Shown here: in pieces, positions 1 through 64,000 of the stretch
Position numbering within the stretch: position 1 is the stretch's first letter
Layout: the number at the start of each line of letters is the position of its first letter
Assembly: GCF_009707545.1 (NCBI RefSeq)
Contig: NZ_WLYK01000008.1
Location: 186,001 to 250,000 of the forward strand
Length of the DNA: 64,000 nt
Origin: Nakamurella alba
GTDB taxonomy: Bacteria; Actinomycetota; Actinomycetes; Mycobacteriales; Nakamurellaceae
Direction of reading: 5' to 3'
The notes under the pieces: generated by a model
Told to the model about the DNA's origin: nothing
Seen by the model: the letters and a program-made list of their open reading frames with translations, nothing else
The model's database searches: none
Translations under genes and position numbers: made by a program

Positions 1-996
1 CGGATGATGAAGGCGATCATCCAGGGGCACATCGCCGACTACGACCTGCGGATCGACGACTTCCGCTACGTCGCCGCGCCGACGTTCCACATCACCGGCA
101 TCTGCGCGCTGCTGGCCGGTGTCTCGTACGGGTTCCCGTCGCTGATCATCCCGCAGTTCAGCGCGAAGGAGCTGGTGCCGATCCTGGCCCGGGACGAACT
201 GACGGCGATGTTCCTGGTGCCCACCATGATCAGCATGCTCTTCCAGCAGCCGGGCGTGGCGGAGCTGTCGTTCACGAACATGCGGACCATCTACTACGGT
301 GCCTCGCCGATGTCGCCGACCCTGCTGCGCAAGGCCATGGACATCTTCGGCTGCGGTTTCATCAACGCCTTCGGCGCCGGCACGGAAGCCGGTCTGCAGG
401 CGGTGATGTCGGTGCAGGAGCACCAGCGGGCGGCGGCCGGGGAGACCGAACTGCTCGGCTCGATCGGCAAGCCCGCCCACGGGGTCGCGCTGCGGCTGGT
501 GGACGACGAGATGAACGACGTGCCGGACGGCGAGGTGGGCGAGATCGCCACCCGCAGCGACATGTTGATGGACGGGTACCTGGACATGCCGGAGGAGACG
601 GCACGGGCCTTCCGCGACGGCTGGTTCCGGGCCGGTGACATGGCCTACCGGGCGCCGAACGGGTTCCTCTACCTCTACGGCCGCAAGAAGGACATGATCA
701 TCCGCGGTGGGGAGAACATCTACCCCAGCGAGATCGAGACGGTGCTCGCCGAGCACCCGGCGATCGTGCAGAGCGCGGTCATCGGTGTGCCGGATGAACA
801 CTGGGGCGAGATCGTGCGGGCTTTCGTCACCGTCCGCGAGGGCCAGTCGGTGACCGCGGACGAACTGCGCGAGCACTGCAACGGCCGGCTCGGCCGGTAC
901 AAGGTGCCGGCCGAGTTCCTGGTGGTGGACGCACTTCCCACCAATGCCAGCGGCAAGATCCTCAAGCGCGAACTGCGCACCTGGGACATGTCCTGA
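1..996 (+). CDS. Acyl-CoA ligase (AMP-binding), C-terminal part; 5' end outside window
   Basis: This is the last 331 codons of an ANL-superfamily acyl-CoA synthetase, which activates a carboxylic acid to its CoA thioester through an acyl-AMP. The frame is open from base 1, and full family members have about 500-550 residues, so the ATP P-loop part lies upstream of the window. Visible are the A5-like region NAFGAGTEAG, the hinge region WFRAGDMAYRAPNGF...GRKKDMIIRGGENIYPSEIE, and the C-terminal catalytic lysine motif NASGKILKREL. Its position just before an importer operon suggests that it activates the imported acid. Exact substrate unknown. Confidence 0.93.
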   Translation, partial: RMMKAIIQGHIADYDLRIDDFRYVAAPTFHITGICALLAGVSYGFPSLIIPQFSAKELVPILARDELTAMFLVPTMISMLFQQPGVAELSFTNMRTIYYGASPMSPTLLRKAMDIFGCGFINAFGAGTEAGLQAVMSVQEHQRAAAGETELLGSIGKPAHGVALRLVDDEMNDVPDGEVGEIATRSDMLMDGYLDMPEETARAFRDGWFRAGDMAYRAPNGFLYLYGRKKDMIIRGGENIYPSEIETVLAEHPAIVQSAVIGVPDEHWGEIVRAFVTVREGQSVTADELREHCNGRLGRYKVPAEFLVVDALPTNASGKILKRELRTWDMS

Positions 997-1046
997 CCAG
1001 CCGGAACGGCACTTGTGCGGCACCACAAAGCCGGTGTGCCCGGACT

Positions 1047-1083
1047 TTGACACCCGCAACACCCACGCGTGACGCTCGTCACG
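1047..1083 (+). promoter_or_regulatory. Candidate promoter with inverted repeat upstream of importer operon 1
   Basis: TTGACA (1047-1052) resembles a -35 box. About 18 bp downstream lies the inverted repeat CGTGACG-CT-CGTCACG (1068-1083), which would overlap a weak -10 region (GACGCT, 1071-1076). This layout suits a repressor operator. A GC-rich imperfect hairpin (arms ACCACC...GCCC and GGGC-GGTGGT, 1155-1181) lies between it and the gene start at 1214. The 217-bp gap otherwise shows nothing. Confidence 0.35.
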
Positions 1084-1213
1084 TTTCTACGACGGCCTGA
1101 CCGCCCGGCCGGGGACCCCGGAACCCTTCGCGGAGTTCCCGACCAGCACCACCCACCACCAGCGCCCACCCGGGCGGTGGTCGCCACGACACCGGAAGAG
1201 GTGCCAGCAGCAC

Positions 1214-2575
1214 ATGAGGACTTCGAGGCGTTTCCGTTCCGGCACAGCAGGTCTGGCGGCTGCCGCCCTGCTGCTCGCCGCGTGCGGGTCGGACCCGGCA
1301 CCCGGTGCCGGCACCAGCAGCACCGCCGCTGCGTCCCCGGCCGCCACCAGCACCGCGGCGCCGGCGAGCAGTGGCGGCACCAGCACCTCGGCGGCCACCG
1401 GTGGCGGCTCGGCGACCGGATCGGCCCCGGAATCGGTGGTCCCGTCCGTCGCCAGTGGTGACCCGATCAAGATCGGCGCGATGGCGCCGATGAACGGCGC
1501 CGCGGCGTACCCGCAGTCGGGTTTCGGCATCGACGCCGGCGTCTGGTACGTCAACAACGTGCTCGGCGGCGTGCAGGGCCGGCCGCTCGAGGTCGACCTG
1601 TGCGCCGGTGACGGCACCCCGGAAACCGCGGTCAACTGCGCCAACGGGTTCGTCACCAACAACTACCCGGTGGTGGTCGACGCCTACGACCTGTCCATGG
1701 GCGGCGCGCAGCCGATCCTGGTCGGCGCCGAGATCCCCGTGGTGGGCATGCTCTCCGGCGCGAACATCATGGACGAGACCCCGTACCCGCTGGGCTTCTA
1801 CTTCTCCGGCCCGGGCGCGGTCAGCGCGGTCGGCTCGATGACCATCCTGCAGAAGCTGGGCAAGAAGAACGCCTCGCTGGCACTCACCGACGCGCCCGCC
1901 ACCCACACCTACGTGGACACGCTGATCACCCCGATCTCGCAGAAGCTCGGGCTCAACGTCGGTGTCCAGTACATCGACACCAAGAACGTCAACTACACGG
2001 TGGCCGCGGCGTCGCAGCTGCAGAGCAACCCGGACGTCACCGGCATCATCGCGCTGCCGGAGGACGGCTGCACCCAGCTCTTCCAGGCCGAGCGGGACGC
2101 CGGCTACACCGGCACCATCTTCGCCGGGTCCTGCTCGCAGTTCATCGCCAAGATGGGAGCCGATGCGGCGGGCGCGATCTCGCAGCCGCGGCTGTGGCTG
2201 CCGGGCTCCCGTGACCACGCCCCGGCCGACGTGCAGGCCGACCTGGACGCCTTCGCCAACGCGATGACCCAGACCAACCACGCCGAGGAGCAGTCGGCCC
2301 GTTCGCTGTACTCCTTCTCCGCCGTGGTCGCGCTGGCCCAGACGCTGGGCACCATCGACGGCGAGATCACCAACACCGCGGCCAGCAAGGCGCTCAGCGA
2401 GATCAAGGACCTGCGCATCATGGCCGGCCCGACGGTGACCTGCGACGGCAAGCAGTGGCCGGGCAAGCCCACCGCGTGCACCAAGCAGGCCATCTACTTC
2501 GAGGTGCAGGCCGACGGCTCGCTGAAGGTCGGCGGCGACGGCTACTTCGACCTCGACCCGTCGCTGGCGGGCTGA
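1214..2575 (+). CDS. ABC transporter substrate-binding lipoprotein (Peripla_BP_6 type)
   Basis: 453-residue extracytoplasmic receptor of a branched-chain-amino-acid-type (HAAT) importer. The N-terminus has two arginine clusters, a hydrophobic segment and the lipobox LLLAACGS, with the lipidated Cys at about residue 24. A low-complexity Ala/Ser/Thr/Gly linker follows (about 28-75), then a type I periplasmic-binding fold beginning IKIGAMAPMNGAAAY. It is the first gene of an operon with a fused permease and two ATPases. In this family ligands are often aliphatic or aromatic acids rather than amino acids; the acyl-CoA genes on both sides favour an organic acid here (inference). Confidence 0.9.
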   Translation: MRTSRRFRSGTAGLAAAALLLAACGSDPAPGAGTSSTAAASPAATSTAAPASSGGTSTSAATGGGSATGSAPESVVPSVASGDPIKIGAMAPMNGAAAYPQSGFGIDAGVWYVNNVLGGVQGRPLEVDLCAGDGTPETAVNCANGFVTNNYPVVVDAYDLSMGGAQPILVGAEIPVVGMLSGANIMDETPYPLGFYFSGPGAVSAVGSMTILQKLGKKNASLALTDAPATHTYVDTLITPISQKLGLNVGVQYIDTKNVNYTVAAASQLQSNPDVTGIIALPEDGCTQLFQAERDAGYTGTIFAGSCSQFIAKMGADAAGAISQPRLWLPGSRDHAPADVQADLDAFANAMTQTNHAEEQSARSLYSFSAVVALAQTLGTIDGEITNTAASKALSEIKDLRIMAGPTVTCDGKQWPGKPTACTKQAIYFEVQADGSLKVGGDGYFDLDPSLAG

Positions 2576-2582
2576 GAACACC

Positions 2583-2615
2583 GGCCCCGCCCGGACATGC
2601 CGTCCGGGCGGGGCC
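2583..2615 (+). terminator. Strong stem-loop between binding-protein and permease genes
   Basis: Perfect 14-bp stem (GGCCCCGCCCGGAC, 2583-2596, pairing with 2602-2615) and a 5-nt loop, starting 8 nt after the stop codon. No U-tract follows. Because the permease gene 68 nt downstream has no obvious promoter of its own, this is more likely a partial terminator or 3'-end stabiliser that raises binding-protein mRNA over permease mRNA. Confidence 0.7.
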
Positions 2616-2682
2616 GTCCCACCGGCACCACGCCGGTGACCAGAGCAGCACCTGACCCGCCACACACGATCGGGGCACGTCC

Positions 2683-4719
2683 GTGAACACCTACCTGCAG
2701 TTCGCGATCCTGGGCCTCGGCCTGGGCGCGATCTACATCGGCCTGGCCAACGGCCTGATCCTGTTCTACCGCGCCACCGGCATCATCAACTTCGCCCAGG
2801 GCGCCACCGCGATGTGGGGCGGCTACGTCTACGCGCAGCTGCGCACCGACGGCCGGCTGGTGTTCCCGATCTTCTCCGTCCAGCTGACGGACGGGCCGAT
2901 GGGCGGGATCCCGGCGCTGGTCATCGGTCTGGTGACCGCGGTGCTGCTGGCCCTGCTGATCCACGTGGCGGTGTTCCGGCCGGTGCGGCGGGCACCGGTG
3001 CTGGCCCAGGTCGTCGTGTCGGTGGCGCTGATGCTGTCGCTGCAGGCGCTGGTCATCATCCGGTTCGGGCCGGACACCATCCCGGTGGCGGCGCTGATCC
3101 CCAAGGGCAGCTGGACCGTGTTCGGCGTCCGGCTCTCCTCCGGCGAGATCATCATGGCCGTCATCATGATCGCGCTGTCCGCGTTGGTCTGGGCCTACCT
3201 GCGGTTCACCCGGGCCGGCCTGGCCACCCGGGCGGCGGCGGACAACGAGCGGGCCACCGTGCTGATGGGCTTCTCGCCGGACCGGCTGGCCGCCATCGCC
3301 CTGGTGCTGTCCGCGGCCCTGTCCACCATCGGTGTCATGCTGGCCAGCCCGCTCACCGGCATCAACCCGGCCAACTACACGCTCTACGTGGTGCCGGCGC
3401 TGGCGGTGATGCTGGTGGCCCGGATGACCTCGATCGTCTGGGCGACCGTGGCGGCCCTGGTGCTCGGCGCCGTGCAGTCGATCCTCAACCTGATGGTCAC
3501 CTTCCCCTGGTGGCCGAAGTGGGCCGCCGCCGGGATCGACCAGGTGGTGCCCTTCATCGTGGTGATGATCATCCTGCTGGCCTTCGGCAAGCGGCTGCCC
3601 TCCCGCGGCTCGCTGCGCACCATGCGGCTGCCGGACGTGGTGATCCCGCGGATCCGGGCGATCCCGGCCGCGGTGGTGGTCGTGGTGGTGCTGGTGCTGC
3701 TGATCGTCACCAACGGCGTCTACCGGTTCGGCATCACCTCGTCGATCATCATGATGCTGCTCGCCTTGTCCTACGTGGTGATCACCGGCTACCTGGGCCA
3801 GATCTCGCTGGCACAGGCAGCTTTCGCCGGGGCCGCCGGGTTCGCGCTGTCCAAGATCAGCACCGGTTGGTCGATCCCGTTCCCGATCGCGGTGCTGCTC
3901 TGCGCGGCCATCGCCTCGCTGCTCGGCATGATCGTCGCGCTGCCCGCCTTCCGGATCCGCGGGGCGCAGCTGGCCATCGTCACCCTCGCCGCGGCGCTGG
4001 CCATCGAGCGCTTCGTCTTCGGCAACTACAGCCTCACCCCGCCGCAGGGCAACCCGCTGGCCGATCCGCGGTTGTTCGGCCTGAACTTCGCCGTCCGGCA
4101 GGGCCGGGACCTGTCCCGGCTGCTGTTCTCGATCATGGTGCTGGTCATCGCGGTGCTGGTGGTGCTGGCCTTCATCCGGATCATGTCCGGGCACACCGGC
4201 CGGAACTTCCTGGCCGTGCGCGCCAACGAGCGGGCCGCCGCGTCCGCCGGCATCAACGTGCGGTTCACCAAGCTCATCGGCTTCGCGATGTCCGGGTTCA
4301 TCGCCGGCCTGGCCGGATGTCTCATCGGCTACAGCCACGGACAGCTGTCCGCGGAGTCGTTCTCGGTGTTCGTCGGCCTGCAGATCCTGGCCATCGCCTA
4401 CCTCGGCGGCATCACCAGCTGGGGCGGCGCGGCGGTGGCCGGCGTGCTGGCGCCGCTGGGCATCGTCTACACGATCGTCAACCAGATCTGGGACACCGGC
4501 GACGTCTACGCGCTGATCTCCGGACTCGCACTGATCCTCACCGCGATCCTCAACCCGAGCGGCATCGCCGGTGAGACGAACCGCCAGATCGCCTGGGTGA
4601 AGGAACGTCTCGCGCACCGGAAGGCGCCGAAGGAACCCGGCGCCCCACCGCCCACCGAACAGCCGCCGCCGGAGAAGGTCGCCGTGAACGGACCGAGGAG
4701 TGCCGATGTCAGCTCCTGA
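2683..4719 (+). CDS. Fused LivH-LivM permease of HAAT ABC importer
   Basis: 678-residue membrane protein joining two permeases that are usually separate. Residues 1 to about 300 are LivH-like (start MNTYLQFAILGLGLGAIYIGLANGL in two stretches, then the loop with EAA-like RAAADNERATVLMGFSPDR). Residues about 325-640 are LivM-like (GQISLAQAAFAGAAGFALS; RAVRANERAAASAGINV-type loop; GGITSWGGAAVAGV). A Pro-rich cytoplasmic tail ends the protein. The start is GTG. It is preceded by the stem-loop at 2583-2615 and its end overlaps the ATPase gene by 14 bp. The fusion is known in some actinobacterial HAAT systems. Confidence 0.9.
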   Translation: MNTYLQFAILGLGLGAIYIGLANGLILFYRATGIINFAQGATAMWGGYVYAQLRTDGRLVFPIFSVQLTDGPMGGIPALVIGLVTAVLLALLIHVAVFRPVRRAPVLAQVVVSVALMLSLQALVIIRFGPDTIPVAALIPKGSWTVFGVRLSSGEIIMAVIMIALSALVWAYLRFTRAGLATRAAADNERATVLMGFSPDRLAAIALVLSAALSTIGVMLASPLTGINPANYTLYVVPALAVMLVARMTSIVWATVAALVLGAVQSILNLMVTFPWWPKWAAAGIDQVVPFIVVMIILLAFGKRLPSRGSLRTMRLPDVVIPRIRAIPAAVVVVVVLVLLIVTNGVYRFGITSSIIMMLLALSYVVITGYLGQISLAQAAFAGAAGFALSKISTGWSIPFPIAVLLCAAIASLLGMIVALPAFRIRGAQLAIVTLAAALAIERFVFGNYSLTPPQGNPLADPRLFGLNFAVRQGRDLSRLLFSIMVLVIAVLVVLAFIRIMSGHTGRNFLAVRANERAAASAGINVRFTKLIGFAMSGFIAGLAGCLIGYSHGQLSAESFSVFVGLQILAIAYLGGITSWGGAAVAGVLAPLGIVYTIVNQIWDTGDVYALISGLALILTAILNPSGIAGETNRQIAWVKERLAHRKAPKEPGAPPPTEQPPPEKVAVNGPRSADVSS

Positions 4720-5515
4720 GCAGATCCCACCGGCCCAGCAGATCTCGCCGGCCCAGCAGCGGAAGACGCTGCGCGCCGTCGGCGTGGGCGTGCGGTACGG
4801 CGGCGTGGTCGCGAACGAGGACGTCTCGATCACCGTGGAGCCCGGCACCATCGTCGGGCTGATCGGCCCGAACGGCGCGGGCAAGACCACCTTCGTCGAT
4901 GCGCTGACCGGTTTCACCAAGTGCGTCGGCGAGATCCGGCTGGGCGACGAGCGGATCGACGGGCTGCCGCCGCACCGGCGGCGCCGGGCCGGGCTGTCCC
5001 GCACCTGGCAGTCCGGTGAGCTGTTCGCCAGCCTCACCGTGGCCGAGAACATCCTGGCCGCAGCACATCCCATGCGTCCGGCGATGATCTGGAAGGACCT
5101 GTTCACCAGGCACCACGACGACGCGGCGCGGGTCGAGCGGGTGCTGGACATGGTCGGGCTGCCGGGTGCCGGCGGGTTGAAGGCCGGCGACCTGGCGCTG
5201 GGTCAGCAGAAGTTGGTCGGCGTCGCCCGGGCCATCGCCGGCGGCTGCGACATCATGCTGCTCGACGAGCCGGCCGCGGGGCTGGACAGCGCGGAGAGCG
5301 TGCAGTTCGCCGAGCGGATCCGGGAGATCGTGAAGCTCGGTCCCGGGGCGCTGCTGATCGACCACGACGTGGCGATGATGCTCAGCGTCTGCGACACGAT
5401 CTACGTTCTCGAGTTCGGCCGGCTGATCTTCCAGGGCACCCCGGACGAGGCGCGCAACGACCCGGCGGTCATCGCCGCATATCTCGGCGTTCCGATGGAG
5501 GTGCAGGATGCCTGA
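4706..5515 (+). CDS. HAAT ABC importer ATP-binding protein, LivG type
   Basis: 269-residue ATPase energising the importer. Walker A GPNGAGKTT is near residue 55, the signature is LALGQQKL (the non-canonical LSxGQ form common in LivG), Walker B is DIMLLDEPAAGLD, and the H-loop is DHDVAMM. I chose ATG at 4706 because GAGGAG lies 5 nt before it; a GTG two codons upstream is possible. A Gln/Pro/Ala-rich leader (about 20 residues) precedes the ABC fold. It overlaps both neighbours (14 bp upstream, 8 bp downstream), so it is translationally coupled in the operon. Confidence 0.9.
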   Translation: MSAPEQIPPAQQISPAQQRKTLRAVGVGVRYGGVVANEDVSITVEPGTIVGLIGPNGAGKTTFVDALTGFTKCVGEIRLGDERIDGLPPHRRRRAGLSRTWQSGELFASLTVAENILAAAHPMRPAMIWKDLFTRHHDDAARVERVLDMVGLPGAGGLKAGDLALGQQKLVGVARAIAGGCDIMLLDEPAAGLDSAESVQFAERIREIVKLGPGALLIDHDVAMMLSVCDTIYVLEFGRLIFQGTPDEARNDPAVIAAYLGVPMEVQDA

Positions 5516-6260
5516 CGTACTGCTGGATCTCGACGCGGTGACCGCCGGCTACAACGGCGTCGCCGCGGTGCGGGACCTGACGCTGTCGGTGTCCGCCGGC
5601 GAGGTGGTCGCCATGCTCGGGCCCAACGGCGCCGGCAAGACCACCGCGCTGCTCACCATGGTCGGCCTGCTGGAGCCGATGGCGGGCAGCGTCACCGCGC
5701 TCGGCCGGCCGGTCCGCTCCCGGCACACCGACAAGCTGGTGCGGGCCGGGGTGCTGCTGGTGCCCGACGACCGTGGTGTCTTCGCCGATCTCACCGTCGG
5801 CGAGCACTTCCGGATGGCCCGCGCGAAGGCGGACAAGGTGCGGCTGGACTTCGTGCTCGACCGGTTCCCGGCGTTGCGCCCGCTGCGTGACCGCCGGGTC
5901 GGGCTGCTGTCCGGCGGCGAGCAGCAGATGCTGGCCATCGGCAAGGCCCTGCTGGCGGAGCCGAAGCTGCTGCTGATCGACGAGATGAGCCTGGGCCTGG
6001 CGCCGAAGATCGTGCAGGAGATGTTGCCCGGGATCCGCCGACTGGCCAAGGACGAGAACGTGGGCGTCGTGCTGGTGGAACAGCATGTGGAGCTGGCGCT
6101 CTCGGTCGCCGACCGGGCGATCGTGCTGAACCACGGTCGGATGGTGCTGGAGGGCGCGGCCCGCGACCTGCTGGCGGACCGGACGAAGGTGCAGCAGGCC
6201 TACTTCGGCGCCGGCGGCTACGCCGACGAGGAGCACGAGGCCCTGCCGGCCGAGGTCTGA
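5508..6260 (+). CDS. HAAT ABC importer ATP-binding protein, LivF type
   Basis: 250-residue second ATPase of the importer. Walker A is GPNGAGKTT, the signature LSGGEQQML and Walker B LLLIDEMSLGLAP; VLVEQHVELAL is the H-loop region. The start ATG overlaps the preceding gene by 8 bp. It is the last gene of operon 1 (1214-6260) and is followed by a stem-loop and a convergent SDR gene. LivG/LivF heterodimers drive one membrane domain pair, here supplied by the single fused permease. Confidence 0.9.
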   Translation: MPDVLLDLDAVTAGYNGVAAVRDLTLSVSAGEVVAMLGPNGAGKTTALLTMVGLLEPMAGSVTALGRPVRSRHTDKLVRAGVLLVPDDRGVFADLTVGEHFRMARAKADKVRLDFVLDRFPALRPLRDRRVGLLSGGEQQMLAIGKALLAEPKLLLIDEMSLGLAPKIVQEMLPGIRRLAKDENVGVVLVEQHVELALSVADRAIVLNHGRMVLEGAARDLLADRTKVQQAYFGAGGYADEEHEALPAEV

Positions 6261-6281
6261 GCAGCGGGTCCGAGCAGCGGT

Positions 6282-6306
6282 CCCGGGGAGAGGTCCTCTC
6301 CCGGGG
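6282..6306 (+). terminator. Bidirectional terminator hairpin between convergent genes
   Basis: GC-rich near-perfect inverted repeat: CCCGGGGAGAGG (6282-6293), one base, CCTCTCCCGGGG (6295-6306). It forms 8 bp, one mismatch and 3 more bp. It lies in the 59-bp gap between the LivF gene (plus) and the SDR gene (minus) and could stop transcription from both sides. Confidence 0.65.
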
Positions 6307-6319
6307 TGGTCGGCCGGGT

Positions 6320-7222
6320 TCAGCCCGACATGCCGTAGACCTGGCCGCCGGTGGCGAGCAGCACCTGGCCGGTGATCCAGTCGCTCCACGGCGTGCAGAG
6401 CAGGAAGACCGCGCCCGCGGCCTCCTGCGGCGAGGCCACCCGGCCGGACGGGATCGACTGTGCCGCCACGGTCATCACCTTCTCGGACAGGCCGAGCCGG
6501 ACGTCGCCGCCGGGCAGGTGCAGCACGTTGTCCGCATCGCGCGGGCGGGTCAGCCGGGTGTCGACCGAACCGAACCCGACGGCGTTGACGTTCACCAGGT
6601 GCGGGCCCCACTCCTTGGCCAGGCTCTTGGTCAGCCCCACCACTGCGGCCTTCGCCGCGGCGTAGTTCGCCTGGTAGGCGCTGCCCATCAGCGCGATCGA
6701 GGTGATCGAGACGACCTTGCGGAACACCTCCCGGCCGGCGGCGCGGTCCCGCTCGGCGGCCGCGATCAGGTGCGGCCCGGCGGCGCGGAGCACGGCGAAC
6801 GGTGCGGTGACATGGATGTCGAGCATCGCCTGCCAGGCCTCGTCCGACATCTCCACCAGCCGGGCGTTCAGGTTGTAGCCGGCGTTGTTCACCACGATGT
6901 CCAGCTCGCCGGCGCCGAGGTCCACCGCGGCAGCGACGATCTCGGCCGGGTGGCCGGGTGCGGTGAGGTCACCGGCGAGGACCGCGGTGGACCCGGCCGG
7001 CAGCGCTGCGGCGGTGGCGGCCAGGCCGTCGGCGTCCACATCGGCGAGCAGCACCCGGGCGCCGTGTGCGGTGAGCAGGCCGGCGGTGGCGGCGCCGATG
7101 CCGTGGGCGGCACCGGTGACCAGCGCGGTCCGGCCGGCCAGCAGATCCGATCCGGCCGAGATCACCCCGGGGCCCGTGCGTCCGTCGTGGATCGATTCCT
7201 GGTGCTGCTCGCCGGTCGTCAC
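6320..7222 (-). CDS. SDR-family NAD(P)-dependent oxidoreductase
   Basis: 300-residue short-chain dehydrogenase, probably oxidising or reducing a hydroxyacyl-CoA or ketone. The nucleotide-binding motif TGAAHGIGAAT is near residue 30, followed by NNAG (NNAGYNLNA), Ser in SITSIALMG and the catalytic YAAAK (NYAAAKAAVVGL). The N-terminus is about 20 residues longer than a minimal SDR. GTG at 7222 is the only in-frame start near the fold and has an AGGAGAGGA Shine-Dalgarno stretch upstream. It is transcribed divergently from the dehydrogenase operon at 7407. Confidence 0.85.
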   Translation of the reverse strand: MTTGEQHQESIHDGRTGPGVISAGSDLLAGRTALVTGAAHGIGAATAGLLTAHGARVLLADVDADGLAATAAALPAGSTAVLAGDLTAPGHPAEIVAAAVDLGAGELDIVVNNAGYNLNARLVEMSDEAWQAMLDIHVTAPFAVLRAAGPHLIAAAERDRAAGREVFRKVVSITSIALMGSAYQANYAAAKAAVVGLTKSLAKEWGPHLVNVNAVGFGSVDTRLTRPRDADNVLHLPGGDVRLGLSEKVMTVAAQSIPSGRVASPQEAAGAVFLLCTPWSDWITGQVLLATGGQVYGMSG

Positions 7223-7300
7223 GGGCGGTCGTCCTCTCCTCGGGCGCTCGCCCGATGATGGTCCGCCGCGGGGTGGTGGCGAGCCTCGGCGGCCGCACCC

Positions 7301-7320
7301 GTTGTCGAACAGTCCAACGG
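7301..7320. promoter_or_regulatory. Candidate operator A (GTTGTC...TCCAACGG)
   Basis: GTTGTCGAACAGTCCAACGG, an imperfect inverted repeat with GTTG/CAAC ends, in the 184-bp divergent region between the SDR gene (7222) and the acyl-CoA dehydrogenase operon (7407). It matches the site at 44511-44530 at 15 of 20 positions. No clear -35/-10 pair was found for either gene. Confidence 0.45.
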
Positions 7321-7406
7321 CCGCGTGCGCCGGTGCCCGGCGAGCTCCCGCGGGGCGTGAGGATGACCGGACAGCCGGACGGGGCGGTGAGGGGCGGTGA
7401 GGCGAG

Positions 7407-8516
7407 GTGGTCGTGGAGTTCGAATGGAGTGCCGAGCAGCTGGAGCTGCGCAGCACCGTGCGTGCGTTGCTGGACCGGCACGCGCCGGTGGCCGCGGCCC
7501 GGCGGCTGGCCGAGCACGGGCAGCGGCAGGACCCGGAGCTGTGGCGCGCGCTGGCGGAATCGGGTCTGACCGCTCTGGCGGTGCCCGAGGAGTACGGCGG
7601 CGCCGCCGGGCCCGACGGGGCCGGTGCGGTCGAGCTGTGCATCGTGGCCGAGGAGATGGGACGCCGGCTCACCGGCGGGCCCTACCTGTCCACCGCGGTG
7701 CTGGCGACTGCCGCCCTGCGCACCGCCGGCGACGACGACTGCAACGCCGAACACCTCCCGGCGATCGCCGACGGGACGTCGACCGCGACCCTGGCCGTGC
7801 GCACCGGCGGTACTCCCGCCCGGGTCCGCGACGGCCGGGTCACCGGCGACTGGACCGGCGTGCCGGACGGGGCGGATGCCGATCTGCTGCTGCTCGTCGC
7901 CGCCGAGCCGGACGGTGGCCCGTCGCTGTTCGCGGTGCGCCGGGACAACCCGGGGGTGACCACGTCCGCGCTCGAGGTGCTCGACGGCACCAAAGGTCTC
8001 GCTACCGTCACGCTCACCGACGTGCCGGCGCAGCGGGTCGGGACACCGGGATCGGCCGGGGCGGTGCTGGACGCGGTGGCCGTGACGGCGGCGCTGTTCC
8101 TCGCCGCCGAGCAGGCCGGTGCCTGCGCGCAGGTGGTGCAGGTGACCGCGGAGTACGCCCGCACCCGGCGCCAGTTCGGCCGGGCCGTCGGTCAGTTCCA
8201 GGGGGTCAAGCACCGGCTGGCCGACATGTCCGTGCGCAGCGAGAACGCCGTGTCCGCCGCGTTCCACGCCGCCTGGCAGCCACCCGGGAGCCCGGAACAG
8301 CGCACCGGTGCCGCGGTCGCCGCACGCTACGCCACCGTGGCCTTCTCCCAGCTCTCGCGGGACATGATCCAGCTGCACGGCGGCATCGGGTTCACCTGGG
8401 AGCACGACGCGCACCTGTACCTGCGCCGCGCCCGGGCCGACCAGCAGTTGCTGGCGGTGTACGGGCCGCCGGTGTCCGTGCTGGAGGACGCGATGCTGGT
8501 GGAGGCCGGGGCATGA
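7407..8516 (+). CDS. Acyl-CoA dehydrogenase, probable partner subunit
   Basis: 369-residue acyl-CoA dehydrogenase fold protein (FadE type). The central segment VTAEYARTRRQFGRAVGQFQGVKHRLADM and the C-terminal IQLHGGIGFTWEHDAHLYLRRA-type region are clear. It lacks the C-terminal GTxEIxR element of its neighbour. With the 4-bp overlap to the next dehydrogenase this matches the actinobacterial alpha2beta2 heteromeric dehydrogenases of steroid side-chain oxidation, where two FadE proteins share the flavin site (inference). GTG at 7413 (MEFEWSAEQ) is an equally good start, with GGCGAGG 5 nt before it. Confidence 0.88.
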   Translation: MVVEFEWSAEQLELRSTVRALLDRHAPVAAARRLAEHGQRQDPELWRALAESGLTALAVPEEYGGAAGPDGAGAVELCIVAEEMGRRLTGGPYLSTAVLATAALRTAGDDDCNAEHLPAIADGTSTATLAVRTGGTPARVRDGRVTGDWTGVPDGADADLLLLVAAEPDGGPSLFAVRRDNPGVTTSALEVLDGTKGLATVTLTDVPAQRVGTPGSAGAVLDAVAVTAALFLAAEQAGACAQVVQVTAEYARTRRQFGRAVGQFQGVKHRLADMSVRSENAVSAAFHAAWQPPGSPEQRTGAAVAARYATVAFSQLSRDMIQLHGGIGFTWEHDAHLYLRRARADQQLLAVYGPPVSVLEDAMLVEAGA

Positions 8517-9751
8517 CGACAACAGCGACGCCGGTGACCTCACCCGGCACGGTCCCGACCGCCGCACAGGTCCGGGAGTTCGTGGAAGCGCACCTTCCCG
8601 ACGAGTGGCGACGCACCCTCGACGCAGGCGATGCCGCCGCGCTCGAGCGGCTGCGGCTGGACCCGGAGCACGGGCGCGCCTGGTACGAGGTGCTCGGCCG
8701 GGCCGGGCTCGCCACCCCCACCTGGCCGGCGGAGTACCACGGGCTCGGCCTGACGCCGGCCGATGCCGCCGGGATTCGCGCCGCACTGGCCGATCTCGGG
8801 GTCGGCCGGCCGGCGGCCGACGAGGTCGGGATCGACATGGGCGGGCCGACGGTGCTCGAGTGGGGCACCGACGAGCAGAAGGCCCGCTGGCTGCCGCCGC
8901 TGGCACGGGGCGCGCAGCGCTGGTGCCAGCTGTTCAGCGAACCGGGTGCCGGGTCCGATCTGGCATCGCTGGCCACCCGGGCGGTGCCGCAGCCCGACGG
9001 CGGGTGGCTGGTCACCGGGCAGAAGGTGTGGAACTCCTACGCCCACATCGCCGATCTCGGGATGCTGCTGGCCCGCACCGATCCCGGCCGGCCCAAGCAC
9101 CACGGCATCAGCTTCTTCGTCGTCGACATGCACGCCCCCGGCGTCGAGGTGCGGCCGCTGCGGCAGATCACCGGCGACAGCGAGTTCAACGAGGTGTTCC
9201 TCACCGACGTGCGGCTGCCACCGGACGCCCTGCTCGGGCCGCTGCACGCCGGCTGGCGGGTCGCCATCTCCACCCTGATGTCCGAGCGCAGCAGCATCTC
9301 CGGTCGCCCCTCCATCGGACCGGGCCGGGCGACCCGGTTGGTCCGGCGGGCGCTGGCCACCGGGGCCTGGCAGGACCCGCTGCTGCGGGACCGGCTGGTG
9401 CAGCTGTTCGTCGAGGAGCGTGCCCTGCAGACCACCACCATCCGGGCCTCCGTCGAACTCGCCCACCAGCTGCCCGGCGCCGAGGGTTCCGTCCGCAAAC
9501 TGCGCAATGCCGAGCTGGACGAGACCGCCGGGCTGCTCGCCGCCGACATCGACCCGGACGCGGTCACCGCCTGGGACCCGTCCGGGCCGCGGCCGTCCGC
9601 CGTCGACGACTTCCTGCAGATGAAGAAGATCAGCATCGCCGGCGGCACCTCGGAGATCCAGCGCACCATCATCGGCGAGCGGATGCTCGGCCTGCCCAAG
9701 GATCCCGATCCGGACCGGGACCTGCCCTTCGACGCCAGGACGGTCCGATGA
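8513..9751 (+). CDS. Acyl-CoA dehydrogenase, probable catalytic partner
   Basis: 412-residue acyl-CoA dehydrogenase. Visible are the mid-domain CQLFSEPGAGSDLASLATRA, the flavin-site region GQKVWNSYAHIAD, and the C-terminal SIAGGTSEIQRTIIGERMLGLP. The ATG overlaps the stop of the upstream dehydrogenase (ATGA), and the downstream dehydrogenase overlaps it the same way, so three FadE-like genes are translationally coupled. It probably forms a heteromeric enzyme with the 7407 product that introduces the alpha,beta double bond; the substrate is unknown. The preceding frame stays open far upstream, but that sequence is antisense-like noise inside the 7407 gene. Confidence 0.9.
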   Translation: MTTTATPVTSPGTVPTAAQVREFVEAHLPDEWRRTLDAGDAAALERLRLDPEHGRAWYEVLGRAGLATPTWPAEYHGLGLTPADAAGIRAALADLGVGRPAADEVGIDMGGPTVLEWGTDEQKARWLPPLARGAQRWCQLFSEPGAGSDLASLATRAVPQPDGGWLVTGQKVWNSYAHIADLGMLLARTDPGRPKHHGISFFVVDMHAPGVEVRPLRQITGDSEFNEVFLTDVRLPPDALLGPLHAGWRVAISTLMSERSSISGRPSIGPGRATRLVRRALATGAWQDPLLRDRLVQLFVEERALQTTTIRASVELAHQLPGAEGSVRKLRNAELDETAGLLAADIDPDAVTAWDPSGPRPSAVDDFLQMKKISIAGGTSEIQRTIIGERMLGLPKDPDPDRDLPFDARTVR

Positions 9752-10938
9752 GCACCGCGCACCCGGCCCCTGCGACCGCACACCCCGAGATCCTCGACAG
9801 GATGCGGGACTTCATCGACGGCGCGGTGATCCCGGCGGAGCCGGTGCTGCGGGCCGGTGGACCGGAGTCGGCGGAGGTGATGACCGGCCTGCGCGCGCAG
9901 GCCAAGGAACGCGGACTCTGGGCGTTGGGTCACCCGGCCGAGATCGGCGGCGGCGGACTGCCCTTCCTGGACTACGCGCTGGTCAACGAGATCATCGGGC
10001 GCAGCTGGTACGGCCAGGCGGCGACCGGCACGATCTCCACCCAGGACTCGATCATGCTGCACCTGGACGGCACCGCGGAGCAGAAGCGGCGCTGGCTGGC
10101 ACCGATGGTGACCGGCGACGTGCTGCCCTCTGTCGCGATGACCGAGCCCGAGGTCGCCGGCTCCGACCCGACGCTGATCCGCAGCACCGGCGAGCTCGTC
10201 GACGGCGAGTGGGTCGTCAACGCGCACAAGTGGTTCACCACCGGCGCCAGCCGGGCCGGTTTCACCACGGTGTTCGTCCGCACGGAGGGGCCGGAAGCGG
10301 CGCCGCACCGGGCGATCTCGGCGATCCTGGTGCCGATGGACACCCCAGGGGTGCGCATCGACCGGGTGCTGCACACCATGGGCAGCACCGCTGGCGACCA
10401 CTGCGAGATCTCGATGACCGACGTGCGGGTGCCGGCCGACAGCCTGGTCGGCGCCCGCGGCGAGGGGTTCGTCGTCGGGCAGCGCAGGCTCGGGCCGGGC
10501 CGGATCTTCCACGCGATGCGCTGGCTGGGCCAGGCGCAGCGCGCCTTCGAGTTGATGTGCGAGCGGGCGAACCAGCGGTTCGCGCACGGCTCGCTGCTGT
10601 CGGAGAAGGGCCAGATCCAGCGCATGGTCGCCGATTCCGCCGCCGAGATCCAGGCGGCCCGGCTGCTGACCCTGGACGCCGGGCGGGCCTACGACCTGGA
10701 CGGCCGCGCCACCGTGCAGATCAGCCTGGTGAAGTTCTGGGGCGCGAAGGTGTTGCACGACGTGGTGGACCGGGCCATCCAGGTGTTCGGGGCGATGGGG
10801 GTCACCGAGGACACCCCGCTCGAGCAGATGTACCGGGAGGCGCGGTACGCGCGCATCTACGACGGCCCGGACGAGGTGCACCGGATGGTGGTGGCGCGCC
10901 GGCTGCTGGCCGACCCGTCGCGGGTGCCCTGGCGATGA
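9748..10938 (+). CDS. ACAD11/LvaC-like acyl-CoA dehydrogenase family protein
   Basis: 396-residue protein of the ACAD10/ACAD11 branch. The C-terminus carries [19 protein letters not shown], the DGPDEVH signature of that branch, in place of the GTxEI element of ordinary dehydrogenases. MTEPEVAGSDPTLIRST and AHKWFTTGA are the usual flavin and substrate regions. Gene order (this gene, APH kinase, DUF6285-like protein; overlaps of 4 bp each) parallels Pseudomonas lvaC/lvaA/lvaB, where the dehydrogenase-like enzyme handles a 4-phosphorylated acyl-CoA. By that analogy it would eliminate phosphate to give an enoyl-CoA. The fold is certain; the special reaction is inferred. Confidence 0.88.
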   Translation: MSTAHPAPATAHPEILDRMRDFIDGAVIPAEPVLRAGGPESAEVMTGLRAQAKERGLWALGHPAEIGGGGLPFLDYALVNEIIGRSWYGQAATGTISTQDSIMLHLDGTAEQKRRWLAPMVTGDVLPSVAMTEPEVAGSDPTLIRSTGELVDGEWVVNAHKWFTTGASRAGFTTVFVRTEGPEAAPHRAISAILVPMDTPGVRIDRVLHTMGSTAGDHCEISMTDVRVPADSLVGARGEGFVVGQRRLGPGRIFHAMRWLGQAQRAFELMCERANQRFAHGSLLSEKGQIQRMVADSAAEIQAARLLTLDAGRAYDLDGRATVQISLVKFWGAKVLHDVVDRAIQVFGAMGVTEDTPLEQMYREARYARIYDGPDEVHRMVVARRLLADPSRVPWR

Positions 10939-11945
10939 CCGCACCGCCGGAGATCCGGGTCGACGAGGAGACGGCCCGCAAGGTGCTGCTGCTGGCCGGT
11001 CTCGCGGACGAGGACGACCGGGTCGGGGTGCGCCGGCTGACCGCGGGGGCGTCCCGGGCGATGTTCCTGCTGCAGGTCCGGCCGGAGCACGCGCCGCCGG
11101 ACGGCCCGGCCGACCGGTACGTGCTGCGGCTGCAGGGCGACACCCTCGGCGCCGCCCACGGTCTGCGGCTGGAGGCCGGTCTGCTGGAGCTGGCCCGGTC
11201 GGCCGGGGTGCCGGCCCCGCGGGTGCGCACGGTGCAGGACGACGGGGCGCTGCTCGGCCTGCCGTACCTGCTGATGGACCACGTCGCCGGCGACACGCTG
11301 CCCAAGCGCATCCTGTCCGCGCCGGGGCTGGCCGCCGCCCGCGGCGTGCTGCCGGCCCAGCTGGGGGTGGCCCTCGGCGCCCTGCACGGGGTCCCGGTGG
11401 AGTCCACGGTCGCCCGGCTGGACGGGCTCGCCGTCGGCGCCGACGAGATCGCCGTCTGGCGCGACATCCTCGATTCCTACGACCAGCCGCACCCGGCCTT
11501 CGAGCTGGGCATGCGCTGGTTGGAGGAGCACCGGCCCGCGCCGCTGCCGCCGGTGCTGCTGCACGGCGACTTCCGGGTCGGCAACATCATCGTCGACCCG
11601 TCGGGTCTGGCCGCCGTGCTCGATTGGGAGCTGGCCCACATCGGCGATCCGCGTGAGGATCTCGGCTGGCTGTGCGCGCCGAGCTGGCGGTTCGGCAGCC
11701 CGCTGCCGGTCGGCGGGGTGGGTGACTACGAGCAGCTGCTCACCCCGTACCGGGAGGCCACCGGGCTGGACGTCACCGCGCCGGACCTGCACTGGTTCGA
11801 GGTGCTCGGCACCCTGCGCTGGGGCGTGCTCTGCGTCGGCCAGACCATGCGGCACCTGCGGTCCACCACCCGCTCGGTGGAGCTGGCGGCACTGGGCCGC
11901 CGGGTGTGCGAGATCGAGTGGGACCTGTTGGAGGCCATCACATGA
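10935..11945 (+). CDS. APH-fold phosphotransferase (LvaA / ACAD10-11 kinase-like)
   Basis: 336-residue kinase-fold protein of the aminoglycoside phosphotransferase family. The catalytic loop is LLHGDFRVGN (near residue 210), followed by the metal-binding AVLDWELAHIGDPREDLGW. The N-terminal lobe has RLTAGASRAMFLLQV. This subgroup sits next to acyl-CoA dehydrogenases and is fused to one in mammalian ACAD10/ACAD11; in Pseudomonas LvaA phosphorylates the 4-hydroxyl of 4-hydroxyvaleryl-CoA. A role on a 4-hydroxyacyl-CoA is therefore more likely than antibiotic resistance (inference from family and context). ATG overlaps the upstream stop; the next gene overlaps by 4 bp. Confidence 0.88.
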   Translation: MTAPPEIRVDEETARKVLLLAGLADEDDRVGVRRLTAGASRAMFLLQVRPEHAPPDGPADRYVLRLQGDTLGAAHGLRLEAGLLELARSAGVPAPRVRTVQDDGALLGLPYLLMDHVAGDTLPKRILSAPGLAAARGVLPAQLGVALGALHGVPVESTVARLDGLAVGADEIAVWRDILDSYDQPHPAFELGMRWLEEHRPAPLPPVLLHGDFRVGNIIVDPSGLAAVLDWELAHIGDPREDLGWLCAPSWRFGSPLPVGGVGDYEQLLTPYREATGLDVTAPDLHWFEVLGTLRWGVLCVGQTMRHLRSTTRSVELAALGRRVCEIEWDLLEAIT

Positions 11946-12328
11946 GCACTGCCGACACCGGACCGGAACCGGCCCGCGCACCCAACGACGTGCCGTCGGC
12001 CGGTGATCTGCTGGAGGCGGTCCAGGAGTTCCTCACCGGCACCCTGCTGCCCGCGGCCGGCGACGACACCCGTTTCTACATCAGGGTGTCGGCGAACGTG
12101 CTCGACGTCGTCCGGCGCGAGTTGGCCGGAGCGGACGAGCGCAGTGCCCGGCACGCGCGGGCGCTGGCCGGGCTCGGGGTGGCGGACGAGCGGGAGCTGG
12201 CCGCGGCCATCCGCAGCGGCGCCCTCGCGTACGACGACCCGGCCGTGCGGGCGGTGGTCACCGCCACCGTGCGGGAGAAGCTGCTGGTGGCCAAGCCCGG
12301 CCACCCGGGTGCGGGCCTGCCGTCCTGA
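11942..12328 (+). CDS. Small DUF6285-like protein, LvaB candidate
   Basis: 128-residue soluble protein with no membrane segment. The core reads SAGDLLEAVQEFLTGTLLP...DDTRFYIRVSANVLDVVRREL and ends in ALAYDDPAVRAVVTATVREKLLVAKP. I recognise this pattern as the DUF6285 family, regularly found directly after an APH-like kinase and acyl-CoA dehydrogenases; I believe the levulinate-pathway protein LvaB, needed with LvaA for phosphorylation of 4-hydroxyacyl-CoA, is of this type, but that identity is from memory. It closes the operon 7407-12328; its ATG overlaps the kinase stop by 4 bp, which suggests equimolar complex formation. Confidence 0.8.
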   Translation: MSTADTGPEPARAPNDVPSAGDLLEAVQEFLTGTLLPAAGDDTRFYIRVSANVLDVVRRELAGADERSARHARALAGLGVADERELAAAIRSGALAYDDPAVRAVVTATVREKLLVAKPGHPGAGLPS

Positions 12329-12371
12329 GGGCGGCCCCGCAGTCCTGGGGAGAACTGACAGCGTCCGCGGC

Positions 12372-14018
12372 TCAGGGACTGTCGTGCCGGGCCTCGACGC
12401 CGTGCGCCCGCGCGTCCCACACCCGGTCGGTCAGCCCGGCGGCGCGCAGCTCGCCCTTCTGCACCTTGGCCGTCGGGGTCCGCGGCAGTTCGTCGTACAC
12501 CTCGATGTAGCGCGGCACCATGAAGTACGGCAACCGACGGCGCAGCTCGGCGTGCAGGCTCTCCGCGGTCCACTCCGATCCCGGGGTGCCGGCGTCCGGC
12601 GCGGCGAGTTCGACGCAGGCCAGCACCTCCTGCTCGTAGTCGGCGCTGCGCACCCCGACCACGCCGACGCCGCTGATCCCGGGGATGCGCAGGATCTCCG
12701 ACTCGACCTCGACCGAGGAGATGTTCTCGCCACGCCGCCGGATCACGTCCGAGCTGCGGTCCACGAAGAAGAACTGGCCGGTGGCGTCCTGCCGGACCAT
12801 GTCCCCGAGGTGGAGCCAGAGTCCGCGCCACTTCTGCAGTGTCGCGTCCGGGGCGTGGTGGTAGGCGATCATCACCGAGTGCGGCATCCGCGGCCGGATC
12901 GCCAGCTCGCCGACCTCGCCCGGCGCCACCTCGATGTCGTCGGCGTCGACCACCCGTGCCTCGAAGTCGTCCCGGATCCAGCCGCACCCGCCCGGCACCG
13001 TCTGCCCGTACTGCGCCACCACCGGGGCGGAGGACTCGGTCTGGCCGAGCCCACAGGCGATCTCGACCCCGAACCGGGCCCGGAAGGCCGCCTCCTCCTT
13101 GATCACCGGCGCCATCAGCACCTTGCGCAGCGTGGTGTCCGCATCGTCCGGGCGCACCGGCTGCGCCAGCAGGAAGGTCACCATGGACGCCATCATCGTC
13201 ACCTGGGTGGCGCAGAACCGGCGCACCTCGTCCAGGAAGCCGGAGGCGCTGAACCGCTCGACCAGGGCGCAGCTGCCACCCACCATCAGCGGTGCCAGCA
13301 CCCCCGTCCACTGGCCGGCGATGTGGAACTGGGGCAGCGGCTCCAGCACCACGTCGTCGCCGTCCACCAGCGGCCAGTGGTGCGGATCGACGTAGCTGAA
13401 CGGCAGCCCGTGCGGCTGCAGCACCCCCTTCGACGGGCCGGTGGTCCCGGAGGTGTACATGATCGCGTAGGGGTCCCAGGGCCGCACCGGATCGTCGGCG
13501 TCGGCGGGCTCGGCGGCATCGGACACCAGCAAGGACGTCTCGAAGTCCAGGACCTCGAACCGGCTGTGCCGCAGTGCCTCCGGGGCCGCGCCGCGGACCA
13601 CCACCCGGCGCAGCGCCGGGATCTCCGCCTCGATGTCCAGCAGCCGGGTGGCGTACCGGTCCTCGATCACGATGGTGTCGGCGTCGGAGTTGTTCACCAC
13701 GTGGGCCAGCAACGAACCGCGGTAGGCGGTGTTCACCTGCGCCTGCACCCGGCCGAAGCAGGCGGCGCCGAGCCAGGTCAGCACGTGGTCGAGGTGGTTG
13801 TCCATCATCAGCAGGCAGGTCTGCCGGCGGGCGATCCCCAGGGCGGCCAGCGCGGCGCCACGGGCCCGGGCGGCGTCCCGCAGCCCGGCATAGGTCAGCG
13901 TGGTGACCGCGTCGCGCAGTGCCGGCCGGTCCGCCCAGGCCCGGGCGCCGTCGTCCAGCAGGGCCGGCACCGTCCGGCGTTCCATCGGGATCTGCGGAGC
14001 CCTGGGCAACACGCTCAT
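12372..14018 (-). CDS. Acyl-CoA ligase (AMP-binding, CaiC-like)
   Basis: 548-residue acyl-CoA synthetase. The P-loop is MYTSGTTGPSKGVL, followed by the hinge LHLGDMVRQDATGQFFFVDR and RRGENISSVEVE, and the C-terminal catalytic Lys region PRTPTAKVQKGELR. The overall look is closest to crotonobetaine/carnitine-CoA ligase-like enzymes, which take small or branched acids. It faces the kinase operon tail-to-tail (43-bp gap) and is divergent from importer operon 2. ATG at 14018 is preferred because it gives a normal N-terminus (MERRTVPALL just inside); ATG 13985 or GTG 14087 cannot be excluded, as no strong Shine-Dalgarno separates them. It would be the LvaE-like activating enzyme of the kinase module. 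Confidence 0.88.
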   Translation of the reverse strand: MSVLPRAPQIPMERRTVPALLDDGARAWADRPALRDAVTTLTYAGLRDAARARGAALAALGIARRQTCLLMMDNHLDHVLTWLGAACFGRVQAQVNTAYRGSLLAHVVNNSDADTIVIEDRYATRLLDIEAEIPALRRVVVRGAAPEALRHSRFEVLDFETSLLVSDAAEPADADDPVRPWDPYAIMYTSGTTGPSKGVLQPHGLPFSYVDPHHWPLVDGDDVVLEPLPQFHIAGQWTGVLAPLMVGGSCALVERFSASGFLDEVRRFCATQVTMMASMVTFLLAQPVRPDDADTTLRKVLMAPVIKEEAAFRARFGVEIACGLGQTESSAPVVAQYGQTVPGGCGWIRDDFEARVVDADDIEVAPGEVGELAIRPRMPHSVMIAYHHAPDATLQKWRGLWLHLGDMVRQDATGQFFFVDRSSDVIRRRGENISSVEVESEILRIPGISGVGVVGVRSADYEQEVLACVELAAPDAGTPGSEWTAESLHAELRRRLPYFMVPRYIEVYDELPRTPTAKVQKGELRAAGLTDRVWDARAHGVEARHDSP

Positions 14019-14351
14019 GACCGGCAGGCTCGTCCCGGTCCGGAGCTGCCGCAACACCGTTGTCGTGGGGTGTTTGTGGGGGCGCACAGAGCGGCTGCGG
14101 GTCTCCGGTGCCGCGGCGGGCGGAAGTCCCTAGCGTCACCAGCACGTCGCTGCCGTGGGTGAGCCGTCCGAGGGCCGGTGTCCGGTGTCCGCAGCGTCGT
14201 GCGCCATCGATCGGTCCGCCCTCGTGCCGATCGGCACCGGTCCCACCGGTGCCCGCCGGCCCCGGCCGCGCGGCCGAGAACTGATGCAACAGGACAGAGC
14301 GGTCCGGCACAACAGGGCAGGCGAGGAAGCGGCCCGGGAAAGAGACTCGAG
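14019..14351 (+). promoter_or_regulatory. Divergent intergenic region before importer operon 2
   Basis: 332 bp without a gene. It holds a GTTGTCG half-site (14059-14065) near the ligase start, a -10-like TAGCGT (14131-14136) preceded by GGAAGTC, short direct repeats of CCGGTGT near 14180, and a perfect 9-bp inverted repeat with 3-nt spacer, GGCACCGGT-CCC-ACCGGTGCC (14233-14253). If transcription starts near 14143 the inverted repeat lies in the leader and could be an attenuator hairpin or an operator. No riboswitch was recognised. Confidence 0.35.
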
Positions 14352-15542
14352 ATGCGGAAACGGTCGACGGCAACGGTGGCGGCGATCCTGACGGTGGGCG
14401 CGCTGGTCGCGGCCGGCTGCGGCTCCTCGGAGACGCCGTCCGGCGGTGGCACCGGCAGCGGCTCCGGTGGCCTCCCGGCCACCATCACCATCGGCGCCCC
14501 GCTGGACACCTCCGGCAGCGTCGGCGTGGCCGTGGTGGGCAGCGACGAGCAGAAGGGCGAGGAACTCGCCGTCGAGGAGATCAACAGCAGCGGCTTCCTC
14601 GGCAGCACGAAGATCGACCTGCGGGTGGTGGACACCCAGGCCGCGAAGGAACTCGCGGTGCAGGCGATCATCTCGATGACCAAGCAGGACCCCGTGGACG
14701 CCATCGTCGGGTTCACCCTGTCACCGTCGTTCCTGGCGGCCGGCCCGAACGCGCAGGCCGCCGGCATGCCGACGCTCGCGGTCGGGCTGTCCGGCGACGG
14801 CGTCACCGAGGTCGGCGACTACATCTTCCGCACCTACCCGGCGCTGTCCGAGCTGTACGCGAAGACCGATCCGGAGATCCTGAAGGCGCTGGGCGCCAAG
14901 AAGATCGCGTACCTGCACACCAGCGACAGCAGCAACATCGTCGGTCAGTACGAGTTCCGCAAGAAGGCGAACGAGGCGGCCGGCTACGAGACGGTGGCGG
15001 ACGAGACGGTCACCTCGGACGCGATCTCGTACCAGGCGCAGCTGACGACGATCAAGAACGCGAACCCGGACGTGCTGTTCGTGAACATCAACGGCGGGCA
15101 GGACCCGACCTTCCTGGCCCAGTACGAGCAGGCCGGGCTGAACCTGCAGATGATGACCGACCTCGGCTTCCAGAACCCCGAGGTGGTCAAGCTGCCGGCC
15201 GCCCAGTGCGCGATCTTCGCCACCACCTGGGACGTCTCGTCCACGGCCGGGAAGAACAAGCAGTTCGTCGATGCGTGGACGAAGAAGTACGGCACCCCGC
15301 CGAGCCAGTACGCGGCGTGGGGCTACGAGGGCATCTACCTGATGGCGACCGCCTTCAAGAACGCCGGCACCACCGACAAGGCCGCCGTGCGCGACGCGCT
15401 CGCGAACCTGAAGGGCTTCGAGGGCGTGCTCGGCACGTACGACATGAACGAGAAGCGGACACCGAGCCAGGGCGGCATCCTGCTGCAGATCCAGGGCGGC
15501 AAGACCGTGGCGTGGACGCCGGAGACGAAGTGCGCGCTCTGA
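14352..15542 (+). CDS. ABC transporter substrate-binding lipoprotein (Peripla_BP_6 type), importer 2
   Basis: 396-residue lipoprotein receptor. A signal peptide (MRKRST, then a hydrophobic core) ends in the lipobox LVAAGCGS with Cys at about residue 23. A short Gly/Ser linker leads into ATITIGAPLDTSGSVGVAVVGSDEQKG, the start of the type I binding fold. It heads a five-gene importer operon (14352-18878) with two permeases and two ATPases. Its sequence is clearly different from the receptor at 1214, so the two importers probably take different ligands. ATG 14352 is chosen because it places the signal peptide at the N-terminus; the Shine-Dalgarno (AAAGAGA) is weak. Confidence 0.9.
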   Translation: MRKRSTATVAAILTVGALVAAGCGSSETPSGGGTGSGSGGLPATITIGAPLDTSGSVGVAVVGSDEQKGEELAVEEINSSGFLGSTKIDLRVVDTQAAKELAVQAIISMTKQDPVDAIVGFTLSPSFLAAGPNAQAAGMPTLAVGLSGDGVTEVGDYIFRTYPALSELYAKTDPEILKALGAKKIAYLHTSDSSNIVGQYEFRKKANEAAGYETVADETVTSDAISYQAQLTTIKNANPDVLFVNINGGQDPTFLAQYEQAGLNLQMMTDLGFQNPEVVKLPAAQCAIFATTWDVSSTAGKNKQFVDAWTKKYGTPPSQYAAWGYEGIYLMATAFKNAGTTDKAAVRDALANLKGFEGVLGTYDMNEKRTPSQGGILLQIQGGKTVAWTPETKCAL

Positions 15543-15594
15543 TGTCACCCTCCAGCGCGGTTCACCGCGATGCCGGCCGGGTCGGGCGCGTCCG

Positions 15595-16482
15595 GTGAAC
15601 GGGTTCCTGCAGCAGCTCGTCAACGGCATCGCCCTGGGCAGCGTCTACGCGCTGCTGGCGCTGGGCGTGACGCTGGTCTGGGGCGTCCTCAACGTGCTGA
15701 ACTTCGCCCACGCGCAGTTCATCACCTGGGGTGCGTTCGGGGCCTGGTTCGCGCTGCAGCAGGGCCTGCCCGGCATCCTCGCCGTGGTGGTCGGGGTCGC
15801 CGTCGGCGCGCTGCTCGCGGTGCTGCTGCAGCTGACGGTGATCTCGGCCCTGCAACGGCGCGCCTCCAGCGATGAGTTCTCCTACGTGGTGGTCACCATC
15901 GGCACCGGCCTCGTGCTGGAGACGGTGGTCAAGACGCTGTCCGACTCGCAGATCAAGGCATTCCCGGTGGATGCCCTGCCCTCCGGCAGCATCTCGCTCG
16001 GCCCGGTCGACCTGCCGAACCTGCAGCTGGTGGTCCTCGGCACCACCGTGGTGATCATGGTGCTGCTGGCGGTGTGGCTTCGCCGCACCCGGCTGGGCCG
16101 GGAACTGCGGGCGGTGGCCTACTCCCGGGAGATCTCCTCGTTGCTCGGGGTGAACACGCAGAAGGTGTTCGTCACCGCGTTCGCGGTGTCCGGCGCGCTG
16201 GCCGCGCTGGCCGGCACCTTCGTGGCGGCGCAGACCGCGACCGTCTCGTACTCCAGCGGCGGCGTGCTGCTCACCCTCACCTTCGCGGCCGTCGTCGTCG
16301 GCGGCATGGGCTCGATACCGGGCGCGCTGGCCGGCGGCCTGCTGCTCGGGCTCGGCCAGGTGCTGCTCGGCAGCTACGTCAGCTCCGCCCTCGGCGACGG
16401 CTTCGCCTTCGTGCTGATGGCGATCGTGCTGATCGCCCGGCCGACCGGGCTCTTCGGACAACAGGTGGTGGCCCGTGCTTGA
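15595..16482 (+). CDS. HAAT importer permease, LivH type
   Basis: 295-residue membrane protein with about eight hydrophobic segments. It begins MNGFLQQLVNGIALGSVYA, the standard LivH start, and has the cytoplasmic coupling loop RELRAVAYSREISSLLGVN and the VVVGGMGSIPGALAGGLLLG segment. GTG start. It lies 52 bp after the binding-protein gene and overlaps livM by 8 bp. It forms the translocation pore with the next gene product. Confidence 0.92.
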   Translation: MNGFLQQLVNGIALGSVYALLALGVTLVWGVLNVLNFAHAQFITWGAFGAWFALQQGLPGILAVVVGVAVGALLAVLLQLTVISALQRRASSDEFSYVVVTIGTGLVLETVVKTLSDSQIKAFPVDALPSGSISLGPVDLPNLQLVVLGTTVVIMVLLAVWLRRTRLGRELRAVAYSREISSLLGVNTQKVFVTAFAVSGALAALAGTFVAAQTATVSYSSGGVLLTLTFAAVVVGGMGSIPGALAGGLLLGLGQVLLGSYVSSALGDGFAFVLMAIVLIARPTGLFGQQVVARA

Positions 16483-17389
16483 GTGGTTCTCCCGCAACGA
16501 GTTCTTCATCGACATCACGCTGATCTCCACGCTGCTGGTGATGAGCTTCTTCGTGGTCTTCCAGGCCGGCATCTTCTGCCTCGGCTCGGTCGGCTTCATG
16601 GCGGTCGGTGCCTACACCTCGGCCCTGCTCACCATGCACACCGGTATGCCGGTGCTGCTCGGGGTGATCTGCGGGGCGCTGGCCGGTGCGCTGACCGGGT
16701 TCGTGTTCGGGCTGATGGTGCTCAGACTCGAGGGGATCTACCTCGCGCTGGCCACCTTCGCGCTGGCCGAGGCGATCATCGTGCTGATCGAGACCGTCGG
16801 CTTCACCGGCGGTGTCGAGGGTCTGGTGGGCTACCCGACCGAGGTCACCACCTGGTACGTCATCCCGGCGCTGGTGCTGATGGGCGTGGTGCTGCAGCTG
16901 GTGCAGCGCTCGCACAACGGCCGGGCGATCCACGCGCTGCGGGTGGACCCGGTGATCGCCCGTGGGCTGGGCATCCGGGTCCGCGCCTTCAAGCTGATGG
17001 CGCTGGCCGGGGCCGGCGTGCTGGCCGGGCTGGCCGGCGCGCTCAACGCGCACGAGGTCGGGGTGATCAGCCCGGACCAGTACAACTTCACCATCCTGGT
17101 GCTGGCCCTCACCTATGCCGTCGTCGGCGGTGTCACCCACTTCTCCGGCGCGCTCATCGCCGCGCTCGTCTTCGGCCTGTTCCACGAGCTGCTCCGCGGT
17201 GCCGGGACCACCGCCGAGAACATCGGCTACGGCATCGTTCTGGTGCTGCTGATGCTCATCGCGCCGCGCGGCCTGGGCGATCCACGGCTGGCCCGGCTGC
17301 TGCGCCGGATCCTGCCCGGCGGGCGCCGGCGGGCCGTGCCGGCCTCCGCCACGTCCACCGACGCCGAGCTCGAGGACGCGCCCCGATGA
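16475..17389 (+). CDS. HAAT importer permease, LivM type
   Basis: 304-residue inner membrane protein. GSVGFMAVGAYTSAL early on, the coupling loop HALRVDPVIARGLGIRVRAFKLM, and the C-terminal AVVGGVTHFSGALIAALVFG identify LivM. GTG start inside the livH end (8-bp overlap); the stop overlaps the ATPase start (ATGA). Its cytoplasmic tail after the last segment is Arg/Ala-rich. It pairs with the 15595 product. Confidence 0.92.
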   Translation: MLEWFSRNEFFIDITLISTLLVMSFFVVFQAGIFCLGSVGFMAVGAYTSALLTMHTGMPVLLGVICGALAGALTGFVFGLMVLRLEGIYLALATFALAEAIIVLIETVGFTGGVEGLVGYPTEVTTWYVIPALVLMGVVLQLVQRSHNGRAIHALRVDPVIARGLGIRVRAFKLMALAGAGVLAGLAGALNAHEVGVISPDQYNFTILVLALTYAVVGGVTHFSGALIAALVFGLFHELLRGAGTTAENIGYGIVLVLLMLIAPRGLGDPRLARLLRRILPGGRRRAVPASATSTDAELEDAPR

Positions 17390-18173
17390 CCACCCGCACG
17401 CTGCTGGTCGAGGACGTCGGCAAGCACTTCCAGGGCGTCGCCGCACTCACCGACGTCTCCCTCGACGTCCGCCCGGGCGAGGTGCTCGGGCTGGTCGGGC
17501 CGAACGGCGCCGGCAAGACCACGCTGGTCAACGTGATCAGCGGGTACATGCCGCCGGCGAGCGGGCGGGTCCGGCTGGGCGAGGAGGTGCTGACCGGGCT
17601 GCGGATGGAGTCGGTGGCCCGGCGCGGCGTCGCCCGCACCTACCAGCATCTCCGGCTGATCGACGAGATGTCGGTGCTGGACAACGTCCTGGTCGGCCGG
17701 CACCAGCTGTTCCGGGTCAAACCGTGGCGCATCGGGGCCCGCCGTCGCGACGCCCGGGCGCAGGAGCAGGCCTGCCGGGAGCTGCTCGCCCGGCTGGAGC
17801 TGGACGCGGTCGCCGACCTGCCGGTGGAGAGCCTGTCCTACGGGATGCGCCGGCGGGTGGAGATCGCCCGGACCCTGGCGATGGAGCCCGAGGTGCTGCT
17901 GCTGGACGAGCCGACGGCCGGGATGACCCGGACCGATGCGCACGAGATCGGTGAGCTGGTCCGGCGGACCAGCCGGGAGGGGATCGCGGTGCTGCTGATC
18001 GAGCACAACGTCGGCCTGGTGACCGCGGTCTGCGACCGGATCGCCGTGCTGGACTGGGGCAAGGTGGTGCGAATCGGCACCCCGGACGAGGTCTGGTCCG
18101 ATCCCGCGGTGCGGGCGGCCTATCTGGGCGCCGAGACCTCCGACGCCGCCGAGGATCCCGCGGAGGTGCAGCC

Positions 18174-18177
<4 letters not shown>
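17386..18177 (+). CDS. HAAT importer ATP-binding protein, LivG type
   Basis: 263-residue ATPase. Walker A GPNGAGKTT lies near residue 40; the signature is degenerate, LSYGMRRRVEIARTLA, as often in LivG; Walker B is VLLLDEPTAGMT; the H-loop is IEHNVGLV. Start ATG overlaps livM by 4 bp and the stop overlaps the LivF gene (GTGA). It is part of importer 2. Confidence 0.92.
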
Positions 18178-18878
<701 letters not shown>

Positions 18879-18900
18879 GCGGTGACAGCGGGCGGTACCC

Positions 18901-20433
18901 GTGCTGACCCACCGGCAGATGCTGGACCGGGGTGCGGTGAGCTACGGACCGCGGACCGCCCTGGTCGACGCCTCCGGCCGGCGCATCACCTACACCGACC
19001 TGGACCGGATGACCGATGCGCTGGCCGCGGGGCTGCTCGGCGCAGGCGCCCGGCCCGGGGAGACGAGCGTCTGGCTGAGCGGCAACTGCCTGGAGTACCT
19101 GATCGCCTACTTCGCGACGGCCAAGGCGGGGCTGGCGTTCTCGCCGCTGAACTACTGGCTGCGGCCGGCCGAGCTGGAGGGCCTGGTCGACCTGGTGGCG
19201 CCGTCGGTGGTGTTCGCCGGCCGGGAGTGGACCGACGTGCTGGACGCGATGCCGGCGGTCGGCGCAGCCCGCTCCCGGGTGGTGCTCGGCGGCGCCGCGA
19301 CGGGCTGGACCGGCTGGGACGAGGTGCTCACCGGGCCCGGCTCCCTGGACGGGGTGCCGGACGACGAGAACGCGCTGCACGAGATCGTTTTCACCTCCGG
19401 CACCACCGGCGCCTCGAAGGGCGTGATGCGCAGCCAGCGCGGGCGGATCCTGGACTCGGTGTTCTCCGCCCTGGCCTTCGAGGTCCGGCGCAGTGAGAAC
19501 CTGGTGTTCTGCGGGCCGCAGTTCCACATCGGCGGGGCGTCGGTGCCGAACCAGGTGCTGGTGCAGGGCGGCACCGCGACCATCGTGGCCTTCGAGCCGG
19601 AGGTGGTCGGTGCGGCCATCGCGGGCGGGGCCAGCTACATGATCGGTGTGCCCGCGCACTACCACCTGCTCTTCGACTCCGGGGTGCTGGAGAAGATCGA
19701 CACCACCCGGATGCGCGGGTGCTACGTGGGGGGCAGTGTGGCGAGCAAGGCGCTCTTCGGCTCGATCTCGGACCACTTCCCCGCCGCGGACCTGGTGCAG
19801 GGCTACGGGTCCACCGAGTCCGGCCCGCACACGCTGGCGCTGCGCGGCCAGGATTTCCTCGACCACTACGGCACTCTCGGGCTGCCGGTACCGGGCACCG
19901 AGGTCCGGGTGGTGGACCCGGCGGAGGCCGCGCGCGAGCTGCCGGCCGGCGAGATCGGCGAGCTGCTGGTGCGGTCGGACTCGGTGATGTCCGGATACTT
20001 CCGGCGGGACGACCTGACGGCGGCGGTGCTGTCCGCCGACGGCTGGCTGCGCACCGGGGATCTGGTCAGCCGGGACGAGCAGGGCTTCTTCACCCTGGCC
20101 GGCCGGGCCAAGGAGATGATCATCAGCGGTGGGGAGAACGTGTACCCCAAGGAGGTCGAGGACGTGCTGAGCGAGCACCCGGCGGTGGCCGAGGTCGCGG
20201 TGATCGGCATCCCCGACCCGGTCTACGAGGAGCGGGTGCTGGCGCTGGTGCGCCGGTCCGGCGACGCCACCGGCACCACCGGCGAGGAGCTCCGGCAGTT
20301 CGTCCGAGCCAGGTTGGCCGGCTTCAAGACACCGAAGGACGTGCACTTCGTGGACGACTTCCCGCGGACCGGGATGGGCAAGATCGCCAAGGGCGAGCTG
20401 GCGCAGCAGTACGGGACGGTGTTCGATGCCTGA
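18901..20433 (+). CDS. Acyl-CoA ligase (AMP-binding, FadD-like)
   Basis: 510-residue acyl-CoA synthetase with the complete set of motifs: P-loop FTSGTTGASKGV, YGSTESG, hinge DGWLRTGDLV, GRAKEMIISGGENVYPKEVE, and the catalytic Lys in RTGMGKIAKGEL. GTG start 22 bp after importer 2. It starts a run of overlapping genes (ligase, crotonase, carboxyltransferase, MFS, SDR), so the imported acid would be activated and then modified. Length fits the family, and no in-frame start lies upstream. Confidence 0.92.
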   Translation: MLTHRQMLDRGAVSYGPRTALVDASGRRITYTDLDRMTDALAAGLLGAGARPGETSVWLSGNCLEYLIAYFATAKAGLAFSPLNYWLRPAELEGLVDLVAPSVVFAGREWTDVLDAMPAVGAARSRVVLGGAATGWTGWDEVLTGPGSLDGVPDDENALHEIVFTSGTTGASKGVMRSQRGRILDSVFSALAFEVRRSENLVFCGPQFHIGGASVPNQVLVQGGTATIVAFEPEVVGAAIAGGASYMIGVPAHYHLLFDSGVLEKIDTTRMRGCYVGGSVASKALFGSISDHFPAADLVQGYGSTESGPHTLALRGQDFLDHYGTLGLPVPGTEVRVVDPAEAARELPAGEIGELLVRSDSVMSGYFRRDDLTAAVLSADGWLRTGDLVSRDEQGFFTLAGRAKEMIISGGENVYPKEVEDVLSEHPAVAEVAVIGIPDPVYEERVLALVRRSGDATGTTGEELRQFVRARLAGFKTPKDVHFVDDFPRTGMGKIAKGELAQQYGTVFDA

Positions 20434-21214
20434 GAACGGGACTCCTGCGCCGACTGTCCAACTGGCCGGGCCGGACGAGGCCGGGGTCGCGGTGCTGTCC
20501 TTCGACACCGGTCGGCCGGCGAACTCGATGACCCGGGCCGCGGTGGACGCGCTGGGCGCTGCGGTGCACGAGGTGTCCCGGATCGACGGCGTGCGGGTGC
20601 TGGTGATCCGAGGCCGGGACGAGGTGTTCAGCGGGGGAGCGGATCTCGGCATGCTGGCCGGGATCTCCGAGCCGGACTACGTCGGCTACATCGACGCCGA
20701 GTTCGCGCTCTTCGACGCGGTCGAGGCGCTGCCGTTCGTCACCGTCGCCTCCGTCGCCGGGGCCTGCCTGGGCAATGCCGCCGAGCTGGCGCTGGCCTGC
20801 GACCTGCGGATCGCCGGGGACGACGCCCGGTTCGGCCTGCCGGAGACGCGGATCGGCTTCCAGGGGCCGATGGGCCGGGCGATCCGCTACGTCGGGCTGG
20901 GTGTGGCGAAGTACCTGCTGTTCACCGGCGAGGTGCTGTCCGCGGCCGGTGCCCGGGAGCTGGGCCTGGTCACCTGGGACGTGCCGGCCGTCGACCTGGC
21001 CACCGAGACCGCGCGCCGGGCAGCGGAACTCGCCGCGCTGCCACCGGTGGCGCTGCTGGAGACCAAGCGCAACCTGGCGGCGGCGTTCCCGGCAGTGGCG
21101 CAGTGGACGGATGCCGAGAAGCGCTCGTCGCTGACCACCTTCCGGACCGCCGACGCGCGGGAGGGCCGGCAGGCCTTCCTGGACCGCAGGGCACCGGTGT
21201 TCCGTGGTCGCTGA
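20426..21214 (+). CDS. Enoyl-CoA hydratase/isomerase (crotonase) family protein
   Basis: 262-residue crotonase-fold protein. The oxyanion-hole regions IRGRDEVFSGGADLGML and SVAGACLGNAAELALACDLRIA are clear. The segment LPETRIGFQGPMGRAIRYVGL departs from the usual PGAGGTQRL, so the exact reaction (hydration, isomerisation or hydrolysis) is uncertain. ATG overlaps the ligase by 8 bp; the next gene overlaps by 11 bp. It probably acts on the CoA ester made by the 18901 ligase. Confidence 0.88.
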   Translation: MPENGTPAPTVQLAGPDEAGVAVLSFDTGRPANSMTRAAVDALGAAVHEVSRIDGVRVLVIRGRDEVFSGGADLGMLAGISEPDYVGYIDAEFALFDAVEALPFVTVASVAGACLGNAAELALACDLRIAGDDARFGLPETRIGFQGPMGRAIRYVGLGVAKYLLFTGEVLSAAGARELGLVTWDVPAVDLATETARRAAELAALPPVALLETKRNLAAAFPAVAQWTDAEKRSSLTTFRTADAREGRQAFLDRRAPVFRGR

Positions 21215-22760
21215 ACCGGTGGTCGGGGCGCCCGATGCCGTGGCCGACCTGCACGAGCGCGCCGCGCGGATCCGCGACGGGATGGGCGGCGCGGCGAAGG
21301 TGGCCGCGCTGGCGGCGGCCGGGCGGCTGACCGCGCGGCAGCGGATCGACGGCCTGCTGGACGACGGGACCTTCGACGAGATCGGCACCTTCGCCCACTC
21401 GGCGCGCCCGGAGGACGCGGCGTCGACCCCGGGCGACGGGAAGATCGGCGGCTTCGGGCGGGTCGACGGGCGACCGGTGACCGTGGTCGCCGACGACATC
21501 ACCGTGAAGCGGGCCAGCACCTCGGCGGTCGGGGCCCGCAAGATGCGCCGGCTGTTCGAGACCGCGGTGCGGGACGGGTTGCCGTTCGTGTTCTTCGGCG
21601 AGACCGGCGGAGCACGGATCCCGGACATGATGGGGTCGGCCGGGTTCGGCGCGATCGGACCGCTGCTCTACCCGTCCGGACGGGCCCGCAGCGTGCCGAT
21701 GGCCACCGTGATCGTCGGCGAGTCCTTCGGCGCCTCCTCGTTCCTGGCCGGGGTCAGCGACCTGGTGGTGCAGGTGCGCGGCAGTGCACTGGCGGTCAGC
21801 TCGCCGAAGGTGATCGAGGTGGCCACCGGCGAGCGGATCACCATGGAGGAACTGGGCGGGGTGGACGTGCACGCCCGCACCACCGGCCAGATCGACCTGG
21901 TTGCCGAGGACGAGCAGCAGAGCTGGGACCAGGTGCGCCGCTTCCTGTCCTACCTGCCGTCCAACGCGCAGCAGCCGCCGCCGGTGCTGCCGGCCGTGGC
22001 GCCGGAGGATCTGGGTCCGCTGACCTCGCTGGTGCCGGCCGAGCGCCGCCGCGCCTACGACGCCCGGCGGCTGGTCCGCGGCATTGTCGACGCCGGATCA
22101 CTGATGGAGCTGCAGCCGCAGTTCGCCCGCAGCCTGGTCACCGGGCTGGCCCGGATCGGCGGGCACCCGGTCGGCGTGCTGGCCAGCCAGCCGCTGCACC
22201 AGGCGGGCGTGCTGGCCCCGCAGACCTGCGACAAGGCGACCCGGCTGATCCTGCTGTGCGACGCGTTCGGCCTGCCGCTGGTGTTCCTGCACGACACCCC
22301 CGGCTTCGTGATCGGCCGGCAGGCCGAGCACCAGCGGCTCATCGCCAAGGCGATGCTGCTGCAGCAGGCCGTGCTGATGGCCGGCGTGCCGAGACTGTCG
22401 GTGATCGTGCGGAAGTCGTTCGGGCTGGCCGATCACGTGATGAGCGGGTTGGGCACCGGGGCGGACCTGCTGGTGGCCTGGCCCGGCGCCGAGATCAGTT
22501 TCATGGACCCGCTCGCGGCGGCCAACGTGCTCACCCCGGACGGCGCGGGTCCGGCCGCCGAGCGGGTGGACGCCGGCACGGTCGGCGCGGTCACCTACGA
22601 CACCGGGCCCTACCCGGCCGCGGCCGGGATGCACCTGGACGAGGTGATCGACCCGGAGCGCACCCGGGAGGTGCTGCTGTGTGCCATCGAGCGGTACCGG
22701 TTGCGGCCCTTCGCCTCCGGCGCGGACCGGCCGCTCGCCCGGTGGCCCCTTGCATGGTGA
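21204..22760 (+). CDS. Acyl-CoA carboxylase carboxyltransferase subunit (beta-type), orphan
   Basis: 518-residue carboxyltransferase with N and C crotonase-like halves. The N half has FFGETGGARIPDMMG and the oxyanion segment ESFGASSFLAGVSD; the C half has LHDTPGFVIG, KSFGLADHVMSGLG and WPGAEISFMDPLAAANVL. Such subunits transfer CO2 from biotin to an acyl-CoA (acetyl, propionyl, methylcrotonyl or geranyl-CoA). No biotin carboxylase or biotin carrier gene is in the window, so it must use a partner from elsewhere or has changed function. GTG start overlaps the crotonase gene by 11 bp; it overlaps the MFS gene by 7 bp. Confidence 0.87.
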   Translation: MVAEPVVGAPDAVADLHERAARIRDGMGGAAKVAALAAAGRLTARQRIDGLLDDGTFDEIGTFAHSARPEDAASTPGDGKIGGFGRVDGRPVTVVADDITVKRASTSAVGARKMRRLFETAVRDGLPFVFFGETGGARIPDMMGSAGFGAIGPLLYPSGRARSVPMATVIVGESFGASSFLAGVSDLVVQVRGSALAVSSPKVIEVATGERITMEELGGVDVHARTTGQIDLVAEDEQQSWDQVRRFLSYLPSNAQQPPPVLPAVAPEDLGPLTSLVPAERRRAYDARRLVRGIVDAGSLMELQPQFARSLVTGLARIGGHPVGVLASQPLHQAGVLAPQTCDKATRLILLCDAFGLPLVFLHDTPGFVIGRQAEHQRLIAKAMLLQQAVLMAGVPRLSVIVRKSFGLADHVMSGLGTGADLLVAWPGAEISFMDPLAAANVLTPDGAGPAAERVDAGTVGAVTYDTGPYPAAAGMHLDEVIDPERTREVLLCAIERYRLRPFASGADRPLARWPLAW

Positions 22761-24202
22761 GGCCCGCCTCCGGTGCCCACCCGCGCCGGGTGTTCGCGGT
22801 GCTGGCGATCGGCGTGATCGGGTTCGGCGTGCTGCAGTCGCTGGTGCTGCCGATCCTGCCGACGGTGCAGCACCACTTCGGCACCAGCCAGCACGACGTC
22901 ACCTGGGTGCTCACCGCCTACCTGCTCAGCGCCTCGGTGGCCACCCCGATCCTGGGCCGGATCGGCGACACCTTCGGTAAGGAGAAGGTGCTGGTCCTCA
23001 CCCTGGCCGTGCTGGCGATCGGCTGTGTGCTCGCGGCGGTCGCGCCGTCCCTCGGCTTCCTCATCGCGGCCCGCGCGGTGCAGGGCATCGGCGGCGGCGT
23101 GCTGCCGCTCAGCTTCGGGATCATCCGGGACGAATTCCCGCCGGCCGGGGTGGCCGGCGCCATCGGCGCGGTGTCCGGCCTGCTCGCCTTCGGCGGTGGG
23201 CTGGGTGCGGTGGTGGCCGGGCCGATCGTCGACTGGCTCGACTTCCGGTGGCTCTTCTGGTTCTCCGCGATCGCGGTGGCGCCGGCGGCGCTGTTGGTGG
23301 CGCTGGTGGTGCCGGCGTCGCCGGTCCGGCTGCGCAGCCGGATCAACGTACCGGCGGCGCTGCTGCTGTCCGCAGGGCTGACCGCGCTGCTGCTCGGCGT
23401 CAGCCAGGGCCCGGTGTGGGACTGGGCGCCGCTGCCGGTGATCTCGTTGTTCGCCGCGGCCGCGCTGCTGCTCGCCGGCTGGGTGCGGGTGGAGCTGCGG
23501 TCCACTCACCCGCTGATCGACATGCGGATGCTGCGCCGTCCCGCGGTGCGCACCACCAACCTGGCCGCGGTGTTCTTCGGCGCCGGGCAGTTCACCGTCG
23601 TCGGCTTCCTGCCCACCTATGTGCAGACCCCGGTCTCCGCCGGTTACGGCTTCGGCTCCTCGCTGACCGAGTCGAGCCTGTTCCTGCTGCCGCAGACACT
23701 GTGCATGGCGCTCTTCGGGGTGCTGTCCGGCCTGATCGGCCGGCGGATCGGCGCGAAGGGATCGTTGCTGTCCGGCCTGGTGCTCACCGTGGTGGCCTAC
23801 GTCGGGTTCGCCTGGTTCTCCACCGAGAAGTGGGAGATCCTGGTCGGTTCCGCGGTGCTCGGCGCCGGGATGGGACTGTCGGTGGCGGCGATGGCGACGA
23901 TCGTCGTCGGTGCCGTACCGCCGGAGCAGACCGGTGTGGCCAGTGGGATGTCGGCCAACATGCGCACCGTCGGCGGCTGTGTCGGTGCCGCGGTGATGTC
24001 CACCGTGGTGGCCGGCGACCCGCAGCTGCTGGTGCCGTCGGCCGGCGACTGGCGCAACGGCTTCCTGTTCCTGGCCGGCTGCGCGGTGGTGGCACTGGTC
24101 GCGGCGGTGACCGTGCCGGTGCGCCGGGCCGGGGCGGTGACGGTGACTGTGACGGCGCGGACCGATGATCCGGTGAGAACTGCTGAGAGGACAACACGAT
24201 GA
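22754..24202 (+). CDS. MFS transporter (DHA2/EmrB-like)
   Basis: 482-residue multispanning protein. The N-terminus enters the membrane with VFAVLAIGVIGFGVLQSLVLP; the loop GRIGDTFGKEKVLVLTLAV is motif A, and ARAVQGIGGGVLPLSFGIIRDE is the motif-C-like region of drug:H+ antiporters. The hydrophobic pattern suits 12-14 helices. ATG lies within the end of the carboxyltransferase gene. In a catabolic operon it may export or exchange a pathway intermediate, or take up substrate; substrate not predictable. Confidence 0.87.
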   Translation: MVRPASGAHPRRVFAVLAIGVIGFGVLQSLVLPILPTVQHHFGTSQHDVTWVLTAYLLSASVATPILGRIGDTFGKEKVLVLTLAVLAIGCVLAAVAPSLGFLIAARAVQGIGGGVLPLSFGIIRDEFPPAGVAGAIGAVSGLLAFGGGLGAVVAGPIVDWLDFRWLFWFSAIAVAPAALLVALVVPASPVRLRSRINVPAALLLSAGLTALLLGVSQGPVWDWAPLPVISLFAAAALLLAGWVRVELRSTHPLIDMRMLRRPAVRTTNLAAVFFGAGQFTVVGFLPTYVQTPVSAGYGFGSSLTESSLFLLPQTLCMALFGVLSGLIGRRIGAKGSLLSGLVLTVVAYVGFAWFSTEKWEILVGSAVLGAGMGLSVAAMATIVVGAVPPEQTGVASGMSANMRTVGGCVGAAVMSTVVAGDPQLLVPSAGDWRNGFLFLAGCAVVALVAAVTVPVRRAGAVTVTVTARTDDPVRTAERTTR

Positions 24203-25101
24203 CCGAGGCAACCCCGTTGACCGGACGATCGGTGCTGGTGACCGGCGCGTCCCGCGGGCTGGGGCGCGGCTTCGCGGTCGCGCTGGCCGCCGCCGGCGCC
24301 GACCTGGTGCTGAACGGGCGCGACCCGGAGGCGCTGGAGGATCTTGCACGCGAGCTGCGCGGACGTGGATCCCGGGTCGTCACGGTGTCCGGGTCGGTGG
24401 CCGAGGAGGACGTCGCGCGCCGCGCGGTGGCCGCTGCCGTCGAGGAGTTCGGCGGGCTGGACGTGCTGGTCAACAATGCCGGGATCACCCGGGACCGGTC
24501 GGCGCTGAAGATGAGCACCGCCGAGTTCGACGACGTGGTCGCGGTCAATCTCCGCGGCGCCTGGCTGTGCGGGACGGCGGCCATGGCGGCCATGCGGGGC
24601 GGCGACCGGCCCGGCGGGGTGATCCTGAACGTGGTGTCCGAGGTCGCCTTCTACGGTGCCTTCGGCCAGTCCAACTACGCCGCGGCAAAGGCGGGCCTGG
24701 TGGCCCTGACGCTGACCTGGGCGGTGGAGCTGGCCAAGCAGGGGATCCGGGTCAACGCTTTCTCGCCGGCCGCGCTCACCGACATGTCGCAGGTGGTGAT
24801 GGACCGGGCGACCACGGCGGCGGCCGCGGCCGGTGAGGCCGCCCCTGTCCCGGCCGACCTGGGCATCGGCCTGGTCGAGGAGATCGCCCCGCTGGTGGTG
24901 CATCTGGTCTCCGACGCGTCGGCGGACCTGACCGGGCAGGTGTTCTCGTTCGACGGCCGGCACCTCGGCGTCTGGTCGCACCCGGAGACGACCTCGGTGG
25001 CGCACCGTCCGTCCGGCTGGACGGCGGACGGGGTCGCCGAGGCGTTCCGCAGTGGCGAGCTGGTCGCCCAGCGGACCCACCGGCCCTCCTGGGTGGAGTG
25101 A
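24199..25101 (+). CDS. SDR-family dehydrogenase, HSD17B4-like
   Basis: 300-residue short-chain dehydrogenase. TGASRGLGRG binds the cofactor; NNAG follows (NNAGITRDRSALKM), then catalytic Ser and the YAAAK motif (SNYAAAKAGL). The C-terminal extension after the SDR core (FSFDGRHLGVWSHPE... to the end) resembles the N-terminal domain of peroxisomal multifunctional enzyme 2, which oxidises (3R)-hydroxyacyl-CoA. ATG overlaps the MFS stop by 4 bp; GAGAGGA is a good Shine-Dalgarno. It is the last gene of the run 18901-25101 and is convergent with the kinase gene at 25133. Confidence 0.85.
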   Translation: MTEATPLTGRSVLVTGASRGLGRGFAVALAAAGADLVLNGRDPEALEDLARELRGRGSRVVTVSGSVAEEDVARRAVAAAVEEFGGLDVLVNNAGITRDRSALKMSTAEFDDVVAVNLRGAWLCGTAAMAAMRGGDRPGGVILNVVSEVAFYGAFGQSNYAAAKAGLVALTLTWAVELAKQGIRVNAFSPAALTDMSQVVMDRATTAAAAAGEAAPVPADLGIGLVEEIAPLVVHLVSDASADLTGQVFSFDGRHLGVWSHPETTSVAHRPSGWTADGVAEAFRSGELVAQRTHRPSWVE

Positions 25102-25132
25102 CGCGGGGCCGGGTGAGACGGTCTGCGGTGGC

Positions 25133-26160
25133 TCAGCTCTCGTCGAGGGCGGCGGCGGCCGCCTCGGCCAGCGCGATCACCTGACGGCCCTGGGCGTCCA
25201 CGTCGAAGCCGTCGTCGCCCATCTTCCCGGTGCGGTACCGGGCGTAGATCCCCTCGCAGATGCAGGTGAGCCGCCAGAGCGCGAACGCCCGGTACCACGG
25301 TGCGGCCGAGACGTCGTGCCCGGTGATCCGGGCGTAGGTGGCCGCGAGCTCGCTGCGGGTGCCGAAACCCGGTGCACCGGTGGGGGACTCGAAGACCTGC
25401 TGCTCACCCGGTTCGTACCAGGTGGCCAGCAGCCAGCCCAGGTCCGCCATGGTGTCGCCGAGGGTGGCCAGCTCCCAGTCCAGCACGGCGTTCACCGTGC
25501 CGGTGGGGGAGAGCAGCACGTTGCCGACCCGGTAGTCGCCGTGCACCAGGCCGGTGTACCGCTGCGGGGGAACGCTCGCGGCGAGCCGGTCGTGCACCTG
25601 CTCGACGAGCGGGATCTCCCGGGTGCGAGAGGCGTGGAACTGCCGTAGCCAGCGTCGCAGCTGCCGGCTGCTGTAGTCCTCCCGCCGGCCCAGGTCACCG
25701 AGACCGACGGCGTCCGGGTCGATCCCGTGCACGGCGGCCAGCACCCGGACCAGGTCCGCGGTGGCCGCCGGGCGGACGTCCGCCGGGAAGGCCGCACCGT
25801 CGGCGGCCGTGTTGAGCACCACCCCGGGCACCAGATCCATCACGTAGAACGGCGCACCGCCGAACACCGCCGGGTCCTCGCAGACCCCGCGGGCGGCCGG
25901 CACCGGCACATCGGTGCCGGCCAGTGCGGAGATGATCCGGTGCTCCCGGGCGACGTCGTGCGCGCTCTGCAGCAGCTCGCCCATCGGTGGCCGGCGCAGC
26001 ACGTAGTCGTGCCCGGCCCCGTCGGAGATCTTGTAGGTGAGATTCGAACGCCCGCCGGCGATCAGCGTCAGTTCCGGTGTGCCGTCGAACGGCACGCCCC
26101 GGCCCTGCAGCCAGCCCAGCAGGCCGTCGGTGCCGGTGGGATCGGCCGTGGTGGTGCTGC

Positions 26161-26164
<4 letters not shown>
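25133..26164 (-). CDS. APH-fold phosphotransferase, second copy
   Basis: 343-residue kinase-like protein. GGRSNLTYKISD is the nucleotide-binding lobe start, LVHGDYRVGNVLLS the catalytic loop and AVLDWELATLGD the metal site. It belongs to the same acyl-CoA-dehydrogenase-associated APH subgroup as the 10935 product but is clearly diverged from it. It is the last gene of a minus-strand operon beginning with an ACAD11-like dehydrogenase (29428), with overlaps of 4 bp to the LLM gene. The neighbours suggest phosphorylation of a hydroxyacyl-CoA; no DUF6285 partner is present here. Confidence 0.87.
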
Positions 26165-29428
<3,264 letters not shown>

Positions 29429-29626
29429 GCGACACCCCTTCGTCGTGCCCGGCGGCGGTGCCCCGGGCGGTCGCGGCGGGCCCGTGACGGGCCCGTCCCT
29501 TGGAAGGGGAGTGAATCACCGGCGGCGGACCGGTCGCCCGGCCCGCGGCGGGGCAGGTTGGAGTATTCCCCAGCGATGCCGCTGACCTGCGGGTCCGGCG
29601 CGACGGCGGTCGGCGGGGGCCGGCGC

Positions 29627-29632
29627 TAGCGT
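29627..29632 (+). promoter_or_regulatory. -10 box of a leaderless promoter
   Basis: TAGCGT, 7 nt before ATG 29640. With the usual 6-7 nt from -10 box to start point, transcription would begin at or just before the A of ATG. No Shine-Dalgarno is present. The rest of the 211-bp divergent region shows only GC-rich sequence and GGAGTATTCC (about 29557-29566). Confidence 0.5.
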
Positions 29633-29639
29633 GGCCGAC

Positions 29640-30449
29640 ATGAACGATTGGCAGCCGCTGCCCTCACCTGACTCCCTCGGCCTGAGCCGGATCGACGGCG
29701 CCCTGCGGGTGGAGTTCCGCCGCCCCGATGCCCTCAACGCCTTCGACAGCGCGATGGCGGTGGCCCTGCTGGAGGTGATCGGCAACGCCGCGTCCGACGA
29801 CTCGGTGCGCAGCGTGCTGATCACCGGGTCCGGCCGCGCCTTCTCGGCGGGCGCGGACATCAACTCACAGTTCGGCGGGGACGACGCGCTGGGCGTCATC
29901 GAGCAGGAGCTCCGGGAGGTCTCGAACCCGACCATCATCGGGCTGCGCGAACTGGGCAAGCCGGTGGTGGCGGCGGTGAACGGGCCGGCCGCCGGGATCG
30001 GTTGCTCGCTCGCACTGGCCGCGGACCTGGTCCTGGCCTCGGACAAGGCGTTCTTCCTGCTGGCCTTCTCCAACATCGGGCTGACCCCGGACGGCGGGTC
30101 CAGTCTGCTGGTGCCTGCCCGGATCGGGCTGGGTCGGGCGTTCGTGATGGCGCTGCTCGCCGAGCGGCTGCCGGCGGCCGAGGCGGTGGCCTGGGGGCTG
30201 GCGGACCGGGTGGTGCCGGCCGCCGAACTGGACACCGTGGCGACGGAACTGGCCGTGCGGCTGGCGAACGGCCCGACCGCCGCCTACGCCGCCACCAAGG
30301 CCGCGATCAACGCCGCGGTGCTGGGCGGGCTGCCGGCGGCGCTGGACCGGGAGGCGACCGCGCAGGGGCGGCTGATCGGCACCGCCGACTTCGCCGAGGG
30401 CACGGCTGCGTTCACCGAGAAGCGCGCGCCCCGTTTCGAGGGCCGGTGA
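29640..30449 (+). CDS. Enoyl-CoA hydratase/isomerase, PaaG-like
   Basis: 269-residue crotonase. Oxyanion regions are GSGRAFSAGADIN and VNGPAAGIGCSLALAADLVLAS. The active-site segment NIGLTPDGGSSLLVPARIG carries the Asp typical of PaaG-type isomerases in place of the hydratase Glu, so double-bond isomerisation is plausible. ATG 29640 fits the leaderless promoter 7 nt upstream; GTG 29631 would lie inside the -10 box and is rejected. It overlaps the next SDR gene by 4 bp. Confidence 0.88.
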   Translation: MNDWQPLPSPDSLGLSRIDGALRVEFRRPDALNAFDSAMAVALLEVIGNAASDDSVRSVLITGSGRAFSAGADINSQFGGDDALGVIEQELREVSNPTIIGLRELGKPVVAAVNGPAAGIGCSLALAADLVLASDKAFFLLAFSNIGLTPDGGSSLLVPARIGLGRAFVMALLAERLPAAEAVAWGLADRVVPAAELDTVATELAVRLANGPTAAYAATKAAINAAVLGGLPAALDREATAQGRLIGTADFAEGTAAFTEKRAPRFEGR

Positions 30450-31219
30450 CCGCCCGGCGGGCCCTGGTCACCGGGGCCAGCCGCGGCATCGGTGCCGCGG
30501 TCGCGCTCGCCCTGGCGGAGGCCGGGCACACCGTGGTGGCGGCGTCCCGGGACCGGGCCGGGCTGCAGGCGGTGGCGGAGCAGGCGGCCGCCGGTCCCGG
30601 CTCCGTGCTGCCGGTCCCGGCGGACATGGACGACCTCGCCGCGGCCGCCGCGCTGCCCGGGGCCGCTGCCGAGGCGGCCGGCGGGCCGATCGAGATCTTC
30701 GTGCACTGCGCGGGTATCGCCCGGCCGGCCCCGGTGGTGGGCATCGACCTGGCCGACTGGGACACCGTGCTGCGGGTGAACCTGACCTCCGCGATGGTCA
30801 TCTCCCAGCAGGTGCTGCCGCCGATGGCCGCGGCCGGCTGGGGACGGGTGGTCGTCATCGGATCGCTGTACTCGCGCACCGGCGGCAAGTTCTCCGGCGC
30901 CTATGCGGTCAGCAAGCACGGCCTGCTCGGGCTGGCCCGGGTGATCGCGACGGAATTCGCCGCCAAGGGTGTCACTGCCAACGCGGTGATCCCCGGCTGG
31001 ACCGACACCGAGATGGTGGCCGGCGAGGCACGCAACGTGGCCGAGGCCCGCGGGGTGTCCGCCGACGCCGCTGTCAAGCTGTTCCTGCGCGGCCAGCCGA
31101 TCGGCCGGCTCATCGAGCCGGCCGAGATCGGTGCCATGGTCGCGTTCCTCGCCGGCGAGCAGGCCGGTGCGATCACCGGCCAGGCGTTCAACGTGGACGG
31201 CGGTTCGCTGCAGTCGTAG
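30446..31219 (+). CDS. SDR-family dehydrogenase, FabG-like
   Basis: 257-residue short-chain dehydrogenase. TGASRGIGAAV near residue 10, HCAGIARPAPV in place of NNAG, Ser in GSLYSRTGG, catalytic YAVSKHG, and the C-terminal GQAFNVDGG. It probably interconverts 3-hydroxy- and 3-oxoacyl-CoA. GTG start overlaps the PaaG-like gene (GTGA), so the two are translated as a unit. Confidence 0.87.
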   Translation: MTARRALVTGASRGIGAAVALALAEAGHTVVAASRDRAGLQAVAEQAAAGPGSVLPVPADMDDLAAAAALPGAAAEAAGGPIEIFVHCAGIARPAPVVGIDLADWDTVLRVNLTSAMVISQQVLPPMAAAGWGRVVVIGSLYSRTGGKFSGAYAVSKHGLLGLARVIATEFAAKGVTANAVIPGWTDTEMVAGEARNVAEARGVSADAAVKLFLRGQPIGRLIEPAEIGAMVAFLAGEQAGAITGQAFNVDGGSLQS

Positions 31220-31244
31220 GTGCGTCGCCCCGGGACCCGCGCGA

Positions 31245-31264
31245 CACCGGTGGCCGGGCCGGTG
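31245..31264 (+). terminator. Possible terminator between convergent SDR genes
   Basis: Inverted repeat CACCGG (31245-31250), 8-nt loop, CCGGTG (31259-31264), flanked by CCCGGG blocks that can extend the pairing. It lies in the 62-bp gap between the SDR genes ending at 31219 (plus) and 31282 (minus). The short stem makes this a weak call. Confidence 0.35.
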
Positions 31265-31281
31265 CGCCCGGGACAGAGTGC

Positions 31282-32097
31282 CTAGGACAGTGCGCCCGCC
31301 GCGGCCGCGTTGAAAGCCGTGGAGCCGGTGAGGTTCTGGCCGCCGTCGACGGTGATCCGGGCGCCGGTGACGTACTCGGCGAGCGGCGAGGCGAGGAAGG
31401 CCGCCATCGCCCCGACCTCCTCGGTCCGGCCGTACCGGCCCAGCGGCACCATGGACAGCCAGGCGTCCTCGCCGGCCACCTCGCCGAGTCGTTTCATCCC
31501 CTCGGTGCCCTCGATCGGGCCCGGGGCGATGGCGTTGCAGCGGATCCCGTACGATCCCCACTCCAGCGCGAGATTGCGCATCAAAGCGTCGATCCCCGCC
31601 TTGGCGGCGCCGACGTGCGCCTGGAACGCGAAGGCCTGGTCGGCCTGCGACGCCGAGATGTAGAGCAGGCTGCCACGGGTCTGCTTCAGCTGGGCGAACG
31701 CGGCCCGGGTGGCGTTGAAGGTGCCCATCAGGTCGATGTCCACCACGGTGCGGAAACCGTTGGGGGACAGGTTCTCCGCGCGGGCGATGAAGTTGCCGGC
31801 GGCGCCGCAGACCAGCGTGGCGATCGGCCCGAACTTCTCGGCGGTGCCGTCCAGCGCGGCCTGCAAGGCCTCCGGGTCCCGGACGTCGGCCACCGCGGTG
31901 TGCACCCCGTGGCCGAAGGCACCCAGTTCCTCCGCCGCCGCGGCGAGCACCTCGGTCCGCCGGCCGCAGATCCCGACGTCCGCGCCGAGGGCGGCGAAGG
32001 TCCGGGCGATGCCGAGGTTGATGCCGCTGCCGCCACCGGTGACGAACACCGGCCGGCCGGCGAACAGGTCGGAGGGGAACAGGTCGGTGATCTTCAT
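31282..32097 (-). CDS. SDR-family oxidoreductase, 2,4-dienoyl-CoA reductase-like
   Basis: 271-residue short-chain dehydrogenase with the atypical cofactor motif TGGGSGINLGIARTFAALG and the segment VCGAAGNFIARAENLSPNGFRTVVDIDLMGTFN (given in parts), which matches peroxisomal-type 2,4-dienoyl-CoA reductases. Tyr of the classical YxxxK is replaced by the AHVGAAKAG arrangement, also seen in that family. It would reduce double bonds that beta-oxidation cannot handle. ATG 32097 has AGGAT 8 nt upstream. It is divergent from the thiolase at 32256. Confidence 0.83.
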   Translation of the reverse strand: MKITDLFPSDLFAGRPVFVTGGGSGINLGIARTFAALGADVGICGRRTEVLAAAAEELGAFGHGVHTAVADVRDPEALQAALDGTAEKFGPIATLVCGAAGNFIARAENLSPNGFRTVVDIDLMGTFNATRAAFAQLKQTRGSLLYISASQADQAFAFQAHVGAAKAGIDALMRNLALEWGSYGIRCNAIAPGPIEGTEGMKRLGEVAGEDAWLSMVPLGRYGRTEEVGAMAAFLASPLAEYVTGARITVDGGQNLTGSTAFNAAAAGALS

Positions 32098-32148
32098 GCC
32101 GGTGATCCTGACGGTCGGCCCCGGCGCGCCCCGGCGAGTCGTCCGGCC

Positions 32149-32168
32149 CCGTTGGAGTTCGGTCCAAA
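32149..32168. promoter_or_regulatory. Candidate operator B (CCGTTGGA...TCCAAA)
   Basis: CCGTTGGAGTTCGGTCCAAA; the inner TTGGA-N6-TCCAA is a clean inverted repeat. On the complementary strand it ends TCCAACGG like the sites at 7301 and 44511. It lies in the 158-bp divergent region between the dienoyl-CoA-reductase-like SDR and the thiolase. Confidence 0.42.
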
Positions 32169-32242
32169 GTCCGGTCCGGTCCGCGTTGGAGGGTTCCACA
32201 TCGGGGTCCGCGGGGGGCCTCCGGTGGTGGGTCGCGCGGGGA

Positions 32243-32248
32243 TAGGTT
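32243..32248 (+). promoter_or_regulatory. -10 box of a leaderless promoter (thiolase)
   Basis: TAGGTT ends 7 nt before ATG 32256, so transcription should start at or next to the start codon. No Shine-Dalgarno is present. Operator B lies about 75 bp upstream. Confidence 0.5.
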
Positions 32249-32255
32249 CGGAACC

Positions 32256-33434
32256 ATGACAGACGTCGTGGTCGTGGATGCCGTCCGTACGCCCGTGGGT
32301 CGGAGGCGGGGCGGCCTGTCCGGCACCCACCCGGTCAACACCCTCGCGCACGTGCTGCGTGCGCTGGTCGACCGGACCGGGGTGGACCCGGGAGCCGTCG
32401 GGCAGGTCATCGGCGGCTGCGTGACGCAGATCGGCGAGCAGTCCACCAACATCATCCGCACCGGCTGGCTGACCGCCGGGCTGCCGCTGCAGGTGCCGTC
32501 GACCACCATCGACGCCCAGTGCGGGTCCAGCCAGCAGGCGACCTCGCTGGCCTCGGCGCTGGTCGGGTCCGGGCTGACCGACCTCGCGGTGGGCTGCGGT
32601 GTCGAGGCGATGAGCCGGGTGCCGATCGGCGCGTCGCTGGACGAGGCCCGCGGCTTCGGCACGCCGTGGCCGCCGGAGTACGCCGACCACTACGAGGTGA
32701 CCTCGCAGTTCGAGGGTGCCGAGCGGATCGCCGACAAGTGGGGCGTGACCCGGGCCGACGCCGACGCGTTCGGCAAGCGCTCGCAGGACCTCGCCGCCCG
32801 TGCCTGGGCCGAGGGCCGGTTCGACTCACAGGTGGTGCCGATCGAGGTGGCCGAGCGGGACGCGGAGGGCAACCCGACCGGCGGCACGGTGCTGATCAGC
32901 AAGGACGAGGGCCTGCGCGCCACCACGCTGGAGGCCCTTGCCGGACTGAAGCCGGTGGCCCGCCCGGACGGCGTCCACACCGCCGGCAACGCCTCGCAGA
33001 TCTCCGACGGCGCCGCCGCCGTGCTGGTCGCCGAGGCGTCGAAGGCCGCGGCGCTGGGTCTGCGCGCACGTGCCCGGATCGTGGACAGCTGCCTGGTGGG
33101 CAGCGATCCCGAGCTGATGCTGACCGGCCCGATCCCGGCCACCGAGCTGCTGCTGCGCCGCAACGGGCTGACGGTGGACGACATCGACGTCTTCGAGATC
33201 AACGAGGCGTTCGCCTCCGTGGTGCTGGCCTGGCAGCGCGAGCTCTCGGTCGATCCGGACAAGGTCAACCCCAACGGGGGTGCCATCGCACTGGGGCATC
33301 CGCTGGGCGCCACCGGAGCCTTCCTGATCTCCAAGGCACTGGGCGAGCTGGAGCGCTCGCAGGGCCGGCTGGCGCTGATCACCATGTGCTGCGGCGGCGG
33401 GCTGGGCACCGGCATGCTGCTGGAGCGGGTGTGA
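32256..33434 (+). CDS. Acetyl-CoA C-acyltransferase (thiolase, FadA5-like)
   Basis: 392-residue thiolase cleaving 3-oxoacyl-CoA to acetyl- or propionyl-CoA. The nucleophile Cys lies in TIDAQCGSSQQAT (about residue 89), with GNASQISDGAAA, NEAFAS and GGAIALGHPLGATGA, and the second catalytic Cys in MCCGGGLGTGM. The QCGSSQQA form is the subgroup of steroid/branched-chain thiolases in actinobacteria. Leaderless start. It overlaps the MaoC gene by 4 bp. Confidence 0.92.
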   Translation: MTDVVVVDAVRTPVGRRRGGLSGTHPVNTLAHVLRALVDRTGVDPGAVGQVIGGCVTQIGEQSTNIIRTGWLTAGLPLQVPSTTIDAQCGSSQQATSLASALVGSGLTDLAVGCGVEAMSRVPIGASLDEARGFGTPWPPEYADHYEVTSQFEGAERIADKWGVTRADADAFGKRSQDLAARAWAEGRFDSQVVPIEVAERDAEGNPTGGTVLISKDEGLRATTLEALAGLKPVARPDGVHTAGNASQISDGAAAVLVAEASKAAALGLRARARIVDSCLVGSDPELMLTGPIPATELLLRRNGLTVDDIDVFEINEAFASVVLAWQRELSVDPDKVNPNGGAIALGHPLGATGAFLISKALGELERSQGRLALITMCCGGGLGTGMLLERV

Positions 33435-33895
33435 CCGCCGGCCTGGTGCTGACCGGCCGGGACGAGCTGTTCGCCAGGGTCGGCACGGAACTCGGTACCA
33501 GCGACTGGATCTCGATCACCCAGCAGGACGTCAACACCTTCGCCGACCTCACCGGTGACCACCAGTGGATCCATGTCGACGTCGAGCGCGCGACCGCGAG
33601 CCGGTTCGGCGGCACCATCGTGCACGGCTACCTGACGCTGTCGATGGTGTCCCAGCTGCAGCTGTCGATGTTCGACATCCAAGGTTTCGGTTACGGTCTC
33701 AACTACGGGCTGGACCGGGTGCGCTTCCCGTCCCCGCTGCCCACGGGCAGCCGGGTGCGACTGACCGTCGAGCTCACTGAGGTGACCGACGTCCCGGGCG
33801 ACGGCGTGCAGATCCTGCTCACCAACACCTTCCACCGGGAGGGCGGCGACAAGCCGGTGTGTGTCGCACAGTCCTTGATCCGGTACTACCCCTGA
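33431..33895 (+). CDS. MaoC-family (R)-enoyl-CoA hydratase
   Basis: 154-residue single hot-dog protein. The hydratase 2 motif FADLTGDHQWIHVD contains the catalytic Asp and His, and IVHGYLTLSM follows. It hydrates 2-enoyl-CoA to (3R)-hydroxyacyl-CoA, which fits the HSD17B4-like SDR at 24199. GTG start overlaps the thiolase stop (GTGA). Confidence 0.88.
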   Translation: MTAGLVLTGRDELFARVGTELGTSDWISITQQDVNTFADLTGDHQWIHVDVERATASRFGGTIVHGYLTLSMVSQLQLSMFDIQGFGYGLNYGLDRVRFPSPLPTGSRVRLTVELTEVTDVPGDGVQILLTNTFHREGGDKPVCVAQSLIRYYP

Positions 33896-33952
33896 ACCTG
33901 CCTCCTTGCTCCCTCGCACGACGGCCGGGCCGACCGGCGGAACGGACGCACC

Positions 33953-35068
33953 ATGCCTGACACTCCGAAGCCCGACACCCCTTCCTACGCCGGGCCGCTG
34001 CGCAAGGTCGGTGTGATCGGCGCGGGCACCATGGCCAGCCAACTGGCCGTGCTGTTCGCGCAGAAGCTCGACATCCCGGTGGTGATGACCGATCTGGACC
34101 AGGCCCGGGTGGACGCGGGACTGGCGCACGCGGCGTCGGTGCTGGACCGCCAGGTGAGCCGCGGGAAGATCGACGCGGCTGCCAAGGACCGGGCGCTCTC
34201 CCGGCTCGAGGGCCGGCCGCAGGGCGAGGGTTTCGAGGATGCGGACTGGGTCATCGAGGCGGTGTACGAGGACCTCGGCGTCAAGCAGGCGGTGATGGCC
34301 GAGTACGAGGCGAAGGTGGGGCCGCAGGCGATCCTGGCGACCAACACCTCCTCGCTGTCGGTGGCGGGGATCGGCGCGCGGCTGCAGCGGCCGGAACGGC
34401 TGGTGGGCTTCCACTTCTTCAACCCGGTGGCCGTGATGCGACTGATCGAGGTGATCCGCACGCCCGGCGTCGACGAGGACGTCGTGCAGGTGGCCGTCGG
34501 AACCGCGAGTGCGCTGGGCAAGACGCCGGTGGTGGTCACCGACACCGCGGGATTCCTGGTCAACCGGCTGCTCACCCGGGCCGGCGCCGCCGCCTGGCAG
34601 CTGGCCGAGGCGGGGACGCCGGTGGAGACCGTGGAGAAGGGCCTGGCCCCGCTGGAGCTGCCGATGACCCCGTTCGAACTGCTCGAGATGGTAGGCCCCG
34701 CCGTGGGTGTCCATGTGATGACCGAGCACGAGTCGGCGTTCGGCGAGCGGTACGCCGTCGGTGAGCGGTCCGCTGCGGTCGGGCAGCTGACCACCTTCTT
34801 CGAGCGCGACGCCGACCGGAAGCGCACCGGGTCCACTCCGGAGTTCGCCGCGCTCTTCCCGTCCGAGGCCGCCGGATCCGGCGCGCTCTCCGCCGACGAG
34901 GCCGGCCGGGTCGTCGCCGACGCCATCGCCGACGAGGTCACCCGCATGCTCGACGAGGGTGTCGCCGAGGGCCGCGCCGAGATCGACACCGCCATGCACC
35001 TCGCGGCCGAGTACCCGGAGCGCGGGATCACCGTCGTCCTCACCGAACTCGGCGCCCTCAAGCCCTGA
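33953..35068 (+). CDS. 3-hydroxyacyl-CoA dehydrogenase (NAD), two C-terminal domains
   Basis: 371 residues, longer than the usual 285. The Rossmann motif GVIGAGTMASQLAVLFA has Ala-Ser where Gly is usual after Met; the catalytic His/Glu region is GFHFFNPVAVMRLIEVI; TDTAGFLVNRLL starts the first C-terminal domain. The extra 90 residues (to AEYPERGITVV) look like the second C-terminal domain of FadB, without its crotonase half. It oxidises (3S)-hydroxyacyl-CoA. It follows the MaoC gene by 57 bp on the same strand, and a terminator follows. Confidence 0.9.
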   Translation: MPDTPKPDTPSYAGPLRKVGVIGAGTMASQLAVLFAQKLDIPVVMTDLDQARVDAGLAHAASVLDRQVSRGKIDAAAKDRALSRLEGRPQGEGFEDADWVIEAVYEDLGVKQAVMAEYEAKVGPQAILATNTSSLSVAGIGARLQRPERLVGFHFFNPVAVMRLIEVIRTPGVDEDVVQVAVGTASALGKTPVVVTDTAGFLVNRLLTRAGAAAWQLAEAGTPVETVEKGLAPLELPMTPFELLEMVGPAVGVHVMTEHESAFGERYAVGERSAAVGQLTTFFERDADRKRTGSTPEFAALFPSEAAGSGALSADEAGRVVADAIADEVTRMLDEGVAEGRAEIDTAMHLAAEYPERGITVVLTELGALKP

Positions 35069-35080
35069 CCCGCCCGTCGG

Positions 35081-35096
35081 CGCAACCCCCGTTGCG
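35081..35096 (+). terminator. Terminator hairpin after 3-hydroxyacyl-CoA dehydrogenase gene
   Basis: CGCAAC-CCCC-GTTGCG, a compact 6-bp stem with 4-nt loop, 13 nt after the stop codon. A second small hairpin, TGGTCG-TCATAG-CGACCA, follows at 35101-35118. Together they could end the thiolase operon. Confidence 0.5.
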
Positions 35097-35177
35097 TCCG
35101 TGGTCGTCATAGCGACCAGAGCACGGGCGTCCGGGGTGAGTGGCGGGCTCGCCGGCGGCTACCGGACGACCGGGCCG

Positions 35178-35218
35178 CGGGTGTCACATTCGTTGGCCCT
35201 CATTCCGTGTGACACCCG
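35178..35218. repeat. Large stem-loop 1 of three in convergent gap
   Basis: Perfect 11-bp inverted repeat: CGGGTGTCACA (35178-35188) and TGTGACACCCG (35208-35218), 19-nt loop. It is the first of three long hairpins in the 356-bp gene-free gap 35069-35424. The loop is too long for a classical terminator. Confidence 0.7.
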
Positions 35219-35262
35219 GTTGGAAGGCCGACGAACGACGGCCGGCCGGATCCGCGGGTCGT

Positions 35263-35299
35263 GGTCCCTCCAGCGACACACGATGTGGTTGGAGGGACC
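35263..35299. repeat. Large stem-loop 2 of three in convergent gap
   Basis: Perfect 10-bp inverted repeat: GGTCCCTCCA (35263-35272) and TGGAGGGACC (35290-35299). Inside, CACA (35277-35280) and TGTG (35284-35287) can pair around a 3-nt loop. The stem sequence is unrelated to stem-loops 1 and 3. Confidence 0.7.
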
Positions 35300-35354
35300 G
35301 TGGATGACGAGCACACACGAACCGCGGTCCTTGCCCTTCCCGGCCGAAACCACT

Positions 35355-35410
35355 ACGTCCTGCAACCAGTGAGATCGACCATGGGTCCGGGCTCACGGGT
35401 TGCAGGACGT
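35355..35410. repeat. Large stem-loop 3 of three in convergent gap
   Basis: Perfect 13-bp inverted repeat: ACGTCCTGCAACC (35355-35367) and GGTTGCAGGACGT (35398-35410). After one A/G mismatch GTGAG pairs with CTCAC, giving an 18-bp stem with one mismatch. The end lies 15 nt before the stop of the minus-strand dehydrogenase gene (35425). Confidence 0.72.
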
Positions 35411-35424
35411 TGTGGAGCGAAAAG

Positions 35425-36579
35425 TCAGCGACGGCCGATGATCTCGCGTCCGATGATCATCTTCATGATCTCGTTGGTGCCGCCGAAGATCTTCTGGATG
35501 CGGGCGTCGCGGAAGGCGCGGGCGACGGGGTACTCGAGCATGTAGCCGTAGCCGCCGTGCAGCTGGAGGCAGCGGTCGATGATGCGGTTCTGCACCTCGG
35601 CGGCCCACCACTTCGCCTTGGCCGCCTCGGTGGCGGTGAGCTCGCCGTCGGACTGGGCGAGCATCGCCTTGTCCACGTAGGCCCGGGTGACGTCGAGCTC
35701 GGTGGCCATCTCGGCGAGCTGGAACCGGGTGTTCTGGAAGTCGGCGATCGGCTGGCCGAAGGCGACCCGCTGCTGGGTGTAGTCGATCGTGTCCTTCAGC
35801 ACCGCATCGCTCACCGCGATGGCATGCGCCGCGATCGAGAGTCGTTCCAGCGGCAGGTGGTGGGCCAGCTGGCCGAGGCCGCCACCCAGTTCGCCGAGCA
35901 CCGCAGAGTCGGGGACGAAGACCTCCTCGTAGAACAGCTCTGCCGTGTCCTGGGCGAGCAGCCCGACCTTGTCCAGCTTGCGGCCGCGGCTGAACCCGGG
36001 GGAGTCGGCCGGCACGATCAGCAGGCTGAACGCCCTGGACGTGGCCTCGGGATCGGTGCGCACCACGGTGATCACGAAGTCGCACTGGTACCCGCTGGTG
36101 ATGAAGGTCTTGGCGCCGTTGACGATCCAGCCGCCGTCCACCTTGCGCCCGGAGGTGCGGATGCCGCGCAGGTCGCTGCCGGTCCCCGGTTCGGTCATCG
36201 CGATGGCGCCGATCAGCTCACCGGAGGCCATGCCGCGGACGTAGCGGTCCTTCTGCTCCTCGGTGCCGAGCGCAGCCACGTACGGGATGATGATGTCGTC
36301 CTGCAGCGAGAAGCTGGAGGCCAGCGAGGTGGCGTGCACCTTCGCCAGCTCCTCGAGAACGACGGAACGGTACCGGTAGTCGGACTGTCCGGCGCCGCCG
36401 AACTCCTCCGGCGCGGACAGCCCGATGATGCCCTGTGCGCCGGCCGCCAGCCAGGTGGCCCGGTCGATCAGCCGCTGCTCGTCCCACTTCTCCAGCTTGT
36501 CGACAACCTCTCGGCGGACGAACTCCGCGACCACCTCGCGGAACGCCTCGTGATCCGCGGTGTACAGGCCGCGCTTCAC
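35425..36579 (-). CDS. Acyl-CoA dehydrogenase (long-chain/FadE type)
   Basis: 384-residue acyl-CoA dehydrogenase with a normal signature: AIAMTEPGTGSDLRGI, GAKTFITSGYQCDF, QQRVAFGQPIADFQ, and IQKIFGGTNEIMKMIIGREI. The GGTNEI form is that of long-chain/isovaleryl-type enzymes. GTG start overlaps the SDR stop by 4 bp. It is the last gene of the minus-strand operon that runs from the racemase (40524) or the crotonase (39339). Confidence 0.92.
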   Translation of the reverse strand: MKRGLYTADHEAFREVVAEFVRREVVDKLEKWDEQRLIDRATWLAAGAQGIIGLSAPEEFGGAGQSDYRYRSVVLEELAKVHATSLASSFSLQDDIIIPYVAALGTEEQKDRYVRGMASGELIGAIAMTEPGTGSDLRGIRTSGRKVDGGWIVNGAKTFITSGYQCDFVITVVRTDPEATSRAFSLLIVPADSPGFSRGRKLDKVGLLAQDTAELFYEEVFVPDSAVLGELGGGLGQLAHHLPLERLSIAAHAIAVSDAVLKDTIDYTQQRVAFGQPIADFQNTRFQLAEMATELDVTRAYVDKAMLAQSDGELTATEAAKAKWWAAEVQNRIIDRCLQLHGGYGYMLEYPVARAFRDARIQKIFGGTNEIMKMIIGREIIGRR

Positions 36580-37340
36580 TTCGCGGCCATCCGGATCGCG
36601 CCGTCCAGCCGGATCGTCTCGCCGTTGAGCATCGGGTTGCCCACCATGAACTCGACCAGCGAGGCGTACTCGTCCGGGTCGCCCAGCCGGGACGGGTGCG
36701 GCACCTGGGCGCCGAGCGAGGCCTGCGCCTCCTCCGGCAGGCTCGCCAGCAGCGGCGTCTTGAACAGTCCGGGGGCGATGGTGTTCACCCGGATCTTCAG
36801 CGCGGCCAGTTCGCGGGCGATCGGGATGGTCATACCGACGATGCCGGCCTTGGACGCGGAGTACGCGGCCTGGCCGATCTGCCCCTCGAAGGCGGCGACA
36901 GAGGCGGTGTTCACGATGAGCCCGCGCTCCTCGCCGTGCGGCTCCACCTGCGCCATCCGCTCGGTGGCCAGTCGGATCACGTTGAACGTGCCGATCAGGT
37001 TGATCCCGACGGTGGTGCTGAACAGGTCCAGCGGGAACGGCCCGCCGCGGCCCAGCACCTTCGACGGCTTGCCGACACCGGCGCAGTTGACCACGATGCG
37101 CAGCGGCGCACCGGTGGCGCCCGCGACGTCCAGCGCGGCGCCGACCTGGTCGGCGTCGCGGACGTCGGCGGGAGCGAAACTCGCTCGCTCACCGAGCTCC
37201 TCGACCCGCTCGGCGCCGGGCGAGGACGGCAGGTCGAGGATGACCACCTCGGCGCCGGCGGCGTGCAGGCGGCGGATGGTGGCCAGGCCGAGGCCGGACG
37301 CACCTCCGGTCACCAGTGCGGTGGTGCCCTTGATCTCCAT
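36576..37340 (-). CDS. HSD10-like 3-hydroxy(-2-methyl)acyl-CoA dehydrogenase (SDR)
   Basis: 254-residue SDR very like type II 3-hydroxyacyl-CoA dehydrogenase (HSD17B10), which oxidises 2-methyl-3-hydroxybutyryl-CoA in isoleucine breakdown. Features: TGGASGLGLATIRRLHAAGA, NTASVAAFEGQIGQAAYSASK with catalytic Tyr and Lys, IAPGLFKTPLL, and the C-terminus FMVGNPMLNGETIRLDGAIRM. ATG 37340 has AAAGGGA upstream. Methyl-branched substrates would suit the racemase gene in the same cluster. Confidence 0.9.
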   Translation of the reverse strand: MEIKGTTALVTGGASGLGLATIRRLHAAGAEVVILDLPSSPGAERVEELGERASFAPADVRDADQVGAALDVAGATGAPLRIVVNCAGVGKPSKVLGRGGPFPLDLFSTTVGINLIGTFNVIRLATERMAQVEPHGEERGLIVNTASVAAFEGQIGQAAYSASKAGIVGMTIPIARELAALKIRVNTIAPGLFKTPLLASLPEEAQASLGAQVPHPSRLGDPDEYASLVEFMVGNPMLNGETIRLDGAIRMAAK

Positions 37341-37366
37341 ACGATTTCCCTTTCGCTGCAGCGGGT

Positions 37367-38557
37367 TCAGAGTCGTTCGACGATGGTGGCGTTCGCGAGA
37401 CCGCCGCCCTCGCACATGGTCTGCAGGCCGTACCGGCCGCCGGTGGCCTCCAGGAACCCGAGCATGGTCGCCATGATCCGCACCCCGGACGCGCCCATCG
37501 GGTGGCCGAGGGCGATCGCGCCGCCGCGCGGGTTGAGCCGGTCCGGATCGGCGGCGAACTCGCGCTGCCAGAGCATCGGCACCGGAGCGAAGGCCTCGTT
37601 GACCTCGTAGGCGTCGATCTCGCCGATGGTCAGCCCGGACCGGGCGAGCACCGCGCGGGTGGCCGGCAGCACGCCGGTGAGCATGAGCAGCGGGTCGTCG
37701 CCGACGACGGACAGCGCGTGGAACCGGGCCCGCGGCCGCAGTCCGAGCCGCTGAGCGGTGTCCGCGGCCATGATCAGCGCGGCGGAGGCGCCGTCGGTGA
37801 GCGGGGAGGAATTGCCTGCGGTGATGGAGAAGTCGACCTCCGGGAACCGGGCGGCGATCGCCGGGTCGGCGAAGGACGGCTTCAGCCCGGCCAGGGACTC
37901 CGGGGTGGTGCCGGCCCGGACCGTCTGGTCGGTGTCCACGACGGCGCCGTCCGGCAGGGTCACCGGGACGATCTCACCGGCGAAGTCCCCGGCGGCCGCC
38001 GCGGCCGCCGCCAGCCGGTGCGACCGGGCGGCGTACTCGTCCAGTTCGGCCCGGGTGAACTTCGCCCGGGCGGCGATCAGCTCGGCCGAGTGTCCCTGCG
38101 CGATCAGCCCTTCCGGGTAGCGGGCGGCAACGCCGGGACCCCACGGGTCGCTGCCGGCGATCGCCGATCCCATGGGCACTCGGGACATCATCTCCACACC
38201 GCCGGCGATCACCACGTCCTGGGTGCCGGACATGATCGCCTGCGCCGCGAAGTGCATCGCCTGCTGCGAGGAGCCGCACTGCCGGTCGATGGTGGTGGCC
38301 GGCACCGACTCCGGGAAACCAGCGGACAGCAGGGCGTTCCGGCCGATGTTCAGGCCCTGCTGCCCGGCCTGCGACACGCAGCCGGTGATGACGTCCTCGA
38401 CCAGGGCCGGGTCGATCCCGGTCCGGTCGACCAGCGCGCGCAGCACCCCGGCCAGCAGGTCCACCGGGTGCACCGCCGACAGTGCGCCGCCCGGCTTGCC
38501 GCGCCCGGACGGGGTGCGGACGACGTCGACGATCACCGCATCGCGGACCTCGGTCAC
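37367..38557 (-). CDS. Acetyl-CoA C-acyltransferase (thiolase)
   Basis: 396-residue thiolase. Cys nucleophile in TIDRQCGSSQQAMHF, GNSSPLTDGASAA, NEAFAPVP, GGAIALGHPMGASG, and the second Cys in MCEGGGLANATIV. It is of the same QCGSSQQA subgroup as the 32256 enzyme, but the genes are not recent copies. GTG start overlaps the crotonase stop (GTGA); 26 bp separate it from the SDR gene. It carries out the last step of the beta-oxidation round encoded by this operon. Confidence 0.92.
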   Translation of the reverse strand: MTEVRDAVIVDVVRTPSGRGKPGGALSAVHPVDLLAGVLRALVDRTGIDPALVEDVITGCVSQAGQQGLNIGRNALLSAGFPESVPATTIDRQCGSSQQAMHFAAQAIMSGTQDVVIAGGVEMMSRVPMGSAIAGSDPWGPGVAARYPEGLIAQGHSAELIAARAKFTRAELDEYAARSHRLAAAAAAAGDFAGEIVPVTLPDGAVVDTDQTVRAGTTPESLAGLKPSFADPAIAARFPEVDFSITAGNSSPLTDGASAALIMAADTAQRLGLRPRARFHALSVVGDDPLLMLTGVLPATRAVLARSGLTIGEIDAYEVNEAFAPVPMLWQREFAADPDRLNPRGGAIALGHPMGASGVRIMATMLGFLEATGGRYGLQTMCEGGGLANATIVERL

Positions 38558-39339
38558 TTGCCGGTCCAGACCGGGTCGCGCTTCTCGGCGAAGGCGGTGG
38601 CGCCCTCGGCGGCGTCCGCGCTGACGGCGATCTTCGCGAAGGCCGCGGCGTTCTCGGCCCAGGCCTCGTCGGTCCAGTCGTCACCGGCGGCCAGGCTGCG
38701 GTACATGACCTGCTTGGTGACCTGCAGTGCCAGGGGCGCGTTGGCGCCGATCTCCCGGGCCAGCTCCAGGGTGGCCGGCATCAGCTCGTCCGGCTCCACC
38801 ATCCGGTTCACCAGTCCGGCGGCCAGCGCCTCCGGTGCGGTCAGCGGGCGGCCGGTGAGCAGCAGCTCGGCGGCCAGCCGGCGGGGCAGCAGCCGGGCCA
38901 GCCGCACGGCACCGCCGCCGGCGGCGAACAGGCCGCGCTTGACCTCGGGCACCGCGATCGACGCGGTCGAGCTGATCACCGCCAGGTCGCACGCCAGCAT
39001 CAGTTCGGCGCCGCCACCGAAGGCGAACCCGTTGACCGCGGCGATCAGCGGCTTGTCGATCCAGTGCTGGGCCGCCCCGGCAAAACCCCACTCGGGGTGC
39101 TTGCCGGCGACGTCCTCGCCGGCCGCGAAGGCCTTGAGGTCCATGCCCGCGCAGAACGCCCGCCCGGTTCCGGTGATCACTCCGACCCGGACCTCCGGGT
39201 CGGCGGCGATCTGCTCCAGGTACTCGCCGACCAGGTCGGACAGCGCCGCGTTCGCGGAGTTCATGGCCTTGGGCCGGTTCAGCGTGATCACGCCGACCGT
39301 GCCGTCGCGGTGGTACAGGACGGCGGGTTCGTCGGTCAT
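38554..39339 (-). CDS. Enoyl-CoA hydratase/crotonase family protein
   Basis: 261-residue crotonase: GTGRAFCAGMDLKAFAAG and VNGFAFGGGAELMLACDLAV supply the oxyanion hole, and KRGLFAAGGGAVRLARLLPRR is the active-site segment. ATG 39339 has GAGGAG 6 nt upstream. An open frame continues upstream through the 15-bp tandem repeats (39437-39481), but those codons are judged non-coding. First gene of the tight block 39339-35425. Confidence 0.9.
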   Translation of the reverse strand: MTDEPAVLYHRDGTVGVITLNRPKAMNSANAALSDLVGEYLEQIAADPEVRVGVITGTGRAFCAGMDLKAFAAGEDVAGKHPEWGFAGAAQHWIDKPLIAAVNGFAFGGGAELMLACDLAVISSTASIAVPEVKRGLFAAGGGAVRLARLLPRRLAAELLLTGRPLTAPEALAAGLVNRMVEPDELMPATLELAREIGANAPLALQVTKQVMYRSLAAGDDWTDEAWAENAAAFAKIAVSADAAEGATAFAEKRDPVWTGK

Positions 39340-39436
39340 GCAGGCTCCTCGTCGATCACGCTGCGGACGCAGCTCTCTCCGGTCGCAGTATCGGCCCCGG
39401 CGGAAGCCCGGCGGTGCGCCGGCGGTCCTGGCATTC

Positions 39437-39481
39437 GTGGGAAACGACAGGGTGGGAAACAACAGGGTGGGAAACAACAGG
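39437..39481. repeat. Three tandem 15-bp repeats upstream of crotonase gene
   Basis: Units GTGGGAAACGACAGG (39437-39451) and GTGGGAAACAACAGG twice (39452-39466, 39467-39481), followed by a partial fourth unit (GTGGG). They lie about 100 bp upstream of the crotonase start on the minus strand and 20 bp from the end of the racemase gene. Local AT content is raised compared with the surroundings. Confidence 0.75.
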
Positions 39482-39501
39482 GTGGGCCGCGGGTGGCCGG
39501 G

Positions 39502-40524
39502 TCAGTCGCGCAGGGACATCCGTGGCGCGGGAGCGGCCGCCACGGCACCGTCACGACCACCCGGCACCGGGACCAGCAACTCGCGGGCCGCCACCTGCGG
39601 ATGGCCGGCGGCCTCCGACGGCGCCAGCACCGGGGTGACGCAGGCGTCGGTGCCGGCGAAGTGCGCGGCCCACTCGTCGCGGGTGCGGCCGGCGAAGGCG
39701 CCGGCGATCCGGCGGGCCAGCTCCGGCCAGTACCTCCGGTCGTACTGCCGCTCCACCCACACCGGATCGAGGCCGAGCCCCGCGGCGGCGAGGGCGAAGA
39801 AGCGCGGTTCGAGGGAGCCGAGCGCGACGTGCCGCCCGTCCGCGCACTCGTAGCAGCGGTAGAACGGGGCGCCGCCGTCGAGCAGGTTGTCCGCCCGTTC
39901 GTCGGACCAGGTACCGGCGGCCCGGGCCTGCCAGATGATCTGCATCAGGTTCAGCACGCCGTCCAGGATCGCCACGTCGACCACCCCGCCGACCCCGGTG
40001 CGTTCCCGCCGGTAGAGGGCCGCGAGCACGCCGCCGACCAGGTACGCCGACCCGCCGCCGTAGTCGCCGAGCAGGTTCAGCGGCGGCACCGGTGCCTCCG
40101 CGGTGCCGATGGCGTGCAGCGCACCGGTGACCGAGAGGAAGTTGATGTCGTGGCCGGCCACCTTCGCCCACGGCCCGGTCTGCCCCCAGCCGGTCATCCG
40201 GGCGTAGACCAACCGGGGGTGCAGGTCGTCCGGACCCAGTCCCAGCCGTTCCAGCACACCCGGCCGGAAGACGTCGATCAGCACGTCGGCGCCCGCCAGC
40301 AGCTCGCGCACGGAGGCCAGATCGGCCGGATCCTTCAGGTCCGCGGTGAGGATCCGGTGCCGGCCGCGCAGCAGATGATCCGGGGAGTCAGGGAACCCGG
40401 CCGGACCCGGTCGGTCGATCCGGGTCACCGTGGCGCCGAGATCGGCGAGTTGCATCGCGGCGTGCGGACCCGGGCCCTCGCCGCCGAACTCCACCACCAC
40501 GACGCCGTCCAACGGTCCGGTCAC
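39502..40524 (-). CDS. Alpha-methylacyl-CoA racemase (CaiB/BaiF family)
   Basis: 340-residue class III CoA-transferase fold. The residues used by mycobacterial MCR for proton transfer are in place: His in KVAGHDINFLS, Asp in NLLGDYGGGSAYL and Glu in GSLEPRFFAL. It would interconvert (2R)- and (2S)-methylacyl-CoA so that methyl-branched chains can enter beta-oxidation. GTG start with AGGAGGG upstream. Separated by 162 bp (with the tandem repeats) from the crotonase downstream on the same strand. Confidence 0.86.
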   Translation of the reverse strand: MTGPLDGVVVVEFGGEGPGPHAAMQLADLGATVTRIDRPGPAGFPDSPDHLLRGRHRILTADLKDPADLASVRELLAGADVLIDVFRPGVLERLGLGPDDLHPRLVYARMTGWGQTGPWAKVAGHDINFLSVTGALHAIGTAEAPVPPLNLLGDYGGGSAYLVGGVLAALYRRERTGVGGVVDVAILDGVLNLMQIIWQARAAGTWSDERADNLLDGGAPFYRCYECADGRHVALGSLEPRFFALAAAGLGLDPVWVERQYDRRYWPELARRIAGAFAGRTRDEWAAHFAGTDACVTPVLAPSEAAGHPQVAARELLVPVPGGRDGAVAAAPAPRMSLRD

Positions 40525-40610
40525 CCTGCACCCTCCTGCACGCTCGTCCTGGAACTCCCCGCCATCCGACCAGGGTCGGGCGTCCCGGCCGGGTCCGCCC
40601 GTCGGGCCCG

Positions 40611-40630
40611 GTCTGTGGAAGTCGACAGAC
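40611..40630. promoter_or_regulatory. Candidate operator D (20-bp palindrome)
   Basis: GTCTGTGGAAGTCGACAGAC: outer GTCTGT/ACAGAC and inner GA/TC pair, leaving few mismatches. Its complementary strand contains TGTCGACTTCCA, related to TGTCAGAACTTCCA in the site at 44511. It lies between the racemase start (40524) and the crotonase promoter (-10 at 40659), just upstream of where a -35 box would be. Confidence 0.42.
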
Positions 40631-40658
40631 GGCGGGAGCGGGACCCGGCGGCCGGACC

Positions 40659-40664
40659 TAGGCT
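40659..40664 (+). promoter_or_regulatory. -10 box of crotonase promoter
   Basis: TAGGCT; transcription would start near 40671, giving a leader of about 60 nt before ATG 40734. The palindrome at 40679-40696 would then lie just inside the transcript (about +9 to +26). Confidence 0.4.
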
Positions 40665-40678
40665 GCAGGACCAGACGC

Positions 40679-40696
40679 ACTGAGCGATCGCTCAGT
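40679..40696. promoter_or_regulatory. TetR-type operator, perfect 18-bp palindrome
   Basis: ACTGAGCGATCGCTCAGT, symmetric at every position. GAGCG-N2-CGCTC is a common form of TetR-family operators. The TetR gene at 41556-42275 lies on the other side of the crotonase gene this site would control. A related palindrome is at 44614-44627. Confidence 0.7.
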
Positions 40697-40733
40697 ACCG
40701 CTGCCCGCATCGGGCCTGTCGGACGGAGCCCGG

Positions 40734-41549
40734 ATGACCCCCACGGACAACGCGGTCGTCGTGGACACCCCCGCCCCGGGGGTCACCAGGATCACCCTGC
40801 ACCGGCCGGAGGTGCTCAACGCCCTCGACCATTCGATGACCCGCACCCTGCTGCGGGTGCTGGCCGAGATCGCCGTAGACACCACCTGCCGGGTGGTGGT
40901 CCTCACCGGCGCCGGCCGGGGCTTCTGCGCCGGTCTGGACCTGCGCGGCTACGGCGACGACGACGAGGTGCAGCGGCAGGGGTTCCCCGGGCGGACGATG
41001 AGCCGGCAGCGGGAGATCGCCGAGATCGCGGTGCGGCTGCACGAGCTGCCGCAGCCGGTGATCGCCGCGGTCAACGGCCCGGCCGCCGGTGGCGGGCTGG
41101 CCATGGTGCTCGCCGCGGACGTCCGGATCGCCGCCACCGAAGCGGCTTTCGCGGTCGGCTTCATCCGGGCGGGCTTCAGCGGGTGTGACATCGGGCTGTC
41201 CTGGCTGCTGCCCCGGGTGATCGGTGCCGGTCACGCCCACGAGCTGATGCTGACGGGCCGGCGGATCGACGCGGAGCGAGCCGAGCGGATCGGTCTGGTG
41301 ACCCGGCTGGTGCCGGGCGCGGACCTGCAGGACACCGCACTGGCCGTCGCCGCCGAGATCCTGCAGAACCCGCCGCTCTCGGTCGAGATGACCAAGCAGG
41401 GCATGTGGATCGCGCTGGAGACGCCGTCGTTCCGGGCGTCCGTCGAGTTCGAGAACCGGCAGCAGGTGTACACCGCGATGACCGAGGACCGCACCGAGGC
41501 GGTGACCGCGTTCCTGGAGAAGCGGCCGCCGGTCTACAGCCGGCGCTGA
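40734..41549 (+). CDS. Enoyl-CoA hydratase/crotonase family protein
   Basis: 271-residue crotonase. GAGRGFCAGLDLRGYGDDDE and VNGPAAGGGLAMVLAADVRIA form the oxyanion hole; the active-site segment AGFSGCDIGLSWLLPRVIG has Asp near the usual Glu position, as in a group of mycobacterial EchA proteins. It is a single-gene unit behind a promoter with the 18-bp palindrome and is convergent with the TetR gene (6-bp gap). Repression by that TetR is likely. Confidence 0.9.
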   Translation: MTPTDNAVVVDTPAPGVTRITLHRPEVLNALDHSMTRTLLRVLAEIAVDTTCRVVVLTGAGRGFCAGLDLRGYGDDDEVQRQGFPGRTMSRQREIAEIAVRLHELPQPVIAAVNGPAAGGGLAMVLAADVRIAATEAAFAVGFIRAGFSGCDIGLSWLLPRVIGAGHAHELMLTGRRIDAERAERIGLVTRLVPGADLQDTALAVAAEILQNPPLSVEMTKQGMWIALETPSFRASVEFENRQQVYTAMTEDRTEAVTAFLEKRPPVYSRR

Positions 41550-41555
41550 ACACCC

Positions 41556-42275
41556 CTACCCGAGGAACGGCTGCAGTGCCCGCTCCGGGGCGTTCACCGA
41601 GCGCAGGGCGGTCACCACGTAGTCGGCGGTGACGGTGGTCGCCGACCGCTCGCCGCCCGCGCGGAACCACACGGCGACGGACTGGAACATGCCGAGCAGG
41701 GCGCGGGCGGTCTGTTTCGGTGACTCGGCCACGAGAACACTGCTGCGGACGCCGTTCTCGATGGTGCCGCGGATGAGCAGCTCGATCCGGCGCCGCTTCT
41801 CGACGTAGGACTCCCGCTCGAACGGCGACAGGCTGCGGATCTCGTTGTCCAGGTGGGCCAGGTGGGTGTTGTGCGTGACGTGCAGCATCAGGCACTCGGC
41901 CAGGTTGCTCAGGCCCAGGACCGGGTCGTCGCCGGCATCGGCCAGCGCCAGCCGGCAGCGCTCGTACAGCGCGGTGATGGCCGGGTCCAGCAGGCCGATG
42001 AGGATCGCTTCCTTGTTGGCGTGGTGGTAGTACAGGGCCGGCACGGTGACCCCGACCCGGCGCGCGATGTCCCTGACGGACGTTCCGTGGTAACCGTTCT
42101 CGCGGAACGCGGCGAGGGCCTCGGTGAGGATCGGGGACAGCGCGGTCGGCGGCACCGATCGCCAGTCGACCGCCGGTGCGGCCACGGGGAGCGGTGTCAC
42201 CGGCAGCGCGGGGCCCGCCGTCGTCGGATCGACCCGGGCCTTGCGGGTGCGCCCCGGCGCAGGTCGCGAGCTCAT
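41556..42275 (-). CDS. TetR-family transcriptional regulator
   Basis: 239-residue regulator with about 50 Pro/Ala/Arg-rich residues before the DNA-binding domain. The helix-turn-helix reads AFRENGYHGTSVRDIARRVG and continues VPALYYHHANKEAIL, strongly TetR-like. The C-terminal domain (HNTHLAHLDNEIRSL, FERESYVEKRRR) is of the type that binds acyl-CoA or other pathway intermediates. A -10-like TATCGT (42319-42314, minus) lies about 40 nt upstream of ATG. It is the likely repressor for the palindromes at 40679 and 44614. Confidence 0.9.
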   Translation of the reverse strand: MSSRPAPGRTRKARVDPTTAGPALPVTPLPVAAPAVDWRSVPPTALSPILTEALAAFRENGYHGTSVRDIARRVGVTVPALYYHHANKEAILIGLLDPAITALYERCRLALADAGDDPVLGLSNLAECLMLHVTHNTHLAHLDNEIRSLSPFERESYVEKRRRIELLIRGTIENGVRSSVLVAESPKQTARALLGMFQSVAVWFRAGGERSATTVTADYVVTALRSVNAPERALQPFLG

Positions 42276-42369
42276 CGGTCACACCCCCGTTCCTCCGGCG
42301 TCGGGCCGCGCCCACGATAGCCCAGCGGGGCCGTCACCGAGCGGGTCCGCGGCGGCGGCGTGTGCGTGA

Positions 42370-43131
42370 TCAGGGCAGGCCGCCGTCGACCCGCAGGACC
42401 GCCCCGGTGGTGTAGCCGGAGACGTCGGTGGCGAAGTACACGACCGCGCCGACCACCTCCTCGACCGTGCCGCACCGGCCGAGTGCCACCGACGCGGCGA
42501 GCCGCTCCTGCTCGCCCTCCCGCCAGTGCGTGGCGATGTCGGACAGGATCGGGCCGGGGTGCACGGTGTTCACCCGCACCTTCGGTGCCAGTGCCTGGGC
42601 GAAACCCTCGGTGAGCACGTGCAGTCCGGCCTTGGCGGCGGAGTAGGGCAGCGCCGCCGGGACCGGCCGCACCGCGGCCGAGGAGCCGATGTTGACGATG
42701 CTGCCGCCGCGGCCGGCGGCCATCGCACCACCCAGCAGGGCGGTCAGCCGGAACGGGCCGCGCAGGTTCACGTTGATGACCTTGTCGAACAGGTCCGCGG
42801 TGACCGAGGTCAGGTCGTCGTAGAGCGGGGAGAGACCGGCGTTGTTGACCAGGATGTCGACGTCGCCGAAGGTCTCCAGCGCGGTCGCGGCGAGCCGGTC
42901 GCAGTCGTCCCAGCTGCTCACGTTCATGCCCACCGGCAGCGCCCGCACCCCGTGCTCCGACGTCACCTCGGCCGCGAGATCCGCGCAGGCGGACTCCTTC
43001 CGGCTGGCGATCACCACGTCGCAGCCCCGGGCGGCCAGCGCCAGGACGACGGCACGGCCGATGCCGCGGCTGCCCCCGGTGACCACCGCGCAGCGACCGG
43101 CCAGGTCGCGCGCCGGCGCGTCGGTGGTCAT
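42370..43131 (-). CDS. SDR-family dehydrogenase, FabG-like
   Basis: 253-residue short-chain dehydrogenase: TGGSRGIGRAVV, NNAGLSPLYDDL, Ser in NIGSSAAVRPV, catalytic YSAAKAG, and GAVLRVDGGLP at the C-terminus. ATG 43131 overlaps the ACAD11-like dehydrogenase stop by 4 bp, so the two act together, probably oxidising the hydroxyacyl-CoA formed downstream of the dehydrogenase. The TetR gene follows after 94 bp on the same strand. Confidence 0.88.
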   Translation of the reverse strand: MTTDAPARDLAGRCAVVTGGSRGIGRAVVLALAARGCDVVIASRKESACADLAAEVTSEHGVRALPVGMNVSSWDDCDRLAATALETFGDVDILVNNAGLSPLYDDLTSVTADLFDKVINVNLRGPFRLTALLGGAMAAGRGGSIVNIGSSAAVRPVPAALPYSAAKAGLHVLTEGFAQALAPKVRVNTVHPGPILSDIATHWREGEQERLAASVALGRCGTVEEVVGAVVYFATDVSGYTTGAVLRVDGGLP

Positions 43132-44435
43132 ACCGCGGCCGGCTCCGGCGACGGCTCCGCGGTGGGTGCCGCCTCGGGATAGAGCTCCCGGGCATGCTCG
43201 AGCCGGGTGGAGCGGACGTAGTCCGGGAACATGCCGGCGGCCGGGGCGACGGTCCGCAGCACCTCCTTGGCGACCACGACCTTGTGCACCTCGGTCGGCC
43301 CGTCGGCCAGCCCCACGTGGAAGGAGTTGACCAGCCACGCCGCCAGCGGCAGCTCGTGACTCAGGCCGAGCGAGCCGTGCAGGTGCAGGGCCCGCGCCGA
43401 GATGTCGTGCAGGATCTTCGGCATGATCGACTTCACCGCGGACACATTGGCCCGCAGCGCTTTCCAGTCATGACCCTGGTCGGCGAGCCAGGCCGTCTCC
43501 AGCACCAGCAGCCGGAACTGGCGCAGTTCCACCCAGCTGTCGGCGATCTTCTCCTGCACCATCTGCTTGTTCGCCAGCAGCTCGCCCTTGGTGGACCGGG
43601 ACACCACCCGCTCGCACATCATCTCGAAGGCCCGGGTGGCCTGGGCGAGCGTGCGCATGGCGTGGTGCATCCGGCCGCCGCCGAGCCGGGACTGCGCGAC
43701 CAGGAAGCCGTCACCGGGTCCGCCGAGCATGGCCGAGTCCGGGACCCGCACGTCGGTGAGCCGCAGATGTGCGTGGGTGTCGTCCTTCTCGCCGTAGAAG
43801 CCGTAGTTGCGGACGACCTCGATGCCCGGGGTGCCGGTGGGCACCACGAACATCGACATCCGCCGGTGCGGTGACTCCGCGTCCGGGTCGGTGACCACCA
43901 TGAAGATGAAGAACGCCGCGGTCTCCGCCTCGGAGGCGAACCACTTCTCGCCGTTGATCACCCAGTCGTCACCGTCCCGCACCGCGAGCGTGCGCATCAT
44001 CAGCGGGTCGGCGCCGCCCTGCGGCTCGGTCATCGAGAAGCAGGAGACGATGTCGTTGGCCAGCAACGGTTCCAGGTACGTGCGCTTCTGCTCGTCGGTG
44101 CCGAACCGAGCCAGGATCTCGGCGTTGCCGGTGTCCGGCGCCTGCGCCCCGAACACGATCGGCCCGAAGCGGGACATGCCGAACTTCTCGTTCATCAGGG
44201 CCAGCTTGAGCTGGCCGTACCCCGGGCCGCCGAGTTCCGGTCCGAGGTGGCAGGCCCACAGCCCGCGGGCCTTGACCTCCGCCTGCAGCGGGCGGACCAG
44301 GCGGACGAACTCGGGGTCGTGGATGTTCCACTGGCTGCCGAGGATCTCGTCGAGCGGCTGCACCCGCGTCCGGACGAAGTCGTCGATCCAGTCCAGCTCC
44401 AGCTGGAACTCCGGATCCGTGGCGAAACTCCACAT
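43128..44435 (-). CDS. ACAD11-like acyl-CoA dehydrogenase
   Basis: 435-residue acyl-CoA dehydrogenase of the ACAD10/11 branch: SCFSMTEPQGGADPLMMRT, GEKWFASEAE, RLGGGRMHHAMRTL, and near the C-terminus VGLADGPTEVHKVVVAK, the DGPxEVH signature. It carries about 40 extra C-terminal residues ending in Glu/Pro-rich sequence. GGAGG precedes the ATG. It is divergent from the GAF-PucR gene, with site C (44511-44530) between them. Confidence 0.9.
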   Translation of the reverse strand: MWSFATDPEFQLELDWIDDFVRTRVQPLDEILGSQWNIHDPEFVRLVRPLQAEVKARGLWACHLGPELGGPGYGQLKLALMNEKFGMSRFGPIVFGAQAPDTGNAEILARFGTDEQKRTYLEPLLANDIVSCFSMTEPQGGADPLMMRTLAVRDGDDWVINGEKWFASEAETAAFFIFMVVTDPDAESPHRRMSMFVVPTGTPGIEVVRNYGFYGEKDDTHAHLRLTDVRVPDSAMLGGPGDGFLVAQSRLGGGRMHHAMRTLAQATRAFEMMCERVVSRSTKGELLANKQMVQEKIADSWVELRQFRLLVLETAWLADQGHDWKALRANVSAVKSIMPKILHDISARALHLHGSLGLSHELPLAAWLVNSFHVGLADGPTEVHKVVVAKEVLRTVAPAAGMFPDYVRSTRLEHARELYPEAAPTAEPSPEPAAV

Positions 44436-44510
44436 GCCCAGGTCCTCCCTCGTCGTGTCCTAGCAGCGTGGGGCACCGCGGCGGACCGCGAACCCCGGCG
44501 TCCGGTAGTG

Positions 44511-44530
44511 GTTGTCAGAACTTCCAACGG
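44511..44530. promoter_or_regulatory. Candidate operator C (GTTGTC...TCCAACGG)
   Basis: GTTGTCAGAACTTCCAACGG, the best match to operator A (15 of 20 bases, identical GTTGTC and TCCAACGG arms and spacing). It lies between the ACAD11-like gene (start 44435, minus) and the GAF-PucR gene (start 44713, plus). A minus-strand -10-like TAGGAC lies about 55 bp away toward the dehydrogenase. Confidence 0.48.
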
Positions 44531-44612
44531 ACCCGCGCCGCCGGCGGTCACCGGGGGGCGGTCGCGGGACCCGCTGCACCGAACTCCGCCGAAAGGGTGA
44601 TTTCCGCGCCGG

Positions 44613-44644
44613 CTGAGCGTACGTTCACTAAGAACTTCGCGAAG
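44613..44644. promoter_or_regulatory. TetR-like operator copy and palindrome in GAF-PucR promoter
   Basis: TGAGCGTACGTTCA (44614-44627) is palindromic at 12 of 14 positions and matches the core of the 40679 operator at 11 of 14. It overlaps a possible -10 (TTCACT, 44624-44629). A separate perfect palindrome CTTCGCGAAG follows at 44635-44644. Both lie in the likely promoter or early leader of the GAF-PucR gene. Confidence 0.48.
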
Positions 44645-44712
44645 AGGTCTTGGAGTCAGGACGTGACCTGGTGCACATTGATCGGGTTCCGTTTCGCAAG
44701 GAGGCGAACCAC

Positions 44713-46590
44713 GTGACGATCGCGCAGTACTTCGATGCCCGGCCCGAGGACTCGACGGATCTGTACGGGCAGGTCATCCAGGCGTTCGAAGAGGTGTCCC
44801 TGCTCGCCGCCAGCGAATCGGTGCCGCTGGACGCGGTGCTCCGGCTGGTCGGCCAACGGCTGTGCGAGCTGTTGGGGGTCACCCGTTGCTCGGTGTACCT
44901 GCGCCGGGAGGACGGCCGGTTCCAGGGCCAGGTCGGCTACTCGCGGACCCGCGGCAACATCGACGCCAAGATCAGCAAGCTGGTCGCCGGGGTGGAGCAC
45001 GACCTGTTCACCGCGGAGATCGTGGCGACCAACTCGCCGGTCGCCGTGCAGGACGCGGTGCACGACCCGCGCACCATCCAGCGGACCATGCGCGCCTGGG
45101 GCGTCCGCGACATGCTCGGCGTGCCGCTGGTCGTCGACTCCGAGGTCATCGGCATCATCTACGTCGACACGGAGAACGGCCGGCACGCCTACTCGGATCG
45201 CGAGATCAAGCTGGCCCAGGCCTTCGCCGGGCTCAGCGCACTGGCCGTCCGGCAGTGCTGGCTGCACCGGCAGCTCGGCGAGCGGGCGAGCGTCATCGAC
45301 CGGCAGCGCCGGATGCTCGGCCGCACCGCCGAGGTGCACACCCGGGTCACCCGCGCCGTCATGGACGGCGAGCCGCTCGGCGCGATCCTCGGGCTGATCG
45401 TCGACCTGCTGGGCAAGCCGGTGGTGCTCTACTCGCCCGAGAAGGAGCCGATCTCCTGGGCCTCGCCGGAGTCGCTCGGCCTGGAGCGCAGCCCGGCGCT
45501 GTCCCGTTCCGTGTGGAGCCGGCCGTGGGCGCAGTCCGCCCTCGCCGAGCTGGAGGGCGGTGCGGCCAGCATCATGCTGCGCGCGCACCCGGAGATCCGC
45601 TGCCGGCGGCTGCTGGCCCGGTTGGTCACCGACGGCCGTTGCGTCGGCTACCTGGAGCTGGCCGAGCTCGGCGGCGCGTTCACCGAGATCGACGCGAAGG
45701 CGCTGGAGCAGGCCGCGATGGCGGTGGCGCTGAAGCTGCTGAACATGCAGCGCAACACCGAGCTGCGGCGCCGGCAGCGGGAGGAGTTCGTCGCCGACCT
45801 GCTGTACGGCCGGGCCGACCTGGAGTCGCTGGACGCCCGGGCCGAGTCGTTCGACTTCGACCTCGGCTGCCGGCACCTGGTGGTGCGCATGCAGTACGCC
45901 ACCGTCGGCGGCGACGAGGCGCTGACCGGGGAGCGGCGGCGCCGGCGGGTGTCCGCCGCCATCACCGACGGGCTGCCGGAGGGCTACCGGTCGCTGGCCT
46001 TCGCCCGGGTACCGGGTGCCGACCTGTTCATCCTCGAGGTACCGGCCGCCGAGTCCGGCCACGTGGACGGGGTGCTGCACGCCGGCCTGCAGGAGCTGTT
46101 CGGCACCCTGCAGCGGGAGTTCAGCGCCTCCTACGCGGTGACCTCCGAGCCCTACCGCTCCCTCGGCGCGCTGCACACCGCCGCCGACAAGCTGCGGGAG
46201 ATCGACGAGCTGCTGCGCCGGGCGGACGGGGCCGAGGCCCGCTTCTACTCGGCCCGTGAACTGGAGCTGCTCCGGTTGCTCGGCCACCGGGACGGCCCGT
46301 CGGCGATGCTGGCGCACACCCGCGAGCTGGTCCGGCCGCTGCTCGAGCACGATGCGGCGGGCAACGGCGGCCTGGTCCGCACCCTGTTCGCCTTCGTCCG
46401 GGCGCAGGGCCAGGTGCGGGCCACCGCGGTCGCCCTGGGGGTGCACGAGAACACCGTCCGGTACCGGCTGGCCCGGATCAAGGAGCTGTCCGCGGTCGAC
46501 CCGGACCGGCTGGACTCGCTGCTCGGCGTGATGATCGCCATCCGGATCCACGACCTCTTCGGCGGGCTGGAGCACGAACTGGGCGCCTGA
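44713..46590 (+). CDS. GAF-domain PucR/CdaR-family transcriptional regulator
   Basis: 625-residue regulator. A GAF domain occupies about residues 20-180 (RCSVYLRRE, GVPLVVDSEVIGIIYVDT), a degenerate GGDEF/CdaR-like domain the middle (FVADLLYGRADLE to the YRSLGALHTAADKL region), and a PucR-type helix-turn-helix the C-terminus (ATAVALGVHENTVRYRLARI). GTG 44713 is chosen because AAGGAGG lies 8 nt upstream; a TTG 63 nt earlier has no such site. PucR proteins usually activate catabolic genes on binding a substrate or intermediate. Divergent from an ACAD11-like gene, it is a good candidate regulator of the island. Confidence 0.88.
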   Translation: MTIAQYFDARPEDSTDLYGQVIQAFEEVSLLAASESVPLDAVLRLVGQRLCELLGVTRCSVYLRREDGRFQGQVGYSRTRGNIDAKISKLVAGVEHDLFTAEIVATNSPVAVQDAVHDPRTIQRTMRAWGVRDMLGVPLVVDSEVIGIIYVDTENGRHAYSDREIKLAQAFAGLSALAVRQCWLHRQLGERASVIDRQRRMLGRTAEVHTRVTRAVMDGEPLGAILGLIVDLLGKPVVLYSPEKEPISWASPESLGLERSPALSRSVWSRPWAQSALAELEGGAASIMLRAHPEIRCRRLLARLVTDGRCVGYLELAELGGAFTEIDAKALEQAAMAVALKLLNMQRNTELRRRQREEFVADLLYGRADLESLDARAESFDFDLGCRHLVVRMQYATVGGDEALTGERRRRRVSAAITDGLPEGYRSLAFARVPGADLFILEVPAAESGHVDGVLHAGLQELFGTLQREFSASYAVTSEPYRSLGALHTAADKLREIDELLRRADGAEARFYSARELELLRLLGHRDGPSAMLAHTRELVRPLLEHDAAGNGGLVRTLFAFVRAQGQVRATAVALGVHENTVRYRLARIKELSAVDPDRLDSLLGVMIAIRIHDLFGGLEHELGA

Positions 46591-46602
46591 CCGCGGGGTC
46601 GC

Positions 46603-46608
46603 TACCCT
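46603..46608 (+). promoter_or_regulatory. -10 box of a leaderless promoter (pabB-like)
   Basis: TACCCT, 8 nt before GTG 46617; no Shine-Dalgarno is present. It lies in the 26-bp gap after the GAF-PucR gene. Confidence 0.42.
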
Positions 46609-46616
46609 CGGGCGCT

Positions 46617-47669
46617 GTGAAGGGTCCGGCGGCACAGCGAGCGGCGGCGCACTTCGCCGGCCGGCTCGCCACCGGGCTGGTGGAGGTCGCCGACCTGACC
46701 GCGCGCCCGGAGGCCCTGCAGCGTGGCTGGTGGGCGGTCGTCGCGACCTTCGAGGGGGCGATCACCGGGTACCGGTTCGCCGACGTCCGACCCGCCGCGC
46801 TGCCGCCGGCCCGGGTGCCGTGGGTCAGGCCGGGACGCTGGACCTCGTCGATGAGCCGGCAGGACTACGTCGACGGGGTGCTGCGGATCCGCGAGCACAT
46901 CGCCGCCGGCACCGTCTACCAGGTGAACCTCTGCCGGCTGCTGACCGCCGAGCTGCCGGCCGGTGCCGACCCGCTGGCCCTGGCCCACCGGCTGGGCGAG
47001 GAGAACCCCGCTCCGTATCAGGGCTTCCTGCACACCGGGACCGACTGGGTGGTCACCGCGTCCCCCGAGCTCTTCCTGCGGCGGACCGGAGACACGGTGC
47101 TCAGCGGCCCGGTCAAGGGCACGGCGGCGCCGGGAGAGCCTTTCTCCGCCAAGGACTTCCCGGAGAACATCATGATCACCGACCTGGTCCGCAACGACCT
47201 CGGCCGGGTGGCCCGGCCGGGCGGGGTGCGGGTCACCTCGCTGCTCCGCCGGGAGGACCACCCGGGACTGCAGCATCTGGTCTCCGACGTGCAGGCGGAG
47301 CTGCGCCGCGGCACCGGCTGGGACGACCTGCTCGCTGCCACCTTCCCCCCGGGATCGGTCAGCGGGGCACCGAAACACACCGCACTGCAGATCATCCGGG
47401 AACTGGAGCGGGTCCCGCGCGGACCGTACTGCGGTGCGATCGGCTGGGTGGACGGCGATCGCGGGACCGCCGAGCTGGCGGTCGGGATCCGCACCTTCTT
47501 CTCCACCGACGACGGCCGCCGGGTGCACTTCGGCACCGGGGCCGGGATCACCTACCCGTCGGACCCGGACGCCGAGTGGCGGGAGACCGAACTGAAGGCA
47601 TCCCGGCTGATCGCCGCGGCCTCCGGGGTCGGCGGGAGTGCCGCATCAGCGGGCGTTCTCAGCGCCTGA
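46617..47669 (+). CDS. pabB: Aminodeoxychorismate synthase component I-like (chorismate-binding)
   Basis: 350-residue chorismate-utilising enzyme with only the catalytic domain. Motifs: AGTVYQVNLCRLLTAEL, PVKGTAAPGEPF, ENIMITDLVRNDLGRV (chorismate and Mg site), GSVSGAPKHTALQIIRELE and GAIGWVDGDRGTAELAVGIRTFF. PabB makes 4-amino-4-deoxychorismate for folate. It is shorter than TrpE/PabB with their N-terminal domain, and no glutaminase or lyase gene is adjacent. An anthranilate or isochorismate synthase-like role cannot be fully excluded. Leaderless GTG start. Confidence 0.82.
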   Translation: MKGPAAQRAAAHFAGRLATGLVEVADLTARPEALQRGWWAVVATFEGAITGYRFADVRPAALPPARVPWVRPGRWTSSMSRQDYVDGVLRIREHIAAGTVYQVNLCRLLTAELPAGADPLALAHRLGEENPAPYQGFLHTGTDWVVTASPELFLRRTGDTVLSGPVKGTAAPGEPFSAKDFPENIMITDLVRNDLGRVARPGGVRVTSLLRREDHPGLQHLVSDVQAELRRGTGWDDLLAATFPPGSVSGAPKHTALQIIRELERVPRGPYCGAIGWVDGDRGTAELAVGIRTFFSTDDGRRVHFGTGAGITYPSDPDAEWRETELKASRLIAAASGVGGSAASAGVLSA

Positions 47670-47678
47670 CCCCGGGAT

Positions 47679-49418
47679 TCAGGGCCGGACCGGGGCGCCC
47701 AGCATCCGGGTCAGGGTGGCCAGCAGCTCCGGGACGTCGTCGGCGGGGACCACCGCCTGCAGCACCGTCCCGGCCCCGGTCCGGTCGTGCTCGGCGAGGG
47801 CCTCGGCCAGGCCGTCCGCCGAGGTGACCCGGTGCGCGGCCCAGCCGGTCAGCCCGAGGAACTGCGGCGCCGCGGTCCAGTCCCAGCGGGCGATGTCGTT
47901 GTACGGCTCGGTCGGCCCGTGGATGGCGCGTTCGACGGTGTAGCCGTCGTTGTCGACCACCACGACCACCGGGGCCACGCCCGTGCGGGCGAAGGTGGTG
48001 AGCTCCTGGGCGGTCATCTGGGCCGCGCCGTCGCCGATCAGCAGCACGCCGCGCCGGCCGGGCGACGCCAGGCAGGCGCCGAGCAGCGCCGGCAGCGACC
48101 AGCCGATGGACGCCCAGAGCGGCTGCCCGAGGAAGGTGACGCCGGAGGGCAGCCGGTGGGTGCCCATCCCGTAGAACGAGGTGCCCTGGTCGGCCGCGAC
48201 GATGTCGTCGGGTCGCAGGGCATCCGAGATCCCGTTCCACAGCGCGGTCTGGCCCCAGGCCCCGCCTGCCGCGGCCGGTTCCGTCATCAGGAGCGCGGCG
48301 CCTGGGGCGAGGGCGGTCTGACCCCACGCATCGCCGTCCGCCGTCGGTGCCGAGGCTGGGGGCGGGCTGTCGATCCCCCGGGTGAGCCCGCGGACCAGCG
48401 GGGTGATCGCCCGCAGTGCGTCGGTGAGCACGACGCCGTCGAAGACCTCCTCACCGACCCGGGCCCGGTCCGCCTCGAGTTCGATCGTGGCTGCCCGGCG
48501 CAGGTGGAACGAGAACAGCCCGGTGTTCAGGTCGGTGAACTGCACCCCGGCGACCACCAGCACGCCGGCCTGCTCCACCCGGTCCCGGACATCCGCGGAC
48601 GGACCGGCGGCACCGACGTAGGTCCCGAGGAAGGACCCGGCGCTCTCGTCGACCACGCTCTTGCTCCACAGCGTGGAGGCGTGCGGCACGTCGGTACCGA
48701 GCAGGTCCTGCAGTGCGCCGGTGCCGCCGAGTCGGTGCACCAGAAGTCCGGCCAGCACGCACATCTCGTCGGTGGCACGGATGCCTTCGAACAGCCGCGC
48801 GGCCGAGGCGGTGAAGGCGGCGAGGGACCCGGCATCGGAGGTGGCGACGGCGCGCGGCGGTGCCGGGACATCGGCCGCCACAGGTGCCTCGGCCACGTCG
48901 GCGGCGATCAGCAGGTACCCCGGCCGGGACGTCGCCATCATCGTTCCGAGCACCCGGTCGATCTCGGTGACGGCGTTCTCCGCGGTGAGGACCGCACCGG
49001 CACAGGTGATCTCGCCGTACATGTCGGCGAAGTGCCGGAAGAGCCCGTCGCCCAGGGTGTGGTGCACCCGGCGGTGCTCGTCCTGGGCGACGGTGGCCGG
49101 CGCGCCGACCACGTGCAGCACCGGGACGTACTCGGCGTAGGCGCCGGCGATCGCGTTCATCGCGCTCAGCTCCCCGACTCCGAAAGTGGTGCACACGGCA
49201 CCGATCCCGCGCATCCGGGCATAGCCATCGGCGGCGTAGCCGGCATTGAGCTCGTTGGTGCCGCCGGTCCAGGTGATCCTCGGGTGCGCGACCACGTGGT
49301 CCAGCATCCGCAGGCTGTAGTCGCCCGGGACGCCGAACAGCCGGTCCAGGCCGAGCCCGGCCAGCCGGTCCAGCAGCAGGTCGGCGACGGTGGACGGGCG
49401 ATCGGTGTCGGGGCTCAT
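47679..49418 (-). CDS. ThDP-dependent 2-oxo-acid decarboxylase (indole-/phenylpyruvate type)
   Basis: 579-residue pyruvate-decarboxylase-like enzyme. The ThDP-activating Glu is in GGTNELNAGYAADGYAR, the active-site His pair in RRVHHTLGDG, and the ThDP motif is GDGAAQMTAQELTTFA...VVVDNDGYTVE. It decarboxylates an aromatic or branched 2-oxo acid to the aldehyde. Between the central and C-terminal domains is an internal duplication: WGQTAL occurs twice, 23 residues apart. It lies 50 bp after the metallo-beta-lactamase-fold gene on the same strand. Confidence 0.87.
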   Translation of the reverse strand: MSPDTDRPSTVADLLLDRLAGLGLDRLFGVPGDYSLRMLDHVVAHPRITWTGGTNELNAGYAADGYARMRGIGAVCTTFGVGELSAMNAIAGAYAEYVPVLHVVGAPATVAQDEHRRVHHTLGDGLFRHFADMYGEITCAGAVLTAENAVTEIDRVLGTMMATSRPGYLLIAADVAEAPVAADVPAPPRAVATSDAGSLAAFTASAARLFEGIRATDEMCVLAGLLVHRLGGTGALQDLLGTDVPHASTLWSKSVVDESAGSFLGTYVGAAGPSADVRDRVEQAGVLVVAGVQFTDLNTGLFSFHLRRAATIELEADRARVGEEVFDGVVLTDALRAITPLVRGLTRGIDSPPPASAPTADGDAWGQTALAPGAALLMTEPAAAGGAWGQTALWNGISDALRPDDIVAADQGTSFYGMGTHRLPSGVTFLGQPLWASIGWSLPALLGACLASPGRRGVLLIGDGAAQMTAQELTTFARTGVAPVVVVVDNDGYTVERAIHGPTEPYNDIARWDWTAAPQFLGLTGWAAHRVTSADGLAEALAEHDRTGAGTVLQAVVPADDVPELLATLTRMLGAPVRP

Positions 49419-49468
49419 CGCGGGCTCCTGGTCTCGTCTCGGACGCGGCAGCGGGACGGTGGTCAGTA

Positions 49469-50674
49469 TCAGCGGTCCCGTCCGGCGAGCTTCCACCGGA
49501 TCATCCGCACGGCGGCCGGTACCAGCGCGAGGCCGGTCGGCCGTCCGGCCGGCTGCTTGGCCCGGACCAGTTCCGGGCGGGTCCAGGGTGCGTCCGCCTT
49601 CCCACTGGTCGGGGTCAGCCCGATCTCCCGGAGCTGGTTGATCCCCATCATCCCGGTGAACATCAGGCTCGGGTTGGCGCCGCCGACACCCAGATCGGCG
49701 ACCCCCTTGCCGTACTCGCGGACGAACTCCGAGGGACGGACGGAGTCCTTGCCGCGGGTGACGTCCAGGGCCACCTCCTGCAGCCCGACGGCCTGGTCCA
49801 GCAGGGTCTCCAGGTAGGTCGCGGCCTCGTCGGCGGTGCGGGTGGTGAAGGTGTGGCCGTCGGTCAGCGTGCCGATGCAGCCCTCCCGGGCCATGGTCAG
49901 CACCGCACCGAGGCACGTCTGCAGCTTGAGCTGGTCGGCGTCGGCCATGATCCCGCACGGCCCGTTGCCCTCGTCGGACAGGTGCAGCAGCCCGATGTCG
50001 GCGAGCCGGACGATCACGTGCCCGGCGCAGTGGCCCTGGGTGCGGAGCACCTGGACCGCGCCGTCGGCGAAGGTCCAGCCGGTCATCGGGACCGACCCCA
50101 CGGGGATCCGTTCCAGCGGCAGTTCCTCGTAGGTGCGGGTGACGGCGGCGAACGGGTGCATCGGGGTGAACAGCGAGTTGACCATCGCGCCGGCCAGCGA
50201 GGGCGGCGCCGGCAGCGGCACCACACCGGGCACCCGCTCGAAGGAATGCACCCAGTACCCGGCCGGGTCGATGATCTGCGGCAGGTCGCGGGCCGGCAGG
50301 TAGTGCTCGGCAGTGATGCCGCGGGTCGCCGCGAGCTCGTCGGCCAGGTCGTTGTTGCCGACGTGGTCCACGTGGCCGTGGGTGGTCAGCACCACCAGCC
50401 GGGACCACGGGCCGACCATGTCCACGGCGCCGACCTTGTCCGCGGCACCGACCAGTGCCGTCCGGAACTCGGTGGTCACGCCGGTGTCGACCAGGAACAG
50501 GGTGTCACCGACCCGGTGCAGCAGGCTGTTGGCCACGTCGGGCTGCTCCGCGGCGACGTCCAGCTCCTGCCCGAGGACCAGCACGGTGGCCTCGTCGATC
50601 CGCAGCACGGTGCCCAGTGCGGGCTCGGAGTGTGCGGCAGCCGTTGCAGCGGTGGAGGTCTCGGTCCTGCTCAT
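49469..50674 (-). CDS. Metallo-beta-lactamase-fold hydrolase
   Basis: 401-residue MBL-fold protein. The dinuclear metal motif is THGHVDHVGNNDL (HxHxDH); the further metal ligands are in QGHCAGHVIV and LLHLSDEGNGP. The N-terminus is an Ala/Thr-rich stretch without a signal peptide. The last 150 residues are longer than in small MBL hydrolases. Substrate unknown (ester, lactone or thioester possible). ATG 50674 has GGGAAGAAG upstream. It heads an operon with the 2-oxo-acid decarboxylase behind a SARP-type promoter. Confidence 0.83.
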   Translation of the reverse strand: MSRTETSTAATAAAHSEPALGTVLRIDEATVLVLGQELDVAAEQPDVANSLLHRVGDTLFLVDTGVTTEFRTALVGAADKVGAVDMVGPWSRLVVLTTHGHVDHVGNNDLADELAATRGITAEHYLPARDLPQIIDPAGYWVHSFERVPGVVPLPAPPSLAGAMVNSLFTPMHPFAAVTRTYEELPLERIPVGSVPMTGWTFADGAVQVLRTQGHCAGHVIVRLADIGLLHLSDEGNGPCGIMADADQLKLQTCLGAVLTMAREGCIGTLTDGHTFTTRTADEAATYLETLLDQAVGLQEVALDVTRGKDSVRPSEFVREYGKGVADLGVGGANPSLMFTGMMGINQLREIGLTPTSGKADAPWTRPELVRAKQPAGRPTGLALVPAAVRMIRWKLAGRDR

Positions 50675-50730
50675 GATGTGCTTCTTCCCGTCTCGTGATG
50701 TGTCGGTGTCCTGTTGCTCTGTCGGGACCG

Positions 50731-50762
50731 ACGCTAGGTCCGTGCTCTCACGCCGCACTCAC
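50731..50762 (-). promoter_or_regulatory. SARP-type promoter of MBL-decarboxylase operon
   Basis: On the minus strand two heptamers, GTGAGTG and GTGAGAG, are separated by 4 bp (50762-50745); exactly 8 bp further comes the -10 box TAGCGT (50736-50731). Heptamer repeats with an 11-bp period ending 8 bp from the -10 box are the known layout of SARP-activated promoters. A BTAD/SARP gene is at 52382. Confidence 0.6.
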
Positions 50763-50779
50763 ATCCGGCAATCCCCCGG

Positions 50780-50823
50780 GTGAGTGCACGTGAGAGAACG
50801 CCGTGAGAGCCCCGGGCCACCGT
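50780..50823 (+). promoter_or_regulatory. Opposite-strand array of GTGAGWG half-sites before MFS gene
   Basis: GTGAGTG (50780-50786), GTGAGAG (50790-50796) and GTGAGAG (50803-50809) point toward the MFS gene. Eight bp after the last unit is CACCGT (50818-50823), a poor -10. Together with the two minus-strand copies (50745-50762) this forms a long nested inverted repeat between the divergent genes. Confidence 0.45.
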
Positions 50824-50877
50824 GTGCACAGGCAGCGCCGGGCTGCGCCGGACCGATCAGGGAAGCGGGAAGAGACG

Positions 50878-52323
50878 ATGGGAACGCAGGAGCTGGACCA
50901 GGAACGAACGGCCGGGCTGTCGCCACGGCGATGGCTGGTGCTGATCGCGATGACCGGCTCGCTGTCGATGGTGATGCTCGACCAGACGGTGGTCGCGGTG
51001 GCCCTGCCCTCGATGACCCGGGATCTGCCGTTGTCCGCGCACGGCGGCGCCTGGGTGGCGAACGCCTACGTGCTGGCGATGGCCGCGCTGGTGGCGCTGG
51101 GCGGGCGGGCCGGTGACCTGCTGGGCGGCCGCACCACCTTCCGGGTCGGCGTCACGCTGTTCTTCCTGGCCTCGGCCGGCTGCGCCTTCGCCCCGACCGG
51201 TGATGCCGGCCAGGGTGTGCTGATCGCCTTCCGCGCCCTGCAGGGGGTGGGGGCGGCGCTGATGGTGCCGGTCTCGGCGGCGATCGTGATGGCCGAGTTC
51301 CCGCCCGCCGAACGCGGCCGGGTGATGGCGATGTACGCCGGGATCAGCCAGATCTTCCTGGCCCTGGGTCCGCTGATCGGCGGTCTGCTCACCGAGTACG
51401 TGTCCTGGCGCGCGGTGTTCCTGTTGAACGTGCCGGTCGGCATCGCGACGCTGGTGCTGGTGAGGATCGCCCGGGTGCCGAACGTGCGCAGGCCCGCCGG
51501 GCGGCTGTCGGTCCTCGACATCGTGCTGGTGGTCGGTGGTCTCGGACTGACCACGGTGGCCGTGCAGCAGTCGGGTCTGTGGGGCTGGGCATCGCCGGTC
51601 ACGCTGACGCTGCTCACCGCAGGAGTACTGGCGACCGCGGTCTTCGTGGTCCGGCAGCTGCGCAGCCGTGACCCGTTGATGCAGCTGCGGCTGTTCGCCG
51701 ACCGCGGGTTCACCGGGGATGCCGTGGTGATGGCGCTGGTGCAGTTCGGCCTGCTGGGCATGGTGCTGTACAGCTCGGTCTACCTGCAGGGCGTGCTCGG
51801 GATCTCGCCGGCGCAGGCCGGTGTCGCGGTGCTGCCGCTGATCATCCCGCTGACCGTCGCCGCGCAGATCGGTGGTCGCTGGTTCGACCGGGCCGGGGTG
51901 CGGGCACCGGCGCTGACCGGGCTGCTGGTGTGTGCGGCCGGCGCCGTGCTCTGGACGCTGGCGCTGCCGACGCTCACCTACGGCTGGCAGATCCCCGGCA
52001 TGGTGGTGATGGGACTCGGCCTCGGACTCACCCTCTCGCCGACCAACACCGACGCGCTGGCCCGGGCCGGGGAGGACCGGCGCAGCCAGGCCTCCGGCGT
52101 GGTGCAGACGATGCGGCAGCTCGGCGGCACGCTGGGCGTCGCCGTGATCGGCAGCGTGGTGGTCTCCCGCGTCCACTCCTCGGGGCTGTCCGACGGCTCC
52201 CCGCACACCACCGCTGACGCCATCTCCGCCGGGTTCCTCTGCGCGGCAGTCGCTTTCGCGCTGGCGGCGGCGGCCGCGGCGGTGTTCCTGCAGCGGCGCC
52301 CGCTGGTGACGGACCAGGGCTGA
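50878..52323 (+). CDS. MFS transporter (DHA2/EmrB-QacA family, 14-helix type)
   Basis: 481-residue multispanning transporter. The first helix reads LVLIAMTGSLSMVMLDQTVVAVALP, with motif D1 (LDxTVVNVALP-like). Motif A is GGRAGDLLGGRTTFRVG, and ALQGVGAALMVPVSAAIV corresponds to motif C. Typical for proton-driven export of drugs or small metabolites. ATG 50878 has GGGAAGAG upstream. It is divergent from the MBL operon and followed 58 bp later by the SARP gene, so exporter, enzymes and regulator form a small unit. Confidence 0.88.
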   Translation: MGTQELDQERTAGLSPRRWLVLIAMTGSLSMVMLDQTVVAVALPSMTRDLPLSAHGGAWVANAYVLAMAALVALGGRAGDLLGGRTTFRVGVTLFFLASAGCAFAPTGDAGQGVLIAFRALQGVGAALMVPVSAAIVMAEFPPAERGRVMAMYAGISQIFLALGPLIGGLLTEYVSWRAVFLLNVPVGIATLVLVRIARVPNVRRPAGRLSVLDIVLVVGGLGLTTVAVQQSGLWGWASPVTLTLLTAGVLATAVFVVRQLRSRDPLMQLRLFADRGFTGDAVVMALVQFGLLGMVLYSSVYLQGVLGISPAQAGVAVLPLIIPLTVAAQIGGRWFDRAGVRAPALTGLLVCAAGAVLWTLALPTLTYGWQIPGMVVMGLGLGLTLSPTNTDALARAGEDRRSQASGVVQTMRQLGGTLGVAVIGSVVVSRVHSSGLSDGSPHTTADAISAGFLCAAVAFALAAAAAAVFLQRRPLVTDQG

Positions 52324-52369
52324 TCCCGATCATGGACGACGGGCACTTCTCCGGCAGGTCGCGCCCGGA

Positions 52370-52375
52370 TAGCGT
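52370..52375 (+). promoter_or_regulatory. -10 box of a leaderless promoter (SARP gene)
   Basis: TAGCGT, 6 nt before ATG 52382. Identical to the -10 box of the crotonase at 29640 and of the MBL operon. No Shine-Dalgarno precedes the gene. Confidence 0.48.
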
Positions 52376-52381
52376 GCGGCC

Positions 52382-55243
52382 ATGGACTTCCGGGACCTCG
52401 GCCCACTGCAGGTGGAGAACGAGGGCATCCCGGTACGGCTCACCGGTCGCCGTCTGCTCTCGGTCCTCGCGGTGCTGGTGGCGCGGCAGGGCGACGTGGT
52501 GACGGTGGACGGCCTCATCGACGCCGTCTGGGACGGTGCCCCGCCGGACCGGGCGGAGGCGGCGCTGGACTCGCTGCTCTGGCGGCTGCGCAAGGCCCTC
52601 GAGCCGGCGCGGGCGCCGCGCGACCCGGACGGTCTGCTGCGCACCGAGGCCGCCGGCTACCGGCTGGAGGCCGGACGCGGGGAGATCGACTCGGCGGCCT
52701 TCGCCCGCGAGGCGGCCGCCGCGACGGACGCCCTGCGCGCCGGTGATCACACGCGGGCGCTGGACATCAGCACCCGGGCGCTCGGCCGGTGGCGCGGCCG
52801 GCCGTACGACGGGATCTCCGACGCCGGCTGGATCGCGGCCGCCCGGGAGCGGCTGGAAGCGGTGCGGATCGACCTGGCGGAGATCCGGATCGGGGCGCTG
52901 CTCGTGGCCGGACGGCCGGAGGAGGCGGTGGCCGACCTGGTGCCGCTGATCGACGAGTACCCGTTCCGCGAGCACCTGCGGGCCCAGCACATGCTCGGCC
53001 TCTACCGGTCCGGGCGACAGGCGGAGGCGTTGGCGGCCTACGCCGGCGCACGGCAGGTGCTGGACGCCGAGCTCGGTGTCGAACCGGGACCGGAACTCGT
53101 GGCCATGCACGCCGCCGTCCTCGGTCAGGATCCCGCGCTGGACCTGCCCCGGAAGGCCGCGCCGGCCGGCCCGGTCGACGCGGGTGCCTTGTCCGGCACC
53201 GGATTGCCCGCCCGCCGGGTGGTCCCGATCGGACGGGCCGCCGAGTCCGACGCGGTGACCGCAGCGGTCCGGCCGGGCCGGCTGCTCACCCTGGTCGGGC
53301 CGATGGGTGTCGGCAAGACCACGCTGGCGATCGCCTGCGCGGCGGGCCTGGTCGACGACGAGAGATACCCCGACGGAGTGCATCTCGCCGACCTGTCCGC
53401 GGTGGCCGACCCTGCCGCGGTGGCCGGGGAACTGGCCGCCGCACTGGGGCTGACCCTCGATCCCGGTTCTCCGGCCCGCTCGCTGGCCGCGTCCCTGGCC
53501 GGCCGACGGGCGCTGCTGGTCGTCGACAACTGCGAGCAGCTGCTGCCCGGCATCGCCGACCTGGTCGCCGGGATCCTCTCCACTGCAGTCGATCTCGCCG
53601 TGCTGGCGACCAGTCGGGAGGAACTGGGCGTCCCCGGCGAGACGGTGGTGCGGATCCAGCCGTTCCCGGTCCCCGGTGGCGCCGGCGCCGACAGCCCCGG
53701 CGTGGCACTGTTCCTGGACCGGTCCGGTCTGTCGGACGACGCCGCCGATGCCGGCGACATCGCCGAGGTGGTGCGTATCTGTGCGGCGCTGGACGGCCTC
53801 CCGCTGGGGATCGAGCTCGCCGCCCGGCGCGCCCGGTTCCTCAGCCTGGCCGAGGTGGCCGCCGGGGTGGAGGCCGAACCCGGGGCGCTGACCCGCGATC
53901 CGCGCAGCCCGCGACCGGACCGGACGTTGCACGACGGCATCGAGGTGAGCCACCGGACCTGTCGCCCGGACGAGCAGGTGCTGCACCGCCGACTGTCCGC
54001 GCTGTCCGCGCCGTTCACCCTCGGCCTGGCCCGGGCGGTGGCCGGGAACCCGCCGCTGGCCGCCGATCTCGTGCCGGACCTGGCTGCTGCGCTGGCCGGC
54101 CGGTCGCTGCTCGCGGTGGAACCGTCGGGCCGCCCGGGGGCGCCCACCCGGTTCCGCCAGCTGCTGCCGATCAGGGCGCACGCGGCGGACGCCCTGCGGG
54201 CAGCCGGGGAGATGAGCGAGATCGTCGGCCGGCGCGACGCACACGTCGTCGCGCTCGTCGCCGACGGCCCGCGGCGCGGGCGTCCGGGGCAGCGGACCTG
54301 GTACGAGGCACTGGACGCCGACCGGGCGTCGGTGGGTGCGGCGATCGAGTCGCTGCTGACCGCGCCGGACGGTGATCCGGTCGCGTTGCTGCTGTCGCGC
54401 CTCGCCGGGTACGTGCACGACCGCAATCACGCCGTGGAGGCCCGGCGCTGGCTGGTCGCCGCCGACCGGCACCCGGGCCTGTCGGAGTTCGGCGCGGCGA
54501 CCGCCGCCGCGGCGCTGGGCTGTTCCTACGCCATTGCCCGCGACAACGACCGCGCTGCAGACTGTTTCGCCCGCGCCGAGCCGGTGCTGCTGGCAGCCGC
54601 AGACGGCGTCGCCGATGACGGCCGGGCCGTCGACGCCGCCGGGGCACTGCTCGACATGGCCTGCGCCGCCTGGCTCGGCGACGACTGGGCCCGGGCCGTC
54701 GGGCTCGCGACCGTGGCCGCCGACCGCTGCCGGGCGGTCGGTGCCGATCACGAGGCGATGATCGCCGATGCGGTGCTGATCGCCGGCGGCGTGTTCGCCG
54801 ATCCCGCCGCCGGGGTGGCAGCGGCGGAGGCGCTGCTGGCCCGGCCCGGTGCTGACCGCAACGGGCTGGCCACGCTCTTCGCCTGTGGGACCGCGGCCAT
54901 CGGGTCCGCGATGACCGGAGACCCGGAGGCCGCGGTGCGCTGGACCGGTGAGGCACTGCGCTGCTCGCTGGCCATCGGTGCGGAGAACATCGGCGGGCTG
55001 TTGGAACAACGCGGCGGTCACCTGGTGCGGGCCGGGCGGCCGGTGGAGGCGCTGCGCTGCTTCGGTGCCGCCGCCGCGCACGACCGCCGGGTCGGCCTGA
55101 CCTGGCCGCAGCACCCGACCACGCCGCCGCTGCTGTCGGCGGCCCGGGCCGGGGTCGGTGACCAGGAGGCCGACCAGGCCTGGTCCGCCGGGGAGCGGGT
55201 GATCGCCGCCGGGCGCGGGCTGCGCCTCACCGACTGGATCTGA
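52382..55243 (+). CDS. SARP/BTAD regulator with NB-ARC-like ATPase domain (AfsR-like)
   Basis: 953-residue large SARP. Residues 1-95 are the OmpR-like winged helix (RLTGRRLLSVLAVLVARQGD, LDSLLWRLRKALEP), about 100-250 the bacterial transcriptional activation domain (EYPFREHLRAQHMLGLYRSG, RQAEALAAYAGAR, ending LGVEPGPEL). A P-loop ATPase follows (GPMGVGKTTLA near residue 305, Walker B LLVVDNCEQLL). The C-terminal 350 residues are Ala-rich helical repeats, TPR-like. It probably activates the promoter at 50731-50762 and perhaps the MFS gene. Leaderless start. Confidence 0.9.
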   Translation: MDFRDLGPLQVENEGIPVRLTGRRLLSVLAVLVARQGDVVTVDGLIDAVWDGAPPDRAEAALDSLLWRLRKALEPARAPRDPDGLLRTEAAGYRLEAGRGEIDSAAFAREAAAATDALRAGDHTRALDISTRALGRWRGRPYDGISDAGWIAAARERLEAVRIDLAEIRIGALLVAGRPEEAVADLVPLIDEYPFREHLRAQHMLGLYRSGRQAEALAAYAGARQVLDAELGVEPGPELVAMHAAVLGQDPALDLPRKAAPAGPVDAGALSGTGLPARRVVPIGRAAESDAVTAAVRPGRLLTLVGPMGVGKTTLAIACAAGLVDDERYPDGVHLADLSAVADPAAVAGELAAALGLTLDPGSPARSLAASLAGRRALLVVDNCEQLLPGIADLVAGILSTAVDLAVLATSREELGVPGETVVRIQPFPVPGGAGADSPGVALFLDRSGLSDDAADAGDIAEVVRICAALDGLPLGIELAARRARFLSLAEVAAGVEAEPGALTRDPRSPRPDRTLHDGIEVSHRTCRPDEQVLHRRLSALSAPFTLGLARAVAGNPPLAADLVPDLAAALAGRSLLAVEPSGRPGAPTRFRQLLPIRAHAADALRAAGEMSEIVGRRDAHVVALVADGPRRGRPGQRTWYEALDADRASVGAAIESLLTAPDGDPVALLLSRLAGYVHDRNHAVEARRWLVAADRHPGLSEFGAATAAAALGCSYAIARDNDRAADCFARAEPVLLAAADGVADDGRAVDAAGALLDMACAAWLGDDWARAVGLATVAADRCRAVGADHEAMIADAVLIAGGVFADPAAGVAAAEALLARPGADRNGLATLFACGTAAIGSAMTGDPEAAVRWTGEALRCSLAIGAENIGGLLEQRGGHLVRAGRPVEALRCFGAAAAHDRRVGLTWPQHPTTPPLLSAARAGVGDQEADQAWSAGERVIAAGRGLRLTDWI

Positions 55244-55269
55244 CCCGCCCGGACGCCCCGGTCCGTCCG

Positions 55270-55275
55270 TAGGGT
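55270..55275 (+). promoter_or_regulatory. -10 box of a leaderless promoter (SDR gene)
   Basis: TAGGGT, 6 nt before ATG 55282, in the 38-bp gap after the SARP gene. Confidence 0.42.
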
Positions 55276-55281
55276 GGTCGG

Positions 55282-56058
55282 ATGCCCACCGCACTCGTCA
55301 CCGGGGCGACCGCCGGCATCGGAGCCGCGTTCGCCGTCCACCTCGCCACCCAGGGGTACGACCTGGTGCTGGTCGCCCGCGGTACCGACCGGCTGCAGGA
55401 GCGCCGGGCCACCCTGCTGACGCTGGGTGCGCCCACGGTCGAGCTGATCACCGCGGACCTGACTCACGCGGCCGACCGGGAGGAGGTGGCCGAGCGGCTG
55501 GCCCGGCCCGGCGCGCCGGTCGACCTGCTGGTGAACAACGCCGGCATCGGGCTGGGCAAGGAGTTCCTGGAGAGCACCCCGGACGACCTGCAGCGACAGA
55601 TCGACCTCAACGTCACCGCCGTGGTGCGCCTGACCCACGCCGTGCTGCCCGGCATGGTGCAGCGCGGGCACGGCGGGGTGATCAACGTGGCGTCGATCGC
55701 CGGCCTGGTCGCCGGCCGCGGCACCACCTACGCCGGGTCAAAGGCGTTCGTGGTCAGCCTGTCCGAGGGACTGTCGATGTCGTTGCGCGGCACCGGTGTC
55801 CGGGTGCAGGCGCTGTGCCCTGGTTTCGTCCGCACCGAGTTCCACGACCGGGCCGGCATCGACATGACGAAGACCCCGGATGCGCTCTACGTCGACATCG
55901 ACCTGGTGGTGCGCACCTCCCTGGACGACCTGCGCCACGACCGGCCGCTGTCGATCCCGGGGCCGCTCTACAAGGTCATCGCCACGCTGTCCCGGCTGGC
56001 CCCGCGCGGGCTGGTCCGGTCCGTCGCGGCGAAGGTCAACAACAAGGGCCGCACCTGA
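55282..56058 (+). CDS. SDR-family oxidoreductase
   Basis: 258-residue classical SDR: TGATAGIGAAFAVHLA, NNAGIGLGKEF, Ser in NVASIAGLVAG, catalytic YAGSKAF, and CPGFVRTEFHDRAG. The C-terminal region (DIDLVVRTSLDDLRHDRPLSIPG) resembles actinobacterial DltE/HSD-like reductases of unknown substrate. Leaderless start. It is convergent with the truncated haemoglobin gene (34-bp gap). Confidence 0.85.
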   Translation: MPTALVTGATAGIGAAFAVHLATQGYDLVLVARGTDRLQERRATLLTLGAPTVELITADLTHAADREEVAERLARPGAPVDLLVNNAGIGLGKEFLESTPDDLQRQIDLNVTAVVRLTHAVLPGMVQRGHGGVINVASIAGLVAGRGTTYAGSKAFVVSLSEGLSMSLRGTGVRVQALCPGFVRTEFHDRAGIDMTKTPDALYVDIDLVVRTSLDDLRHDRPLSIPGPLYKVIATLSRLAPRGLVRSVAAKVNNKGRT

Positions 56059-56092
56059 GCCCTGTCCCGCGAACGGTGGTCAAGCCCGTGGT

Positions 56093-56563
56093 TCAGCCGG
56101 TCCACGGCGGCGCGACACCCCAGCCCCAGCGGGGGACCGGTGCGTCGGTGACCGGCGCGGCGCCCGGCTGCGAGTTGGCCACCGCCAGCCGGGTGCCCCA
56201 CTCCAGGTAGCCGACCAGCGCGGCCCGGAACTCCGGGTCGGCCGGCATCCCGGCGTCGTCGGCGGCCCGGCTCATCAGCGTGGCGAACCGGAACCGCTGT
56301 TCGTCGCTGATCCCGAGATCGATGTGGTGGCGCAGCATCTCCGGGTACCCGCCGTGCTGCTCGGTGTACAGCGCCGGGCCGCCGAACACCTCCGCCCACC
56401 ACAGCGTCACGTGGGCCCGGTGCGCCTCGCTGACCTGACCGTGGAACACCGGGCCGAGCAGGTCGTCCTGCTCCACCCGGTCGTAGAACGCGTCCATCAA
56501 CCGGCGGAACGCCTCGGTCCCTCCCGCCCACTCCCACAGTGTCGGTGTGTCGTCCTCTGCCAT
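56093..56563 (-). CDS. Group II truncated haemoglobin
   Basis: 156-residue 2-over-2 globin close to GlbO. Landmarks: LWEWAGGTEAFRRLMDAFYDRV, LLGPVFHG, AHVTLWWAEVFGGPALYTE, the proximal-His region MLRHHIDLGIS, and ATLMSRAADDAG. The C-terminal tail VPRWGWGVAPPW is typical of the actinobacterial group. Binds O2 and reacts with NO or peroxides; often associated with terminal oxidase protection. It is a single gene. Confidence 0.9.
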   Translation of the reverse strand: MAEDDTPTLWEWAGGTEAFRRLMDAFYDRVEQDDLLGPVFHGQVSEAHRAHVTLWWAEVFGGPALYTEQHGGYPEMLRHHIDLGISDEQRFRFATLMSRAADDAGMPADPEFRAALVGYLEWGTRLAVANSQPGAAPVTDAPVPRWGWGVAPPWTG

Positions 56564-56668
56564 GCCGGGCAGTGTGCGCGCACGCCTGGGCCGGGGCCAG
56601 CGGCTTTCGCCGACAGCGGATCCCTGCAGCCGGCCCGGGTCCGGTCCGGGGCCGGCAGACCCACTCGG

Positions 56669-57082
56669 TCAGGCCCGCTTCGACCGCATCGCCGCGACCA
56701 CCGTCAGGTCCGGGTCGGCGGCCGCCTGTCGGTACTCCGCCGAACCGACCGGGAGCAACGTGACGTGGCCGTCGGCGTCGTGCAGCAGTCCCCAGCCATA
56801 ACGTTTGGCCAGCGGGGAGGACCGCAGGCACGCCTGCGGCTTGTCGAAGAAGGCGGTCCGGGCGGTCGCCTGCTCGTTCTCCTTCACCCCGGTGCGCAGC
56901 GCCTGCACCGTGAAGAGCAGGTCGTCGGAGGTCATCCGGGCCCCGGGGGCGGTGAGCAGCCCGAACTGCAGGGAGGCGATCGTCGGACCCTTGCCGTCCG
57001 GCGGCTCCTGCGCGGCGGTCACCGGGCAGTCGGCGGCGACGGTGATGAAGGTGTTCGTGTAGTTCGTGCTGTGCGGTGCCAT
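56669..57082 (-). CDS. DUF6157-family protein
   Basis: 137-residue soluble protein beginning MAPHSTNYTNTFITVAADCP and containing TIASLQFGLLTA, MTSDDLLFTVQALR, and the C-terminal KRYGWGLLHDADGHVTLLPVGS. The pattern matches a widespread uncharacterised family (DUF6157, from memory). GGAGGG lies 8 nt before the ATG. Divergent from the AraC regulator gene with only 73 bp between starts, so AraC may control it. Confidence 0.75.
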   Translation of the reverse strand: MAPHSTNYTNTFITVAADCPVTAAQEPPDGKGPTIASLQFGLLTAPGARMTSDDLLFTVQALRTGVKENEQATARTAFFDKPQACLRSSPLAKRYGWGLLHDADGHVTLLPVGSAEYRQAAADPDLTVVAAMRSKRA

Positions 57083-57143
57083 GTCCGGTCCCTCCGTATG
57101 CGGTCCGGATCGATCCTGGTGCTGCGGTGTCGGCCCGGTCTTG

Positions 57144-57149
57144 CAGAAT
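57144..57149 (+). promoter_or_regulatory. -10-like box before AraC gene
   Basis: CAGAAT, 6 nt before GTG 57156, one base off TANNNT; suggests a leaderless AraC transcript. The gap between the divergent starts shows no clear operator repeat. Confidence 0.3.
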
Positions 57150-57155
57150 TCCGAC

Positions 57156-57998
57156 GTGCGGCAGACGAGCGACGAGGAACCGATCCTTCCCAGGGATCGG
57201 CACGGTGTGCTGCACCCGGCCAACCTGCCCCGGTTCGCGGCCCGCCGGTACTCCCCGTCGCCGGCGGCGGCGACGCTGGTGGACGGGTACTGGGAGGTGA
57301 GCTGGCGGCTACCGCCGGGGGAGTCGATCCGGCAGCGGGTGATCGAGTTCCCGGCGATCACACTGACCCTGGAATCGGGGGAGGTGCCGGCGCCGCTGGT
57401 GCTGACCGGGGTGCACTCCCGGGCCTGGGTCCGTGAGATCAGCGGTGAAGGCACGGCTTTCGGCATCCGGCTGCGGCCTGCCGGGATCGTGCTGCTGGGC
57501 GGGCTGACCCCGCAGCAGGTGGCCGATCGGACGGTACCCGTCACCGCCGACGATCCGGACCCGGCGGTGCATGCACTGCTGGTGGCCGTCGCCCGGGCCG
57601 GGGACGCCGCCGGACGGATCCGGTTGATGGACGACCACGCAGCGGCGGCGGCCTCGCGGGCCGGTGAGCTCCACCTGCTGGCCAATCGCGTGGTGGACCG
57701 GCTGCTGGCGGACGTCCACCGACCCGGCGGTGCCGAGTTGGCCGGGCTCGTCGGAGCGGGGGAGCGCAGCGTCCAGCGCGCACTGCGGGCGACCCTGGGA
57801 CGAGGCCCCACCTGGGTGGCCCGTCGGATCCGGCTGCAGGAGGTGGCGCGCCTGCTGGCCACCCGTCCCGATCTCGACATCACCTCCGTGGCCGCTGATC
57901 TCGGCTACACCGACCAGGCGCACCTGACCACCGACTTCCGTGGCGTGGCCGGAGTGACACCGGCCGCCTACCGGCGCTCGGTGGTCGCCGGGTCCTGA
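57156..57998 (+). CDS. AraC-family transcriptional regulator
   Basis: 280-residue regulator. The N-terminal part (about 1-140) is a DUF6597-like sensor domain (VDGYWEVSWRLPPGE, IRLRPAGIVLLGG). The C-terminal AraC DNA-binding domain has SVQRALRATLGRGPTWVARRIRLQEV and the second helix-turn-helix VAADLGYTDQAHLTTDFRG followed by VAGVTPAAYRR. GTG 57156 fits the compact divergent arrangement; a longer open frame reaches 57066 but would overlap the DUF6157 start. Effector unknown. Confidence 0.87.
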   Translation: MRQTSDEEPILPRDRHGVLHPANLPRFAARRYSPSPAAATLVDGYWEVSWRLPPGESIRQRVIEFPAITLTLESGEVPAPLVLTGVHSRAWVREISGEGTAFGIRLRPAGIVLLGGLTPQQVADRTVPVTADDPDPAVHALLVAVARAGDAAGRIRLMDDHAAAAASRAGELHLLANRVVDRLLADVHRPGGAELAGLVGAGERSVQRALRATLGRGPTWVARRIRLQEVARLLATRPDLDITSVAADLGYTDQAHLTTDFRGVAGVTPAAYRRSVVAGS

Positions 57999-58021
57999 TC
58001 GAACGTCCCCTGACAACCCCC

Positions 58022-58077
58022 TTGCGCGATCGGTAGTCAGCGCTACTATGTACCGGTAGTCAGTGCTGCTGAGTACC
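58022..58077 (+). promoter_or_regulatory. PadR promoter with two tandem 23-bp operator copies
   Basis: TTGCGC (58022-58027) and TACTAT (58044-58049) with 16 bp between them form a good promoter. Two adjacent 23-bp direct repeats, 58032-58054 and 58055-58077, both start GGTAGTCAG and end GTACC and agree at 19 of 23 positions. The first covers the -10 box, the second the start point. Each has internal dyad elements (TAGT...ACTA; TCAG...CTGA). This is suited to autorepression by the PadR protein. Confidence 0.68.
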
Positions 58078-58110
58078 TCGCCGGCAGCCGTGCGGAATGT
58101 GGGAGGTGTT

Positions 58111-58440
58111 GTGGGCAAACAGATGACGGAGATGCTCAAGGGCACGTTGGAGGGCATCGTGCTGGCGATCCTGGCGCTGCGCCCGGCCTACGGGTACGAG
58201 ATCACCGCGTGGCTGCGGGACCAGGGATTCACCGACATCGCCGAGGGCACGATCTACGCCCTGCTGGTGCGGGTGGAGCAGAAGGGCCTGGTGGACGTGG
58301 AGAAGGTGCCGTCGGAGAAAGGCCCGCCGCGGAAGGTCTACTCGCTGAACGCCCGCGGTCGTGAACAACTCGAAGAGTTCCGCAGGACCTGGAGCTTCCT
58401 GTCGGAACGTCTGGACCAGCTCCACCGAGAAGGAGTGTGA
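58111..58440 (+). CDS. PadR-family transcriptional regulator
   Basis: 109-residue winged-helix repressor: MLKGTLEGIVLAILALRPAYGYEI, then EGTIYALLVRVEQKGLV as recognition helix and wing GPPRKVYSLNARGREQLEEF. GTG 58111 follows GGGAGG; ATG 58123 is an alternative. Small PadR proteins of this kind often repress a linked ABC exporter and are released by its drug-like substrate. The DUF1048 gene starts 5 bp after its stop. Confidence 0.9.
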   Translation: MGKQMTEMLKGTLEGIVLAILALRPAYGYEITAWLRDQGFTDIAEGTIYALLVRVEQKGLVDVEKVPSEKGPPRKVYSLNARGREQLEEFRRTWSFLSERLDQLHREGV

Positions 58441-58445
58441 AAACG

Positions 58446-58799
58446 ATGATGTCGATCTCGGGCATGTTCCAGGAGAAGAAGCGCTACCGGCAGTACAAGG
58501 CCCGGATGCAGGAACTCCCGCCCGGCTACCGGGAGACCGTCGGGGCGCTGGAGCGCTATCTGATGGTCACCGGTCCCGGTGACGGCGCGAACCTGTTGGC
58601 GATGCTGGAGGACCTGGCCGATCTGTTCGAGCAGAGCGTCGCCGACGGCACACCGATCGCCGGCATCGTCGGCGAGGACGTGGTGGAGTTCGCCGAGGCG
58701 TTCCAGCGGAACTACCCGCGCGGGCAGTGGATCACCAAGGAACGCAAGAAGCTCGCCGACGCGGTGCGGGAGGCACAGAAGTCCGGTGGTGCGCCATGA
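58446..58799 (+). CDS. DUF1048-family protein
   Basis: 117-residue soluble helical protein (FQEKKRYRQYKARMQELPPGYRE, then LAMLEDLADLFEQSVADG, ending NYPRGQWITKERKKLADAV). I recognise the DUF1048 family, usually found between a PadR gene and a DrrAB-type exporter; its role is unknown. AAGGAG lies 10 nt before ATG 58446; ATG 58449 or GTG 58437 are possible starts. The ABC ATPase overlaps by 4 bp. Confidence 0.8.
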   Translation: MMSISGMFQEKKRYRQYKARMQELPPGYRETVGALERYLMVTGPGDGANLLAMLEDLADLFEQSVADGTPIAGIVGEDVVEFAEAFQRNYPRGQWITKERKKLADAVREAQKSGGAP

Positions 58800-59587
58800 G
58801 TGCTCCGGTCCTCGCGCCACCGGCGATCAGCATCCGCGGGCTGCGGAAGTCCTTCGCCGACCACCAGGTGCTGCGCGGCGTCGACCTCGACGTGGCACCG
58901 GGCAGCATCACCGCCCTGCTCGGCTCCAACGGCGCCGGCAAGACCACGGTGGTGCGCATCCTCGCCACCCTGCTGCGCGCGGACGCCGGGTCCGCGGAGG
59001 TGCTCGGCCATGATGTGACCACTGCTGCCGGGCAGGTCCGGGAGTCGATCAGCCTGACCGGGCAGTTCACCGCGGTGGACGACATCCTCAGCGGTCGCGA
59101 GAATCTCGTGCTGATGGCGAAGCTCCGGCACCTGCCGGACCCCGGTGCGGTGGCCGACGACCTGCTGTCCAGGTTCTCGCTCACCGAGGCCGGTGGCCGG
59201 AAGGTGTCCACCTTCTCCGGTGGCATGCGCCGCCGCCTGGACATCGCCATGAGCCTGGTCGGCGACCCGGCGGTGATCTTCCTGGACGAGCCGACGACCG
59301 GGCTGGATCCCGCCGCTCGGATCGAGGTCTGGTCCACGATCGAGGATCTCGCCGGCCGAGGCACCACGGTGCTGCTGACCACGCAGTACCTTCAGGAGGC
59401 CGAGCAGCTCGCCGACCGGATCGCGATCCTGCACGAGGGCAGCATCCTGGTGGAGGGCACGCTCGCCGAACTGCGCGCGCTGTTGCCGCCGGCCACCGTC
59501 ACCTACGTCGAGAAACAGCCCTCGCTGGAGGAGATCTTCTTCGCGCTCACCGGGCGCCCTGCCGGGCACGGGAAGGGAGAGTCATGA
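58796..59587 (+). CDS. ABC exporter ATP-binding protein (DrrA-like)
   Basis: 263-residue ATPase: Walker A GSNGAGKTT, signature FSGGMRRRLDIAMSL, Walker B VIFLDEPTTGLDP, and TTQYLQEAEQLADRI with the H-loop replaced by Gln as in DrrA-type ATPases. It is shorter than most DrrA proteins because the C-terminal extension is only about 30 residues. ATG overlaps the DUF1048 stop; it overlaps the permease by 4 bp. With the permease it would export a lipophilic compound. Confidence 0.9.
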   Translation: MSAPVLAPPAISIRGLRKSFADHQVLRGVDLDVAPGSITALLGSNGAGKTTVVRILATLLRADAGSAEVLGHDVTTAAGQVRESISLTGQFTAVDDILSGRENLVLMAKLRHLPDPGAVADDLLSRFSLTEAGGRKVSTFSGGMRRRLDIAMSLVGDPAVIFLDEPTTGLDPAARIEVWSTIEDLAGRGTTVLLTTQYLQEAEQLADRIAILHEGSILVEGTLAELRALLPPATVTYVEKQPSLEEIFFALTGRPAGHGKGES

Positions 59588-60345
59588 CCACGCACGTCAT
59601 CCGGGACACCGGCTCGCTGCTGGGCCGCTCGCTGCGGCACGTCTCGCGCAGCCCGGACACCATCATCACCACCTCGGTGATGCCGATCGCGTTCCTGCTG
59701 CTGTTCGTCTACGTCTTCGGCGGCGCGATCAGCGCCGGCCCGGGCAACTACGTCAACTACCTGCTGCCCGGGATCCTGCTCATCACCATCGCCTCCGGGG
59801 TGTCCTACACGGCCTTCCGGCTGTTCCTGGACATGAAGAGCGGCATCGTCGAGCGGTTCCGGTCGATGCCGATCGCCCGGTCCTCGGTGCTGTGGTCACA
59901 CGTGCTGACATCGATGGTGGCGAACGTGCTCTCGCTCGTGCTGGTGGTGCTGGTGGCCCTGCTCATGGGGTTCCGGACCTCGGCCGGCGTCGGTGCATGG
60001 CTGGCGGTGATCGGCATCCTGCTGCTGTTCACCCTGGCGCTGACCTGGCTCGCGGTGATCCCCGGCCTGACCGCGGGCTCGCAGGACGGGGCGATCGGCT
60101 TCTCCTACCCGCTGATCTTCCTGCCGTTCATCAGCTCGGCGTTCGTGCCGACGGACACCATGCCCGGGCCGGTGCGCTGGTTCGCCGAGCACCAGCCGGT
60201 CACCGCGATCGTCGACGCGCTGCGCCGGCTGCTGGACGAGCAACCGGTCGGCACGGACATCTGGGTCGCGCTCGCCTGGTGCGTCGGGATCCTGGTGCTG
60301 GCAGCAGGTCTCGCCCTGCGGGTCTACCGCCGCAAGTTCGCCTGA
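59584..60345 (+). CDS. ABC-2 type exporter permease (DrrB-like)
   Basis: 253-residue membrane protein with six hydrophobic segments. RSPDTIITTSVMPIAFLLLFVYVFGG starts it (in two parts), FRLFLDMKSGIVERFRSMPIAR is the coupling helix typical of DrrB/NodJ permeases, and FLPFISSAFVPTDTMPG with WFAEHQPVT is the conserved C-terminal region. It completes the PadR-DUF1048-ABC operon (58111-60345). Confidence 0.9.
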   Translation: MTTHVIRDTGSLLGRSLRHVSRSPDTIITTSVMPIAFLLLFVYVFGGAISAGPGNYVNYLLPGILLITIASGVSYTAFRLFLDMKSGIVERFRSMPIARSSVLWSHVLTSMVANVLSLVLVVLVALLMGFRTSAGVGAWLAVIGILLLFTLALTWLAVIPGLTAGSQDGAIGFSYPLIFLPFISSAFVPTDTMPGPVRWFAEHQPVTAIVDALRRLLDEQPVGTDIWVALAWCVGILVLAAGLALRVYRRKFA

Positions 60346-60359
60346 CTCCCGGTCGGTCG

Positions 60360-61418
60360 TCAGTCCAGCAGGTGGTCGGCCAGCACCTCGGCCACCTCGT
60401 CGGTGCGCTCGATGTGCGGGCTGTGGCCGACGCCCTCGAACACCACCTCGCGGTAGCTGCCGCCGGCGTCGGCATAGCGGTCCAGCACGGTCCGGGTCTG
60501 GGTGACCATCGGCTGGACCGGGGAGGCGTCGGCCCCCGGCCAGCCGGGCACCGCGCCCAGCGCGCCGAGCTGGGACAGGTCGAACATCGAGGTGTCCGAG
60601 ACGATCTGGTCCGCATCGCCGCGCAGCCACAGGATCGGCGGCTTCGGGTCGATGTCCACCACGCCGGTCAGATCGAGGTGGGTGGGCGCCATCGTGTTGA
60701 GCACCCCGCGGTCGCCGGGCGCCACGCCGGGCCAGGTGGTGGTGGGCCGGGAGTCACCCGGGTAGTTGTCCTCGCCGGTCGCGGTGGACAGCATCGAGGC
60801 GACGAAGATCTCCTCGCCCTCCCCGTCCCAGCCGGGCGCGACGTAGAAGGAGCGCAGCACCACCTTCGGCGAGGACGGCGCGGCGTCGGAGGTGTCGCCG
60901 TCGGCGAGGGCGCGGACGAACTCGGTGTTCGCCGAGCCGGCGCCGGAGCCGGCCGCGTCCGGCGAGGCGAGCGTCCCGTCCGCCCGGGTCGCGCCGAAAC
61001 CGTAGGGGGACACCGGGTTCACCAGGGTCACGGTGCGGACCGCGGACGGCCGGTCGATGAGCATCTGCAGCACGACACCACCACCCATCGACCAGCCCAG
61101 CAGGTCCACCTCGTCGTGACCGAGGGCATCGATCGTGGCCCACACGTCGTCGGCGAAGTCCCGCAGCCCGCGGGTCGCGTCGACCGGAGCGGTCGACGTA
61201 CCGCCGAACCCGCGCAGGTCGATCGCGACCGGCCGGATGCCCGCCGGGAGCCGGGTCATCAGCGGGAAGAAGAACGGGGAGGAGGAGACGTTGCCGTGCA
61301 CCAGTACCAGCGGCCGGCCCTCCTGGCGCTCGACCACCTCGCGGACGCACACCTCGATCCCGTTGGCCGGGATGGTGTTCACGGTGATCCGGTCGTGGTG
61401 GAAGAGGTGGTCCGCCAT
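60360..61418 (-). CDS. Alpha/beta-fold hydrolase
   Basis: 352-residue alpha/beta hydrolase. The oxyanion region is LVHGNVSSSPFF, the nucleophile elbow GWSMGGGVV, the acid in LRGDADQIVS and the His in GVGHSPHIE. A long cap region (about 150-270) lies between strands. ATG 61418 has AAGGAGA 6 nt upstream. Possible lactonase, epoxide or ester hydrolase; substrate unknown. Convergent with the exporter operon (14-bp gap) and divergent from pyrE. Confidence 0.86.
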   Translation of the reverse strand: MADHLFHHDRITVNTIPANGIEVCVREVVERQEGRPLVLVHGNVSSSPFFFPLMTRLPAGIRPVAIDLRGFGGTSTAPVDATRGLRDFADDVWATIDALGHDEVDLLGWSMGGGVVLQMLIDRPSAVRTVTLVNPVSPYGFGATRADGTLASPDAAGSGAGSANTEFVRALADGDTSDAAPSSPKVVLRSFYVAPGWDGEGEEIFVASMLSTATGEDNYPGDSRPTTTWPGVAPGDRGVLNTMAPTHLDLTGVVDIDPKPPILWLRGDADQIVSDTSMFDLSQLGALGAVPGWPGADASPVQPMVTQTRTVLDRYADAGGSYREVVFEGVGHSPHIERTDEVAEVLADHLLD

Positions 61419-61547
61419 CGCTGTCTCCTTCGAGGGACGCCGATCCGCTGCGCACCGGCCGCCGTCGTCGCGGCGCCGCGCCTGTCCGGCGATCTTCGCA
61501 TCCCGGTCCCGGCCGGGCAGCGGGGGCACGGCCGGCCGGCGATGTGC

Positions 61548-61553
61548 CAGGCT
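61548..61553 (+). promoter_or_regulatory. -10-like box before pyrE
   Basis: CAGGCT, 7 nt before GTG 61561 and no Shine-Dalgarno; same spacing as the other leaderless genes here. The rest of the 142-bp divergent region shows no operator. Confidence 0.33.
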
Positions 61554-61560
61554 GTGCGGC

Positions 61561-62130
61561 GTGAGCAACGCCCCCACCCCGGCCCCCGTCCCCGACGCCG
61601 CCGCCCGCGCCCGGCTGGCCGAGCTGGTCGCCGATCTCGCCGTGGTGCACGGCAAGGTGATCCTGTCCTCCGGCCGGGAGGCGGACTACTACATCGACGG
61701 CCGGCTGCCCACGCTGCACCACGAGGCCGCCCCGCTGATCGGCATCCTGCTGCGCCAGCTCACCGCCGACTGGGAGTTCGATGCGGTCGGCGGTCTCACC
61801 CTCGGCGCCGACCCGGTCGCCGCCGCGGTGATGCACGCGCCGGGTCGGCCGATCGACGCGTTCGTGGTGCGCAAGGAGACCAAGGCGCACGGCATGCAGA
61901 AGCGGATCGAGGGTCCGTCGGTGCAGGGTCGCCGGGTGCTCGCCGTCGAGGACACCTCCACCACCGGCGGATCGGTGCTGACCGCGGTCGACGCCCTGCA
62001 GGAGGCCGGCGCCGAGGTGGTCGGGGTGGCCACGGTGATCGACCGGGCGACCGGCGCGGCCGAGGCGGTCCAGGCCCGCGGTCTGCAGTACCGCTACCTG
62101 CTGGACCTGCACGACCTGGGGCTGGCCTGA
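61561..62130 (+). CDS. pyrE: Orotate phosphoribosyltransferase
   Basis: 189-residue type I phosphoribosyltransferase making OMP from orotate and PRPP in pyrimidine synthesis. The substrate loop is SSGREADYYIDGR, catalytic Lys residues are in VVRKETKAHGMQKRIEG, and the PRPP motif is VLAVEDTSTTGGSV. Length fits the family. GTG start, probably leaderless. The neighbouring SpoU-type methyltransferase gene follows on the same strand, an arrangement often seen in actinomycetes. Confidence 0.92.
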   Translation: MSNAPTPAPVPDAAARARLAELVADLAVVHGKVILSSGREADYYIDGRLPTLHHEAAPLIGILLRQLTADWEFDAVGGLTLGADPVAAAVMHAPGRPIDAFVVRKETKAHGMQKRIEGPSVQGRRVLAVEDTSTTGGSVLTAVDALQEAGAEVVGVATVIDRATGAAEAVQARGLQYRYLLDLHDLGLA

Positions 62131-62177
62131 CCCTCCCGCCGGCCGCGGCCGGTCCCGGTGCTGCCGCGGACGGTCCA

Positions 62178-62849
62178 GTGACTGCCGCGGACGGTCCCGG
62201 GGCGGACCTCCCCGGACCGACCGAGTGGGTCACCGGCGAACCGGTCGGCGTCGGCCCGCACCCGCGGCCCTGGCCGGACGACGCGCGGCTGGACCCGGAG
62301 CTGCTGTCGAGCGGTGACGCCCGCAACGTCGTCGACGCGTACCGGTACTGGCGGCGGGAGGCGATCGTCGCCGACCTGGACGCCCGGCGGCACCCGTTCG
62401 AGGTGGCCATCGAGAACTTCGGCCACGACGCCAACATCGGCACGGTCGTGCGCACGGCGAACGCGTTCCTCGCGGCCCGGGTGCACATCGTCGGGCGGCG
62501 CCGGTGGAACCGCCGCGGCGCCATGGTCACCGACCGGTACCAGCACGTGCACCACCACCCCGACGTCGACGCCCTTCTCACCGACGCCGCGGGCCGCGGC
62601 CTCACCGTGGTCGCGGTGGACAACGTGCCCGGCGCGGTGCCGCTGGAGACGACCGAACTGCCGCGCGACTGCCTGCTGGTGTTCGGCGCCGAGTCCGGCG
62701 GGATCACCGATCCGACCCGGCAGGGCGCGGCACTGACTGTGTCCATCGCCCAGTTCGGGTCCACCCGGTCGGTCAACGCCGGGGTCGCGGCCGGCATCGC
62801 CATGCACGCCTGGATCCGGACCCACGCGGACCTGCGCACCGCCTGGTGA
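62178..62849 (+). CDS. SpoU/TrmH-family RNA 2'-O-methyltransferase
   Basis: 223-residue SPOUT methyltransferase. Motif 1 is FGHDANIGTVVRTANAF, motif 2 LVFGAESGGI, motif 3 STRSVNAGVAAGIAM, together forming the knotted SAM site. The target (tRNA or rRNA ribose) is not clear. The start is uncertain: GTG 62178 is the first usable codon after pyrE, within two tandem CTGCCGCGGACGGTCC blocks (62161-62176, 62182-62197) coding an Ala/Gly/Pro-rich N-terminus. Confidence 0.87.
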   Translation: MTAADGPGADLPGPTEWVTGEPVGVGPHPRPWPDDARLDPELLSSGDARNVVDAYRYWRREAIVADLDARRHPFEVAIENFGHDANIGTVVRTANAFLAARVHIVGRRRWNRRGAMVTDRYQHVHHHPDVDALLTDAAGRGLTVVAVDNVPGAVPLETTELPRDCLLVFGAESGGITDPTRQGAALTVSIAQFGSTRSVNAGVAAGIAMHAWIRTHADLRTAW

Positions 62850-62861
62850 CGCGCTCCCCGG

Positions 62862-63131
62862 TCAGCGGTAGTCGACGCAGATCTCGTCCGGGCCGGTCAG
62901 CGTGATCCCGAACCAGCTGACCCCGCCGGTGCACAGCGCCCGCGGCGACTCCCGGGCCAGGTCACCGATCTGCGAGCGGACGGCGATCGCGCCGATCAGC
63001 AACATCGCGGCGGCGGCCAGCACGGCGATGCGGGCCGCCCAGCGGTGCAGCACGAACAGGCAGACCGCGGCCGCGGCGGCAACGATCGCGATCAGCCAGA
63101 TCAGCCAGGTCTGCGCGCTGGTGGTGTTCAT
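62862..63131 (-). CDS. Small membrane protein with extracytoplasmic Cys pair (paralogue 1)
   Basis: 89 residues with two hydrophobic helices (about 10-29 and 33-50) and a polar tail. The tail has two cysteines framing CTGGVSWFGITLTGPDEIC. The same pattern is in the next gene upstream (63183-63458). I do not recognise the family. The tail is probably outside the membrane with a disulphide. Likely co-transcribed with its paralogue (51-bp gap). Confidence 0.7.
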   Translation of the reverse strand: MNTTSAQTWLIWLIAIVAAAAAVCLFVLHRWAARIAVLAAAAMLLIGAIAVRSQIGDLARESPRALCTGGVSWFGITLTGPDEICVDYR

Positions 63132-63182
63132 GGCGGGGGTCGGTGGTGACTGTCGTGTCGGGATCAGTGGGCTCGGCGACCG

Positions 63183-63458
63183 TCAGGAACCCGGGCAGCC
63201 CGGCAGGGTGACGTCGATGCCGAAGAAGCTGGGGCTGTCACAGGCCGCGGCACCGACGGCGTTCTGCGCGCCCTCGGCGTAACTGACGATCCGGTCCCGC
63301 TGCTGCCACCCGAAGAAGATGATGACCGCGGCCAGCACCAGCGTGATGATCTTGCCGACGATCTTCTTGATGACGATCGCGAGCACGATCGCCACCACGG
63401 CCAGGCCAATCAGCACCCACATCGCGGTGGTCTTGATCGTCTCGAAGTCGAGTTCCAC
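63183..63458 (-). CDS. Small membrane protein with extracytoplasmic Cys pair (paralogue 2)
   Basis: 91 residues, two hydrophobic helices (about 12-31 and 34-50), then a tail with CDSPSFFGIDVTLPGC, matching the tail of the 62862 protein (Cys, S-W/F-F-G-I, Thr, Cys). The rest has little similarity. No known family recognised. It lies 66 bp from the DedA gene on the same strand. Confidence 0.7.
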   Translation of the reverse strand: MELDFETIKTTAMWVLIGLAVVAIVLAIVIKKIVGKIITLVLAAVIIFFGWQQRDRIVSYAEGAQNAVGAAACDSPSFFGIDVTLPGCPGS

Positions 63459-63524
63459 GTCAGGAACCTATCGGTGCGGGGGTCGGGAACCGGTGTGCCG
63501 GGCCGAGGCCCGGAACCCGTGGAC

Positions 63525-64000
63525 TCAGCGCTCGGCGGCGCGGCGCCGGCGCTGCCGCAGGTGCAGCAGGGCCGGGATCGCGGACATCAGCACCACGATG
63601 ACCACGGCGCCGACGAAGATCAGGTCGACGTTCTCGGCGATGAAGTCGATCCGGCCGAGGAAGTAGCCGGCCAGGGTGACAATGCCCACCCACAGCGCGC
63701 CGCCGATGGCGGAGTACAGGGTGAAGATCTTGGCGTCCATCTTGGAGGCGCCGGCCATGACGGTCGCGACAGTGCGCACGATCGGCACGAACCGCGCCAG
63801 CACCACGGTGATCTTGCCGTACTTGGCGAAGAACGCCTCGGACTTCTCGATGTACTCCGGCTTGAGGAACTTGGCGTCCGGTCGCTTGAACACTGCCGGT
63901 CCGACCTTGCGGCCGATCCAGTAGCCGACCATGTTGCCCACGAAGGCGGCCACCCAGAGCAGGGCGAGGAAGAGCCAGATGTTGACATCCAGGGTGCCTG
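63525..64000 (-). CDS. DedA-family (SNARE-associated/VTT) membrane protein, 5' end outside window
   Basis: The last 157 codons of a DedA protein; the frame stays open through base 64000 (…GTLDVNIWLFLALLW, then VAAFVGNMVGYWIGRKVG), so the true start is beyond the window. The core motifs ARFVPIVRTVATVMAGASKMD and YSAIGGALWVGIVTLAGYFLG are the conserved VTT region with the arginine and proline residues. Such proteins are linked to lipid flipping and envelope homeostasis. The C-terminus is Arg-rich and cytoplasmic. Confidence 0.9.
   Translation of the reverse strand, partial: GTLDVNIWLFLALLWVAAFVGNMVGYWIGRKVGPAVFKRPDAKFLKPEYIEKSEAFFAKYGKITVVLARFVPIVRTVATVMAGASKMDAKIFTLYSAIGGALWVGIVTLAGYFLGRIDFIAENVDLIFVGAVVIVVLMSAIPALLHLRQRRRRAAER

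Follow-up and report, generated by a model that had tools for sequence, protein, structure and literature searches.

The three genes at positions 9748-12328 of the window, the whole 64,000-nucleotide stretch of DNA analysed here, probably form an LvaABC-type dehydroxylation module tied to a heteromeric-type FadE pair, which would remove a hydroxyl group from an acyl-CoA by phosphorylation and subsequent elimination of phosphate. Hydroxyl removal by way of phosphorylation has been described from Proteobacteria and mammals, and would thereby be extended to an actinomycete operon that also encodes a dehydrogenase pair of heteromeric type. Rand et al. 2017 reportedly described the LvaABC system in levulinate catabolism of Pseudomonas. 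A preliminary description of this DNA read the trio as a 'split ACAD10/11 or LvaABC' module, and the LvaABC-like reading is supported by the family of the small protein (P0005), the clade of the kinase (P0004) and the phosphate-handling residues of the dehydrogenase (P0003).

The five genes at 7407-12328 are open and lie on the plus strand, each overlapping the preceding one by 4 bp, with the ATGA overlaps read directly in the sequence for the last three (9748-12328); the G+C content of the window sequence is about 72%. They encode FadEa (7407-8516), a small acyl-CoA dehydrogenase-like subunit resembling IpdE2/PimD, FadEb (P0002; 8513-9751), a similar subunit resembling the large chain of PimC, P0003 (9748-10938), an LvaC/ACAD10/11-type dehydrogenase predicted to eliminate phosphate, P0004 (10935-11945), an APH-fold kinase of the LvaA clade, and P0005 (11942-12328), a DUF6285 protein of the LvaB family. 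Judged by the 4-bp overlaps, P0003, P0004 and P0005 are three adjacent genes of one operon. Pfam recovers Acyl-CoA_dh in three operon proteins and APH in P0004 at E 2e-33; the overlapping FadE, APH kinase and DUF6285-like protein of the preliminary description are thus confirmed by reading frames and Pfam, and the motifs it had named, DGPDEVH, HGDFRVGN and VLDWE, are all present in the translations. The two importers said to surround the operon are likewise there, both of the LIV-type ABC class and on the plus strand, one upstream (1214-6260; binding protein, double permease and two ATPases) and one at 14178-18878. The AMP-binding ligase placed next door (12372-14087; assigned by Pfam, a possible substrate activator) does adjoin the operon, but as a minus-strand gene it runs towards the plus-strand genes and therefore stands outside. 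An SDR oxidoreductase gene overlooked earlier lies on the minus strand at about 6320-7225, divergent from the operon, and its product, assigned by Pfam, may be an LvaD-like or later-step enzyme.

P0003 finds its best PDB sequence match in mouse ACAD11 (8v3u; E 1.5e-72) and is 42% identical to the ACAD domain of that protein and 39% identical to the lva-type ACAD of Stutzerimonas, while the nearest named matches come from Nonomuraea and Rhodococcus. The consulted text of an ACAD11 study names five residues for the chemistry of the phosphorylated substrate (PMC12440821), R626, R631, H634, R637 and D753, all of which are kept in P0003, as R247, R252, H255, R258 and D372, and absent in both FadEa and FadEb. 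The protein displays the two marks of an LvaABC-type ACAD, the R-x4-R-x2-H-x2-R helix (RLGPGRIFHAMR; residues 247-258, codons at 10486-10521, plus strand), predicted to bind phosphate, and an Asp replacing the catalytic Glu in DGPDEVH (residues 372-378, codons at 10861-10881, plus strand), with D372 as the predicted catalytic residue. The ACADs of two further loci, L036 and L041, share the helix RLGPGRIFHAMR. Moreover, in the ACAD tree the 28 motif-bearing ACADs among 68 rows fall on one side of a branch with SH-aLRT 98, a clade that takes in P0003, Pseudomonas LvaC-type proteins and ACAD11. P0003 is by its sequence a member of this LvaC/ACAD11 clade, and is predicted to be the phosphate-eliminating enzyme.

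The kinase P0004 is in sequence closest to mouse ACAD11 among PDB entries (E 3.8e-17), with 25-hydroxysteroid kinase (25-HSK) more distant (E 2.9e-9), is 39% identical to the Stutzerimonas kinase, and keeps H210-x-D212, N217 and D230. Its AlphaFold2 model (pLDDT 87.9) adopts the APH fold; a Foldseek search with the model placed 25-HSK structures at ranks 2 to 4, and ACAD11 was not among the best 50 matches listed. In quick, midpoint-rooted kinase trees with SH-aLRT as the only support, the DUF6285-linked kinases including P0004 are found on one side of a branch, 57/57 in a first tree made from a selection of rows (SH-aLRT 96) and 72/72 in a fuller tree (SH-aLRT 98), where a kinase counts as linked if the retrieved locus also yielded DUF6285. 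This second tree adds 15 DUF6285-linked and 22 DUF6285-free kinases, and neither the grouping nor the arginine pattern considered below changed with these additions. Pseudomonas LvaA-type kinases fall within the DUF6285-linked side, beside P0004, and an AU test rejects placement of P0004 on the DUF6285-free/ACAD11 side (p 2.75e-46). At the level of sequence P0004 consequently groups with LvaA-type kinases, apart from the ACAD11 kinase, and for the kinase half the earlier pair of options resolves to LvaABC.

P0005 belongs to PF19802 (DUF6285; E 1.1e-20; score 74.6 bits, cut-off 28.1) and is 31% identical to the DUF6285 protein of Stutzerimonas. In P. guariconensis, P. citronellolis, Stutzerimonas and Thermus the kinase is likewise followed by a member of this family, in Pseudomonas at the place of lvaB, and in P. 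guariconensis it sits between kinase and LvaC. By Pfam family the small protein accordingly matches what Pseudomonas operons encode at the lvaB position, the link to LvaB being made via these positional counterparts. The model of P0005 comprises four helices (pLDDT 89). Its sequence found no match in the PDB, and a Foldseek search for fold relatives against the PDB returned 15 matches within an E limit of 10, none of which reached 0.001; for VIA-align on the Foldseek candidates the highest Z was 6.7 (residues 19-76), which carries little weight for a helical bundle, and no known-fold relative was accepted. Three basic residues are conserved in the family, R59 (Arg in 69/70), R91 (Arg in 67/70) and K113 (Lys or Arg in 59/70). 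Of 12 proteins that looked like fusions, eight were run through Pfam, and all eight carry kinase and DUF6285 in one chain; such natural fusions support the notion that the two form a physical pair. One example of a fusion is L045:8233-9618.

The FadE pair upstream is less readily named. Among NCBIfam models FadEa scores best against IpdE2 (171 bits, cut-off 450) and FadEb against pimC_large (193 bits, cut-off 624), both assigned to Acyl-CoA_dh by Pfam, and identities as IpdE1/IpdE2 or PimC/PimD were dismissed at scores so far below the equivalog cut-offs. The C-terminal catalytic Glu motif is absent from FadEa by residue check, and the protein falls in a clade of small subunits in the ACAD tree. 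A FadEa-like gene adjoins the FadEb homologue in 15/18 loci, and FadEb is by sequence the probable partner of FadEa. The suggestion that two extra FadE genes make up a larger version of the pathway gains support from a genome of another family of the same order (G044), where the same five genes occur in unchanged order, likewise overlapping by 4 bp, with identities of 53, 61, 76, 66 and 61%, in gene order. In a further genome (G674) some 5 kb separate the trio from the FadE pair, and of seven genomes that encode a close homologue of FadEb only three have the trio in the vicinity. In L263 and L246 the FadEa-FadEb pair also has an importer close by whose binding protein is similar.

Taken as a pathway, P0004 paired with P0005 would use ATP to phosphorylate a hydroxyl of an acyl-CoA, most likely at C4, and P0003 would take up the phosphorylated acyl-CoA and eliminate phosphate by means of the R/R/H/R cluster, the catalytic Asp and the flavin, without net reduction, yielding a 2-enoyl-CoA for beta-oxidation. 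FadEa/FadEb, as a heteromeric-type acyl-CoA dehydrogenase, may dehydrogenate the same substrate, or a shortened form of it, in the ordinary way, and we would guess at a bulky, cyclic or branched acid imported by the flanking transporters. Both reactions, phosphorylation and phosphate elimination, we infer by homology, and the 4-position of the hydroxyl by analogy. In the wider phylum, 13/19 DUF6285 loci, covering up to about 9 kb on each side of the pair with some contigs ending sooner, hold a kinase-DUF6285 pair but no ACAD match; at the order level the ACAD beside the pair belongs in 9/20 loci to a different class (NRIRQAAS / ITEG) that lacks the phosphate residues, and 5/20 have neither class. 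As many pairs thus occur without a phosphate-type ACAD, kinase and DUF6285 alone are no proof of phosphate elimination, and the case rests on P0003.

A complete levulinate pathway, in which the ligase would be LvaE, the SDR LvaD and the trio LvaABC, with the other two FadE proteins incidental, could be read from the presence of all five functional classes LvaA-E within 8 kb. The ligase and the SDR are however encoded on the minus strand and share just 29% and 34% identity with their Stutzerimonas counterparts, generic matches only, and a Pfam scan of 27 proteins (window 4-30449) called no LvaF/LvaG/LvaR-type genes (DUF485, acetate symporter and sigma54 activator). The FadE pair, moreover, is joined to the operon by 4-bp overlaps and still accompanies the trio in G044. 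Since lvaE is dispensable in P. putida according to the consulted text (PMC6692424), the ligase says little for or against this reading. On strand, low identity and the missing lva families, levulinate is not favoured as the specific substrate, and we consider this pathway unlikely.

Another scenario, resembling 25-HSK, has the kinase acting on a free tertiary or secondary alcohol of a ring or isoprenoid side chain, with P0003 as phosphate lyase. It draws on the Foldseek ranks of the 25-HSK structures, on the steroid-ring and pimeloyl-CoA dehydrogenase subunit models that FadEa/FadEb score best against, albeit far below cut-offs, and on the lyase of the 25-HSK pathway, given as unknown as of 2021 in the consulted text (PMC8449060). 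Yet the sequence of P0004 is nearer to ACAD11 than to 25-HSK, the family of P0003 consists of CoA-ester enzymes, and ACAD10/11 leave the free acid unphosphorylated, as stated in the consulted part of the ACAD11 work (PMC12440821), making such a role quite improbable. That the operon serves ordinary beta-oxidation, and that its APH kinase is of the antibiotic or sugar type and lies there by chance together with the small protein, would fit the breadth of the APH family, the genome containing 13 matches to P0004, counting P0004 itself, at E 1e-6 or below. Such coincidence is nevertheless exceedingly hard to credit against the gene order conserved in another family, the existence of kinase-DUF6285 fusions, the phosphate-binding residues of the neighbouring ACAD, and clade membership.

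Returning to the LvaABC-type reading, the kinases also hint at what the small subunit may do. Two arginines of the ACAD11 kinase, R86 and R176, are modelled to contact CoA in the text consulted (PMC12440821); R86 was taken as the Arg beside the alphaC Glu, its numbering being off by 3 from the chain position 83 used here, while D220 and R176 are off by 1. The Arg before the alphaC Glu is present in 39/39 DUF6285-free kinases near motif-bearing ACADs versus 10/72 DUF6285-linked ones, and R176 in 35/39 versus 4/72; P0004 lacks both. Kinases that apparently operate independently of DUF6285, namely ACAD11, a second kinase of the window (KIN2) and many proteobacterial kinases beside LvaC-type ACADs, keep the arginines as a group. 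We therefore tentatively raise the possibility, to which we give somewhat less than even credence, that DUF6285 (LvaB) is a CoA-docking subunit of LvaA kinases. If so, R59, R91 and K113 would stand in for the lost kinase arginines, and this would account for the kinase-DUF6285 fusions, the lack of an evident catalytic motif in the small protein, and the need for lvaB, which is required in P. putida. The two kinase groups are sisters or nearly so, and the arginine pattern may hence reflect a single evolutionary change. The name DUF6285 was not found in the literature searched; LvaB, of unexplained function, is now placed in this named family with a testable idea of its role.

The window harbours a second kinase/ACAD pair at 25133-29428, also overlooked earlier, with KIN2, an APH kinase (25133-26164), and an ACAD10/11-type dehydrogenase (28223-29428), both on the minus strand and separated by luciferase-like and nitronate-monooxygenase-type genes. 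The dehydrogenase, assigned by residues and tree, is 56% identical to the ACAD domain of mouse ACAD11, and KIN2 falls on the ACAD11/DUF6285-free side of the kinase tree with both CoA-contacting arginines. Compared with the trio, the same enzyme classes are present, but with an ACAD11-side kinase and no DUF6285, and the pair is by sequence the more ACAD11-like. Both kinase/FadE pairs sit in the same catabolic island, and a DUF6285-linked and a DUF6285-free kinase can therefore be compared in one organism.

Among known systems, 25-HSK shares the APH fold and the activation of a hydroxyl for elimination, but its substrate is a free steroid tertiary alcohol and it is more distant in sequence (PMC8449060, text consulted). 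ACAD10/ACAD11 of mammals are akin to the trio in the five named ACAD11 residues, yet differ in uniting kinase and ACAD in one fused chain, here separate genes, in a kinase of another clade, with the two CoA-contacting arginines that P0004 lacks, and in that the trio includes a DUF6285 partner, a name absent from the consulted text of two ACAD10/11 papers. The lva gene set, as far as described in the texts consulted (PMC9399607, PMC6692424), matches a Stutzerimonas plasmid operon that runs kinase-DUF6285-phosphatase-ACAD-SDR-ligase-DUF485-symporter. Unlike the lva operon, FadEa and FadEb are here inside the operon, SDR and ligase outside, and LIV-type ABC importers nearby, and the gene order is C-A-B rather than A-B-C. 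As in LvaABC of Pseudomonas, which the consulted sources assign to levulinate catabolism (PMC6692424, PMC9399607, PMC9628823), a separate kinase, a DUF6285 partner and a predicted phosphate-eliminating ACAD are encoded in one operon.

Five genes lie head to tail in the operon, each junction a 4-bp overlap, and by Pfam they encode three acyl-CoA dehydrogenases (ACADs; FadEa, 7407-8516; FadEb, 8513-9751; P0003, 9748-10938), an APH kinase (P0004, 10935-11945) and a DUF6285 protein (P0005, 11942-12328). Pfam and the gene coordinates thus confirm the overlapping ACAD-kinase-small protein trio of the preliminary description, and the two FadE genes it had placed upstream are present. The two importers it had noted around the operon are both of the LIV type, one on each side, and the neighbouring AMP-binding ligase was recovered at 12372-14087, though on the strand opposite to the operon; an SDR at ~6320-7225 is likewise on the opposite strand. 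As CoA ligases, hydratases, thiolases, a carboxyltransferase, an MFS transporter and a TetR regulator follow farther along the window, the region is a large acyl-CoA catabolic island in this 6.05 Mb genome. Directly upstream of the window, a further FadEa/FadEb-like pair (L002:61-5521) is accompanied by an HpaB C-terminal protein, an SDR, a hydratase and a UGSC-family protein, and the same locus holds an additional APH-like kinase match at ~10388.

The nearest PDB entry to P0003 is mouse ACAD11 (E 1.5e-72), and its nearest named matches are from Nonomuraea (59%) and Rhodococcus (56%); together with the G+C content, these matches point to a probable actinomycete host. In ACAD11 the phosphate is contacted by R626, H634 and R637, R631 is conserved across the family and D753 is the catalytic base (PMC12440821). 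P0003 has R247, R252, H255, R258 and D372 at the positions of R626, R631, H634, R637 and D753; FadEa and FadEb lack this set. A tree of 68 ACADs places the 28 members with this motif (an R-x4-R-x2-H-x2-R helix and an Asp replacing the catalytic Glu) to one side of a single branch (SH-aLRT 98), among them the Pseudomonas LvaC-type proteins and ACAD11, and P0003 adjoins the protein of locus L035 and further proteins of the same order.

Throughout the genome, the motif is found in five of the 23 ACADs matched by P0003, and in a sixth (C17) Tyr replaces the motif His. One of them, ACAD4 (28223-29428), is 56% identical to the ACAD domain of mouse ACAD11, with which it clusters in the ACAD tree (SH-aLRT 90). 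Between ACAD4 and a second kinase, KIN2 (25133-26164), which falls on the ACAD11 side of the kinase tree, are a luciferase-like and a nitronate-monooxygenase-type gene; this second module (25133-29428) is encoded entirely on the minus strand and contains no DUF6285, a domain that occurs once in the whole genome. For the third motif-bearing ACAD of the window (43128-44435, minus strand; RLGGGRMHHAMR, LADGPTEVH), the kinase model found no adjacent kinase within the window.

Turning to the kinase, a tree of 86 selected sequences placed all 57 DUF6285-linked kinases in one clade (SH-aLRT 96), with members from Pseudomonas, Thermus, Alpha- and Betaproteobacteria and genomes of the window's phylum, opposite to the ACAD11 kinase and 17 DUF6285-free kinases near motif-bearing ACADs. 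With 37 extra rows from fetched loci and a simpler model, 72 of 72 DUF6285-linked kinases still fell to the same side of a branch supported at SH-aLRT 98; both trees were built quickly and rooted at the midpoint. Grouping of P0004 with the DUF6285-free kinases was rejected, the forced topology being 550 log units worse (AU p 2.75e-46). The AlphaFold2 model of P0004 shows an APH fold (pLDDT 87.9), with 3dxp, 25-HSK and Rv3168 as best structural matches; ACAD11 is not among the best 50 listed. At 12 order-level loci the kinase and DUF6285 share one open frame, and both domains were present in all eight tested with Pfam; these fused-looking proteins span ~445-473 residues (L030, L031, L036, L037, L038, L039, L041, L042, L043, L045, L046 and L047).

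The small protein had been suspected to be related to LvaB, a 12-kDa protein that interacts with LvaA in pulldown and is required for growth on levulinate (PMC6692424). The Stutzerimonas operon runs kinase, DUF6285, histidine phosphatase, ACAD, SDR, acyl-CoA synthetase, DUF485 and cation-acetate symporter, a gene set in agreement with the lva genes described in PMC9399607 and PMC6692424, and Pfam assigns DUF6285 (E 4.8e-24) to the protein of 118 residues encoded between the kinase and LvaC genes of P. guariconensis. Since DUF6285 occupies that operon place, and considering the description of LvaB in PMC6692424, LvaB would correspond to DUF6285, an equation made via these two operons rather than via the KT2440 LvaB sequence, and the suspected relationship is thereby supported. 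For P. citronellolis LA18T, the authors of PMC6692424 found no homologue of lvaB within the region they examined; in strain LMG 18378 a DUF6285 gene directly follows the kinase (L086:6890-7267, E 1.3e-17). P0005 was modelled by AlphaFold2 as a four-helix protein (pLDDT 89), with no significant structural match in the PDB. In the lva-like operons of both Stutzerimonas and Thermus, the gene immediately after DUF6285 encodes a histidine phosphatase (L073:7289-8050, L077:8051-8704, L026:7345-8004).

All five genes, with identical order and 4-bp overlaps, recur in G044, a genome from another family of the same order (FadEa 53, FadEb 61, ACAD 76, kinase 66 and DUF6285 61% identity). A close FadEb homologue (at least 55% identity, four candidates scored per genome) was detected in 7 of 397 order genomes, the window's own counted, and three of these (the window's own, G044 and G674) have the trio within ~10 kb of it; the contig of G354 is short. 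Searches of 16 further genomes from the genus found neither DUF6285 nor a FadEb match at this cut-off, and the operon is therefore sporadic, either gained or lost. Elsewhere, kinase-DUF6285 genes lie near FadEa/FadEb-like pairs at L030, L031, L038, L042, L258 and L262, as they do on Variovorax, Sulfitobacter and Massilia plasmids, with a motif-bearing third ACAD in only one of these nine loci, that of Massilia.

Other partners are also seen. Among 20 order-level DUF6285 loci, window excluded, a motif-bearing ACAD stands beside the pair in six, an ITEG-class ACAD in nine and neither class in five. A phylum-wide search returned 23 further loci, of which 20 were fetched; L180, with a DUF6285 match below the model threshold, was left out. 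In the remaining 19, the stretch includes a motif-bearing ACAD in four (at L172 more than 6 kb from the pair), the ITEG class in two and no ACAD match in 13 (L161-L165, L167-L170, L173, L174, L176 and L177). The distinct ACAD class has an NRIRQAAS helix and an ITEG-type catalytic Glu and is devoid of the phosphate-binding residues (L029-L034, L042-L044, L074, L166, L175); perhaps such modules perform another reaction on phosphorylated acyl-CoA. Thus, the use of the kinase-DUF6285 pair is not confined to a single setting, and the claim of phosphate elimination for the operon consequently rests on P0003. Aggregated, the P0003 residues, the ACAD and kinase trees and DUF6285 support the proposed LvaABC-like reading on sequence and phylogenetic grounds, as a predicted LvaABC-type module in a variant operon.

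In the ACAD11 study, CoA was modelled against two kinase arginines (PMC12440821). An Arg before the alphaC Glu is present in 17/17 DUF6285-free kinases near motif-bearing ACADs versus 10/57 DUF6285-linked ones, and R176 in 15/17 versus 3/57; in the enlarged set the counts are 39/39 versus 10/72 and 35/39 versus 4/72, respectively. P0004 has Leu and Asp at these two positions, and KIN2 Arg at both. Among 70 aligned DUF6285 domains, 69 have Arg at R59 and 67 have Arg at R91, while 59 carry Lys or Arg at K113. We propose that DUF6285 may have taken over CoA docking from the kinase arginines. Because the kinase groups are clades, the arginine pattern between them may represent one historical change. 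In the available part of PMC11342911, where the name LvaB is absent, Burkholderia orthologues could replace ACAD10 domains, which fits the proposed CoA docking by DUF6285.
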